NCBI GenBank assembly: GCA_027919835.1
Contig: JANVFP010000020.1
Location: 248,001-312,000, forward strand
Direction: 5' to 3'
Source of the DNA: Lentinula raphanica
Lineage: Eukaryota > Basidiomycota > Agaricomycetes > Agaricales > Omphalotaceae
Length of the DNA stretch: 64,000 nt
Positions 1-64,000 of the stretch are shown here, one piece after another (within the stretch, counting starts at the first letter, position 1; every line of letters begins with the position of its first letter). The position numbers were made by a program, and so were the translations under genes. A model generated the notes under the pieces. The model ran no database searches. It saw nothing but the letters and a program-made list of their open reading frames with translations, and was not told the DNA's origin.

Positions 1-1262
1 GCGCTTTTTGGTTTTGGTCTTAGCCTTCGCAGGAGTAGAATCCTCGACTTCGTCAGCCATCTATGGCACGGGTTAGTCATAAACTTGTCTGATCTACAAG
101 ACCAGCCACGTACAGAGACATCCTGATCTGCCAGAGCAGCCGGTTCGTCGTCAGGGGATTTCTTCTTGCTTTTGGAACGAGTAGAGGGCCTGGTAGGAGG
201 AGGAGGAGTCGCTTCCGCGGTCTTCTTCCCCTTCTCGCCTTTGTCACGTTCCTCCTTGGCGTGCTTGATCCTTTCGTCCATACCAATGATATGATCGATG
301 ACGAGTTCAGCACGACGAGGCTGGATAAACAGTTAGCAGCTGATCTAACAGATCAAGGTCTAATACTTACCGGAGGGTCATACCGCGGAGCAGGCACACC
401 CATACGCAGTGATTCTTGCATTTCAAAGCGTTGCTCGCGTGGACTACAGAAGTGGCCTCGCATGGGAAGTCCGCGGCCTCGTAAATGGTTAGCAAGTGCG
501 CCTCGAGGACCTTTTGGAGGAGAAGGCCCATGTTCTGCAAGATCAGCATCCTGGAACCTTTGGTCAATAAACGAATCTTCGAAAATAGTTGCGGAAACGC
601 ACCACCTCTGCCATGAACTTGGCATCAGCATCGGAAACTGCTGGATCTGCTGGATCAGTCGCAACTTCCTTGCCTTTCGACTTGGATTTCGACGGTCCTT
701 CAGGATCAGCAGGTGGAACACTAGGTCTGCGAGTACTGACAGCAGGGGAACCCTGTCTGCCTTGGTCCTCACGGAGCTTTTTGCGACGAAGGTCGTTCAG
801 CTGAATGTAGAAACTGACGATCTCAGCGTTCTTCCCTCCCTCCTCCGAGAGTTTGGGAAACTGCTTAGGGATCTCGTCACGAATAGTGCGGTACGCATTC
901 ACGGCGGAAAGTAATTCCTCCGCGAGATTGTCGTACGCCCGCAGATATTCCTTGTTCATACAAGCAGCGTCGCGGGACACTCGAATGAGCTAGCGGAAAA
1001 TGGTTAGCTTTGCTGGATCTAGCAGATCAAACGATTTCCGTACCAGATGAGTGTATGCGCAACGAACATCGTTCAAAAAGATCGTTTTGTTGGATGTGGT
1101 GAACTCGACCTTGTCCTTGCTAGAACTGTACTTGGCACCTTGCCAGGCCAGGCTTTTGTCATCGCTAACACGAGCAGCCCAGTACTCCACGTCGACGCAC
1201 CAGTTGGCAAAGTCAGCTTCAAGCGAGATGGGGAGATTGTGGTACTCGAAGTTGGGAGCCAT
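1..1262 (-). CDS. Uncharacterised protein, 3' end beyond window
   Basis: The start is taken at 1262, where the reading begins MAPNFEYHNLPISLEADF. I see five exons separated by short GT-AG introns at about 990-1043, 562-602, 321-370 and 61-113, and the coding frame runs off the left edge. The first exon has the pattern WCVDVEYWAARV. The second is helical with a basic, proline-rich tail containing SKSKSKGKE. The later exons are Lys/Glu/Pro rich and look disordered. I do not recognise the family; a gag-like or transposon-associated protein is possible but unproven. Three of the four introns contain a copy, exact or degenerate, of a GATC palindrome also found in the intergenic DNA up to 7 kb, and the other contains CGGAAAC. 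The gene lies in the same orientation as the next gene and shares its repeat-rich surroundings. Confidence 0.6.
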
Positions 1263-2066
1263 TTTTCGTTGAGTTGGGAGTCGGATCTCTTAGATCAAGG
1301 GCTTTTATACCTTTTCCGGTGCTTCGGGTCAGCAGGGGACTGCTGAGCTTTAGTTTGGGGGAGGGGACACACGGTGTTTCAAGAATGTTCGAAAATTTCA
1401 GGTGTTTCAAGAATGTTCGAAAATTTCAGAAAATTTCATGAAAATTTTACGAGATCTGAAAGACCTGTGTTCATTGACAGCTCAAGCATGTGTACAACGC
1501 AAAGACTTAGATCTAAAACCGATGCAGCTTGCAATTTGTAAAGCCCGATGGATTTAACATGCCATATGAGGCTGCAACCACCAACTTGATAACCGAAAAA
1601 TCAACATTGATGGGTTTGATCTAACAGATCAAAATGATCTAGCAGACCAGACCAAAGTGTGGGCTTAGTAAACGACAAAAGTAGTACAAAAGCGTGAGGG
1701 ATGTCAAAAGACAATCACTTAGAAGAACAACAGGGTATCCACAAAGTTACTTATGGTGCTCTATCAGGTGTTTGTTAAAGGAAGAGACCTAAAAACTTAA
1801 GGTCAACTTAGAGGATACTCAAGAATCTTGAAGATTAACTTAGAAACTCCTAAGGAGATCTCAGATAAGGCAAAAGACAAGATGAAGCCCACAGGGGCAT
1901 TGACATTCAAAGCAGAGGCCTACTAGCTAACCAGAGACCAAGAGACAAGACATATATACATTAGGGCGAAGGTACAAGGATTTAGGTAGAATTAGGCTGG
2001 CTCAGAAGGGAGTCCGATCACTAATCTACGAAAGCAAACGTCCATGGATAATGAAGGTCGGTGAGG
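1263..2066. other. Intergenic DNA with short repeats
   Basis: No gene is seen. A 27-bp stretch ending in ATGTTCGAAAATTTCAG occurs twice in tandem at about 1375-1428. Two GATC palindromes lie at about 1617-1633 and 1635-1649, the second degenerate. Confidence 0.5.
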
Positions 2067-4894
2067 CTACTTACGAGGCTTGGCTGTCTGGGGAAGTTCG
2101 GCTTGGTCAGGATCGACAAACTCAACGCCGGCGTTCTCGTCCTCATCACTATCATTGTCATACTCTGTCAGCAAGGTCCGACCCACCGAAGTACGCGAAG
2201 TTCCCTCATCCCCGTCCATCTCGTCATCGTCAACGGTGATCGACTCAGGGAGGGGGGTGTGGAATTTGGAGTCCTGTCTGAAATTGTTGGGAACTGCGGC
2301 AGCGGGTCGACGTCGAAGAGAAGCTGACGCTGCCGGGACACCATTGCGGGCTTTGGGCAGCGGGAGGGGCTCCAGGCGGGCGTTGGGAACGGAAGGGACG
2401 GGGGCAACGGGTTCCAGGGCTAGGGTATCAGTCGAAGTAGGCGCTGGAGTATCATTGGACCGAAGAAACTCTTCCAAACGAGCGGTATCCGAGGGATTGA
2501 CCAAAAATGAGGAAAGGTTGCAGGCTGAATCCCAGCCAAAGAAAGTGGCCAGCCAAGTAAGCAGATCGTAGTCAAGAGGAAGATTGGGGTTCTCGTCAGC
2601 CCATTTGGAAAGAACGACATTGAAATCGAACCCGTTAGCCCGTATTTCTTGCAGACTGAGTGCGAGGCGTCGGCGAACATCGCCAAAAATGGATTCGAAG
2701 GAGGCGGTAACGTGGCCCATTTCGTCAAGAGTATTGCGGAAACGATCTAGGGATCCAGAATAGCCTGCAAAGTCATCAGGAAAGGCGGTAAGCATAGAAA
2801 AATGGGGCTTACCGATGGGATAACCTTGGACAGTGTTATGGATAGCAAGAAAACGATCCCGATGCTCGTCCAGGCTCAGACAACTAGGGCAGTTGCGATG
2901 TGTCCGGTCACAATGACCACAAGGACCACCAATCTTGGTGCCTCCCTCGCAGACCACGCCTCGACTCAGGCAGGTCAGACAATTGGCCGAGGAGTGCAAG
3001 GCGTCAGGAGAAGGAAGGGTGGAACTAGTAGACGATTGAAGGGGTCGAGAGGCGAGATAGTTATAGCGGCTCAAGCCCTGCAACGAGAAGGATGTATCGG
3101 CCGAATTGATGAAGGCTCCAAAGTTTTTCATCTCCTCGGAAAGTTTCCACTTGGGTCGACGAAGAAAGGGTAGTTTAGGTGCTCGAGGGTTCTGTGCTAT
3201 GGTCTTGCGAATCAGCTGGGAGAATGGAGCTTTGGGCTTGAAGTCGGGATTGGTCAAGAAGTGCTGATGACCCGACGTTTTGGTACCGTCATCATCGAAG
3301 TAATCAGGTTCGCCTTCTTGAATCCGCGTAGGCACGGTGGGGACCGACAGTTCTTGAGAAGAAGGAATGCCGGTCTGAGTCTTAGCGGTGGTACGACGTT
3401 TCTTGACAGGAGGTTCGCGAAAAGGCTAGTAGAATGTGAACAGAGAAAAGAATGAGCAGACAGTCGGGAAATGAGAGTGGAGGGCTTACCGGATCTTGAT
3501 CTACGAGAGGAGACGCCCTTGCCCGTTTATGCGCAGGACCAGGCGCCTTCCTTACGATCTCGGGCACCAGCGGCTTGGACTTGGCAGCGCGAGCAATGCT
3601 CTGACGCTGCCCAGGCACAGGAGGATCGAGAGCAGGAGAAAATAGGTCCTCCGCCTCGTCCTCATTCTCGTCCACGACGACTGGCGAGCCGGGAACGGGA
3701 AACCGCTCTGGCGAAGGGCGAACTGAGGCGCCGTGGAACGAGGAACCGTCCGAATCGGCATCCTCCTCCTCCTCCTCCTCCTCCTCCTCCTCGACCTCCG
3801 GGGTGGCAAAACGCGATGGAACAGGCGTAGCTTTGACAGCTTTGGAGGAAAAGGACGGTTTATCGGGTTTAGGAGTCGAAATTCGCTTGGAGGGGTCAGG
3901 CCTAAAGGTGATGTTGGTATAAGGCTGTCGGATCTGGTCGGCTTCAGAGCCCTTGCAGGCCACAGTCACGATAATCTGTCCCTCGCGGGTGTTGGGGTCG
4001 AAGGGAATGGGAATGGCCAAAGTTTTGAGAGTGAGGGGTTCATCGAGGCAAGCCTACGATAGAAAAACTATAAGCAGGAAGCCATAAGCAGGAGAGTGTC
4101 GACGCTTACCTTAACCCTCTCGCGAGTCTTGGAGCTCATTCCCAGTCCTTTCCGAGCCTTGCTGTCGTAAACGCGCTTCTTATATTCAGTTGGAGACATG
4201 TGTTCTTCACAGAAGTCACAGACTAGAGCCACGAGCAGAGGGGCGAAGAGGGGGCAGTTATTGGTGTAGTGCCAGTGCTCATGATAGTAGCGCTAGATGA
4301 CGAATGGTTGGCAGGCGTTGGTGGAACAAAGGGAAACATGCTTACCAGGCACTCCGCAAAGTTGGGTTGATTGGTGAATTGCAGCACGCGGCGACAGTTC
4401 TCAGCTTTGGAATGGTGACCCCCGATAATCTTGACAAAGGCCTTCTGCAAGATCACGAGGGACTGGTACAAGTGCAGGCCCTCGCTGGTCGAAGCCCGAC
4501 CGTCTGCAAAGACCGAACACGTTCGAATGTAGCGGGGGGGATAAAAGGTGGCTGGCGCTGGCGAGGTACCAAGAGCAGCAACCACGTTGCGAAAGTCAAG
4601 CTTCTCGGGACTAGCATACCGCGCTAGATGGAAAGCGGGAGAGGCGGAGTTTGGTTGGCGACGGAAGTTGTTAACTAACACAGAGCACTCCTCTGCTGAT
4701 GCCGGCAGGAAAAGAGCGGATTTGTCAGTAGGGGTGTCGCCTATCGCACGAACCGCGTTGTACACCATGATGGAATTAATGGAGGCCTCGTCCTCGAGGT
4801 CAGGAGAAAATGAAGGAGGAGGGAGCGGGGCTACCCCATACACCCGATTACTTGATGATTTCTTGGAGGAAGAAGCCTTCGTTGAAGACGCCAT
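2067..4894 (-). CDS. Zn2Cys6-like cluster protein, uncharacterised
   Basis: The start is taken at 4894 (MASSTKASSSKK). Four exons are joined by introns near 4296-4348, 4054-4110 and 3427-3489, and the last exon ends at a TAG at 2067, giving roughly 850-900 residues. Exon 2 contains HYTNNCPLFAPLLVALVCDFC. Exon 3 has a run of about ten Glu encoded by a GAG microsatellite at about 3758-3795 and is otherwise disordered. The last exon holds a cysteine cluster C-x2-C-x6-C-x9-C-x2-C-x6-C (about 2880-2945), the spacing of fungal Zn2Cys6 DNA-binding domains, but here it is internal rather than N-terminal. The acidic tail ends the protein. I do not know the function; a DNA-binding or transposon-associated role is inference. 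GTAAGT overlaps the stop, so a further 3' exon is possible. Confidence 0.6.
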
Positions 4895-7118
4895 CGGGTC
4901 GAGGATGTGGACGACGATGGGAGAGGGAGAGGAAGAAACGAACTTAGAAAATTTTCCAAGTCCGTTGAACCTTTGTCAGCATTTGCTAATCCCAGGCCTA
5001 GGCATAGGGATAGTATGTAAAATGTTGAAAAGAAGTTGTTTCGAGGAAGTGTGTATGTGATGTGATAGAATTGGAAGCGTGATTTACGTCATGATATCAC
5101 ACTCGGAAATTAAGCGCCGATAACAAACCGAGGACTTAGCGTTTTCGACAAGAGGACAGCGGAGTTGTCGGTACGGGTGCTAAGATCAACGGATCAACTT
5201 GATCTGTTAGATCACCGGGTACAATCAAGTCAGAATGTTGCGGAAAAGTGATTGATCTGTCAGATCAGCTACAGTACCACTCCTTTCAAGGGATACGAGC
5301 CTACACTACCCATAGCGATGACCGGGGACGGTCAGATCTTTAGTTTGGGGGAGATGTTGCGCGGTTTTTCCGCGCAGGCGTGCAATGATCAAAAAGATCA
5401 ACTTAGACCGTTGCATAGTATCAATAAGGACTGTAGTGAGCCCGAACTAGCAGTCAAACTTGTATCAGTATAAGCTAGGATACAGATCCTTTGGCAGGAC
5501 CAGCCATGAATATCCACTTAGAGCTATTGCTCGCACCCTTGGTCGGGGATCCTTCAAGAATGCTGACTACTGGTACGAGCACACCAAGGGAATATCGACT
5601 TAGTATCAAGATCTGCCGGATCGGCACAACTGAGTTTGGTACTTGGCTGTGATGACGGAAATTTCACTTGATCTAGCAGATCAGACACGATTAGAGCCTA
5701 TCCGGACGAGTTACCACACGGAAACCCTACGCAAAGTAGCGGAAACCGTCGGAAACATGATGATCTAGCCTTTCCGTGGCAGTACGGGTGAAACCCGCAG
5801 CGGAAACACGCATATGTTCAAGTTCTAAACTGGGATATAGCGTATGCTATGTACAGCTTTGACCAGCACTCACGGAAACGCGCGGAAACCTACGGAAAAC
5901 ACTTCTGAAGCATTTATCTTCGTTGTCCGCTCCAGAACACCAGGCTATATGCATACCGTTCGAAAGCTACGGACCAGACCTACCTGATCCGCGAGATCAA
6001 CCACTGTTACGAGTCTATCTCATTAACTTGGGAAGACCACTACTATTCCGCGGAAGCAAATTCGTCGGAAACACTTGAGCAACACAGGCAGGAGCCACTC
6101 TGACGAGTTAGGCACCCTAGCATGTGGATGCCGCACAGACCATGGTCGGAACTTGCTTGGTCTTCTAGATCTGGCGAAAGTACGACGAAATACGGACAAG
6201 TTTCATATTTTTCTCGGTTTTCCTTACTATTTCCTTGCGTGTTTGTATCGTTTCAGTCATATTTTACTATTTAAGTGTATATTATCGGACTCCGTCCGTA
6301 GAAATAGCTAGATCTACTAGATCAAGGACAAATACGGGTATTGGACTTTTCGTAGTGTACTTAAAGACCTGTATCCGCACAAATGAAACAAGTTTCGCGC
6401 CCAGATCTCTCTGAACTGGTAATCCTTTTCATCCATACGTGGGAGTAAAGGCTTCTAAGCCGTACCGGACCTTGCAGATTAAGTGTGTTACTTCATCGCG
6501 ATAAGCCCGACTTTTGAGTGGTTTGACTTGGTGTCTGTCACTTGCTAGTTGAAGGTAGACTCCGTTCCGGAGATACAGAGGACTTGGTCTCAGGTTGTGC
6601 CAAGTGAACGTGCAGAGTTTTGGTGGCTCTGTTCAAGTTGACACGTAGTGATTGGTGATCTGCGTGATCTTCGAGGTTTTACTGAGAATAGTGATCAGTA
6701 CTGCTTCACCCGGGAGCGGAATCGATTGGTCTACCATAACGTCTGGTACCCCGTTGCTTTCCGAGCCTAAAAACCCCTTATCCGAGTGGAAGCCGCTCAA
6801 AACAAACCCTTTAGTCCAGATCTTACGACTGGTATATCCGTGTCACTTCGTTCTGCTGACCAGTATTGCTGATCTAAAAGATCTTACAAGACTGCGTTCG
6901 ACTTGAAATATAAGATAGTGCGGAATCTCTGACAACGCCCCACACCTCGCTATAAATACAATTTGATTGACGAATCCGTGAAGTCGTACTCTGTGTTCGT
7001 GCTAAGTGACCTGTCATAAGGCATTATACTAAGAACCAACTTTATACCTCGTTATCGTCGTGTCCAACTGACGCTCAGGATCATCGGAAAATACACCATC
7101 GATCATCTCATTGGCCAA
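4895..7118. repeat. Non-coding DNA with GATC palindromes and CGGAAA motifs
   Basis: No convincing gene is seen in these 2.2 kb. Copies or near copies of TGATCTNNNAGATCA occur at about 5199-5214, 5252-5268, 5386-5400, 5668-5683, 5984-6000, 6309-6324 and 6869-6883. Between about 5.2 and 6.1 kb the hexamer CGGAAA recurs about ten times, usually as CGGAAAC. Together with the copies at 341-355, 1015-1029 and 1617-1633 these palindromes mark 1-7 kb as one compositional unit. It may be the upstream region of the zinc-cluster gene or part of an unrecognised element. Confidence 0.55.
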
Positions 7119-8110
7119 CTAGTGAGAAAATTGAGTCAGAGCGATTAGATGAGCTTTGGGATACATTGAGATATATGATAGATTGCTTACAGGATCCTCC
7201 CAATTGCCACTGATCACCTCGTCATTCGAATCGGGTCCTATAGCAGACTGGAAGATCCTGCGTTTGGAGATGTTCGTTTCTCGTTTGGCGACATCTAGGA
7301 TCATCCTGTTTGAGATCGCCTTTGGCCTTGTCCAAGTTGCTGTTACTCTAGTGGGAGTCTGACTCAGAAACGACGACGAAATTAGTCTCCCCAATAATCT
7401 TGAATCTTCTGTTTTGAATCGCTCTCGGTCCGACCGTGCAGGGAAGTCGATTTTCTGGGAATGTAAGGAGGGGTTAAGTGCGATGATGGCGAGGATGTCG
7501 AGATGAACTTCTTGGACGGTACCATGTAGGCCTGCTTGTTTGCCTTGGAACATCTTGATGTGGTCTCCCAGTTGGAGAATAGCCAAGGTAGCCTTGCGAG
7601 GCTCTTTTGCGATGAAAGTGAAGAATGGTTTTGAGGTGTAGTCGAGATCGAGAGAAAGTTTTGCATTAGGAAAAAGATGATCTCGCGTTCAAGGCCTGCG
7701 TTGACGCGGGCTAGCGTCGTGGATGGAAGATATCAACCTCTGCTGAATCTCACACATCTCCACTGCAAACAGTCAACGGGAACCAAAGCCGGACCTCGAC
7801 CATATCTGTCTGCAAGTTCTCTAGCAATCTTCTCTGCGGACGTTTCTGTCCAATTCTCCTCTTGCAGCCGACGTTTGTCAGACAAGAGCATGAAACAGGC
7901 TATATCATCCACTATCATCCACGTCTTGGCGTCTTGGCCTGAGTCTGCATAAGCACCTTCCTTGGTGATGAAGCCAGCTTCGCCGTCGGACGCTTGAGCT
8001 TCAATATCAAGGAAACGAGAGAGAGGATCTCGTTTATGACGATGTTTGGCCTGTTTGGGTCTTCTTCGGTTCCATCATCTTCTACGGCAACCTCTTCCTC
8101 TTGTTCAGAG
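7119..8110 (-). pseudogene. SPT5/KOW-like protein remnant
   Basis: On the minus strand an acidic segment reads into DPNRPNIVINEILSRFLDIE, then DDIACFMLLSDKRR, a helical segment with AEKIARELADRYGRGPALVP, and after a gap the KOW-like segment GDHIKMFQGKQAGLHGTVQEV. This order (acidic N-terminus, NGN-like part, KOW) resembles the SPT5-like elongation-factor paralogs that are numerous in Agaricomycete genomes. The true SPT5 binds RNA polymerase II as DSIF, but this fragment is far too short and is broken between about 7660 and 7740. No start codon or complete domain set is visible, so I call it a degraded copy. The family assignment is moderate. Confidence 0.5.
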
Positions 8111-8896
8111 GAATCGTTGTATATGAAAGCTTGGAATGAAGCTTCAGAAGATCAGCAGAAGATGCGTCAACAAAACTGTACTACATGTTGGAACAACCAT
8201 GCAGACCTTATCCTTCAACCAATCACTGGCTGATGAGCCGTTCAATTCGAGAAATCCCAGAGGCGGGCGCGTCGCCGGTTCAAGTCATGTTTGAAGGAAT
8301 GGTGGCTGCTATTGTTGATGCCCAGAGTCCGTGTAAATCCGGGACTTCACCATGATCAAGGTCGGGCTCGGCTGTGGTAAGAAGGAACAAGAGCTGAAAC
8401 CAATCAGTGAGCGAACAAGAAGGTCGATTCGAATTTCACCTACAACCGTGCAGATGATTCATGATGTGTTGGAGGCTCGCGGTGTGATTGACCAAAACAT
8501 AGTAGCGAATAGCAGAGATCCAAAGTAATGCTGTCTCCAGTACCAAAGGCGACTCTTCTGTATTGGAAAGACGCGTTCATCTGAGATAGATGCGCAGGTG
8601 GGAAATCTTGTTGCCAAATAATGAGTCCTAGAGCAGTGCAGTTAGCAAGGAAGCTCTATGTATACTTTGATACTTAACTTGTAGTCCTTTGTACAAGAAT
8701 TGTATATGATTTTTTGTTTTTGCATGATGACACTATACTATCTATTCATTACATGTTTTGTTGAGAATACTATGGTCCCACTATAAGCAGATTCAGCTAG
8801 AGATTCTGAAAGGGTAGACAGATCGCATACCTTACGTCCTTGAAGCTCTGATAAGCAATGGACGAATGATTCTCCTCCACGCATACCGCCGGTTTG
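8111..8896. other. Intergenic, no recognisable feature
   Basis: I see only short spurious ORFs here. This stretch lies between the SPT5-like remnant and the left end of the large palindrome. Confidence 0.4.
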
Positions 8897-11499
8897 CCAG
8901 CTGTAGCTGTAAGAACTTCATGAAGTAGACTGAGAAGTTTTCATATATGCTTTGCAAAGTAACAGGAGTGGCTTTCCAGGCTTAAAAAACTCTTCCGGGC
9001 AGGCCAGTAGGGCTCCGGGGGGTACCCGGCTATTTATTATATTTATTAATATTTAATAGTTCTTTTATTATTTAATAAATATATTATAATAAATTTACTT
9101 TGCGAAGCTGTGCTGCACTTTGCAAAGTGACTACGTTTATGGCAATTATGAAATCAGGTAAATTAGGGTTACATCATTATGTCATCAACTTCCTTTTTTG
9201 GTTCTTGCCTTGTTGGATAAAAAATGTATAATATGACATCATTGATCTTCAAATGCTAAAAATCACAGGGAACCAAAAATAGCTGCAGTGATGTCCTGGT
9301 TACCTCAGGCACATCAAAATTGCCTAAAAAGGTAATTTGTCTAAAAATAGAACTTGATCTCATCAGGTAGCAAAAAATCTGAAAAAAACATTAAAAATAC
9401 TCAAAAAAATCAGGGTTGCTTTGTTGGCCCTGAAAATACAAAATAAAAAAAATATGCGACAAGTGTCAAAAGTTTTATTACTTCAAATGATATCACAACC
9501 ATCAGGCATTATGTATAGATGATCTATATGCTATTTTTAGCACACCTAGTGCCCTCAAACACTCAGATAGCCTAAATCATTCAATATATTTACTATACTC
9601 AATGTTTATTACACTTAACATAGTTAACAAGAAAAAACCTTGTAACAGTAACATGTGTGTTATGCTTAATATATTTAACGATGAAGAAGCCTTGGAACAG
9701 TGTTCATGTATGTTATACTCAATGCAGTTAACACACTTAACAATGAAAAACCTTGAAACAGTGTTCATGTGTGTTATACTTAACACACTTGACTCAATAT
9801 ACTGAATAATGAAAAGAAAAACCTGGAATGGTGCTCATGTGTATTATACTCAGTAACACACTTAATAATGAAAAAACTCAGATCAGTGTTACTGCATGTT
9901 ATACTCAACAGCCTTCATCAATGAATATAACACACTTAACAATCAAAACCTCGGAGTAGTGTTCTCACTCATTATACTTTTACACTCAACACACTTCATC
10001 AGTAAGTATAACACACCTTTAATGGGACATTGTTATACTATAACACACTTGAAACAACAAGTTTTGGGCGCTTATGGGCGCTTATTTGGTGTTTTTGAGT
10101 CGAAATTCATTAATACCACACTCAATAATTTTTGTGGTGGCTCTATATTGTGTCAGGATGTTGTCTATATCATAATTCTCTAGATACAATTCGGTTGAAA
10201 ATTCTGAATTGTAACTAGAGGAATATGATATAGACAATATCCTGACACAATATAAAGCCACCACAAAAGTTATTGAGTGTGGTATTAATGAATTTCGACT
10301 CAAAAACACCAAATAAGCGCCCATAAGCGCCCAAAACTTGTTGTTTCAAGTGTGTTATAGTATAACAATGTCCCATTAAAGGTGTGTTATACTTACTGAT
10401 GAAGTGTGTTGAGTGTAAAAGTATAATGAGTGAGAACACTACTCCGAGGTTTTGATTGTTAAGTGTGTTATATTCATTGATGAAGGCTGTTGAGTATAAC
10501 ATGCAGTAACACTGATCTGAGTTTTTTTCATTATTAAGTGTGTTACTGAGTATAATACACATGAGCACCATTCCAGGTTTTTCTTTTCATTATTCAGTAT
10601 ATTGAGTCAAGTGTGTTAAGTATAACACACATGAACACTGTTTCAAGGTTTTTCATTGTTAAGTGTGTTAACTGCATTGAGTATAACATACATGAACACT
10701 GTTCCAAGGCTTCTTCATCGTTAAATATATTAAGCATAACACACATGTTACTGTTACAAGGTTTTTTCTTGTTAACTATGTTAAGTGTAATAAACATTGA
10801 GTATAGTAAATATATTGAATGATTTAGGCTATCTGAGTGTTTGAGGGCACTAGGTGTGCTAAAAATAGCATATAGATCATCTATACATAATGCCTGATGG
10901 TTGTGATATCATTTGAAGTAATAAAACTTTTGACACTTGTCGCATATTTTTTTTATTTTGTATTTTCAGGGCCAACAAAGCAACCCTGATTTTTTTGAGT
11001 ATTTTTAATGTTTTTTTCAGATTTTTTGCTACCTGATGAGATCAAGTTCTATTTTTAGACAAATTACCTTTTTAGGCAATTTTGATGTGCCTGAGGTAAC
11101 CAGGACATCACTGCAGCTATTTTTGGTTCCCTGTGATTTTTAGCATTTGAAGATCAATGATGTCATATTATACATTTTTTATCCAACAAGGCAAGAACCA
11201 AAAAAGGAAGTTGATGACATAATGATGTAACCCTAATTTACCTGATTTCATAATTGCCATAAACGTAGTCACTTTGCAAAGTGCAGCACAGCTTCGCGTA
11301 AATTTATTATAATATATTTATTAAATAATAAAAGAACTATTAAATATTAATAAATATAATAAATAGCCGGGTACCCCCCGGAGCCCTACTGGCCTGCCCG
11401 GAAGAGTTTTTTAAGCCTGGAAAGCCACTCCTGTTACTTTGCAAAGCATATATGGAAACTTCTCAGTCTACTTCATGAAGTTCTTACAGCTACAGCTGG
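8897..11499. mobile_element. Foldback element: 2.6-kb near-perfect palindrome (copy 1)
   Basis: The left end (CCAGCTGTAGCTGTAAGAAC at 8897) is the reverse complement of the right end at 11499. The match continues to a centre near 10198 with only about 20 unpaired bases, so each arm is about 1.29 kb. Arms contain an AT-rich block at about 9030-9100, a GC-rich block with CCGGGGGGTACCCGG, imperfect repeats of about 60 bp built on AACACACTTAACAATGAAAA (about 9560-10020), and GGGCGCTTATGGGCGCTTAT near the centre. The same small ORFs appear on both strands because of the symmetry, so they are not genes. A second, larger member lies at 44.87-48.20 kb. No clear target duplication is seen. It is non-autonomous: no transposase is inside. 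Confidence 0.85.
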
Positions 11500-11605
11500 T
11501 AGATCCTCATATCAATCCTCGTATCACTCAACGCCAGTAGATCCTCATATCAATCCTCATATCACTCAACGCCAGTAGATCCTCATATCACTCAGCAGGA
11601 GTTCA
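11499..11605. repeat. Short tandem repeat beside palindrome
   Basis: The motif AGATCCTCATATCAATCCTC with a following ATCACTCAACGCCAGT segment is repeated about three times with small changes. It separates the foldback element from the Plavaka gene. Confidence 0.6.
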
Positions 11606-11677
11606 TTTTCTTATCGCTCAGCTTGAGCTGACAACTCCAGTCAATCCCTCTTGAACCCATTTTCTTGAGTTCATCCC

Positions 11678-14600
11678 TTGATACAATTCCTTGGTCACTC
11701 TACCCACGACCGCTCTCCACTCTACCCACAATTGATGTCATACTTGTTGGATTATTCTTGCCCTGTTTGCAAGAAGTTCTTTGCTAGGCCCCAGGATAGA
11801 CTTGCCCATCTCAATCAAAAGCAAGACGCTTTGCACCAGGCAGAACGACAAAAACAGAACAGAGATCTCACTCACCTTTTTGATAATACTGTAAAAGCTG
11901 TTAAACGAGCTAGTAAATCGAAACTTTCTCGTTTAGAAGCTTCAGCTAAAGTGGAGGAAGACAATCTACCTGCCCAGGTGGTTGAAGAAAATAAAGATGC
12001 CCCTTCTTCAAAAGATATGGATATAGACTTATTTGGATCAGACGTTGACCTCAAACTTGACGAAGAGGGTGATCTGACAGAAATAACACCTGAAGAAGAT
12101 GAAACTGAAGAAGATTTTCTCCAAAGACTGATAAAAGACTCAGTTCCTGAGTTGCGCAACTGGGAGCTAGACAGAGAAGAAAGTCCTTTCAATTTTCTTC
12201 CCGATACCTCAGAAAACTCCTCCAACAGCAATTCGTCTGAGGGGAGTTCTTTACCTACTCTGAATCGCTCTTTGGTGGATGATAACTCCAAACATTGGAT
12301 CTGGCAGGAGAATGATAAGGCTGGGAAAGTTCTGAGACGGGAGGCCAACGTTCATGAACGTTGGCAGAGAATATTATCTGGGGAGTCCAATGAAGCTTAT
12401 AAGCCTTTCAACTCCCGGTTAGAATGGGAAATAGCTCAATGGGCTGTGAAGGAAAAGATATCCCAGAGCTCCTTCAACCGTCTACTTAATATACCAGACA
12501 TAAGCTTGATCTTGATATACTGATCAAACCGAGACTGATAAAACATACAGATCAAGCAGAAGCTGGGTATTACTTTTGATAATACGAGATCTATGCTCGA
12601 AAAAGTAGACTCCATTCCAGAACGTTGTGGACGATGGTACACAAAGCAACTATCTTTCAAAGATCGGCCACAAGAAACTTTTGTTATACACCATCGCGAT
12701 CCAACAGAAGCTATCAAAGCAATCCTAGGGGATCCCTCTCTTGCTTCAGAGTTAGTTTATAAACCTGGTAAACTGTTCCGAAGTTCAGATACTACTGAGG
12801 AGGAAAGAATATTTTCGGAAATGTGGACTTCCAGCTTCTGGAATGCGACCCAGGTAAAGTTTTGTCTTCAGTTATTAATTCTGATTAGTGTCTAAAAATT
12901 TTTAAAGGCTCATATACCTGAAGGAGGCACCCTAGCCCCTGTCATTATTGCAAGTGATAAAACTCAACTCACTCAGTTTTCAGGAAGCAAACTAGCTTAT
13001 CCTGTCTATCTTACTCTTGGCAATGTTCCTAAAGCTACCAGACGAAAGCCAGGATCTCGAGCTTGCGTCTTGATAGCCTATCTTCCTGTAGATAAATTTG
13101 TCAAGGACGGCCTATCTAAAACTCAGCTCAAATTGCGAAACTATCAAGTATTCCACAAAGCCATGTCCATAGTTCTTGGACCTCTGAAAGCAGCTGGTAA
13201 TCCCAAAGGACAAGGTGTGGAAGTTGTCTGTGGAGATGGTGCTGTTCGCAGGGTTTATCCTATACTGGCTATTTATATTGCAGATTATCCAGAACAGTGT
13301 CTTGTTACCTGTACCAAGTACAGAACTTGTCCAAAATGTCAACGATCAGCAGACCAACTACAACTCGACACTCCAGGTGAACCTCGAACTCAAAAATGGA
13401 CTCGTGAAAAAATTTATGAGGCTCAAAAAGCTGCGCGCGCTGGGGGACGTGGGTTTCACACGCGCACCATGGAACATGATATAGCAGGAGGAGATCATGA
13501 GCCTTTTTGGGTAGGATTTCCGTTGACCAATATCCATGAATGTATTGCACCCGATATTCTTCATCAGCTATATCAAGGGGTGCTCAAACACTTGGTATTG
13601 TGGGTACAGCTTCTTGTTGGACCAAAGGAGCTCGATGAACGCATTCAGAAGCTGCCTCCTACCTCTGGTGTTTGGCATTTTGCCAAAGGAATTTCTTCCC
13701 TATCTCAAGTTTCTGGAACTGAGCGCAAACACATTGCTAGAATTCTACTGGCCTGTCTAGTGGGGAAGATAGATTCACGTGGAATCACTGCTTGTAGAGC
13801 TATTCTTCACTTCATTCAGCTTGCTCAGTATCCTTCCCATGATCAGGATACCCTACAGTACATGGAACAGGAGCTAGATGCATGGCACAAAAACCGGGAC
13901 TATTTTATTGACAAAGAAGCTCGAGAGCACATCAACATTCCAAAATTTCATTCTCTCCTTCACTACATAGACTCAATCCAATGGATAGGCACTACAGACA
14001 ACTCCAACACTGAGGCATTTGAGAGACTTCATATTGATTTTGCCAAAGAAGGATGGCGTGCCAGCAACAAACGTGATCACTTCCCTCAAATGATTGCCTT
14101 TGTATCTCGTCAGGAAAAGATCTCTTCCTTTGACTTCTATCAGTCTTGAGTACAAGCTCCTCAGGAAGAACAAGTTCTTAATTCTTCTATTGAACAATTC
14201 ATCGAAGAAGAAGAATCTCAGGTTTTAGATGATTCATCTCCTGTTATCCTTTTTCTATCAAAAACTCCCTCAGAACCTCGAAAAACATTATCTTCTATTG
14301 CTATCTTGCATGAGGCCCCTGGCTTTTTGACGTCTTTGAAACTCTTTCTCAACAATTTTGTACCAAAAAAGTCTCCTCCTTCCACCCGGAATGAAATTAT
14401 CAATGGCTTGATACCTTTCAATACTTTGGAAGTCTGGCATAGCTTTGGTCTTACTCCTTTGAAGGTGCTAGATAAGCCAGAAAAGTTATTGTCAAAGCTA
14501 GGCCTCTTTCTAGCTCTTCGTCAACTCCTAGATATGATACAGTAATCATACTAGAAAATGATAAAGCTGAGTCTACAGCTGTACAAGGTTCGATAGGCTT

Positions 14601-15008
14601 ATCTTCTTGTCTCTGGTCTCTTGATTGACTTATAGTGTTCTAGGTTGTCGGGCAGCTCGTATAAGAGTTATTTTTTGACTTCCTCAAAAAGTTAACAAAA
14701 AAGGTTTCATAGTCGACAGGCCAGCTAGCTGGCCTGGGGAGCCCTTGGCCTATATAACATGGTTTACACATTTTAAACCTGGTCCAGATAAAACTACAGG
14801 AATGTATTGCATTGAACCTGCTGTTGCTTCCAATGGTATACCTCAAGGAGCTATTATTCCTCTTTCGAACATACGCCAAACCTGTATGCTAGTCCCAGCT
14901 CAACAAGTTTGGGATACTACCTGGACTACTAATAATATTCTTGACAAATGCTCTTCATTCTTTGTAAATAATATGCAAAGTAAATATTCCTATCAGACTA
15001 TATATTGA
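11678..15008 (+). pseudogene. Plavaka (CACTA/EnSpm-like) transposase, decayed
   Basis: The N-terminal part carries a zinc-finger-like CPVCKKFFARPQDRLAHLN at about 11758. After an acidic linker and introns near 12520-12590 and 12855-12907 comes the conserved core: ASDKTQLTQFSGSKLAYPVY, VLIAYLPVDKF, VVCGDGAVRRVYPILAIYIA, CPKCQ, NIHECIAPDILHQLYQGVLK and HIDFAKEGWR. These are hallmarks of Plavaka transposases of Agaricomycetes. The core frame meets a TGA at 14147, but the same frame continues with family-typical sequence (ILHEAPGFLTSLKLFL). It then shifts frame near 14535, and the usual C-terminus (LAYITWFTHFKPG, IPLSNIRQTC) is still recognisable to 15008. The stop and the frame changes make this a pseudogene copy. 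It lies upstream of and parallel to the DUF6532-like gene and may belong to the same element. Confidence 0.85.
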
Positions 15009-15173
15009 AAATAGAGATCAAATATTTTGAGAGCTTGAGAATATCAGGGCGTCAACCTTAGCTCAAAGAGGAAATTGATTTCAACATTATAAAGCCCCTT
15101 AAATTGCATAAGCATCAAACTTTCTCCTTTGTTTCTTTCTTTTTCTTTCTGCTTCTTTCTTTTGACTTTGTTT

Positions 15174-17189
15174 ATGGCTAAACGAAGTTCGTCCAGCAAC
15201 AGTCAGAGTGCTAAAAGCTCAAAAAAACCAAAAATCTCTGTTCAAACTCAAGGCGATGCTACTGGTAAACTAGGTTCATCATCAAAGTCGAGTGGGAAGA
15301 AGAAGTCAACTTCACCTGCTGTATCCTCTCTCAAGCCTGGAACTTCTTCTAAGGCAGATTCCACTTCTAAATCTCAAACAAAGGCTGAGTCCAGTACGAA
15401 GTCTTCTACGGTTGACATTGAAGAGAAATATTTGGATACGTTCAAATCCAAAGAAGAAAGTAAGCAAATTCATCTTATGTTTCTGTAAGTAAGACATCTT
15501 ATTTCTTGTTAGACGTTCAGTCAACAGTTTCTTTTCTATATTGGTAATATTCTAACCTCTCCGTAGAAGGCCCTAAGCTCAACGCAAAGGAGCGCAATAT
15601 TGAGTTCGACAACGTTGATGATATACTTTTCTCAGATGACGGTGAGTAACTTTCTGTAGCTAAACTACCTACTGAATATTCAAATACTTTATTATAAGAA
15701 CGTAACCCTAAACCAAATGCTAGCGAAGGTGAGGAATCTAGCTCAGATGATATGGATGAAGGCGACAACATGAATGAGGACAACGTAAGTTTGCAACTTG
15801 TCTTTGAGTCTATATGACTGATTTTAGTCATAGATGCTTGTCGCAGATACGACACATCCAGAAAAGCCTAAGGGGAGCAAAAAGGGCTGGAGCTCCCTCA
15901 AGAACGTCAAGATTGTTGAAGGAGATTTTGATAATCTAGAACTAGCACGTTTGGCGAAAGCTTGTATGAGGTTGTCCGTTTGCATTCTGGATATGTGGCC
16001 TAAGGAGAATAAGGCTACATGGAAGTTGTTCAAGAAGGAGTTAGCGCTGATGGCAGCTGACGGGTCTGCTGATGAAATGGTTCAGAGCTTGGACAAAATA
16101 TGCTCTGATTTCAGAGAACGTCAAAAACTCATCAGATTCGTAAGTTTTTTGTTCGCTCAATTATTGATCTCAGTTAAACAAGTTCTAGATGGGCTATGGG
16201 GCTCCTTTAGTTCGCTGGAGTATATGCTCTGTTGTTCGTCTTCTTACGCCAGCATTCTACAGCTTGTCTGGAAAAGGAGAAGGTGGAACAAACCATGTCG
16301 TTGAGTATCTTGAACCTCTATTTGAACAGAAAGGATATTAACAGATATTATTCAATACGATATTCTATAGCAAGACTTAGTAGAATGGTTGCTAGAAGAG
16401 TCACGCTATCACGAGAAAGAGGTTGATACAGTGGTAAAATTTTCCTACCTTCTGTTTGCCTTCATTAAAAGACTTATGCTTTCTCAGAATCGTACTGTCG
16501 TCTCTGGTCCCTTTGAATCTCCTCTATTAGGACAAATTTTTCGCGCATACTTTATCGAATCAAATCCCTCACAAGATCAATTACTAGTCGATTATCTAAA
16601 GGAAAAGAAGAAAATTCCAAGGCGTTTGATTGTTATGGTCACTTGTTTGGTAAGACCCATGTTCTTCTATTCTGAAGCAGAGCTGATATATAGCAGTTAG
16701 ATTTGCCATGCAATCGATGAATGGTCCCGTGGGTATAAGTCGGAGGTGAATCTAACTCGAGCAAAAGTTGAGCCTCAGTAAGTCTAACTCGAACATTTTT
16801 CCTATCAGTTTATTTCTAACAGCCTCAGTTATCGAGCTCTCTGGACAAGCATGAAGGATTTACACTCCAAGGCTCCAACCTATACGGCAATGATTCAAAA
16901 AAAGTTGTACAAGGAGATGATGTGCGTCCAACTTCAGCTTTAGAAGATATTTAAATAATGTTCTTCTTTTTACAGCGCTGATAGTCCCCTGGCTCACCCA
17001 GCTCAGAAATACAATTACGCTCATCTCGAAGCTATGGCCCAAGCTGAAATGAAAAAAGCTAAGCCCAAAGAAGTCGATAGCGAAGAGGAGACTGATAGTG
17101 ACAGCAAAGAAGAAGATTCTAGTGGAGGTAATAATAGCGAAAGTGCAGAACCGTCTAATAAAGAGGACACAGTCGAAGAGGAAGCTTAA
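15174..17189 (+). CDS. DUF6532-like protein, first copy
   Basis: The start is the ATG at 15174 (MAKRSSSSNSQS) and the stop is TAA at 17187. The N-terminal 150 or so residues are Ser/Lys rich and acidic, apparently disordered, in three or four small exons. The folded part starts with GWSSLKNVKIVEGDFDNLEL, has RLAKACMRLSVCILDMWP, then an exon beginning MGYGAPLVRWS with FYSLSGKGEGG, and continues with SPLLGQIFRAYFIE, IPRRLIVMVTCLICHAIDEW and YRALWTSMKDLH. The tail is acidic. The order of motifs matches the protein at 58.3-60.3 kb and resembles the basidiomycete DUF6532 family, whose function is unknown. Introns have normal GT-AG ends and I see no internal stop, unlike the neighbouring Plavaka gene. 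It is transcribed toward the terminal repeat at 18457. Confidence 0.6.
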
Positions 17190-18438
17190 TTGGCCCAGTA
17201 GATCTTAATATTGCAAGCTAGGGCTTTTTGGTATATACCAACATATTATCGCAGTCCTGGCAAGATCTTTAATTATAACAGCGAATAAAATATTGCTTAT
17301 ACTTAGTGTTCAACCAATGCTAGGACTGTTATCAGATTCAAAGAAGACTACAAATATTTCAGAGAAATTTTGATTTCTTAGGAAACCCTTTAGTAAATCT
17401 GAACCCTTGTTTGCTGCCTTCAACTGCATACAGATCTCCTGGAAGACGCTTGAAGATATTCAGCTGCTTTTTGAAACAACTATAAAAGATACTCCAGTTG
17501 TTTGGGTAACAATTGAGAGACCCCTTGAGCAAACTAGGGCTACCATTGGGAAGTTTGAAAGAGACTATGAAAGCTTTTAAAAAAGCTTGAAAGAACCAGA
17601 AAAGCTTTTGAAAAGCTTGAAATAAACTACGAAGGCTTTTGATAAAGCTTGAAATAAACTATGAAGGCTTTTGATAAAGCTTGAAATAAACCACAAAGGC
17701 TTTTGTAAAGTCTGCAACAAACTATGATCACTTGATAAAAGTCTGAGGCCAACTAAGATTGCCTTCAAAAAGCCTGAGGCCCCGTGAGGCAGACCAGTAT
17801 TGCCTGAGAGAAATCACGATTGCTTCTAAAAAGCCTGAGAGAAATCACGATTGCTTCCAAAAAGCCTGAGCGAGATTACAATTGCTTTCAAAAAGCCTGA
17901 GAGAGATTACAATTGCTTTCAAAAAGCCTGAGAGAGGTTACAATTGCTTTTCAAAAGCCTCAAGGAGCTTAAGATTGTGTTAAAGAATTCTCAAAGATCC
18001 CCAAACATTGTTTGAACTACTTCAGAAGTTTTTCAAAATACTACACAAGCATTTTCAGACACTTTAAGAATACAGAGAATATATAATAGAGATTACAAAT
18101 GGCAATCAAATTGTTGCAAAGAATAATGACATCTTTTGACGATTTTGAAAGAATATGAAAGCAAGCTCAGGAGATTTTGGATCCTCATAGTGATTATAAA
18201 TATTATATAATACTTTCAAGAAACTGAGAAGCTCTTGATAAAGATTCAGGAAGATTTATAAGCCTTTTCTTGTCTTAGGTAATTGGGGGGTGTCTCAGAA
18301 GATGTCAAAGACTTCAAAGAACTGCAAGTCTTTGGGCTCTTTTGAATGCTTTCCAAGTTATACCAGGTAGCTCTGAGCACAGGCTTTTTTTGCTGATGCT
18401 CTAGGGGGTCTGAGAGCAGCTTTTAGTGGCTGAGGGCT
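17190..18438. repeat. Subterminal tandem-repeat region of the DUF6532 element
   Basis: There is no gene. A unit of about 31 bp (TTTTGATAAAGCTTGAAATA plus about 11 bp) repeats about four times at 17590-17710. A related unit of about 32 bp containing AAAAAGCCTGAGAGAGATTA repeats about six times at 17765-17960. AATTGGGGGGTGTCTCAG at about 18280 matches a motif inside the 272-bp element at 46203-46474. The position between the gene and the terminal repeat is like the subterminal regions of DNA transposons. Confidence 0.65.
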
Positions 18439-18457
18439 CAGTACATTTTTCCTGATG
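18439..18457 (-). repeat. Terminal repeat CATCAGGAAAAATGTACTG
   Basis: Read on the minus strand this is CATCAGGAAAAATGTACTG. It matches the start of the repeat at 57786 (CATCAGGAAAATATCCC) and both ends of the 46203-46474 element. It is taken as the right end of the element carrying the first DUF6532-like gene. I could not find the matching left end near 8-15 kb. Confidence 0.6.
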
Positions 18458-18499
18458 TTACACTTAATCCATTAGTCCTGACTACAACAAATCCTCTAT

Positions 18500-19176
18500 T
18501 TACAACTCTCTCCCACTCCTTCTAACTCTGCTTCTCCGGTTACACATATCTGATGACAAGAATGAGGATAGTTGATAGCATATATGACCTATGTGTAGAC
18601 CTACTACTACTGATACTCATTGTATCCCCCTCCGCTTTCATCCCCCTGCAGTCTACCTTCCTCTTTGTGGGTTGAGATCGCTGCAGACGGGGCTGTTAGT
18701 GCCTGCTGTTCCTATTTGGGACCCCACCAGTGTGGTGGAGCCGTGTATAATTCAATTCAATTCAATTCATGGACAGGTTGCCCTTGACAATCTTAAATCA
18801 TGATTTTGGAAGCCTGATCATCTGATAATCAATAAGAGCTCATAGCAGCTGTCAGGGTTGAGGGCACAATGGAATATGTATCTAGATATGAATTATACCA
18901 GTGTCACAAGGTATATCAGGGTATATTCCATTGAATGGGCACAGCATTGAGTTGGGAAACTCATATATAAGGACTGCTGCTTTAACGTAGTCCAGCTTTT
19001 GCCCCTCACTACATTGTCTTACAAGGGATTACCAAAACAAAGTGAATGAATAGTTATTATGTGATGTTGATATTTATTATTAAATATTTGCACTGACAGT
19101 GACAGCTACATAGTACATAAGGTGAGATTTCTCAGGTAAATTACTGTTTGGAGGGATACTTAATCTATTTGCAAGA
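18500..19176 (+). repeat. Duplicated 5' flank of NACHT gene 1
   Basis: This stretch matches 39985-40664 almost base for base, including the CAATTCAATTCAATTCATGG microsatellite and TCATATATAAGGACTGC, a TATA-like segment about 210 bp before the ATG. Both copies sit directly upstream of NACHT genes, so promoter and gene were duplicated together. Confidence 0.8.
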
Positions 19177-22100
19177 ATGAATACATTCAGTGGTGCACAC
19201 AATTTCAACATCAATGATTCAACAATCAATGTATCAGGAGGAGATATCAACACCAATTATTATAGTGAGTAGAATATCAGGGCTGCCACTATTCAATAAT
19301 AATGATTTAATATTTAGATCTCTCCAGTGATGAAGAAAGCAAATTGAGAGAGTGGCTTGCAGCTCCAGATTATTTTAATCACTTTGCTACAGCCTTGGAT
19401 AAAAGAGTCAAAGAAACAGGTCAATGGATCTTTGAAGATCCAGCTTATTTGGAGTGGAAGGACAATGCAGGTATTCTGTGGATTCAAGGCAAAGGTAATT
19501 TACAATCATTATCATAGATCATAACCCCATTGTTCATTAATGCATTGCAGCTGGATCAGGCAAAACTGTCTTCATGCAAGTCCACTAATTCTTTATTTGC
19601 TTCAAATTGACTGATAGGTTGAAATTTTAGTACAAGTATAATCAACAACCTCATAAAAGCAAACTCCTCAAACTTGGTAATATGTCATTACTTTGATACT
19701 CGTGATAATACTGGAGCCAATACAAGTTACGGAGGATTTTTGTCATCACTCCTTCTGCAAATGGGAGCTCAAAATAATGGAATTCATCCTGCATTGAAGA
19801 AACTATATGAGTCATCAAAGCATGGGCTTTCTTATTTCAAGCCTACCAGTTCTGAAGTAGCTGATACACTGGAAACTATTACACAGGATCTGATCAAGCA
19901 GCATCAAATTTACATCATAATTGATGCTCTAGATGAATGTGTTCATGAAGATGTGTCCTCAGTCTTGGATTTTCTTACTCAATTGGGACAAGCGTCTTCT
20001 GTTAGAATCATGATTTCAAGCCGTAATCAGTATGATTTTGAAGGACAGAATTGCTTGACAGTTTTTATGAGTGGCAATAACAACGTAGATAGAGATATTG
20101 CAACTTATGTGGAAAACCAATTGCATTTTGTATTCAAGAGTACAAATCTCACAACTTTGAAAGATGAAGTAAAAAAGTATTGACTGAAAAAGCAGATGGA
20201 GGGTAAGTTTTATAGTTTATATATTCTTTTTGATTAAAGCTGAAGAGTAAAACAGATTTCGCTACATTGATTGTCAACTACAGACATTGAGAAAATGTGT
20301 TACTCCAGCAATGGTCAAAAAGAAACTGACCTTATTACCTTCAGATTTGCAGAAAACATATTCTGAAGCTATCAAGAAAAGTAAAAAGAGTGAATATGCA
20401 CAAGAAACACATCATCTTCTCTTATGGCTTTCACATTCTTTTGAGCCTCTATATCTGAACCAAGTTGCAGTTATTTATTCAATTGATCTAGGAACATTGG
20501 AAGTTGATTGTGATGCACAAATGTTGAGTGGGTTGGAAACAATTGTTGATACTACATTGGTTACTACTGATAAAGATAAAGTTGTGCAACTTGCACATGC
20601 ATCTGTTAAGGAATTCCTTCTTGAGAACCATGATGATGCAGGAGAGTTATTTGAAATCAATGCATATTTAGCCCACAATATTATAGCACAGATGTGTATC
20701 ATTTATCTTCTACAACAACATGTTTACACAGAGATAGGGATGCAACAAGATTATAGATATACATGGAATATTATCACATTTGAGCAATATGCAACTCAAT
20801 ATTGGGCAGAACATAGCCAATACAATGAGAGGGAAGAAATTTCATGTGAGCATACCATGAAACTCACAGAGACCTTTCTGAAGAGTAATTCCTTTTCAAA
20901 ATGGAAGAGAAATTATATTGTAAAACGAAGATTGCAAGTGATTGCAAAATTTGAGGACTGCAATATATTGGATATTATTGCATTCTTTGGATTACATAAA
21001 AGTGCAAGAAGATTAGTAAACAGAGATAGTTCAGATTGTGCAAAATTTCACAATGATGTAAAATTCAAGCAAAAGGCTATATTGAATTCAGGTTTGTAAT
21101 ATGATAAAATTAATTAATATTGTCCCATTTCAATCATTTCAGCAGGGGGTGTGACCTGTGACAGACCTGCCAAAATTTTATTTTCAGCAGGGTTGTTGTT
21201 CATCTGCCATGACCTTACGGAAAAATTTTGGCAGGTCAAGGCCATTTTTGGCCTACAGGCAACATTTTTGTCCAGCATGGGAATTCTTTTTTGGCAGGAG
21301 CTGTAGGGGCCTGTGACATCTGTGACATTTCAGCAAAATTTTGACTGCTGTCACCCGTGACTGCGGAAGTAATTGAAATGGGACAGTAAATGTCAAACAT
21401 TTCTAACAAAAATATATATATTAGATGAAATTAGCATAGAGACTGCATTGGGACATGCAATTCAATTAGCAGCACTCAAGGGTTTCAAAGATGTTATAGA
21501 ACTGTTTATAGAATATGGTGCAGATGTTAATACCCTTGGAGAAAAATATGGCTCAGCCCTTCAAGCTGCAGCATATTGGGGTCAAACAGCTATTGTTGAA
21601 ATTCTTATAAAACATGGTGCAGATATCAATGCTAAGGGAGGAGCGTATGGCTCAGCCCTTCAAGCTGCAGCATATCAGGGTCAAACAGCTATTGTTGAAA
21701 TTCTCATAGCACATGGTACAGATATCAATGCTAGGGGAGGAAGGTATGGCTCAGCTCTTCAAGCTGCAGTATATTGGGTCAAACAGCTATTGTTGAAATT
21801 CTTTCAGCACATGGTGCAGATATCAATGCTCAGGGAGAACAGTATGGCTCAGCCCTTCAAGCTGCAACATATTGGGGTCAAACAGCTATTGTTGAAATTC
21901 TTTTAGCCCATGGTGCAGATATCAATGCTCAGGGAGGAGAGTATGGCTCAGCCCTTCAAGCTGCAGCATATCGGGGTCAAACAGCTATTGTTGAAATTCT
22001 TTTAGCCCATGGTGCAGATATCAATGCTCAGGGAGGAGCGTATGGCTCAACCCTTCAACTTGCAGCATATCGGGGTCACACAGCTATTGTTGAAATTCTT

Positions 22101-24335
22101 TCAGCCCATGGTGCAGATATCAATGCTCAGGGAGAACAGTATGGCTCAGCCCTTCAAGCTGCAGCATATCGGGGTCAAACAGCTATTGTGGAAATTCTCT
22201 TAGCACATGGTGCAGATATCAACGCTCAGGGAGGAGAGTATGGCTCAGCCCTTCAAGCTGCAGCATATCGGGGTCAAACAGCTATTGTTGAAATTCTTTT
22301 AGCACATGGTGCAGATATCAATGCTCAGGGAGGAGAGTATGGCTCAGCCCTTCAAGCTGCAGCATATCGGGGTCAAACAGCTATTGTTGAAATTCTTTTA
22401 GCCCATGGTGCAGATATCAATGCTCAGGGAGGAGAGTATGGCTCAGCCCTTCAAGCTGCAGCATATCGGGGTCAAACAGCTATTGTTGAAATTCTTTTAG
22501 CACATGGTGCAGATATCAACGCTCAGGGAGGAGAGTATGGCTCAGCCCTTCAAGCTGCAGCATATCGGGGTCAAACAGCTATTGTTGAAATTCTTTTAGC
22601 CCATGGTGCAGATATCAATGCTCAGGGAGAAAAGTATGGCTCAGCCCTTCAAGTTGCAGCATATTGGGGTCAACCAGCTATTGTTGAAATTCTTTTAGCC
22701 CATGGTGCAGATATCAATGCTCAGGGAGGAGCGTATGGCTCAACCCTTCAACTTGCAGCATATCGGGGTCACACAGCTATTGTTGAAATTCTTTTAGCAC
22801 ATGGTGCAGATATCAATGCTCAAGGAGGAAAGTATGGCTCAGCCCTTCAAGCTGCAGCATGCCACGATCAAACAGCTATTGTTGACATTCTTTTAGCCCA
22901 TGGTGCAGATATCAATGCTCAGGGAGGAGAGTATGGCTCAGCCCTTCAAGCTGCAGCATATCGGGGTCAAACAGCTATTGTTGAAATTCTTTTAGCCCAT
23001 GGTGCAGATATCAATGCTCAGGGAGGAGCGTATGGCTCAACCCTTCAACTTGCAGCATATCGGGGTCACACAGCTATTGTTGAAATTCTTTCAGCCCATG
23101 GTGCAGATATCAATGCTCAGGGAGAACAGTATGGCTCAGCCCTTCAAGCTGCAGCATATCGGGGTCAAACAGCTATTGTGGAAATTCTCTTAGCACATGG
23201 TGCAGATATCAACGCTCAGGGAGGAGAGTATGGCTCAGCCCTTCAAGCTGCAGCATATCGGGGTCAAACAGCTATTGTTGAAATTCTTTTAGCACATGGT
23301 GCAGATATCAATGCTCAGGGAGGAGAGTATGGCTCAGCCCTTCAAGCTGCAGCATATCGGGGTCAAACAGCTATTGTTGAAATTCTTTTAGCCCATGGTG
23401 CAGATATCAATGCTCAGGGAGGAGAGTATGGCTCAGCCCTTCAAGCTGCAGCATATCGGGGTCAAACAGCTATTGTTGAAATTCTTTTAGCACATGGTGC
23501 AGATATCAACGCTCAGGGAGGAGAGTATGGCTCAGCCCTTCAAGCTGCAGCATATCGGGGTCAAACAGCTATTGTTGAAATTCTTTTAGCCCATGGTGCA
23601 GATATCAATGCTCAGGGAGAAAAGTATGGCTCAGCCCTTCAAGTTGCAGCATATTGGGGTCAACCAGCTATTGTTGAAATTCTTTTAGCCCATGGTGCAG
23701 ATATCAATGCTCAGGGAGGAGCGTATGGCTCAACCCTTCAACTTGCAGCATATCGGGGTCACACAGCTATTGTTGAAATTCTTTTAGCACATGGTGCAGA
23801 TATCAATGCTCAAGGAGGAAAGTATGGCTCAGCCCTTCAAGCTGCAGCATGCCACGATCAAACAGCTATTGTTGACATTCTTTTAGCCCATGGTGCAGAT
23901 ATCAATGCTCAGGGAGGAGAGTATGGCTCAGCCCTTCAAGCTGCAGCATATCGGGGTCAAACAGCTATTGTTGAAATTCTTTTAGCCCATGGTGCAGATA
24001 TCAATGCTCAGGGAGGAGCGTATGGCTCAACCCTTCAACTTGCAGCATATCGGGGTCACACAGCTATTGTTGAAATTCTTTCAGCCCATGGTGCAGATAT
24101 CAATGCTCAGGGAGAACAGTATGGCTCAGCCCTTCAAGCTGCAGCATATCGGGGTCAAACAGCTATTGTTGAAATTCTTTTAGCACATGGTGCAGATATC
24201 AATGCTCAGGGAGGAGAGTATGGCTCAGCCCTCCAAGCTGCAACATATTGGGGTCAAACAGCTATTGTGGAAATTCTCTTAGCACATGGTGCAGATATCA
24301 ATGCTAAGGGAGGACAGTATGGCTCAGCCCTTTGA
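19177..24335 (+). pseudogene. NACHT-ankyrin (NLR-like) gene 1, frameshifted
   Basis: The start is ATG at 19177; exon 1 encodes the FSGAHNFNI...GGDIN motif. The next exon has LSSDEESKLREWL. An intron splits the P-loop: GK before it and AGSGKTVF after it (about 19495-19552). The NACHT core has ICHYFDTRDNTGANTSYGG and Walker B IYIIIDALDEC. A helical and winged-helix-like part follows (LLPSDLQKTYSEAI, VVQLAHASVKEFLL). About 30 ankyrin units of 33 residues end the protein. Two one-base deletions break the frame: near 20172 (DEVK then a stop, where gene copy 2 reads DEVKIILTQKADG) and near 21776 in an ankyrin unit. A 267-bp element sits in the intron before the ankyrin exon. NACHT-ankyrin proteins act in fungal self/non-self recognition and cell death; that role here is inferred. 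Confidence 0.8.
21120..21386. mobile_element. 267-bp MITE in NACHT gene intron, TA target
   Basis: The ends are inverted repeats: TTGTCCCATTTCAAT on the left and ATTGAAATGGGACAG on the right, flanked by TA on both sides (21118-21119 and 21387-21388). The related intron in the gene half at 51.75-52.41 kb lacks the insert and reads CAATAAATGTCAAA with one TA, giving an empty site. The TA duplication suggests mobilisation by a Tc1/mariner-type transposase. No ORF is inside. Confidence 0.8.
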
Positions 24336-24530
24336 GCTGCAGCATCTTGGGGTTGAGCAGCTATTATTGAAATCCTCTTAGCCCATGGTGCAGATATCAA
24401 TGCTCAGGGAGGAGAGTATAGCTCAGCCCTTTAAGCTGCAGCATTCTGGGGTTATACAAATACAGTTGAAGTTCTCAAAAAGCATAGCACAGATATCACA
24501 ACAAAAAATCATTCAAATTTACATTGAGTA
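21430..24530 (+). repeat. Ankyrin-coding array, 99-bp units in 990-bp blocks
   Basis: About 30 units of 99 bp encode variants of HGADINAQGGEYGSALQAA. Units are nearly identical in DNA. A block of ten units recurs with an exact 990-bp period: the variants in 22009-22998 reappear in 22999-23988, and a third block starts at 23989. The open frame ends at 24335, and at least two further units are decayed by stops up to about 24530. Confidence 0.9.
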
Positions 24531-24679
24531 AACATCAGATAAACTAGAATCAAATACTTCTACTCTCTGGGTACAAAAAAGTACTATACATTGTTCTCGG
24601 AAACTTTGCAATGCTTTAGGGTAAGTGAAAGACTTGGATGTTGATTCCACTACTTTCAACATACTTGTAATATTTTCCA

Positions 24680-25309
24680 GTTGTCTCGACCAGTGTCAAA
24701 GCTCTTGAATGATAGTATTTCTTGAGTGCCACTCATAATATCTTGAAGCTTTCTGACACTCAGAACTATGGCATCTTTCTAGGATTGAAGGATCCAGTAT
24801 ATCCAATGATTCAGACATTAACCAATTCAGATTGGGGTATGGGAGATGTGAGGAAGTCAATTTCAGGTTTTCTAGTCCTTCTAGGTGAATCCCCACTATC
24901 CTGGAGTTCTAAACGACAAACTGTTGTCACCTTATCATCCTGTGAAGCTGAGTACTTGGCATCCACGCACTGCGCAAGAGAGATTCTATGGTTCCAAAAC
25001 TTCTTCAGCAATCTAGGATTCCTACAAAACTCACCAACCATGATGTTCTGAGATAATCAGGCTTGTACACATGATCCTCATGTGCACAGTAAAATAAAGC
25101 ACATATCAATTTGGGAACACTTCATTTGGGACAGCATTGCAAAATGTCAAATCAATATTGTCTACATATCTAACCAAGAAAATATTGGGGACCTTTTCAC
25201 AAAGCCGCTACATAGAATGTTACATTCACAATGGGTCAAGTTACTGAAACTTGATGCGAGTCAAGAGGGGGTGTTGAATACTGACTTCGATGATCTTCAT
25301 CTTTTCTAA
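24680..25309 (+). pseudogene. Copia retrotransposon pol 3' fragment (RNase H)
   Basis: The plus strand reads QNYGIFLGLKDP, SDWGMGDVRKSISGFLVLLG, PLSWSSKRQTVVTLSSCEAEY and ASTHCAREILW, the end of reverse transcriptase and the RNase H domain of Ty1/Copia elements. It continues with KIKHISIWEHFIWD and NIGDLFTKPLHR. Stops occur near 24715 and at 25049, in the place where the family has a DNQ motif, so it is dead. Gag, integrase and most of reverse transcriptase are missing. Confidence 0.85.
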
Positions 25310-25489
25310 ATCTTATCACTGTTATCTATATTACTAAGCCATGTATTACTAACCTGGGACAAAGCAAACCCCTTTAATGTTTCTTGAGGCTTCATACCAG
25401 GTAATGCCTTTCTTAGTCTCTCTATTATATGTACAATACTTAATGTTTGTTGCTTTGTACCAGAATATATTTGTGTCTACATTCAATAG
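25270..25489 (+). repeat. Probable Copia 3' LTR
   Basis: After a purine-rich AAGAGGGGG tract the sequence TGTTGAATACTGAC begins a segment that ends near ACATTCAATA, an almost perfect inverted match to the start (ATTCAACA expected). Length is about 220 bp. It overlaps the last codons of the pol fragment, as in many Copia elements. The 5' LTR is not in the window. Confidence 0.5.
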
Positions 25490-27261
25490 GTGAACATAGT
25501 AGATGCAGATGCTAAAGAAGCAAGTGGTGCAGTTGGACCAATGGCACTACAAGGAACAGAAGGTGAAGAAGCAAGAGAGGAGTGGGAGGCATGATCATGG
25601 TCATGGCTGCAATGGCAGATGCCAGAAACAGGATTCATAGGTGTAGCAGTTGAACCAATGGCAGAAGTGGTAGCTGGAGGTATGGGTGTGGTGGTATCTG
25701 CCAAAAAAAGATTGTCCAGCTTCACCACCCGTCTCCTTGGGCCTCAATTGGAGTGTAACATATTGGCAAAAGAGAAATGGGGAGTCTACTGTCTAACATT
25801 CTTTCAAAGCAGTGACCAAAGAGAATATAGAGAATCCTATGGGTAGGAGGTCCTTCAGAGGCACAGGAAGCTGGTATTTAACCATGTCTTTCTGGCTTCT
25901 GATCAAGCTCCCCCCATGGAAGCAGTTTGCCATATTGCTCTCCTACTTGAAGATCAAAACATGTATCACTTCTACCCATTGAATACACACTGTAATCAAG
26001 ATCCAGAAATGTTTTGAGCATGACTCTTTGTTTCCTTGTCCTTGTTAAATGTTTCTTGTTCTTAGTGTTAGGATCATGTCACCAATTAAGTCAGAGCTCC
26101 AAATTATGCTGCCTCTATCAAACTCCTCCATTCATTGTAAGCTCAAGCTCAAGCTTCAGTGCTTCAGCTTCAGCTTCATCTCTTGTCAACATCTTTCCTT
26201 AACATTTCATTTTCATCAGGCCTTCATTCTCATCATTCACCTGGCCATCAAGGTTTTGTTGGAGGCGGAGATGGGTATGGACTCTGCTATGGGCTCCTGT
26301 GGATCAATGTTTTCAGTAAGGATTGATGCATGATGTTCCATAATCCATTCACCAGGGAGCTGTATGGGGCAGAGACGGACTCAGATGGTCCACTATATTT
26401 CTCTCTGTTTGGCTTGCATCCCTGGAACCACTTTTGATTCAGATAACAATCGGGCCTTGGTGACTTGGGCATAGAAGGGTGATATAGATGAATCTCAAGT
26501 GGGTTGTGATGAACACTATCGGAAATTTTGTCCGACCCATGTAGGATGCACACTGCAGCTATTGAATATCAATATCTCTGCTCCCTTTAGAATCTTTTCC
26601 TAGCCTCGACTCCTTGGCCCTTGGGGGTGTCTCTGAAACTACTTTTCTAATGAAGTGATTCCCAGTTCCCTTGTAACCCGAAGTTTGTTCTGTGAATGTT
26701 GTCTAGAGTCTTCTAGTACATTCTTCTACAACCACTGTACAAACATGACATACATATTCGGAATCCGTAAATTCAAAATTGCGGGTACAAGTGTTTGAGG
26801 TGTAGTTTGGGGTGTAGTAAGCCAATGGAGGTGTATTCATATGTATATATGAAGCAATCTCAAAGGGAAGTCCTCTGCCCAACTCCCCTTCCGAGTTAAT
26901 ATTTTGTGATTCCCAACTTTTACCCAATCGAAGGAAAGCGCTGGTTTGGTATGTTCAATTTTCCCGATTCCTGAATGATAGCGGTGATGATTATTGTTCA
27001 TGTTCTCAAAATTTTTGGTTGATGAAGAAACTTACTGACTTATTGTCTCACATGAATACTTCTAGCTTCCTCGAATAACCTGTTTGACCGCTACTCAAAG
27101 TATCTCCTAAACGAGGGCTTTGCTTTTCACTTCCCGAGTTGTTATCTCTCTACCTCCTTTTGCTAGCGTCAAGTTTCCCCTTCCTTCTTTGTTGAAATAC
27201 CCTTCACCCCTGCAACCTCGAGGTTACAAACACAAAACCACCCACCAGTGATACCACCGCA
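25490..27261. other. Intergenic, no recognised gene
   Basis: Only short ORFs without recognisable domains are seen. Part of 26090-26250 (CTCTATCAAACTCCTCCA and the following CTCAAG-rich stretch) is weakly similar to 39560-39660, which suggests an old dispersed repeat. Confidence 0.4.
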
Positions 27262-27972
27262 ATGAATATATTCTCCTTGGTCTGGATTTGGACCTCCTTG
27301 GTCTTCGCCTTTGCAGTGAACGCGTTGCCCGTAAGACTCGAACACGGGGAAACTCGCACCAATATCCGGTTTCGGAGCACAACCAATGATACGAGCTCGG
27401 GAAGTCATGTATATGATGTACCCCGAGTTCCTTTGGGCGTTCTCGCCAACTACACCGTAAACCCGCCATCCCCATCCCCATCTTTTCCTCCGTCTTCTTC
27501 TATCCTCCGACGATCCCCCTCCTCTCCCCCAAAAACTGTCCCCGTCCAACTTTGGATCCACGCCAAAGGCACCGACTCCGAGCACTGGTCCCTCGTTATT
27601 GACTCCACCCATGGTTTTGCCGCCGAAGCCCCAGACCCCTATCACCAAGACAGCCAACCGCTCAGACCGCTCACATTTTCCTACTACTCTGATCAGAAAT
27701 CTCAAGCTAAGCTCACGGATCTGAACTGTCAGGCGACCTTCGAGAATGACGAGAAAATGGACGAGGTTTTTAAAGATTTGGTGAATAACAGTAAGATAGG
27801 CTGGGGAGGAAAGTTGCCGAGGGAGATCGGGGGAAATTGTATGGATTATGTGAAGGGGGCATTGGAGTATTTGGTGAAGGGGAAGAATATCAAGCAGATG
27901 CCGGTGAAGTTCACGGAGTTGTGGGATAGGGAGTATAAGGACGTGCAGAAGAAGGTTTGGGGAAGACAGTAG
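27262..27972 (+). CDS. Predicted secreted protein, 236 aa
   Basis: This is a single-exon ORF starting at ATG 27262. Residues 1 to about 22 form a signal peptide (MNIFSLVWIWTSLVFAFAVNA), with cleavage likely after NA. A Ser/Pro-rich stretch (about 72-100) follows. The C-terminal domain contains WIHAKGTDSEHWSLVIDS and GGNCMDYVKGALEYLVKG. An HW segment followed by an NC-x-D segment recalls a widespread family of uncharacterised Agaricomycete proteins with an NCQDW-like motif; any catalytic role is speculative. It converges with the Nse3 gene, about 300 bp away. The ORF is intact and codon use looks normal. Confidence in the gene is high and in function low. Confidence 0.8.
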   Translation: MNIFSLVWIWTSLVFAFAVNALPVRLEHGETRTNIRFRSTTNDTSSGSHVYDVPRVPLGVLANYTVNPPSPSPSFPPSSSILRRSPSSPPKTVPVQLWIHAKGTDSEHWSLVIDSTHGFAAEAPDPYHQDSQPLRPLTFSYYSDQKSQAKLTDLNCQATFENDEKMDEVFKDLVNNSKIGWGGKLPREIGGNCMDYVKGALEYLVKGKNIKQMPVKFTELWDREYKDVQKKVWGRQ

Positions 27973-28276
27973 ATGACTAAGGAGTTGTAGGAAGATTATG
28001 TAGCACAACAGTTCATGACAAGTGAAATCATAAACTATAGAAGCCTTGGAAAGAACTTGACTGAAGTATGACATGAACACTACAGATAGAGCAGTACAAG
28101 CAGACGTACATGTGTTATCATTGAACATAGTATTGAGTTGTAGGGTAAACGAAACGCAGACTGGCAAAGAGATATACAATCAATCGAACTTGTCTTTCAT
28201 GTTACTTTCAATCAGAGAAAGATGAATAGCAGATCTTTAGTAAGTAAAGGGAATGTTGTTCTTACCACAATGGTAC
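27973..28276. other. Short intergenic region between convergent genes
   Basis: No gene is seen. It should contain the 3' UTRs of the secreted-protein gene and of the Nse3 gene. Confidence 0.5.
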
Positions 28277-29835
28277 CATCATCAGTTGATATCAGCAATG
28301 TTCCCGCCCACAGCTTTTTCAATCCCATCCATCATCTTCTTCAGTTTCTCTTGCATCCCGGCACCTCCACCCCTCCTACTTCCCCGGCACCTCCGTCCTG
28401 GTTCTCTTCATCATCGTTAACCCCGACCATAAACTCTGCAATAAACTCCTGTATTGCCTTCTCCCCAATCTCACTATGCGCACGGGTACCCCATCGCCAA
28501 TCATATTTATTCTCCCCATCCTCGCCATCTGCACGACCACCGGCGGCAGAAGCTCGTCCCCGTTTTCCGCCAGCTGCCTTGGCAGGTTTTCCGGCCTCGT
28601 TGGAGCTGATACAGTCTATGTAGCCTTGCTTGGTGAGAAGCTGGATGTAAGCCTCGATCGTGACGTTGGTACTGGAGGCTCCAGATGGATGAGTATGTGC
28701 GCTACGACCCAGAGGAACACTCGAACTAGGGGGAAGATGTAATTGCCTCAGAGTGGCGCGCAAGTCATGATTGCTCATGAGTCGTCCGGAAGCCAAGATA
28801 AGCGAGAGGATAACGTATTGGACACCGAGCGCACCGATGTTCTCGAGAGCAGGGAGTGCAGGGGATGAAAACAATAGAAGAGTCCCGGTACACGTTGGAA
28901 GTGATGCAGTTGCGGATTGCGAGCGTTGAGAGCGACGAGCGCCACGTTGAGTTTGAGACGGCGCAGGAGTACCATCATCTTCGTCATCATGTAGATCGTC
29001 AGGTACATCGTCCAATTCGGCAGTTAGTATCTCTTCATCAGGAAGCGCAGAGATGGATATGATGGTTGGGTGAAGGACAGAGCGGAGTATGTAACTTTTG
29101 CTGCCAGTAGGGGCGGCTAATACACAGGGAGTTTTCGTTTTCCATTGTCTTCATCCAATGTGAATAGAACTCTTTCGAGCTTACCTTTCTTTTTCGATCC
29201 AGCAGCTCTGCCTCTTTTTCTCTTTCCTTGTGTCCCACTAGGCTCGTCGTCGTCTTCATCTTCTTGCTGCCCTTCATTCATAGCCTCCGGATCGTTACCA
29301 GTAGAGCTCTGATCCAGCGCGGCGCGTGTCTTGAGTTCAACGAGTTCCATTCCAAGAGTACGATTGAGAATGTATTGTGCCCGTTCCAGTACGCGGCCGA
29401 AAGGACGCGATGTGCGTGATGTTGGACCGAAAACTGCAAATCTGAGTCAGGTCCACTCTACAACATCTCTCAATTCTGGTAAAGACGCGTTTCCTGCGTA
29501 CCTTTCTTTGAGATTTCATCTCTTCTCAATGGCATCCTTTTATGCTCCATAAACAGTGCCAGTCGGACAAGCTGATTCGCTTTGAGGTTGATATCAACGG
29601 CATCTTGACTTCCTCCTCCTCCTCCTCCTCCTCCATCTACGTCCATCTCATCGTCAGGAGCACCATTTTCGGCGTCATCCTTGTCATCCTCATCTTCGTT
29701 CTCTTCTGATTCAGCACGTGTAGCGCGTGTGCCGCGTTTTGAATATGTACGATTCTGACCTTGAGAAGCGCGATTGACTTTTGTAGTGCTACTTCGCTGA
29801 GAGCGAGTCTGTGTTGATGTGCTGCCCCTTGCCAT
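28277..29835 (-). CDS. Nse3-like MAGE-domain subunit of SMC5/6
   Basis: The start is ATG at 29835 (MARGSTSTQTRSQ). Exon 1 has a basic and acidic disordered leader with a Gly8 tract, then the beginning of the MAGE homology domain (KANQLVRLALFMEHKRMPLR). After an intron at about 29430-29500 comes VFGPTSRTSRPFGRVLERAQ and LNRTLGMELVEL. A second intron (about 29120-29185) leads to the second MAGE half with GVQYVILSLILASGRLMSNH, YIQLLTKQGYIDC and KYDWRWGTRAHSEIGEKAI. Nse3 binds Nse1 and Nse4 and DNA in the SMC5/6 repair complex; this function is inferred from the family. The frame as it stands ends at 28341 (PGCKRN), but a direct repeat just before it may have shifted the frame. Without it the protein would end QEKLKKMMDGIEKAV... 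near 28277. Confidence 0.8.
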
Positions 29836-29879
29836 TGAAATATGTTCTGTTGGCCTTGATATGAGAGCGGATCGTTTTG

Positions 29880-30030
29880 CGCAGAGTGAGGTGGTTGATG
29901 GTGGTAGAAGGTGAGTCAATTATCCATGAGAAACAAAAAACCGTCACCGTAACTCTATCGTCCCGTGAGGTGACAGGTTACGCGGCGGGACTCATCATCT
30001 TGGGGGAGCACCACGACTATGTTCATAAAC
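29880..30030 (+). repeat. Dispersed repeat upstream of Nse3 (copy 1)
   Basis: Blocks GAGGTGGTTGATGGTGG, TCCCGTGAGGTGACAGGTTA and CACCACGACTATGT occur here and, in the same order and orientation, at 33410-33610. Here the repeat lies just upstream of the Nse3 start codon. Confidence 0.6.
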
Positions 30031-30287
30031 TCCAAAAGCTACAACTGAACGACAAGAAGCATGATAATTTACATTTGGATGATTGCGTATTCTAGCAGAT
30101 GAAGAGATGATGTATGATATCACAAGGTCCGGTACCTACACGAAAAATCTACAGTGTCCCGGGTCCACAGCAACTCAAAAGAGTGAAGGAAAGTGAGGAG
30201 ATAGCATGAAAAGAATGAACGGATGAAGACCAGAAGGAGTCATAATCAGAGAGAAGAAACGGAGCTCAAGCGATGAGACTTCTTTGT
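30031..30287. other. Intergenic 3' of Cch1-like gene
   Basis: No gene is recognised between the dispersed repeat and the end of the channel gene. Confidence 0.4.
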
Positions 30288-33200
30288 TCATTTCTCGTTT
30301 CCTCCATGCCCTTCCGCCTCATTCATCGCTTCTTCCATCAAATCTCCCCAGATGGAATTTTGCATCCCTTCGAGCAATATACTTGGATCCTCGTCTCCTA
30401 TTGAGTCTCGTGGATACCTATACCCCAGATCGGTCGATAACCGACTTATCTGGCTCATGTCGCTCGTTCTCCTGTTACTTCGGTGAAGACCGGTTGCACC
30501 CGCGTTTGCTATATTACGCTTCGGACTAGGAGAACCCCTAGCCATCATGGCTGCACCCGCGGGTAATGACAACGATATATTGGGAGAATGTGAGGGTGAA
30601 AAAGAATCTCGTGATGAAAAAGAGGGAGATGATTGCTGCTGAGCGAATTGCGACCCATCGAATCCTAGAGCTCCAAAGTCGAGTTGCACGGATCCGAAGT
30701 TCGATCTGCGCATAGGTGTTGGCGTGCTAGGTGCGGAATTGTCTGAACCAGAGAACCCGACGGTAGATATATCCCTGCTGGACGGTCTCAAAGGGGACAG
30801 TGTAGGTGAAGGCAATGGTGGCAGGGTTTCGGGCATCGTGTCAACGACGATAGCAGGGATTTCTACAAAGAGAAATCACGATTGAGTAACTTGTTGGGTT
30901 TGAGCAGACTTACCAGAACTCTCTGCACGCTTCCTTTCCAAATGTGCCAAAAATCTCCGCCTCAGAGATATCATCTTCAACAAAGACTGTACTCGATCCA
31001 GATTGACCAAGTCCGTAACGAGTTTATTCGTCTCTGTGCGTATCACTAGATCGCGCAATCTGTAATCTGGTTAGTTCACGAGAGAAAACTCAAGTCTGAT
31101 GTACTGAAACACTTACACCAACGCCTCCGAATCCTTGATGAGCTTATGGTGCGCCAATAGCAACAACATATCCGTAAACGAGATTCCTCGTCCTTGCTGA
31201 TGTGCAATCGTGGCCTCATGGTATAGTCGATTGTATATTGCACGTCGCTTTCTAATGGCGGTATAATCAATCCCATCCAGAACGTTGTTCAGCTTGTTGA
31301 TATCCAGTCCGCCTACGACATTGGTATTGTAAGACATGGGCCATGGCTGGTCATTAGTGAGAGTGGATTGGCTATTGTTGTCCGAAGGCGCCGCCTTGCA
31401 CGCAGCTGCAATATTGCGAATGTTATACTGTGCTGGATATATCCGTACTTCAAACACGCTGCTCAATTTCTACAAGTGTCCATGAATGGAGATGAGCTCT
31501 CATTTAGTACCGTAGGTGAAGCAGTCGGAGTATACGTACCCCGAAAAACGGAACGAATTGAGACCGCTCGAGATGTCCTGTTTGAGGATTGGCAAACTCC
31601 GCCCATACTTTCTTGAAGGCCCGCAACTCTTCTCGAGTGATGGCTCTAGATCCTCCCGAAGCTTGGAACACGTAGGAAAAGCTATCGACCACCACACCTG
31701 AGTAGCATTAGCAACGGAAGCAAGAAAATAGAGATCGAGCCGTACCAGTGAACAGGTTCACGAATATGTACTAGTCAAAATGGCGTTAGTATGTGTCATT
31801 TCGAAGCTGAGCGACGAGGGATTCACCATGCTCAATAAGTTCCACGCAATGAAAAGCGTGAACGCCCATCCAAAACTTCCACAGTCAGAATCGTCATCTT
31901 GAACAGATGAATTCGAGCAACGGGGATAAACTAGCGCACTATCATCGCACAAATATCAGCTCTATATCTCGATTTGATTCTATATTGACGCACTAATCAT
32001 GCATGTATTGATTCCATCCCTCTTCGCACCAACCGTTAGCCAAAAAACAAGGAGGACCTGTGTGTCGAAGCTCACCCTGTGGACATGAATGCCAACATCA
32101 CCAGTGCAGAGCTGATTGAAGAATAATTTCTATCTCGATCTTCCCCAGATTGCCATTTTGTTAGCCCGAAAACCTCAACGTCAAGGATGGCGAAAAACAT
32201 GAACAGAATTAACCATAACAGCAGGAGCGTGAGTATAGATGGAAGACTTGCTCTGCAGAACATGCCAGCTAGTCAAGAACGATGTATCATCCGAGGATAT
32301 CATTCACTCACATCGCAGTCTTGAACAGTTTATTGAGGCTATTCGTTCGTTGCACCAGCTTGAATGCTACCAGCACCAGGAATAACTTCTGGAGTTGCTG
32401 ACCAAGAAAGCCGATGTTCCCAAAATGCACTATGAATGTCGTCGCGAAACTACCCATGGTCACCAAAATGTCGAAAAGATTCCAGCCGTTAGCACGGAAA
32501 CTCCTCCATCCAAGCCCATAGAGTCGCACAATCACATCAATCATGTACACCAGAATGATACCAAGGAAGAAATCATCTGCTGTTGAGTTAGATTGTGAAC
32601 ATTCTAGTTTTCGTATGACCCACTTCTCATGCTTTCCGTGATTGTAGTGGACGCGTAGGTTTGAGTCCTTGTGCGCTTTATGTCAGTTGAAGAAGATGAC
32701 GATCCGTATCGAGGAGCACATACATCAGAATGATAACGTGAATAGTGAATATTACCGTCATACATCTCGACCACCAACCGTGTTTGTGCACAGCTCTGTC
32801 AAAACACCAAGCGCGGATACGAGAAACAGGTCTTCGCTGGGGTCTTTTAGAAGGCCTTTGACGCTTGAATAGTTTTTGTAGGTCAATCCATTCCCTCTGT
32901 GGCTGAGTTAAGAGGGCCGACCCGGTCCTAGATTTGAAGTTTCCGATGATGATACTAGGAACATTGAGAGATTCAGATGTCTGGTTTTTGTATCAGCAAG
33001 GACATTAACTTACCTAACGAACAGTGTCAAGATGACAACACCACCCAACAGATTGTAGATCAAGAAGAACAACGCATTCCATTGTGAGGCGTTCGTCTGA
33101 GGTTGTAGACCGTCTCCGACGGCACTGGCGGCAGCTTGCATGACATCGATCCAGCCTTCCAAAGATACAATCTCGAAGAGGATGAGAAGTGAGGAACCGA

Positions 33201-33412
33201 AGTTGTTGAAAGAAAACTTTGTTGAAGGGGCAGGATTGTCCCAAACGCGAGGTACGGGATATCCAAAAGCATCGTTGATGTACGTGTTAACGTACTCATT
33301 GGTACAGTCATCCATGCCTGATGCGTTACCATCATTGCACGTATTTAGTTTGCCCGCGAAGATATTGAGTCCCCAAACGGCGTACGGAATCATGTACAAG
33401 ATGGCAAGTAGG
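30288..33412 (-). CDS. Cch1-like calcium channel, 5'-truncated
   Basis: The minus strand encodes the C-terminal half of a four-domain voltage-gated-type Ca2+ channel in about ten exons. In order these are: end of domain III with [10 protein letters not shown] and the pore [14 protein letters not shown] (33010-33412); the III-IV linker and IVS1 (about 32710-32960); IVS2-S4 with [20 protein letters not shown] (32308-32585); IVS5-pore with [20 protein letters not shown] and [11 protein letters not shown]6 with [14 protein letters not shown]; and a cytosolic tail with an EF-hand-like [14 protein letters not shown]. The Ser/Pro-rich end stops at 30288. Cch1 works with Mid1 in the plasma membrane for Ca2+ entry. 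Domains I and II and part of III are absent: homology stops at about 33412, where a dispersed repeat begins. Exons look intact, but the gene cannot make a normal channel. Confidence 0.85.
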
Positions 33413-33610
33413 GAGGTGGTTGATGGTGGATGCAAAAAGTTGAAGGTAGATGAGAGTGAATGATCCGTGAGAAAGAACCATCACGGCAAATACTGTCCCG
33501 TGAGATGACAGGTTACGCGTGAACACTGTACAGTGTATCTCATTGAGCTCCTACTTTGGGGGCCAGGAGGGTTCCAATTTCGTCACCATGGATCACCACG
33601 ACTATGTGCC
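33410..33610 (+). repeat. Dispersed repeat at the Cch1 truncation (copy 2)
   Basis: It shares ordered blocks with 29880-30030 (GAGGTGGTTGATGGTGG, TCCCGTGAGATGACAGGTTA, CACCACGACTATGT). It begins exactly where homology to the channel stops. Confidence 0.6.
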
Positions 33611-36282
33611 AAGCATTTCTTGTGAAAGATGTTGGTGAAACGAGGCGGAGAAGTACGTGAAAGGTTGGTTTTTCCTGTTTCTTACACCCCCCTCCCCGAG
33701 TCGCTTCCTCGTTCTCCGGTTTCCCAGTTCCGTTCTCTTTCGTCCTCTTTTTCCACTCACTTCATGATAGTGTTCTTGCTGCCGGGTTCCACTCTCTCAT
33801 ATCTTCATACTCCGATCCCTCCGTACAAGCCCTTCCCTCTCTAGTAAACCCTGTCGGGCTTTCCGTCTTTTGCTTCCATCCTTTCTGTCAATCACGGTCG
33901 ACTGCTTATGATGTGCTATGGTGTGGAGGAAGTGTTTCGGGGGTAGGGAAAGTGGGCTCTTGCTCGTGAGAAGACACGCGGGGGCGATGCCCGTTAGATA
34001 GCTGTGGATATGTGTGTTGTGCGTTAAAAGGGTGGAGGTGTGAGCCGCAGCGATAACGCGTAACGTGTAACGATTCAAATTTGGAGGACGATGAAACCAG
34101 CCCAGACGCATCTCCTCCTCCATTCTTCCCCGTCCATTCCCCTGACTACTCCAACCCTCCTTCTCTCGTCCTCATTTCCATTTCCATCCCCGTCACATTC
34201 CCTCCGCAGATTTCTCAATCCACCGCGGCGTTTGTGTCTCTGTAGTCGCCAGAGTGTCACCGCCGTTGAAACAAAGTTGTGAAGCGGAAAGCTAGGGTGT
34301 GTTTTTGTGTGGGCGTAGGCCTGAAATTCCAAAGCCTTGCGGGTTTGGTGGAAGAAAGAGAGAAATGCTCGGGAGAGGGTGAAGGATGATCGATGATCGA
34401 TGAAGGGACGGGTTAGAGGCTGTTAGAGGAGGTGAACGAACACAATTTGAGGAGATGATGATATGAGCCTCGCTAGAGCTTGCCGTCCTCTCCCGTTCTT
34501 TCGTTTTCGTTCCGATGTTGATGGTCAACAGTGTGGTAAGGAAGAATTTTGCATGGTTCAGTATGGGGAGGACTTGGGGGGACGTGGAAGGCACAGATTT
34601 GAGCTCCAGGAAGCGTGGTGGATTGTGTGTGCGTGTGTCTAGAGGTGGGGGCATTGGCCTAGGCCTGATATAACCTCAAAAGCCCCACAGAAGAAACGAG
34701 TTCATGAAAGAAGGAGGGAAGGCTATGTCGTCGGCGCATCATCGGCCCATAGCTGAAGAAAATGCATGAACCCAGTGGGGCGTCTCATGTGAGGAGAAAC
34801 ATCTCGATTCATTCGACAAACGCGTGTTGAAGTGAGGGAAGATACATCCGTACATTGATGTGGTCGATGTGATTGAGACGGATTCACGACAACGACAGCG
34901 ACAATTGTTATTGATAAAGAATTGGAGCTTGTGCTGTGGGGAACAGATTTGGAGAACGACTGTATTGGGTAACAGTGTAGGCTAAGTACTTGAGAAAAGA
35001 GAGCCTGTTCAGAACGTTCAAGCTCAAGCTCAAGCTTTGAATCAAGCGTAAGTGTCAAATGTTCTTGTTCATAAGTTTACTGGTATGTACTCACCTGTAG
35101 TATGTACTCATCCACTTAGTGATAACATTATGTAGTAGTCTTCAATGTCCAACGTTCAATGCTCTCATCGTCATCGTTCGAGTGTTCTTGTCCTCGATTC
35201 TCGGAAACACTACTTGAAACCCTGGAATCCAAATTCAGATGCGAGCCTGAGCCATTCCACTTGAGTTGCCAGTGTGTAACCTCGAGATTCCGAATCCCTA
35301 GACGGTCAAGATATCATGCAATAGCGTCGGTGTCGTGGTCGAACGAACGAGAGATGATGAGGAATCGAAAGAAGTAGATTGCGACGGACTGACTGACTTT
35401 GGCTTTTGAGTTATGGTTAATCAGGTCGAGCCATCGTGAACAGTGAGGGAGAGATTCAAGCTCAATATTGCATTATTTGAGAGGAGTAGCAAGAGAGAGC
35501 AAGAGGTGGTGATGCCGAGGAAGAGATATCGTGGGAATGTTGCAACGTTGATCCCGAATCACGACAAGCGCTCAAATTCAAATCCAGACCTCTTCTCTCT
35601 CCAATAACTCACGTACCCAACACCCACCTTCTTTTTAATCAACCATCGAGGAGGACTCGTCCATATCTTACTCACCTCCTCCTCCAAGTTGTATCTGCTC
35701 ATCTCAATCCGTCCAATTCACCTTTCAATGTCAACACTCACCCACAATTACGAACCGTCGAACCTCACGTCGTTCAATCATCAATGTGCTAGAGTGGGGT
35801 AGGCAATATTAGATAGATAACCGTATAACGACGCTGATTGGATTCGGCTGTGACAGACAGACGTACGCGACAGAATCAGCGAGATGATGGTGACGGATAA
35901 TTTCAGAGGCTGAGAATTTACAAAGCGAGCACGAAGAAACTTAGGAACTGAGAAGGTCAGTTTCAGGATATCTATTCATGAGAGAGGTACGTGCTGCTTC
36001 TATGAATCTTTGAATGAAAAAACTAACATGAGAGATCAGGTATATGACCCATATCTCGGTTGTTCTCCCTGCCTTCAGACGCGAAACGAAACCAAAATTG
36101 CGCATCCTCATTGCCTCATTGTTCAAATTCAACTGACTCTGTGAAGCGGGCTTGTTTTTCTCGTATTGCCTGGTATCTTACATCGTCCATCACGATTCCT
36201 TCAAAACAATTCATCAGAAGCAACCTTCATATACGTACTACGAGACACCGACCGCCTAGTACCATCTCATCGACATCTTTAA
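33611..36282. other. 2.7-kb region without recognised genes
   Basis: I find no convincing coding sequence on either strand. The strand is pyrimidine- or purine-skewed in patches. A 14-base match GAGGCGGAGAAGTA with similar flanks at about 33638-33660 resembles the eIF3a exon end at about 37900. The region joins two 5'-truncated genes. Confidence 0.5.
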
Positions 36283-38954
36283 CCTATCCATCATCGACGA
36301 ACTGCTCCCGCGCAAGATCTACGGATCCAGAGGAGCTCAGATCATAGATCTTCCACCTCCACCTCCACTGGTTCAGTTGGACCACCCCCAGCACCAACCC
36401 GGACCTCCCTCCTCTCCTCCCTTCTTTCTTCGCATATCCTGCCCCTGACACCAAAACCAGTCCAGGACCTGTACCGCGCCTTACAGGTCGAGTTTGATCC
36501 GCTGGGGCTAGCAGAGAATGTTGGGCCGTTGTTGAGGGAGCTTGCGAGTGACTTTGAGCAAGAGCAAGAGCAAGTCCAAGTCGAGGAAGGGCAAGGTCAA
36601 CATTTGGACGGGGATCGTAACGAGAAAAATGCTATTCAAGAGAAGGCGAAAGCCCAAGCCCAAGCCCAAGGAAAATGGACGAATAAAGAGATTTATGGGC
36701 AGTACATACCCTTGTTGCACGATGCTGTGCTCAACAGGCTCCTCCGAGGACTCGAGGAGGTGTATAGCGGGGTGAGGATCGAGGATGTGGTGCGCATGGT
36801 GAGGCCGTTGGAACACGGGTTCGGTGGTGGAGGTGCGAAAGGGGGTCAAGGTAAGTTTTGTTGCATTTTGGGTTTATGGACTTTCGACTTTGTCGAGTCG
36901 GTTGACCTTATCGATCATTCATCTTCATCCACTTCATCCATATCTTCCGTTTTTTCCTCTTTCTGTCTTTTCTGTCTCCTTTCTTCCCTTTCGAACAATC
37001 ACACTAATTCCCTATTGTCTCATACACCCACAGTACAAAAATCCCTCGAATCCTACATCGACTCTCACATTGTTTCCCTCGCCAAGAAGGGCGAGATGGA
37101 GATCAGAATCGATCATTGGGAACACGCGATTTTGTTTGTCGATGGGGGCTGGTGTTGGGCGATGCGTCTGCGGCTGCGTTGGGGGTTGGGGTTGGGGATG
37201 TCGCTTCGACTTCTTCTTTTGCTTCGACTTCGTCGTCCTTGTCCTACCCTTTCCCGGGTTTGTCCTTCCTTGGTTCGCCCTCTTTTCCTCCTTCTGATTC
37301 ATTCCCGTATGAAGGGTACACAGGTAAAGCGGACGCGGACGCGAACGCAAAACCCAAAAACGATCCAACCGAGCCCGACGACGTTGATGAGAACGAGGTT
37401 GAGCGCCGTGGCTGGGTGTTTGGACGGCGCGTTGAGGGTGTTGGGTGCTTCATCTGCTCTCACTCAAGCTGTCCACGGTGAAGAAGACGATGAAGCAGAG
37501 GGTATCAAGGGTTCGGACGCCCAAAGCGAGTTGTTCCCATCGGTGGAAACCCTCCTTGCCTACCGCAAATTCCTGCTCTTACACCAGTCGCTCACCTTCC
37601 GCCGGTGCCAGCTGAACCAGGAGAGCCCAGGCGCAGAGTGTGAGTGTTGCTGCTGAGAATGCTCGCAGGGGTGAGTTGGGCTTTGTTTTGTTGGCTTTGT
37701 GTAACTTTTACTGATTATGATTGTTCTTTATCTCTTCTTCTCTCTTCATCATCTCCTCATCAACGCACAAACACTTCACACAAACCCAACAAATCACACA
37801 AATAAACAGCGAAAGAACAAGCCCGGCTGCTCTCGCTCGTCGAAGCCCGGGAACGCGAAGCGGCGCGACGAAAAGCGGAGCTGGAGCAGATACGGAGGAA
37901 CGAGGCGGAGAAGTATGCCAAAGGTGTGTTTTTTTTTGGTTTGGTTCCTATATCCTATATCCTATCCTCGTACTTTCTCTCGTACTCTCTTCTCTCTTAC
38001 ACGCTTGTTCTTCCTCTTTTCCCCCTCTTTCTTCCTCTGTTCCTCTCCTCTTCGCTCCGCTCCGTCTCCTTCCCTCAGAGACTGGAAGAGTTCATGACGA
38101 GAAAGAGGGAAAGAGAAGAAAAAGAAGCCAAGGAAAAAGAGCTCCGGGAGCGACTCGAGCGTGAGCGCGCTGAACAAGCCCGTGTCGAGCGCGAAGCCGC
38201 CGAACAAGCCGAACGCGCAGCACGGGAGGAAGCGGAGGCGGCGGAACGCGAACAACGACAACGCGAGCAGAAGGAGAAGGAGGAGAAGGACAAAGCGAAG
38301 CGGGAGAAGGAGGAAAAGAGGAAGGAGAGAGAGAGGGAGCGGGAGAAGGTGATGGAGCAGGCGAGGATGAGGGAGATGAGGGAGGAGGAGGCGGAGAGGA
38401 GGAGGGTGGAGAGGAAGGAGAAAGAACGGTTGGAGAGGTTGGAACAGAGTCAGAGTCAGACTCAGACTCAGAGGAAGGAAACGGGTACGGCTGCAGCTGC
38501 GCCGTTGGCAGGAGGAGCGTGGAGACGCAGCACGACGACGACCACTACCACCTCTTCGTCCAACACACCTCTGTCCTCCGTCCCAGGAACCCCCACCCGT
38601 CAACGCACCGAGGGACCCACCAGATCCGAAAGCCCCGCTCCGGCTTCCCAAGGCAAATACGTCCCCGGCGCACTCGGCGCGTCTAGGGGAGGATGGAGAG
38701 CAAGGGAGGAGGCCAAGGCGAACGCTGCTGCCTCTGGTGTGTCTGTCAGCAGGGAAGGAGGAGGAGGTCCAGGCTCGAATGTACCCAGCCGGACGGCGTC
38801 TCCTGCTCCCGCTCCTCCTAGAGGAGATGACGATGATGGGTTCACGGTTGTCGGTGGGGATAAGAAAGGTAGTAGTACTGGAGGTGCCGCCGGTGGAGGA
38901 GGAGTGTGGAAGGCGAGGAGGGGCGGTGGAATGGGAGGGAGAAGTGGGAGGTAA
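36283..38954 (+). pseudogene. eIF3a-like C-terminal part, 5'-truncated
   Basis: Family matches appear in order: PTRTSLLSSLLSS...VQDLYRALQVEFDPLGL (36397-36530), IYGQYIPLLHDAVLNRLLRG and VYSGVRIEDVVRMVRPLE (36690-36816), after an intron SYIDSHIVSLAKKGEMEIRI with DHWEHAILFVD (about 37035-37143). Then AKEQARLLSLVEAREREAAR (about 37810) and, after another intron, a long charged coiled coil of Glu/Arg/Lys (about 38080-38455), and a Gly/Arg-rich end GGGVWKARRGG. This is the middle and C-terminus of eIF3a, the scaffold of translation initiation factor 3. The N-terminal PCI-containing half is missing upstream, where stops occur at 36280. The frame also changes at a GGGGG run near 37145, and the segment 37150-37670 needs unclear splicing. 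It is probably a truncated duplicate; a functional copy must exist elsewhere because eIF3a is essential. Confidence 0.7.
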
Positions 38955-39783
38955 ACAGATCGTTGTTCTTGTGTGTGTGTGTGTCTCGAATTTTCTCTGC
39001 TTTTTGTTTTTTTGTTCCGATGTTTGACGAACGAAATGTACCCTCAAAAATCACAATTTACACCCGAACCCCCCCAAAAAATGTTTCTTCTTTCTTTTCA
39101 TTTCCGTTCTCTCTCGATATCCAATTCCTCGAGTTTTCCTTTCTCAATTGCTGACAGTGATACCGAGTACTGAATACCGAATCCTCTCTATTGCTCTGCC
39201 GTTTTCTCTTCTCTTTCGTACTTTTTTCAACTCTTTCTACATCCTCGTTGACTCATACACAACCTAAACCTCTTCTTCCTTCTCCTTCGTTTAACTTTTT
39301 CTTGCCCGTCTTCGCTGTCCCTTGTGCTCTTTCTTGTGCTCGTTCTCGTAGCGTACTCTTTCAAGCGTGATAGCTCTGTAGCTCCATTGATATGCATCAC
39401 TCGCATTCGTCGCTCATACGACCCATCTAGATTCCACAACCTGTGTGGTGTCACCCATTACTACTGCTGCTACTACCTCGATATGTTACTACTGCTACTT
39501 TGACACAATCTCTATATATCTATGCCCAGAAATTCAAGCTTTCCTTTGTCTCTCTCCTCTCTTCTGTCTCAATGGGCTCTATCAATCTCCTCCACTGATA
39601 ATCATGAGTTTTAAGCCCAAGTTTCAGTGCTTTAGACCTGGCCATTCATCCATCCATGGGTCATTCATCCTCATTCATACTGTGTACAAAATGTTTTGAA
39701 AGCATTTATTAAAACTGTCTTTTTCAGTAAGTGCCATTTGGTGCCATTTGATTGGACCTTGGTGGTAGGTACTAGACAAAACA
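38955..39783. other. Intergenic, no recognised gene
   Basis: This is T- and C-rich DNA downstream of the eIF3a fragment. It includes a GT microsatellite at about 38970 and a stretch at 39540-39660 weakly similar to 26090-26250. Confidence 0.4.
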
Positions 39784-40015
39784 TGGCTTCTCACCCTCCC
39801 ACTCTCCCTAACTCTGACTCCTCTGACTCTCCTGACTCTCTCACTCTCCCACTCTCCCTAACTCTGACTCTTCTCACTCACCCTCTCACCCTAACTCTGA
39901 CTCCTTAACTCTAACTCTTCTCACTCACCCACCCTCCATAATTCTGACTCCCTAACTCTAACTCTTACTCTCTCCCTGACTCTAACTCTCTCCCACTCCT
40001 TCTAACTCTGCTTCT
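39784..40015 (+). repeat. CT-rich degenerate array (CTAACTCTGACTC-like)
   Basis: Variants of CTCTCCCTAACTCTGACTC repeat irregularly over about 230 bp. The array ends where the duplicated NACHT 5' flank begins, and a few units of it (CTCTCTCCCACTCCTTCTAA) remain at the same place in the copy at 18500. Confidence 0.7.
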
Positions 40016-40664
40016 CCGGTTACACATATCTGATGACAAGGATGAGGATAGTTGATGGCATATATGACCTACGTGTAGACCTACTACTACTGATACTCAT
40101 TGTATCCCCCTCCGCTTTCATCCCCCCTGCAGTCTACCTTCCTCTTTGCAGGTTGAGATCGCTGCAGACGGGGCTGTTAGTGCCTGCTGTTCCTATTTGA
40201 GACCCCACCAGTGTGGTGGAGCTGTGTATAATTTAATTCAATTCAATTCATGGACAGGTTGCCCTTGACAATCTTAGACCATGATTTTGGAAGCCTGATC
40301 ATCTGATAATCGATAAGAGCTCATAGCAGCTGTCAGGGTTGAGGGCACAATGGAATATGTATCTAGATATGAATTATACTAGTGTCACAAGGTATATCAG
40401 GGTATATTCCATTGAATGGGCACAGCATTGAGTTGGGAAACTCATATATAAGGACTGCTGCTTTAACGTAGTCCAGCTTTTGCCCCTCACTACATTGTCT
40501 TACAAGGCATTACCAAACAAAGGTAAATGAATATTTATTATGTGATGTTGATATTTATTATTGAATATTTGCACTGACAGTGACAGCTACATAGTACATA
40601 AGGTGAGATTTCTATGTGAACTACTGTTTGGAGGGATACTTAATCTATTTGTAAGATTATCAAC
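39985..40664 (+). repeat. Duplicated 5' flank of NACHT gene 2
   Basis: It is nearly identical to 18500-19176, including the TATA-like TCATATATAAGGACTGC. It leads directly into the ATG of the gene half at 40665. Confidence 0.8.
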
Positions 40665-41710
40665 ATGTTCAGTGGTGCACATGATTTCAACATCAGTGAA
40701 GCAACATTCAATGCATCAGGAAGAGATATCAACACCTTGAATTACTATTGTAAGTAGAATATGAGATGGTAGACCTGGTACTATTTGATAATAATGATTG
40801 GAATATTTAGATCTCTCAAGTGATGAAGAGAGCAAATTAAAAGAGTGGCTTGCAGCTCCAGATTATTCTATCCATTTTGCTACAGCATTTAATAAAAGAG
40901 TTGATGGAACAGGCCATTGGATCTTTGAAGATCCAACTTACTTGGAGTGGAAGGAAAATGCTGGCATTCTGTGGATTCAAGGCAAAGGTAATACATATAA
41001 TCATTGTCATTATTTGTGATCAAGTTATTCATTATTGCATGGCAGCTGGATCAGGCAAAACTGTCTTGATGTAAGTGCACCAGTTCTTCAGCTGCTTTAA
41101 AAAATCACTGATAGGTTAAAAATTTTAGTACAGGTATAATTAATCAACTGAGAGAAATGGAATCCTCAAGCTTGATTATTTGTCACTACTTTGATACTCG
41201 TGACAATACTGGAGCCAATACAAGTTACCAAGGATTCTTATTATCACTCCTTTCGCAAATGGGAGCTCAAGATCACAGGATACACCCTGCATTGAAGGAA
41301 CTGCATGAATCATCAAAGCATGGGCTTTCTTATTTCAAGCCTACCAATTCTGAAGTAGCTGATACACTGGAAACTATTACACAAGATCTGATCAAGCAGC
41401 ATCAAATTTACATCATAATTGATGCTCTAGATGAATGTGTTCATAAAGATGTATCCTCAGTCTTGGATTTTCTTACTCAATTGAGTCAAGTGTTTTCTAT
41501 TAGAATCATGATTTCAAGCCGTTATCAGCATGATTTTGAAGGACAGAATTGCTCAACAGTTTCTATGAGTAGCAATAACCAAGTTGATGGAGATATTGCA
41601 ACTTATGTGGAAAACCAATTGCATTTTGTATTCAAGAGTACAAATCTCACAACTTTGAAAGATGAAGTAAAGATAATATTGACTCAAAAAGCAGATGGAA
41701 GGTAAGTTTT

Positions 41711-41741
<31 letters not shown>

Positions 41742-42079
41742 TGATTAAAGCTGAAGAGTAAAACAGATTTCGCTACATTGATTGTCAACTACAGACATTG
41801 AGAAAATGTGTTACTCCAGCAATGGTCAAAAGGAAACTGGCCTTATTACCTTTAGATTTGCAGGAAACATATTCTGAAGCTATCAAGAAGAGTAAAAAGA
41901 GTGAATATGCACAAGAAATACACCATCTTCTTTTATGGCTTTTACATTCTTTTGAGCCTCTATGTCTGAACCAAGTTGCAGTTATTTATTCAATTGATCT
42001 AAAATCATTAGAAGTTGATTGTGATGCACAAATGTTGAGTGGGTTGGAAACAATTGTTGATCCTACATTGGTTACTATT
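40665..42079 (+). pseudogene. NACHT gene 2, 5' half, cut by a KDZ element
   Basis: ATG at 40665 starts the FSGAHDFNISEATFNASG exon. LSSDEESKLKEWLAAPD follows, then the P-loop split by an intron (GK / AGSGKTVL), ICHYFDTRDNTGANTSYQG, Walker B IYIIIDALDEC, and DEVKIILTQKADG, which is in frame here unlike in gene 1. An intron at about 41703-41793 contains a TA microsatellite. The last exon reads to GLETIVDPTLVTI, where it stops at 42079 against the terminal repeat of a transposon. The missing continuation (NKDVVQLAHASVKEFLL...) is found on the minus strand from 52413. The two halves share the 8-bp TTACTATT. No ankyrin part is attached to this half. Confidence 0.85.
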
Positions 42080-42189
42080 CACTTCAGGCAACCCCCCAAA
42101 TATACCAAGTTAGGTAGGTAGACACCTGGCTTATTCCTTACCTAAGTAGGTTCAAATTCCCAGAAAATCCTGATCCCAGGAAATTCCTT
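42080..42189 (+). repeat. KDZ element terminal inverted repeat, arm A
   Basis: This starts CACTTCAGGCAACCCCCC and is identical over 110 bp to 52414-52523. The flank to the left is TTACTATT (42072-42079); the flank of the other arm is its reverse complement AATAGTAA (52406-52413). Confidence 0.9.
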
Positions 42190-43040
42190 TAGACCAGGAA
42201 ATTCCCACTCCACACTTATAAGGAAATTCCCAAGTAGCCCAACAAGTAGGGAATTCCTAGTACTAACTAGGTGTGAAATTCCTTACCTAAGTTGGCTAAA
42301 ATCTTCAGGCATTTCTGGGGTAGGAAATTCCCTATAAGCAGTCAAACAAGTAGGGAAATCCTGGTACCAAGTGAGGGGAATAATTCCTTACCTAAATAGG
42401 CTCAAACCTCAGATATTCTTGTGGTAGGAATTTCCATGGTAAGAATTTCTTATACTGGGAATTTCCCCTGATAGGAATTTCTTATACTAGATCCAGGATT
42501 TCCCTTAATAGGAATTTCTTATAATTAGGAATTTCCCTGATAGGAATTTCTTATACTAGGAATTTCCCCCAATAGGAATTACTTATACTAGGAATTTCCC
42601 CTAATAGGAATTACTTATAACTAGGAATTTCCCCTAATAGGAATTTCCCCTAATAGGAATTTCTTATACTAGGAATTTCCCTGCTAGGAAATTCCTCAGG
42701 TAGAAATTTGCTCAGCTAGGAATTTCTTACATTAGGAATTCCCTTACAGGAATTTCCCCTGATAGGAATTCCCTTACAGGAATTTCCCCTGATAGGAATT
42801 CCCTTACAGGAATTTCCCCTGATAGGAATTCCCTTACAGGAATTTCCCCTGATAGGAATTCCCTTACAGGAATTTCCCCTGATAGGAATTCCCTTACAGG
42901 AATTTCCCCTGATAGGAATTTCTTATACTAGGAAATTCCCTCACGTAAAAATTTGCTCAGGTAGGAATTTCTTACACTAGGAATTCCCTTACAGCTGTGA
43001 GGTAGGAATTTCCTTATGGCAGTAAAGTAGGAATTTTTTG
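42190..43040 (+). repeat. Subterminal repeats of KDZ element, arm A
   Basis: The motif GGAATTTCC or GGAATTCC occurs dozens of times. From about 42737 to 42910 a 30-bp unit (TTACAGGAATTTCCCCTGAT plus AGGAATTCCC) is repeated about six times in perfect tandem. Arm B has the same core motif in a different unit, as expected for transposase-binding subterminal regions. Confidence 0.85.
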
Positions 43041-43122
43041 AAGTATACTTATGCACCAATCTACGTTGAACACAGATATCTGAGCAGAAGTTTTTGCAAT
43101 TTCAACTAAAATCTACAACACC

Positions 43123-44866
43123 CTACATATTCCTTCTACTGGTGGCTATGGCTTTACGGAACTTCATCAATTTTCTTCTCTTCAATGAGGATTGAGTCTG
43201 AGATCTGTCATCTTTCAGACTTCTCTTCCTCTTTCCTAAATCTGCAAGGCGTGAAGGACCTGCAAGTGGCGGAGATGAAGAACCTGCCAGATGAGCAATA
43301 AAACCATCTCCAGCTTCATCCCTTCTTTTCTTTCCTCGCCTAATCCTAGCTTCATCTTCATCCTCGTCATCTTCATAGAGAGGAACCTTACCCCTTTTTT
43401 TACCTTGGTGCAAATCCTTTCTACTATCACCTACACTCTCAACCCAATCATCTACATCTGACACCTTCACTATAGTCTTCCCATTCACATCTATCACCAG
43501 AGGAACATTTCCTTGCTCCTCTGTTCGAAGTTCTACCTCATCTAATCAAGTGTGGATATTAGAATACCAAATATATTTCTTATACAAGTGCACCATACCT
43601 TCAGTCCAATATTCCAACTCATACATCACCGCTCGGATTTCCGGGGCATTGGGAGGGACTTGGTTCAAAAGCGCATCATACTCTCGCTGGAGGTGGGCCA
43701 TCCGCGGCTCGAAAGGCATCCAGATATGATGTGTGGGGAGAGACTTCAAGCTCTTTTTCTCGTTGCCTTCCTTTGTCTCCTCCCCAACCTTAGGAAACGC
43801 AGCCCCTACTGGCCAGTTCTTGATACGAATATGATGTTTCCAAGCTTTGGTGGAAAAGTTATTCAGAGAAATCTTCACTGGCTCTCCCAAGAGTTGTTCT
43901 GCCAACACATATGAGTATAGACATGAATCTGTACCGGTGAAACTCACTGATATCATATTTAAAAATTGCCCCCAAGACCCGTAGCTCCCGATCCTTCCTC
44001 TGTTCACTTCCCTTTCTAAGGGTCTCGGTCATCAGCTCTGATAGCTCCCTATTGGAACTACGTTCATCCATTTCCACCTGTCGGAACATCATTTCGAGAT
44101 CGTGAAGCTGAGTATCCATCTTCGATCCGAAACGCTGCTTCGCTGCTTTCCCTATCTCATCTCCTGCAAAGAAAGCACTCAAACTGCGGCCCATGCGGTC
44201 TCGCTCCGTGCTAATGACCCAACCAATCAAGTGAATCCCTGCCGTCTCATAAAGCCGCTCACCCTACCAAACCATCAATGAGACCGTAAAAATTGATTTT
44301 GGGATGCAACGTACCAAGACCAGAGCAGGCTGAATCATGCTTTTGATGTTAACAGTGATTTTGTCAGAATCCTTAGCACCCCTTATAAACTTATTGAGTT
44401 GGTTCTTGGCCCAGTCCATCTCCTTCTTCATAGCGCGCGCGTAATTTCTTTTATCCTTCATTTCCTCCTTTGAGAGCCGAGACCTGAGCGTTTTCCTGTA
44501 TTGTTTTCTAACAAACCTCGTAAAATCTTGCTTCGTTTCTAAAGTACTTTCAGACATGAACAATAGTTACAACCAATGAGAAATTTACGCTCGCGCCTTC
44601 GCTTCACCTTTCCATTCTCAGCATACCATGACTGAAAGGCATTGAATGGGTTCTCGCGACGGGGAGTTTTGACCTTTTGGTCGAGATACGCAAAGCAAGT
44701 ATGCACATTCTTCCCAGCTTCTGTAGCGATTCGTTTGACATTGGCAGAATACTGAGCTCGAGCCTCATCTAACAAAGCTCGGACTTCTTTCGATAAAGGT
44801 CCACCCTTGAGAGAGACATTTCGTGCTGAACCATCGTGATTGTCACCATCACCATCACTGTTGTTG
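43123..44866 (-). CDS. Accessory gene of the KDZ element, 5'-truncated
   Basis: Exons on the minus strand, from right to left: KEVRALLDEARAQYSANVKR with RRENPFNAFQSWYAENGK (44570-44866); TKQDFTRFVRKQYRKTLRSR and MKKEMDWAKNQLNKFIRG (44310-44545); RDRMGRSLSAFFAGDEIGKA with a helical stretch (about 43950-44225); EQLLGEPVKISLNNFSTKAW, HHIWMPFEPRMAHLQREYDA and VMYELEYWTEG (43590-43900); and a basic, acidic tail rich in KRK ending at 43123. I do not recognise the family. NPFNAF faintly recalls HMG-box starts, but I do not claim it. No start codon is found: the coding frame runs to the edge of the foldback element at 44867 and does not resume beyond it. The gene is transcribed toward terminal repeat A, opposite to how the KDZ gene relates to arm B. 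Confidence 0.6.
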
Positions 44867-47800
44867 CAGCTGATGTTGTAAAAATACTTTAAAACAAGCT
44901 GTGAACTTCACGGTGGTGTATTGTAATCCATACCGTGAACTTCACAGTGCACTAAAAAGTTCACCGGGGCTGCTGGAATAGCTCCGGGAACCTGCTAAAA
45001 ATTGCCGGGGGCCCTCATATAATTCCGAGAGGTCTGTAGATTATTTCCTTTTTGGTTATATTATTTAAATAAATGTATATAGGTAAATAAAATATATATA
45101 AAATCAGTAAAATACTCAAAAATTAGGAGAAAAATGATTTGCTTAAAGAAAGGAGAAAATAACCTGATTGATACATTGCCTTTTTTGGTAAGAATACATA
45201 TAGGGTCCAAATAGGTCTCTAAAAATATGGGAAAAAATCATAAATAATCCAAAAATATACACAGTAGGCATAAAACAATTCTATTGTTAGAAGACATATG
45301 TCTAGGGTATATATTGGTGCCTGATAATAGAAAAATGTCATATGGAATCCAGAATTAGCTAACACAGGGCACTGATTACCTCAGGCACATCAAAACTACT
45401 CAAAAAGGAAATTGGTCTAAAAATAGAACTTGATGTCATCTTGTAGTAAAAAACCTGAAAAGATCATAAAAAATATTGAAAAAATTCAAGGGTGCCTCAT
45501 TGTCCCTGAAAATGCAAAATAAAAAAAAATACGCGACAAGTGTAAAAAATTTTATCACTCCAAATTATACTAGATCCTCTATTCATTCAATATATCTGAT
45601 GCACAAGCTATTTTTAGCACCCCCAGTACCCTCAGGCACCTAGAATAGCTTATATCATTCAATATATTCAGCATACTCAATGCTTATTATACTTAACACA
45701 CTTAACAATGAAAAATCTTAGAATAGTATTCATGTGTATTCTACTCAACACACTCAACAATGAAAAACCTCGAAACAGTGTTCATGTGTATTATACTTAA
45801 CATACTCAACACACTTAACAATGAAAAAACTCAGAACAGTGCTCATGTGTGTTACACTTAACACACTTCATCAATCAATATAATATACTTAACAATCAAA
45901 AACTTGGAGTAGTGTTATCACACATTATACTTAACACACTTCATCAGTAAGTATAACATACCTTCAATAGGACATTGTTATACTATAACACACTTATAAC
46001 AACGAGTTTTGGGCGCTTATGGGCGCTTATTTGGTGTTTTTCAGTCGAAATTCATTAATAGCACACTCAATAATTTTTGTGTGGGCTCTATATCGTGTCA
46101 GGATGTTGTCTATATCATATTCCTCTAGATATAATTTGGAGAACTCGAAAATATAACCTGTGTGGCTAGCTATACTATAATCTTTTGTGATATAACAGTG
46201 TTCATCAGGAAAAATATTCTCATCTTTAGAGTCCCCAGAGATACCCCCCAATTCCTAGGTAGTCTCAGAGAGCCTAGAGTATCTGAGTTCTTTGGGGCTT
46301 CTAAAAGTTCTCTGAGTGCTTTCTAGTGCTTTCTGGTGCTTTCTGGTGCTTTCAGGATCTTTCAGGATCTCTAGGATGTTTTTTGATCTTTCAAAGCTCA
46401 CAAAAATCTCTGAGCAGCCTAGGAATTGGGGGGTATCTCTAGGAACTCTAGAGATGGGAATATTTTTCCTGATGTTTTATATAAATGCCAATGCATATGT
46501 CCATGTAATGCAAGTATACTGATGCTGGTCCATCAGGAAAGGACTCCTACAGTCTACTGGCAGTGTCTGTACATGATTCAGATAGCTATCATCAAGGTTG
46601 GACACTGTGATACACATGTACATGTTTCATGTACACTATAGATGTCTACACTTACATGTAACAATAGATGTCATATTCAATGACCCCCATTACAAATCTC
46701 TTGGCTGTATCACATAGAGTTAGCATAGAATAAGTTGTAGGATGACTCTTTTCATGACCCAGCAGCAGTTTGACTTCATACCATGGGTGTATGCACTGTC
46801 ATTTACATAAAACACTGTTATATCACAAAAGATTATAGTATAGCTAGCCACACAGGTTGCATTTTCGAGTTCTCCAAATTATATCTAGAGGAATATGATA
46901 TAGACAACATCCTGACACAATATAGAGCCCACACAAAAATTATTGAGTGTGCTATTAATGAATTTCGACTGAAAAACACCAAATAAGCGCCCATAAGCGC
47001 CCAAAACTCGTTGTTATAAGTGTGTTATAGTATAACAATGTCCTATTGAAGGTATGTTATACTTACTGATGAAGTGTGTTAAGTATAATGTGTGATAACA
47101 CTACTCCGAGTTTTTGATTGTTAAGTATATTATATTGATTGATGAAGTGTGTTAAGTGTAACACACATGAGCACTGTTCTGAGTTTTTTCATTGTTAAGT
47201 GTGTTGAGTATGTTAAGTATAATACACATGAACACTGTTCTGAGAGTTTTCATTGTTAAGTGTGTTATGTGTGTTAAGTATAATACACATGAACACTGTT
47301 TCAAGGTTTTCATTGTTGAGTGTGTTGAGTAGAATACACATGAATACTATTCTAAGATTTTTCATTGTTAAGTGTGTTAAGTATAATAAGCATTGAGTAT
47401 GCTGAATATATTGAATGATATAAGCTATTCTAGGTGCCTGAGGGTACTGGGGGTGCTAAAAATAGCTTGTGCATCAGATATATTGAATGATTAGAGGATC
47501 TAGTATAATTTGGAGTGATAAAATTTTTTACACTTGTCGCGTATTTTTTTTTATTTTGCATTTTCAGGGACAATGAGGCACCCCTGAATTTTTTCAATAT
47601 TTTTTATGATTTTTTCCGATTTTTTACTACAAGATGACATCAAGTTCTATTTTTAGACCAATTTCCTTTTTGAGTAGTTTTGATGTGCCTGAGGTAATCA
47701 GTGCCCTGTGTTAGCCAATTCTGGATTCCATATGATATTTTTCTATTATCAGGCACCAATATATACCCTAGACATATGTCTTCTAAAAATAGAATTGCCT

Positions 47801-48199
47801 ACTGTGTATATTTTTGGATTATTTATGATTTTTCTCCATATTTTTAGGGACTTATTTGGACCCTATATGTATTCTTACCAAAAAAGATAATGTATCAATC
47901 AGGTTATTTTCTCCTTTTTTAAGCAAATCATTTTTTCCCTAATTTTTGAGTATTTTACTGATTTTATATATATTTATTTACCTATATACATTTATTTAAA
48001 TAATATAACCAAAAAGGAAATAATCTACAGACCTCTCGGAATTATATGAGGGCCCCCCGGCAATTTTTAGCAGGTTCCCGGAGCTATTCCAGCAGCCCCG
48101 GTGAACTTTTTAGTGCACTGTGAAGTTCACGGTATGGATTACAATACACCACCGTGAAGTTCACAGCTTGTTTTAAAGTATCTTTACTGCTACAGGTGG
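44867..48199. mobile_element. Foldback element, second copy, 3.3 kb
   Basis: The left end (about 44867, ending TGTAAAAATACTTTAAAAC) mirrors the right end at 48199, and inverted arms of about 1.33 kb run to about 46202 and 46809. The arms share with the element at 8.9-11.5 kb the CTCAGGCACATCAAAA segment, AACACACTTAACAATGAAAA repeats and GGGCGCTTATGGGCGCTTAT. Unlike that copy, the arms are separated by a unique spacer of about 600 bp. The spacer contains a smaller element at 46203-46474. No transposase is present. Confidence 0.85.
46203..46474. mobile_element. 272-bp MITE with CATCAGGAAAAAT ends
   Basis: The left end CATCAGGAAAAATATTCTC and the right end, read in reverse, CATCAGGAAAAATATTCCC form inverted repeats. 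The internal AATTGGGGGGTATCTC is also paired with CCCCCCAATT on the other side and matches the subterminal motif at 18280. Flanks are T-rich (TT on both sides), so the target duplication is uncertain. Confidence 0.75.
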
Positions 48200-48955
48200 T
48201 CAATTCGCGTTTGGACTTGAGACCACCATCAAAACGTTTTTCCAAATCGGGCACCCCGATTCCATCGTTCTAGAATCAGACCAACAGAGTCATGTGATCG
48301 GATCAACCTAGTCATCTGACCGTGGTGATGATGTCATCGGCTTTCGAGGGCTCAAGCCTAAGAGGGGGATACTGTTACGACCATAATCCTCGGAGCTTCA
48401 CTCGGCGATTGGACTTAGAGATTTCCTGAATCTCTCCAGTCTTACCTAGCAGTGTCCGCCTTGTCCCTCCTTCCAATGCTGTCGGCGTATTGGTCTGGTA
48501 TTATACTTTTGATTATGATCTTATTGTTTTATTCTCTGACAGCTCAGCTGACCTTTATATTGATTTACTTTACAATAGCTTATTGTCTTTCTCACCTCTG
48601 ATGCTGTAGTACCAAAATGTGTATCGCCTTATTGTACTTTAGATTAGACTGACTATCCATACAGTATATAAGGAGCCTGTACATACTTACCTACCTCAGT
48701 TTTAATATCAACTTGGATTACCTCATTAACGTTAACACTCACCTCTGTGCTCTCGGTGTCATCTTGATCATTGATCATTGCCGACTCCGAACCTCCATTG
48801 GACTTCGTACATGTTGTACTTGTCCTCATCTGCTCTCTTGGTTGAACACGGTAACATGGCGAGGGTGTTGCTCAATAACTTAACAACACTAACATTCAAC
48901 AATCCTCTGTGTCTCTGATCGGAGCTCCAACTCTGTCGGTGGCAAGGTCCTAACA
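48200..48955 (+). mobile_element. Gypsy-like 3' remnant and LTR
   Basis: After a short stretch resembling the 3' end of a pol gene comes the purine tract AAGAGGGGGAT. A likely LTR runs from TGTTACGACC at 48373 to CCTAACA at 48955 (583 bp, TGTTA...TAACA ends). A TATA-like TATATAAGGAG lies inside at about 48664. The 5' LTR and internal genes are absent. Confidence 0.65.
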
Positions 48956-49066
48956 CAAGTTGATTTTGAGGTCAAGCCTACAGTACAAACTACTAAGGCT
49001 TATATACCAGTCTTGGAGTAATCAAGTTCCAAAGCTGTCAAGTAATTAACAATGACTACTGTAAAA

Positions 49067-51575
49067 TCATAACAAAAGAATAAATGTACTCATTGTAAAA
49101 TGAAAGACAATAAGAGTGATAAGCATAAAGACAATAAGGAGTGTGGCTGTGTATCTGAATTGGACCAGAGTAGCTCCAGATTGGAGCCCCTTCATTCTTG
49201 CCTGCTCTGTATCCTTCTCCCTCTCCTTCCCCCTATCCTTATTATCTGATTTTTCTTCCCTTTTCATCTTCTCTACCTCTTGTTCTTTCTCAGTTTGTCC
49301 ATATGCCTCAGCTGCCATATTTTCTTGCTTTTCTCTAGCTTCTTGTTCTATCTCTACAATCTCTGTATAATACTCTCCTTGATTATCAATATTTGCACCA
49401 TAATCTTCAAGGAGTTTGATAATATTATGATGACCCTGAGATACTGCTGCTGAAAGTGCTGTCTTATACTCTCCACCCTGGATATTGACATTTGCATTAT
49501 ATTTCAAAAGTAACTCAGTAATATCTTGATGGCCCACAAATGCTGCTACTTGAAGTGCTGTTCCAAGATATTTTGCCAATGTATCAATATTTCCTTGAAA
49601 ATTTGAGATTCTGCCAAAACTGAACTGATACATCTTTGAATAACTTACCTGTGGTTGATATAAGGTTTGTTTTGTGAGATACACTACTTTGATTTATGGA
49701 ATCTTTTGTATTATCATTGAATAATATTTTTTGAGCAGTTCTTATCAAGCCAAAGAATGCAACAATATGCAAAGGAGAACAATCTCCAAATATTTGACCT
49801 GTTATTGGAAATTTGGAATAATCATCATTAGTATATTCATTCTTCCATTTTATGAAAGAAGCAGAATTCCTCTCTAAAAAGACTTGAGTAAGCTGTATTG
49901 TACTTGCAACTGGATCTTCAGCTTTCTCATTGTATTGACTATGTTCACCCCAATATTGAGTTGCATATTTCCTGAATGTATCAACTGTAGATTGAGTATC
50001 ATCATGATCTATAATATCATCTTTACTTTGTTGTAACAGATAAATGAGTGACATTTGAGCAATGATATTATGTGCTATTTGTGCATTGAGATTGAATGAT
50101 TTTCTGACTTGAGTATTATTGCAGCTTGTGATCAGAAACTCCTTCACAGTGGCATGTGCAAGCTGGACAACCTGATTACCATCAATAGTAATTAGAGTAG
50201 TATCAATAACATTTTCTAATGGCCCCAGCATGCCAGTATCAAATTCAAGTGTCAATGATTCTAAATCAAATGAAAGGATTGTTGAAACTTTACTCATATG
50301 CAAAGGTTCAAAAGAATATAGAAGCCATAAAAGCAGATGATGTGCATTCTCAGAATTGATACTTTCTTTACATTTTTCAAGAGCTTTTATATATATATCC
50401 TCCAAAGTTGCAGGTAACAAAACTAGTGTTTTTCTTATACTGCCTGCACTGACACATTTGCTCAATAATTGAAGCTGACAATTGATATAATAGAAACTGA
50501 AGTTGTGTTATATTTCAATATAGAGCAGAGTAATACAACTATCAAAACTTACCCTCCATCTGCTTTTTTCATTAATGCTATCTCCACTTCACCTCTTAAT
50601 AATGGACTTAGATATGATGTTTGTCTTTTTATATAAGTAAAAATATCATTATCAAGCCTATCTTCATTGTTCAGAGATATTTGAAGGCAACAAAATTCCT
50701 TGGGTGCATTATTCCTACTTGTGATCACTATTCTGACTAATGAATAGCTAGTTATTTTCACAAGAAATTCCCAAATTAATTTAGTCTCCTCATATTTACA
50801 TTCATCCACAGCATCAATTGAAATATAGATTTGATGCTTCTTTTGAACCAGATCCTCTGTAATTTCTATTAATGCATCAACTGCTTTAGAACAGGTAAGT
50901 TTGAACTCAGAAAGCCCATGTTTAGATGATTCATGTAGATGTTTCAGTACATGATGAATTTTCCTGTTATGGGCACCAAGTTGTAAAAGAAGTGATGCTA
51001 GTAAGCCTTGGAAATTTGTTTTGCCTCCAGTGTTATCACGAGTATCAAAGTAGTGACAAGCAGTCAAACTTGAGGGACTTGTATCCATGAGATTTTGAAT
51101 GATAGTTGTGCTAAATAAATGATTCATCAATTTATAATCTTATAACTAGGACAAATCAGTAAACTTGCATCAAAATAGTTTTTCCAGATCCAGCTGCACC
51201 ATAATGACAGTGGTCAGAGTCCCAATCTGAGATCATAATTCATTATACCTTACCTTTTCCTTGAATCCATAAAATATTTCCTCCCTTTTCTTCCTTCCTC
51301 CACTTGAGAAAAGTAGAATCTTCAAGGATCCATTCACCTATTCCTTCTAGCCTTTTATCTAAAGCAGCTGAAAAATTGATAGAAGAATCTGGGGCAGCAA
51401 TCCAAGTCCTGAGTTTTTCCTCTTCATCACTTGAGAGATCTAAATATTCCAATCATCATTACTGAATAGTAGCATTTCTTATATTCTACTCACAATAATA
51501 GTTGTTGTTGATATCTCCTCCTGATGCATTGAATATTGCTTCACTGATGTTGAAATCATGTGCACCACTGAACAT
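49067..51575 (-). CDS. NACHT-ankyrin protein with C-terminal membrane segment (gene 3)
   Basis: ATG at 51575 starts the FSGAHDFNISEAIFNASGGD exon. LSSDEEEKLRTWIAAPDSS follows; the P-loop is again split by an intron (GK / AGSGKTIL, about 51175-51245). The NACHT exon (about 50560-51130) has ACHYFDTRDNTGGKTNFQG and Walker B IYISIDAVDEC. The next exon (to about 49630) has CVSAGSIRKTLVLLPATLED, VVQLAHATVKEFL and SPLHIVAFFGLIRTA. The last exon holds only about two or three ankyrin units (GTALQVAAFVGHQDITELLL), then a Lys/Glu-rich coiled coil, and ends with a hydrophobic helix (ATLLIVFMLITLIVFHFTM), a likely membrane anchor. No stop or frameshift is seen, so this is the one apparently intact NACHT gene here. 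It has diverged from copies 1 and 2. A role in recognition or cell death is inferred from the class. Confidence 0.75.
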
Positions 51576-51745
51576 GTTGATAATCTTGCAAACAGATTGA
51601 GTATCCTTATAAAACAGTAGTTTACCTAGAAACCCACCTTATCTGCTGTGTAGCTGCCACTGTCAGTGCAAATATACAATAGTAAATATCAATATCATAT
51701 AATAACTGTTCAAATACCTTGTCTTGGAAAATCCTTGTAAGACAA

Positions 51746-52413
51746 CTATCAAAACTTCAATGACATTCTTGAAACCCTTTGATGCTGCTATTTGAATTGC
51801 ATGCCCTAACTGAATCTCCATGTTAACATTATCTAATACCCATTTTTAGAACTATTTGACATTTATTGATGAATTCTATTATATCACCTACCTGAATCAA
51901 GAATAGCCTCTAACTCATCACTCTGAAATCTTAGACTGTTTAGACTATCTTGGTTTACTAACATTTTTGCACTTCTCTGCAATCCAAAGAATGCAATAAT
52001 ATCCAATATGTTGTAGTCTTCAAATTTATCAATCACTGGGAGTCTTAGTTCTTGAAAATAATTTCTCTTCCAGTTTGAAAGTGAAACACTCTTTAGAAAG
52101 GTTTCTGTGAGTTTTATAGTATGTTCACATGGAATCTTTGCCCTTTCATTGTATTGGCTATGTTCTGCCCAATATTGAGTTGCATATTGCTCAAATGTAT
52201 CAATATGCCTGATTTTTATATTATATTGTGATGTTTTCCATATCTGGTGGTGAACATTTTGTTGTAGAAGATAAATGATACACATCTGTGCTATTATATT
52301 GTGTGCTAGATATGCATTGATTTCAAATAACTCTCCTGCATCATCATGGTTCTCAAGTAAGAATTCCTTAACAGATGCATGTGCAAGTTGAACAACATCT
52401 TTATTAATAGTAA
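51746..52413 (-). pseudogene. NACHT gene 2, 3' half, inverted and fused
   Basis: From 52413 the minus strand reads NKDVVQLAHASVKEFLLEN..., continuing exactly where the half at 40665-42079 ends, with the 8-bp TTACTATT present at both cuts. It goes on through IDTFEQYATQYWAEHSQYNE and NILDIIAFFGLQRSAKMLVN, an intron, and the start of the first ankyrin unit (LGHAIQIAASKGFKNVIEV). At about 51745 it switches into the 5' leader of the next gene (TTGTCTTACAAGG). It has no start and no array. Confidence 0.85.
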
Positions 52414-52523
52414 CACTTCAGGCAACCCCCCAAATATACCAAGTTAGGTAGGTAGACACCTGGCTTATTCCTTACCTAAGTAGGTTCAAATTCCCAGAAA
52501 ATCCTGATCCCAGGAAATTCCTT
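52414..52523 (+). repeat. KDZ element terminal inverted repeat, arm B
   Basis: It is 110 bp identical to 42080-42189, next to the inverted target duplication AATAGTAA. In the gene's own orientation this is the opposite end of the element from arm A. Confidence 0.9.
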
Positions 52524-53140
52524 AATGGCAGGAAATTCCTGACTTTTGGTTATTAGGAAGTCCCTACTTAGACATCACTTAGGAAATTCCTAATACCAAA
52601 TTAGGTCAACAATTCCTGACCTAAGTAGGCCCTGATTCCCAGACATTCCTGGGGTAGGAAATCCCTTGGCAAGGAGTTTTTAGCATGGGAATTTCCCAAG
52701 GCACAAAGTTCTACTAGGAATTCCCTTGAGTAAGAATTTCCTCAAGTAGGAACTCCCTTATGCAGGAATTTCCTCAGACAGGAATTCCCTTTAGTAGGAA
52801 TTTCCTCATACAGGAATTCCTTTCAGTAGGAATTTCCTCAGACAGGAATTCCTTTCAGTAGGAATTTCCTCAGACAGGAATTCCTTTCAGTGGGAATTTC
52901 CTCAGACAGGAATTCCTTCCAGTAGGAATTTCCTCAGACAGGAATTCCTTTCAGTAGGAATTTCATCAGTAAGAATTTCTTAAACTAGGAATTCCCTAGG
53001 TAGGAATTCCCTTAAGTAGGATTTCCCAGGTAGGAAGGAATTTTCTAAATTTCCCTAAGTAGGAATTCCCGAAATTTCCTAAGTAGGAATTCCCTGACCC
53101 TTCTTAAGTAGGAATTCCCTCAACTTTATTGCAGAACTCA
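52524..53140 (+). repeat. Subterminal repeats of KDZ element, arm B
   Basis: GGAATTCC and GGAATTTCC recur throughout. From about 52765 to 52960 a 32-bp unit (CAGACAGGAATTCCTTTCAG plus TAGGAATTTCCT) repeats five to six times. Confidence 0.85.
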
Positions 53141-53179
53141 TGTAACAGACATTTGATATTCTATCAACCAGTGACAATA

Positions 53180-56100
53180 TCAATATTCAGTATCATCATC
53201 ATCCAATACACTTCCAGCAGCATCTGCCAATTCTAATGTATCCATGCACTCTAACAAGCCCACATCGAGATCATCATCATCAAAAACACTAAACTCATCT
53301 GAACTTTCATCAACACCAGCTTCATCTGCATATTTTGTTATATCTGTTTCTGTTTCAAGAAGGTCTTGAATCATAACCAGATCAGAATCACTGGGACCCC
53401 AGTTATCGTTGGCCATGGGATAAGGTATCTTTCTCAAGTCCTTTTTCCAAACCAACAATAACTGCCCCAAGTAGACTCTGCGGTTGTGAAGCTGATGTAG
53501 AATATCTAGAAAGTGGAAAAGTGGACAAATGAGAACTTGACTTATCAAAGATGTTTGAATTACCTGGATCCATGACCACATCAATACTGTCTGTAACAAC
53601 TTGCCATTCCTCCCGCATCCACTGCTGCAGTGACCGCATCTCGTGTTTCAAACGAAGAAACTCTTCATCACATCTGTCTCGCAACAAGATGCTTCTAATC
53701 CCCCTTCGGACATTCTCATCACAAAGCCAAAGTGGAGGATTCTGGCCATCACTGGTTTCATCCAAACCCACATCTTGCCATATGTTGTCATCCACATCCA
53801 AGTTGAACAAGTCCTTCATGGGAATCAGTTTTGGTGAGGTTACATTGTGAGGCGCACGTTTTAAATCAATGAGTCGTTGCATCTCCGTGCATAAAGAGTT
53901 GTAGTGACGAGCTAGTTTCTGAATGCTAGGATCACGTTTCTTTACAGAGTCCTCAGTATGGATGTGGACTTTTCGATCTGTAATATTCATGAAGCATAAG
54001 TGAAGGGATAGAAGTCAAGCCAATAAGCCTACCATTATGTTGTTGTCGCCGAAATGATCGTTCAAGCCGATCACATTCAAACTTCCGTGCTGTCAATCTA
54101 CTACGAAGGCGCATCTTGATTGCCCTCGCATTCATCCGCAAGTTAATGAAAGGACTTCTAGCAAGATGTTGGTAGGATGCCTTGTCCTCGACACCTAGTT
54201 TCTGCTCCTCATGCAGAAGAGCTAACCTTGAATCAGACAATCTTTTTTGAAGGGCTGGTAGCTGAGCTTCTGCATCAGCAATGTCGTAGTCTTCGGCATC
54301 CAGGTCAGAGATTATTTCTTCAAGCTTTGAGATCCGATCGACCAGAGTCTCGCAAGCCTTTTTCAAACGCAAGGCAGTCTCAACGGCTTTCCTTCCTGCT
54401 TGTCTAGATTGGCCTGCCAGTGAACACACCTGATAAGACTAAGTGAAGAAGGGAAAACATGGAAGCCACATACGAGGAAGAGGTTGAGTCTGCGCTATGA
54501 CCTGACTCTTCCATTGTTCACGAAGAAAACCAACTCCATAGTTTGATTCCTTCACATCGTTATCGGCCTCATGGTACTTCACTTCTGCATTCATCCATTT
54601 GCGTGCAAGCCACTTGCCTATATTCATCAAACTTTCCCTTGAAGAATGCTCAACCTGGCTATCAAGAGTATAGAGGCGGAGATGATGCTGTGAACTCATT
54701 ATCAGTAATCATTTTAAATTGGATTCATTAGTACCTACACCGCACACACGCAGGTAAGCGATGAGCTTACTGATTGAGTGCCAGAACCGCTCACAGCCCT
54801 CCCCATCTGAGAGCCCAAACTGCTCACACTTTCGGGGATGATAAACACATTGGCAAGCCCATCCGTGACCGTAGGCATGAAACACAGATATTGCAAATGT
54901 TATTCGGTCAAGATAGTCATTGAGGAAGCCCCAGCGGACACAGCTGCGATGAAGCTGACAGCCTATATCGTATAGGATACCGACTGTCCAGGTACGGGGA
55001 AGATGTTGGAAGAGAAGGTCGATCAAGGTGAATGCATAATGCTGTCTTTCACCTGGTGAAGTCATGTTAACAAGCCACAACACGCGATCGTGCCGGCACA
55101 GTAACCCCATCAGTGCGGTGGAATTGAAGAATTGAGAGCTTGCTTTCTCTCTGGTTTCATCGGCGGCGGTGAAACTCTGCTCGCATGCATCTAGCACTGA
55201 ATTCGGAACCTTCAGTGGTCCCTCAAAGGCGTCAGTGTGTTCAGCAGTTGAATTCTTCCCCTTATCACGTCTGCCCTTGGAAGGTCGGACATCATCCACC
55301 AAATCTTCCCAAGCTTTCACTGTAGACTCCGGGACGAACACTGTTTTTGGATGACAACGCGGAGGATCTTGCTGCTGTTTATTATGTTTTTGGGTAAAAC
55401 ATGCATCGATACACACGATACTATTCAATCTAGTGGAGTTGAATATCATTAGCATGGCAAGCACAGCAAGAAAGAGTACCCTTACCCTTCACTGATAGTA
55501 CGATTTCCACCAAAGCACAGTGGGCATCTCGCACGTAGATACTCACTGGGCCGTGTCAGATCTGGGACTGTGACCTCATCATCGGATACATCACTCTCTT
55601 CATCAACTTCCCTCTCTCTCTCCACTCCTGGATCCACGAATTCAGAGAAATCCTTCGATGGTTCATCGCATTCAGGAAGCCATGAACGAGAGACAGCGAG
55701 TGTTGAATCGATGAGCTGCGTAGTCGCCTCGCGTAGACTGTTATACCACTGTAACGCATTTCCAAACCGTCTTCGAAGAGGATCCTGCGAAATTGATCAG
55801 TCTTGGCCAGATGGGAGTACGATGATACACAAACCTCTCCCCTCATGTTATATCCTTGAGCACCCAGAAACGCTTGGATGGTATCAGCCAATGCTGTCGT
55901 ATTCGGTGAAATTCGAAGGAATAACCGTCCAACAAACTCTAAGACAGGCATCTCCACTGCCAGACTTGGCTGTAAAGGAGCGCAAGGAAATAGACCATGT
56001 TCTACCAGCTGTACTGCTGCCGGTCGACATGGACAGACCAACAGAGACAATCTCTGCAGCTCTGTGGGATCATGAGAAGGTCTTCCGAGGTTCTCAAATG

Positions 56101-56604
56101 AGTAAACTCACCACGAAACCTCACAATCAGAACAGACAGTTCAATCTTTCTGTTCGAGCATGTACAACCCCTCGTTATAGGCGTTGGATCATTCTTCAAG
56201 TTCTCTGTCTCCCTCAACAACTTCATGTACGGCTTGATGACCTTTGGGATGACCTCGGTTACCCAACGGCGAAATTGCGCGAGCCGTTTGCGAGAGTGTG
56301 GAGTAGGTGCTTCTGGGACAGCACTGACTTGAACCTCACCACCGCCTTCAGTCGAGTGACGTGACATGGTGGCGGTGAGCAACTCGCTGGGGCGCTCCCG
56401 AAGTCCTACTTGTCCAAGCGGAATAGGTAGACGAGTTTTTTGCGTGAATTTTTTACCATTGGCTAGGTAAATCGTAGGGAGAGCGGCGAGCGTGCGTTTA
56501 CGTTTCGGAGATTTTACTGGAACAAAAGAATAATCGGGCGTAGATGCAGAAGCTTGAGTATCTGCTAATGATTTTCGTTTCTCTGCTCTGATTCGGGGAC
56601 GCAT
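53180..56604 (-). CDS. KDZ (Kyakuja-Dileera-Zisupton) transposase
   Basis: ATG at 56604 (MRPRIRAEKRKS) starts about nine exons. After a basic leader there is a CxC-type cysteine region with CPCRPAAVQLVEHGLFPCAP and VLEFVGRLFLRISPNTTALA, then DPLRRRFGNALQWYNSL and SEYLRARCPLCFGGN. The catalytic part has CIDACF (first Asp), ILYDIGCQLHRS (second Asp) and FGLSDGEGCERFWH (Asp/Glu), all present. A coiled-coil region (SKLEEIISDLDAED..., LTARKFECDRLERSF) and DENVRRGIRSILLRDRCDEE follow, and an acidic tail ends at 53180. These are the diagnostic motifs of KDZ transposases. No internal stop is evident and splice sites look good, so it may be functional. It is transcribed toward arm B. Confidence 0.9.
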
Positions 56605-56829
56605 GGCACTGAAAAGAAGATATAGTAAAGGTTGATGGTGCGGTTGACAGAGCGCGCCGCGCGCTGAACCTCGAACGTTTGGTCACGATATTTGACACAG
56701 CATTATTTGATACTCTACAACGGTAACATATGGCTACAGTGTCAACAGAGCAGTAGTAGTGAGCTACATATTGAGGTGATCGGTGACGCCAAGAAGGCAT
56801 GAAATCAACGGATGAGTACTGACCGAAGA
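56605..56829. other. Junction between KDZ gene and MFS fragment
   Basis: No feature is recognised. One end of the inferred inversion should lie here. Confidence 0.4.
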
Positions 56830-57000
56830 CGTAGAGAGTGAGACCGAGTTCTGCGTACGTTAGGCCGACGTGGAACGACTCCATGATTCCTGGAATGGTG
56901 GCGATGCATATTGCTGACAGTGAGCCAACGTAAGAGGTGAGCGTCATCCAGGTGACACAGAACCCAAGGAAGGCTCGTTTCTTTGATGACCAGTTCCTGC
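56830..57000 (-). pseudogene. MFS transporter exon fragment
   Basis: One exon flanked by a 3' splice site (TTTCTTCCGCAG, about 57001) and a 5' splice site (GTCAGT, about 56826) reads NWSSKKRAFLGFCVTWMTLT, GSLSAICIATIPGIMESFHV and LTYAELGLTLYVFG. This is the first membrane helix and following loop of fungal drug/H+ antiporter-type MFS transporters. A weak upstream piece (about 57060-57130) may belong to it, but the other eleven or so helices are absent. The gene was probably cut by the rearrangement at the KDZ element. Confidence 0.6.
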
Positions 57001-57785
57001 GGAAGAAAGGTATGAAGACGTTGGCGTTTTAAAAAAGAGATTGACGAACTTTGGGTTGGCTGAGCATCTCAGAAGATATCTGCGACCATGGCGTTGCTGC
57101 TTGCAGGATGCCAGATGGCTTCAAGCTCGAGTGGTCAAAGTGTGGCCGTTGAGCGTGGACTCAGGGAACTAGAGCTTGAGCGAAGTCCTAGGAGCCTGTC
57201 CAATAACGAGAGCGTTGGTGAGGATCTTCCCAAGAGCTGAGAAGAGACGCCGGAAGCTCAGAGAGGAATCAAAGGTGTCGTGGCCAATTATTTACTGGGA
57301 ACAGCTCTCCGAGGCAGCCATGAACACCAGCAGAGCCTTGCCTAGATGAGGGGCTGGGCGTCTGCTGGGTTCTCAGTAGGAAGAACGGGGGGATATAGGG
57401 GGCTTTAACGAGGACGGTGGTATTTGACGTGAAAGAATCCGTTAAGGGACATGAGATCTTGAAAAGCGTAGCTACAAGCGAGAGTCGATCGTTCTCTCAG
57501 GGGAGAACGACTTTAACGAGTATCGCACTCGCTGGCTTCCCTCCTCCATCCTCACAATTACCCCCCGCCTTCACAAGAGTTCCACCCGATATACAGAGGT
57601 TAGTGAGTCTACATGAAGGCGCATCAGGTCACGATCAACAAGTTAAGCAATGTACACTGTACCGGTCACTGTCTTCGTTGGTTATGACGACAAGAGATAG
57701 CGACGACGGTAGAGACGAAAATAGGAAGAGAAAGAGATAGGCCCTTCGAGTAATCAGAGGTTGTCGATATATGTTGAAAATGATA
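57001..57785. other. Intergenic, no recognised gene
   Basis: No domain is seen in the short ORFs on either strand. Confidence 0.4.
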
Positions 57786-58326
57786 CATCAGGAAAATATC
57801 CCTCATACTCAGGCCTATATGAGTCTACTTCAGAGAATCAGGTTGTCCTAGGGCTCATAAGTCTATGAATTCTCTTGAGTGACTTGAGCCAAGGTTGACT
57901 TTTTTCATGTACCCAAGTTAGCTTGGGTTAGCTTAGAGTTAACCCAGGTAACCTGGGCTGGATGGAAGCTTAACCTGAGCTAACTCTAGTACAACTTGAT
58001 TCAACCTATATCAACTGGAAGCTAGTTTGAGCTAATATAGAGTCTCTTCAAGTTGATTTCAAATAGCCCTAGTTAGTCCCAAGTTTAACTGAGTTCAACA
58101 AAGTTGTCACCAGATAAGACTAAGTTATCTCAGGTATTGCACTAGCCTGACTTGAATCAACTCTAACGTAGATCAAGACGTTTGAAGTTGCTCAAAAGGT
58201 ATCTTAATTCAACTTTATATTGCCTTAGCCAAAAGGCGTCAAAAATCACATTAAATGAGCTATAAAATACTTGTAAAGAACGTAGAGCAAGATTAGGGTA
58301 TAGGACTTGAATGTAACCAAGATGAA
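57786..58326 (+). repeat. Terminal repeat and subterminal region of second DUF6532 element
   Basis: It begins CATCAGGAAAATATCCC, matching the terminal repeat at 18457 and the 46203-46474 element. Up to about 58200 follow irregular repeats around AACTTGATTCAAC and TTAGCTTGGGTTAGCTT. The following gene is transcribed toward this end, as in the 15-18.5 kb element. Confidence 0.6.
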
Positions 58327-60274
58327 TTAGCATTCAGCTGCAGCAGTAGCTTCTAGGTCTGCTAAATCTACCTCCTTCATGTCGTCAGCCTCTACATCTA
58401 AAAGAAAAGTCTTGTTGGATTGATTGCTATTGAGAGAGAGCGAATGCTATGAATATCTTCAAGAGCAAAAGTTATAAGAGAGAGCGCTTACAGAACTAGA
58501 TTAAAAAGTTTAACCTCAAACTTATCAGCCCAGGTGGGTGCTGCTTCAGCTACACGGTTATAGGAAGCAAGGTGATAGTGATAGCTAAAGAACATTCAAT
58601 TAGAAACTCTGAGTAGAAGTAGAACAAACACGCCTACTGACCGTGTTTTTGCAGCATCTGTAAATTCAGAATTACGATATGTCCCCTCTGAATATTCCAT
58701 AAGGGCATGTTCCAGCTAAAAGATTCATGAGATCAACTCTAAAAAATCAACAACGGACTTACAACAGTGACCATCAAGGCAATGGTAGGTACAGTAATTC
58801 GTTTAGCTGCAACCAGCTCTTTGAAGACAGCTATATTAGCACCACCCTTGGTAGCGAAATATTCTAGCCTAAGCAGATGAGCTATGCCTTCAGCTTCGAA
58901 GGGTTTCTTTTTATCAAAAGAACGCATCTAAAAATCCTTAGCTTGAACATGAACAGGTTTAAGTTTATTCACTCACCTCTATATTGACCCCCCCGTATTT
59001 GAAATGTCCATCACTGAGAAGCCAAGCAACTATATCTTTGACCTCCGAGGACTTGCGTGTTCCAGGGAGAGAGTAGTGACTGGCTATGAACTCTCGAGCT
59101 TTCTTAGCCAAAGAGGTAAACAGCCCTCCACGTGCATAACCCATCTATAGAACAGAGGTATGGGTAAGAAAAAAGTAAGGGAAGAGAGAGATAAACTTAC
59201 GAAAGAAGTTAATAATTTTTGAACATCTGTATCGTCTTTGAGGGATTCAAAAACTTCCACCAAATTTTCTACAGCTGCTGTAGACCTTGCTACCTCCAGA
59301 AAGAAAGCGTGCTTGTCTAAGGGAAAAGCATCTTCTATAGTGGATACCCTACGCGCATGACGTTTACCTGCAACAGCAAGCTTACGCGTTCTAGGACTGA
59401 ACATATTGGACGTGACTTTGTAGACTTTGCGCTTTACAGGAGAACGAGAGTATGAGCTTCTGGTGTAGGGCTTTGTAGGAGAGACATTCAGTCGTTGACG
59501 GAGCTTGGTTCGCTCAACAGCCGCTTGAATTGAAGATCTCTTGGTAGGAGAAGAGAAGGTTGAAGAAACAGTAGGCGAAGTTTTGGCCACATCAATCTGT
59601 AGATATATCAGTGAGATAACCTAGCTAGAAAAACAAAAGGACGTACTCCATTGTCTGGAATATCAACTTCCATATCTTGAAAGTCCTCAACCTCTTCGTC
59701 TTGAGGGATGACGTGTTCCTCATCTGAATCATTGACCTCTTGGTCCTCTTGGTCTACGTTGCTCTCTACTCCTCCTATATAAATAGTTATAAGCATTTGA
59801 TATTGACACGTATTAACTCTTACCAAAAATCTGGTTGAATTCTTCTTCATCAACGTCAGAGGTGGCAGGAGGAGAAGTAGCTGTAATCTCTTCTTCACTC
59901 ATATCCGCTTCTTCTGAAGCTTTAACTGCCTTGGCTTTTTCCCGTATATCTAAGAAAGACGTCAAGTAGGTAAATAAATAGGTAAAGGACGTACCTTTCT
60001 TCCTCTTTTCTTCTTCAGAACGAAGAGCCTCAACCTTGAGATACTGAGCAGCCCGTGTTCCTACTAGAGGTGCTCCTGGTGTAGAGGGAGCAGGAGAAGA
60101 AGCAGCTTTCTTCTTAACATTAGCAGCTTTAGATTTTGTAGTACTTTTAGAAGCAGCGGTGACGGCAGTGGTGTTTTTAGACGTAACGACAGAAGACCTT
60201 GTGGACCTAGTAGTAGAAGTAGAGGAACGGGTAGTCCTACTAGCAACCTGAGCACTAGACTTCTTGTTGGTCAT
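58327..60274 (-). CDS. DUF6532-like protein, second copy
   Basis: ATG at 60274 (MTNKKSSAQVAS) and TAA at 58327 bound about nine exons. The first 250 residues are Ser/Thr/Lys rich and then acidic, apparently disordered, with SPVKRKVYKVTSN as a basic patch. The folded part has HAFFLEVARSTAAVENLVEV, MGYARGGLFTSLAKKAREFI, SHYSLPG, AWLLSDGHFKYGGVNIE, HLLRLEYFATKGGANIAVFK, TVPTIALMVTVVLEHALMEY and YRNSEFTDAAKTRYHYHL. The order MGY / YSL / helix / PTIALMVT / YHYHLASY matches the gene at 15.2-17.2 kb and resembles DUF6532. It ends acidic (EADDMKEVDLADLE). Function unknown. It is parallel to and just downstream of the dioxygenase gene (about 110 bp apart). Confidence 0.6.
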
Positions 60275-60384
60275 AGAAAATAGAAAGACAAAGGAGAGCA
60301 AGTAAGGTGAGAGATGAGAGTTAAGAAATAAGGCGCTGAAGCACTTGTGACGCTCAACAAAAGTTAATTATGTAAGCCATGTGA

Positions 60385-63300
60385 TTACAAAACATACATA
60401 TTACCGTCCCAACCATTACCGTCATTCTGATACGATATACCATCCTTGTCTGAATGAATAACAGCAGAACATCTGATCCCTTGGTACTTCAAGTTGAAAT
60501 GAGTCAAGAACCTTGAAGGAAAGATGACCCAATCTCCATGCCTCAAATCCAACACAACGCGTGGCTCGAACAAACACAACCCCCCTCCTGTATGCTCCCC
60601 TAAGTCCAAAACAATACAAAGACTATTATCACCGTTATCTTTGTGAGCTACAGTCTGCACGTTTATGTTGAGAACAAAGCTTGTGAACGGCTTAACTGGA
60701 GAACTGTCGTTCAGAGGAAATATATCAACGTTGGCTTGGACTTCCTTGAATTCCTTTGGGAATAAGCCTAGGGCCTAAGAAGTGTATTAAGCAAAGAAAG
60801 AAGACGTTATAAATAAAAAGCTTCACCCTAGATACTATTTTTCGTAAGACTTCACCCAAAACTTCACATAATAGGTTGTATTCTTCAGCAAAGATTTGAA
60901 GATCCTTGGAAGAGCGCATGAAAAATTGGGAGGTATTGGTTTTGCTTCCCTTAGCGCAACGCAGAAAGAATGGATGAACATCTGTCGGTGCTTTTTTGGC
61001 CTGGTACATTTAACGTTAGTGTGTTAAGAAACATAAAGCGTTGGTTGTAACTTACTTTTTGACCATATCTGCCCCAGGTAGAGAAATGAAACGTCGTGAA
61101 AAAATGGGTTCCAGGTTTTGAAAGCGATCTTTCAAAAACCTTAACCCCGGCTGGCTGAGTTTGGAAGAACAACATCAGAGAAGTAAGAAGTCGACTGCGC
61201 TCTGCCTGACTCAAAGTGCCGTTGGTATAGAAGAGCAATTTTTGTTCAGCATCCCTGACGATGATCTCCCTTCTACATCATTAACAGTATAAGAAATCGC
61301 AGTTAAGAATATGAGAAATATTATTACCCATTGATCAAAGTATTGGATACTCTGAGCCACTTTTGACTGTTCTTCAAACGCCCAGGCTTTGAGCTCTCTT
61401 CTAACTCATCATAGTACCTTTCCCTCATCTGAAAATACGTCAAAACAAGCTCAAAGTAATCTTATGAAAAACTCACGGCTACTGCCAGTTCTTCTAAAGT
61501 AAGTGTTTCCACCCCTTCCTCAGCTCTAGCTCTGTGTTCATCTGTCCAGCTTTGACGTCCCTCACCTTTGGGAAAGGGATTTTTACGTTTCTTCTTATCC
61601 TCGGTCTCATAACAGAATGTAGAGTACAAAACATCTACTTCCTGGTTGGAGTCAACGTTGTTAATGAAAATCGGTAGATCAGAGAGAAGGTAATTCCTCT
61701 CGATTTCTTCCTCCTCATCAGAGTCTCCTTCAAATTCATACCACGAAGATCCAAGATACTTCGCAGTCATTTGATGTAGAGAATAGGTTTGGGCGTCACT
61801 AGATGTTTCTAGTAACTCCTGCCACCAGGTATATTGGCGTGGTAGAGGAGTCGCAGTGCTGAAACTTATGAGAAACTGAAACTTACAAGGAGGAGAAATT
61901 TAACTTACTGTTGAAAGAATCTATCGTAATAATTATCATTTTGCTTTAGGTTTTGACAAATTAGGTTCTTGGGTATGCTGTAGTATCGGCGTACTTTGTG
62001 ATGAAACAAAGTAGGTACCTCCAAAGGAATACGACTGGCTAACTTGAGCAATAAGGGAACCAGATTTGTTCTTATCTCTTGTTGAACGTCTAAACCTATT
62101 AATGAGAAGGGACTCAGACATTTTAGCCAAAACATACAAGAGGTGGTTGGGAAGCGTAAAAGATTGCTGAGTTCTACAATGGTTGTGGAAGTGACTCTTC
62201 TGCCTTTGAGCTTCGAAGCAAGACCAGGCTTTCTAGCTATGATCATGAGAAGGTAGACAGTTCCTAGGCGAACGGAGTTCAGACACAATTACCAGAAGTG
62301 CGAGGGTTGAACATACCTCCTGCTGCAAGCCTACCCCATCTAGATCCAGCACTATACCAACCCAGTAGAGATTGCAAGGTTACCTTCTCGGTCTTCATTA
62401 GACTGCCCAATACCGGACGAAGACTACTTTTTTCTACCCGACCCAACTCGTTCAGGCTTATCCTTTTGAGGTGGAGAACGCTGTAACATGGAATATTTTC
62501 AATTGAAACCAAACGTGAACACGTAAACAAGTAAAAGTCACCTGTTGATTTTAGCAGCGAAAAGAAGCTCGGTCATCATTCTAAGGAATGTTACACCGGA
62601 GTCTATGCTTTCCACTCTGCCCAGAAGTCTGGTGAGGTTAACCAGGTTATCTCTCTTGTCCATCCCTTCATCCTCCCAAGGCTTAACAGTGATCGCCTGG
62701 TGAAGTTGATCTATCCAGCGATTGCAGAGGTCTGAATCCACCCACGTTCCCTCTCCCATGGCTATTTCTAACAGTAAAACTGTAGCAGCGTCGCGAACTT
62801 CCTTGGAAGAAGTTGCAGGATCCTCTGAGACTTGCCAGTGAGAGACCTCTGAATCCTGTTCCTCCGCATCTTCGTCGACGTCTTCATTTTCCGCATCCTC
62901 GTCCTCTTCCTCATGGCCGTGGCTGAGTGCATGATGAGAGGTCTTGCTCTTTTTGGAAGCCCTGGCGTTCTGGCCGTTACGCGTACAACCCCCATGAGCA
63001 GGTCTCCCAGGGCCCGCTCCTCCCCCTCCCCCTTCTCCTTCAGCTCTCGCAACTACTCCGCCCTCATTGTTGGAGTTTCCTTCCCCTTGTGAGTTGGATG
63101 AGTGGGGTCCACTGGAGTTCTGAGCGTTGTCCAAGGAGTTCTGTGCATGGTTCGAGGAGTTATTGGGTTGACGTGGGGTGTTGTCGCTTTGACCTGGGGA
63201 GTTGTCGCTTTGACCCGGGGAGATATCGCGTTGACGTGGGGAGACGGAATCCCCCTGAGCGTTGTTCCAACCTTCTGAAAGTTTTCGTTTGGAACCCCTA

Positions 63301-63893
63301 GCTCCTGCTCTGGCCTGTGTCGGCAGTTAGAATCACCCATAACCCCTATTGCCAAGAATGCCTACCTTTTCGTAGTTTTCATCGTCGACGTTAACTCCCA
63401 CTTGGTCGGCCAACCACTCCTCTACAGAGAACGCGGGGGAATCTGCTTGATCTTGGAACCAGCGATCGGTGAAATCAAAACCGACCAACGTCAGATTGTC
63501 ATCGTCGGTTTCCTCTCCGGGCCCTGGTTGGCTGGAAAGGTAAGAGTCCGAGCCAGGAGTGCAAGATTCTCCTGGAGGAACAAGGGGAATGCCCAAGAGA
63601 ACGTCCGAAGAAGGAGAAGGAGAGGCGGAGGAATTTTGGGAAGAAGGGGTAACCCTTTCATCAGAAACTAGGCCTAACTCTCTTTCTCTTCTCTGCACTT
63701 CTCTTTCTCTTCTTTCCAAATCCCTCAAACGCTCTTCTAAGCCATTTATCCTTGAACTGGATGAGCCTCTAAACTGGGAGTCTAGGCGGGCAGGTAAGTC
63801 GCGCTGTTGAGAGGGCAAGAGATGAGAGTTTTCGTTTAGGAAGTCGATTATGAACCGGAGTTGGTCGTCCGTGACTTGACGTGAGGAGGACAT
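60385..63893 (-). CDS. TET/JBP-like 2OG-Fe(II) dioxygenase
   Basis: I start it at ATG 63893 (MSSSRQVTDDQLRFI); it is about nine exons long, ending at 60385. The first 400 residues are mostly disordered: a coiled coil of Arg/Glu (LRDLERREREVQRRERELG), repeats of the type SPGQSDNSPGQ, and acidic runs. A conserved middle has LVNLTRLLGRVESIDSGVTF, LGTVYLLMIIARKPG and YYSIPKNLICQNL. The C-terminal third has FFTTFHFSTWGRYGQK and DVHPFFLRCAKG. The catalytic domain has SFVLNINVQTVAHKDNGD (iron-binding H-x-D), GGGLCLFEPRVVLDLRHGDW, and FPSRFLTHFNLKYQGIRCSA (distal His and the 2OG-binding Arg). This matches the fungal tet-like oxygenases that are expanded in Agaricomycetes and often linked to transposons; they are expected to oxidise 5-methylcytosine, which is inference here. 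All key residues are present. It might be two genes divided near 62530. Confidence 0.75.
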
Positions 63894-64000
63894 GACGGCG
63901 GTCGAAGAAAAGTTTGGTCGTCGCCCAAAAAGGAAATGACGACGGCAGGGGAAAACGAAAAGTTCGTTCACGTGCCAGATCATTTCCAGCGCTTATTTTC

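What the first reader, a model, noticed from the sequence alone, without database searches (positions are those of the whole stretch)
42072..52523. A KDZ transposon split a NACHT gene, and one half was then inverted
Two gene halves, 40665-42079 (+) and 52413-51746 (-), each end at an identical 110-bp terminal repeat starting CACTTCAGG. The flanks are TTACTATT and its exact reverse complement AATAGTAA. Joining the halves through one TTACTATT gives an uninterrupted frame (LVTI + NKDVVQLAHAS) that aligns with gene 1 (LVTTDKDKVVQLAHAS). So one element with an 8-bp target duplication entered one gene, and a later inversion with a breakpoint inside the element flipped the distal half with the KDZ transposase. 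The present order (half 1, arm A, accessory gene, other DNA, gene 3 in minus, half 2 in minus, arm B, KDZ gene in minus) is what a single inversion predicts. As I remember, Zisupton-type elements make 8-bp duplications, which fits.
Basis: partly seen in the sequence, partly recalled or inferred. Interest (0 to 1): 0.85.

Follow-up and report, generated by a model that had tools for sequence, protein, structure and literature searches.

The report
Mushroom jumping gene flipped by repeats
In a mushroom genome (shiitake genus), a large jumping gene landed inside an immune-type gene, and a 28-kb stretch holding most of it appears to have been flipped later between two near-identical copies of another repeat, a clear example of a known kind of rearrangement, seen twice in this genome.

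Summary
A KDZ-type DNA transposon inserted in a NACHT/NPHP3-type gene with an 8-bp duplication (TTACTATT). Most of it, with the distal gene half, is now inverted. The inversion is larger than the window shows: 48,199 to about 76,402 in window numbering (28 kb). Beyond the window I found the element's missing middle, ending at a second copy of the palindromic repeat 'P' that also ends arm A (window 44,867-48,198). The two copies are inverted to each other and almost identical. The Gypsy element cut off at 48,199 resumes at the far side of the second P. So one inversion between the P copies restores three broken units: the NACHT gene, the KDZ element and the Gypsy. A second KDZ copy in this genome shows the same picture with another repeat ('D'), with 2-bp duplications exchanged. 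The likely mechanism is ectopic recombination between inverted repeats (as for Galileo in Drosophila). The D pair is 100% identical, while the other long D matches scored are at most 94%, which keeps one-step aberrant transposition alive. Assembly error at the inverted repeats cannot be excluded without reads. New member of a known kind.

The parts
40665..42079 (+). proximal half of the split NACHT (NPHP3_N) gene
   Evidence: Pfam NPHP3_N PF24883 E 3e-15 on 41157-41702; 90.5% identical to gene 1
42072..42079 (+). target duplication copy 1, TTACTATT
42080..44866 (+). arm A of the KDZ-type element: terminus (first 110 bp identical to the other terminus), repeats, part of an accessory gene on minus
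   Evidence: C7 copy el 1-330 97.6% and el 1141-2969 91.6%; ends at palindrome P_1
44867..48198 (.). P_1, palindromic repeat at the inversion breakpoint (arms about 95-96% identical in the aligned pieces, longest ATG ORF 67 aa)
   Evidence: inverted near-identical partner P_2 at C20:324403-327460, about 76403-79460 in window numbering
46203..46474 (.). 272-bp CATCAGG...CCTGATG insert in the centre of P_1; central spacer 612 bp here against 338 bp in P_2
   Evidence: spacers from the coordinates
48199..48955 (+). truncated Gypsy-type element: 3' end of the interior plus 3' LTR (about 48373-48955); its upstream part is at C20:327460-328246 (-)
49067..51745 (-). gene 3, a NACHT paralogue carried in the inverted segment
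   Evidence: Pfam NPHP3_N E 1.9e-16 on 50552-51130; self-BLAST to gene 1
51746..52405 (-). distal half of the split NACHT gene, inverted
   Evidence: 86.5% identical to gene 1; frame continues half 1
52406..52413 (-). target duplication copy 2, AATAGTAA on +
52414..57398 (-). arm B of the same element with the KDZ transposase gene; continues after a nested repeat at 69096-76402 beyond the window
   Evidence: Pfam KDZ PF18758 E 9.2e-57 on 54712-55464

Best explanation
Step 1 (shown from sequence): a KDZ-superfamily transposon inserted in one NACHT gene and made an 8-bp target duplication. Step 2 (anatomy of the assembly): a copy of a palindromic repeat family, P, came to lie inside the element (at about el 2969-3192), and another lay about 28 kb away in a Gypsy element, in opposite orientation. 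Step 3 (inferred): homologous (ectopic) recombination between the two inverted P copies flipped everything between them: most of the KDZ element with the transposase, one copy of the target duplication, the distal gene half, gene 3 and the end of the Gypsy. The NACHT gene was already broken by the insertion. The flip leaves the element's termini in direct orientation with the duplication inverted, and probably stops it from moving as one unit.
For: (a) Inverted 8-bp duplication, 110-bp identical termini, restored frame. (b) The missing middle of the element lies beyond the window in the orientation of arm B and tiles with arm A without overlap. (c) It ends at C20:324402; from 324403 a second P matches P_1 over its first 1,198 bases with 1 mismatch and 3 one-base gaps in 1,199 columns, inverted. 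Its other arm scores 2394 bits against 2415 for self over 1,339 bases. (d) The Gypsy truncated at 48199 resumes at C20:327460-327470 in minus; in the coordinates of the C36 copy the two pieces abut, with an overlap of up to 10 bases that fits a 7-bp duplication, GTCAATT, once the ends of P are allowed for. The Gypsy piece was predicted there before the search was run (note). (e) A second case: in C1 the same element family has direct termini with an inverted 7-bp duplication CTAGGCC. The breakpoints carry inverted D copies, 100% identical over 976+81 bases, whose 2-bp flanks (AG, TG) become direct duplications only if the segment is turned back. (f) P copies also sit at deletions: in C7 about 4.1 kb of interior that C1 has is missing at a P with two CAGCTG ends and no duplication (the window copy has about 3.1 kb of it); in C14 about 0.5 kb is missing at a P.
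Against: No duplication is visible around P on the element side (...GTTGTTG | P | TGTCCTC...). The P pair is closer to each other than to the next copy scored (99%, left arm), and the D pair is 100% identical against 88-94% for the other matches of 500 bases or more among those scored. Independent old copies would not predict that; it needs a recent local hop or a one-step transposition. The element is a mosaic (arm B 72-79% to C1/C7, other parts up to 98% to one or another copy). No un-inverted allele was found. I could not read the letters at the far end of P_2.
Confidence: 0.57

Rival explanations
1. Hybrid-element insertion (alternative transposition): the ends of two sister copies of P (or D) at one site were used together and inserted at the second site, making the inversion and the second repeat copy in one step.
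For: Predicts identical copies at both breakpoints (PMC2775673, section 10 part 1 of 2 read). D1/D2 are 100% identical while the other D matches of 500 bases or more among those scored are 88-94%. P_1/P_2 are closer to each other than to the next copy scored. P_1 has one end of each of the two kinds seen, as P copies with duplications do.
Against: A recent local hop followed by recombination predicts the same identity. No transposase for P or D was identified or looked for. Palindromes with two like ends and no duplication (C7, window 8897-11499) look like recombination products.
Confidence: 0.28
2. Assembly error: the chromosome is not inverted; the assembler turned the segment between the inverted repeats.
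For: Both cases have long near-identical inverted repeats at the breakpoints (about 3.06-3.3 kb and 1.06 kb), the classical place for such errors.
Against: No N in 299,830 fetched letters (overlaps counted) and contigs of over 1 Mb suggest reads longer than these repeats; P_1 and P_2 differ by a central insert that was resolved. None of this is proof.
Confidence: 0.1
3. Reversed-ends transposition of KDZ itself: termini of two different KDZ elements inserted together in the NACHT gene, making split and inversion in one event.
For: Gives direct termini with an inverted duplication; arm B is more diverged from C1/C7 than arm A.
Against: It predicts two whole elements, but the arms are complementary pieces and no further terminus is near. 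It does not predict inverted P copies at the inner breakpoints or the split Gypsy.
Confidence: 0.03
4. Two unrelated KDZ insertions whose flanking 8 bases match by chance.
For: None found.
Against: Chance 1.5e-5 for 8 bases at one pair; the frame is restored; no further terminus between -9899 and 77600.
Confidence: 0.01

Closest known systems
Galileo-generated inversions of Drosophila buzzatii (PMC2775673; passages and section 10 part 1 seen)
   Same: Inversion flanked by two inverted copies of a long-inverted-repeat, foldback-like element, with exchanged target duplications
   Different: Here the repeats are P and D of a mushroom; one repeat copy lies inside another transposon, so the flip splits that transposon; chimerism of the copies could not be shown; on the P element side no duplication is seen
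KDZ1 of Cryptococcus neoformans (PMC12810828; passages seen)
   Same: KDZ transposase, about 11 kb, 241-bp terminal repeats, 8-bp target duplications
   Different: The element here is at least 15 kb in C7, carries nested repeats and an unidentified accessory gene, and two copies are split by inversion
Ac/Ds alternative (reversed-ends) transposition in maize (PMC8225341, PMC3744419; listing and abstract starts only)
   Same: Yields inversions or other rearrangements bounded by transposon ends
   Different: Uses termini of nearby elements; here KDZ termini are not at the inner breakpoints, though P or D could have done it
Kyakuja elements of Agaricomycetes (PMC12730594; passages and section 3.2.1 seen)
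   Same: CA..TG ends and 7-bp duplications, as I read them also for P copies in C1 and C7
   Different: P shows no long ORF and is palindromic; no link to a transposase was tested

Membership tests
KDZ superfamily transposon | KDZ transposase domain | tested here: met
   PF18758 E 9.2e-57 on window 54712-55464; also two exons of the C7 copy
KDZ superfamily transposon | long terminal inverted repeats in an intact-ended copy | tested here: met
   C7 copy: 1-235 against 15135-14901, 97.4%
KDZ superfamily transposon | 7-8 bp target duplication | tested here: met
   9 of 9 terminus pairs tested have 7 or 8 bp: 7 normal pairs, 2 inverted pairs; a further pair on C27 was not tested
KDZ superfamily transposon | which branch (Zisupton, Kyakuja or Dileera) | not tested
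   No tree was built
TE-mediated inversion by ectopic recombination | same repeat in opposite orientation at both breakpoints | tested here: met
   P_1/P_2; D1/D2
TE-mediated inversion by ectopic recombination | exchanged target duplications | tested here: inconclusive
   C1/D: met for both copies, but only 2 bp each. Window/P: Gypsy side consistent with 7 bp from alignment ends; element side none
TE-mediated inversion by ectopic recombination | chimeric repeat copies | tested here: inconclusive
   Copies too alike to show exchange
TE-mediated inversion by ectopic recombination | un-inverted parental order in other strains | not testable with these tools
   The genome tool holds no relatives of this genome; a protein search found no near-identical intact allele

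The most novel reading that the evidence does not exclude
Non-autonomous repeats nested inside large KDZ elements repeatedly flip part of their host element in one step, by hybrid-element (alternative) transposition from inside the element to a site outside it (or the reverse). That would explain why 2 of the 5 long copies tested are flipped and why the flanking D copies are 100% identical when the other long D matches scored are at most 94%. It would be a transposition-driven route to inversions in mushrooms, with palindromic P elements as hubs that also leave deletions.
Probability: 0.25. Interest if true: 0.6.

Novelty: new member of a known kind. Interest (0 to 1): 0.42.

Why it matters
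It shows from one assembly how nested repeats turn large DNA transposons into inversion sites, and how an inverted target duplication can be read as a rearrangement scar. Two such scars in one element family make the question 'recombination or aberrant transposition' testable in mushroom strains, which bears on how groups of immune-type NACHT genes are reshuffled.

Tried and rejected
KDZ reversed-ends transposition was the first serious rival. It was dropped when the element's missing interior, the second P and the Gypsy's other part were found. I first took the C7 copy as the full element and thought the arms came from two elements, because arm B was about 72-79% and arm A about 92% or more identical to C7. 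C7 turned out to lack about 4.1 kb that C1 has, of which the window copy has about 3.1 kb. The window interior is 85-91% to C1 over 69096-73567 and 94-98% to C14 in two further pieces, so different parts resemble different copies. This mosaic is unexplained. Search for an uninterrupted allele by protein: 7 hits of 304 candidates, identities 34-58%, none near-identical. A tRNA idea for the short repeat near 57.3k: none found by ARAGORN with its bacterial setting. Pfam on four accessory-gene pieces: no family. Whether P_1 and P_2 are chimeric could not be decided.
Full report
WHAT THE WINDOW IS. The window is contig C20, 248001-312000, of a 49.06-Mb, 75-contig genome with no relatives held. A MAGE/Nse3-type exon at 28344-29015 is 99% identical, over 54% of the query, to a Lentinula raphanica protein and 71% identical (81% of the query) to L. 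edodes. So this is L. raphanica or a close relative, a wood-decay mushroom (lifestyle recalled).

THE OBSERVATION. Both junctions are as described: TTACTATT|CACTTCAGG at 42072/42080 and AATAGTAA|CACTTCAGG at 52406/52414. The first 110 bases of the two arms are identical, and the joined frame runs through and aligns with gene 1. Pfam gives NPHP3_N (a NACHT-type NTPase domain; the NACHT link is recalled) for half 1 and gene 3, and the KDZ transposase for 54712-55464.

THE ELEMENT FAMILY. The 27-base terminus has 15 exact places in the genome and 24 with up to 3 mismatches. Nine terminus pairs were tested for target duplications: 7 in normal orientation (C7, C3, three on C48, C20:777848, C24) and 2 in direct orientation with the duplication inverted (the window, 8 bp; C1, 7 bp). 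A further pair on C27 and the single terminus on C42 were not fetched. The single termini on C14, C28 and C7:1011158 have flanks that do not match one another. The three C48 copies share one duplication sequence and look like one insertion multiplied with its surroundings. Among the five long pairs tested (termini 10 kb or more apart: C7, C20:777848, C24, window, C1), two are flipped.

ONE ELEMENT, TWO PIECES. The C7 copy (15,135 bp, termini inverted, 97.4% over 235 bp) gives the normal order. Arm A of the window matches el 1-2969 only. Arm B begins with the other terminus and the KDZ gene. At 57398 arm B is interrupted; in C1 coordinates it resumes 83 bases further on, at 69096 in window numbering, to the right of my window. 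From there it runs to 73567, straight through the site where the C1 copy is broken, in the orientation of arm B (85-91% to C1). The next stretch (el 3192-4498) appears as four short matches at C20:324107-322269 in minus and matches the C14 copy at 94-98% in two pieces; a half copy of P is nested there (74550-75753). In C1 coordinates the pieces tile: 1608020-1610546 (arm A), then 1610747-1611178, patches to 1612219, 1613381-1615944, 1606950-1605082, then the KDZ exons. They do not overlap. About 200 bp of an acidic-repeat region are unaligned between arm A and the rest, and some interior stretches are too diverged to align. No further terminus lies between -9899 and 77600 in window numbering.

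THE BREAKPOINTS. Arm A ends at 44867, where a 3.3-kb palindromic repeat, P_1, begins. P_1 ends at 48198, and the next base belongs to the 3' part of a Gypsy-type element (about 174 bp of interior plus the LTR). On the other side, the element's inner end at C20:324402 is followed by a second P. Its first 1,198 bases match the right arm of P_1 in inverted orientation with 1 mismatch and 3 one-base gaps. Its other arm (C20:326128-327460) matches the left arm of P_1 with 2394 bits, against 2415 for self. I then predicted (note) that the missing part of the Gypsy must follow. It does: C20:327470-328246 in minus ends where the query ends, one base before the window piece starts, in the coordinates of the C36 copy. 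With a longer query the two pieces overlap by up to 10 bases, which fits a 7-bp duplication GTCAATT next to P once the ends of P are allowed for. Turning back the 28.2 kb between the two P copies would therefore repair the NACHT gene, the KDZ element and the Gypsy at once.

A SECOND CASE. In C1 the termini at 1596879 and 1608020 are direct, with CTAGGCC inverted. The segment between the interior breakpoint and the flank is bounded by D1 (1606951-1608005) and D2 (1615944-1617224), a CATCAGG...CCTGATG repeat in inverted orientation, 100% identical apart from an extra stretch of about 225 bp in D2. The window's contig is uninterrupted at that interior site. If the C1 segment is turned back, D sits between AG and AG inside the element and between TG and TG in the flank.

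MECHANISM. Recombination between inverted repeats explains the anatomy with known steps, and is my first choice (0.57). Aberrant transposition of the repeat itself (hybrid-element insertion) predicts the same picture with identical repeat copies (PMC2775673, section 10 part 1 of 2 read). The D pair is 100% identical, while the other D matches of at least 500 bases, among the 40 of 176 candidates scored, are 88-94%. The P pair is also closer to each other than to the next copy (99%, left arm; 40 of 959 candidates scored). I give that rival 0.28. A recent local hop followed by recombination would look the same. Against a clean recombination story, P inside the element has no visible target duplication. 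Assembly error at inverted repeats is the third possibility (0.1). No N in 299,830 fetched letters (overlaps counted) speaks for a long-read assembly but does not settle it.

P AS A HUB. P copies in C1 and C7 that have one CAGCTG end and one CACAGGATAC-type end are flanked, as I read the boundaries, by 7-bp duplications (for example GTCCAAC), one pair with a mismatch. Two palindromes with two CAGCTG ends (C7 element; window 8897-11499) have none, and the C7 one stands in place of about 4.1 kb of the element. This suggests that P copies recombine or rearrange often. P_1 has no long ORF (67 aa). CA..TG ends with 7-bp duplications recall Kyakuja (PMC12730594, section 3.2.1 read), a lead only.

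RELATION TO KNOWN SYSTEMS. KDZ1 of Cryptococcus has 241-bp termini and 8-bp duplications (PMC12810828, passages seen). Inversions by ectopic recombination between foldback-like elements are known from Galileo. In the rows shown by the paper searches (titles and abstract starts; some lists capped) I saw no paper on inversions inside KDZ elements. Of the six papers that hold KDZ together with inversion, I looked into one only (PMC12810828, passages), so this is no proof of absence.

VERDICT. Its repetition in one element family and the near-identical repeat pairs give it moderate interest.

Noticed in passing
window 51745/51746: Half 2 stops near the start of the ankyrin region (by comparison with gene 1) and is joined directly to the upstream region of gene 3, so the split gene had probably already lost its ankyrin repeats at a junction between tandem paralogues.
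   Followed up: partly
window 8897-11499: A 2.6-kb near-perfect palindrome (arms 99.2%) with two CAGCTG ends and no target duplication; same P family as 44867-48198.
   Followed up: partly
window 57398-64000 and on to about 69.1k: Another large repeat nested in arm B, with relatives at C4:695795-702248 and C1:1639502-1645949 (about 75%); no Pfam match for three ORFs tested.
   Followed up: partly
window 57312-57385: Short stretch of about 60-73 bp repeated on many contigs at 86-97%; no tRNA found by ARAGORN.
   Followed up: no
G000:C48:274236-298795: Three copies of a 2.3-kb non-autonomous relative with the same target duplication TAATTACA, 10-12 kb apart: probably one insertion multiplied with its surroundings.
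   Followed up: no
window 13070-14146: Plavaka transposase fragment (PF18759, E 2.2e-54).
   Followed up: no
window 21774-24335: Very regular ankyrin-like repeats (my reading of the translation) in gene 1, 853-aa ORF.
   Followed up: no
G000:C7:1010355-1014048: A KDZ terminus fragment of about 0.42 kb sits inside a P copy.
   Followed up: no
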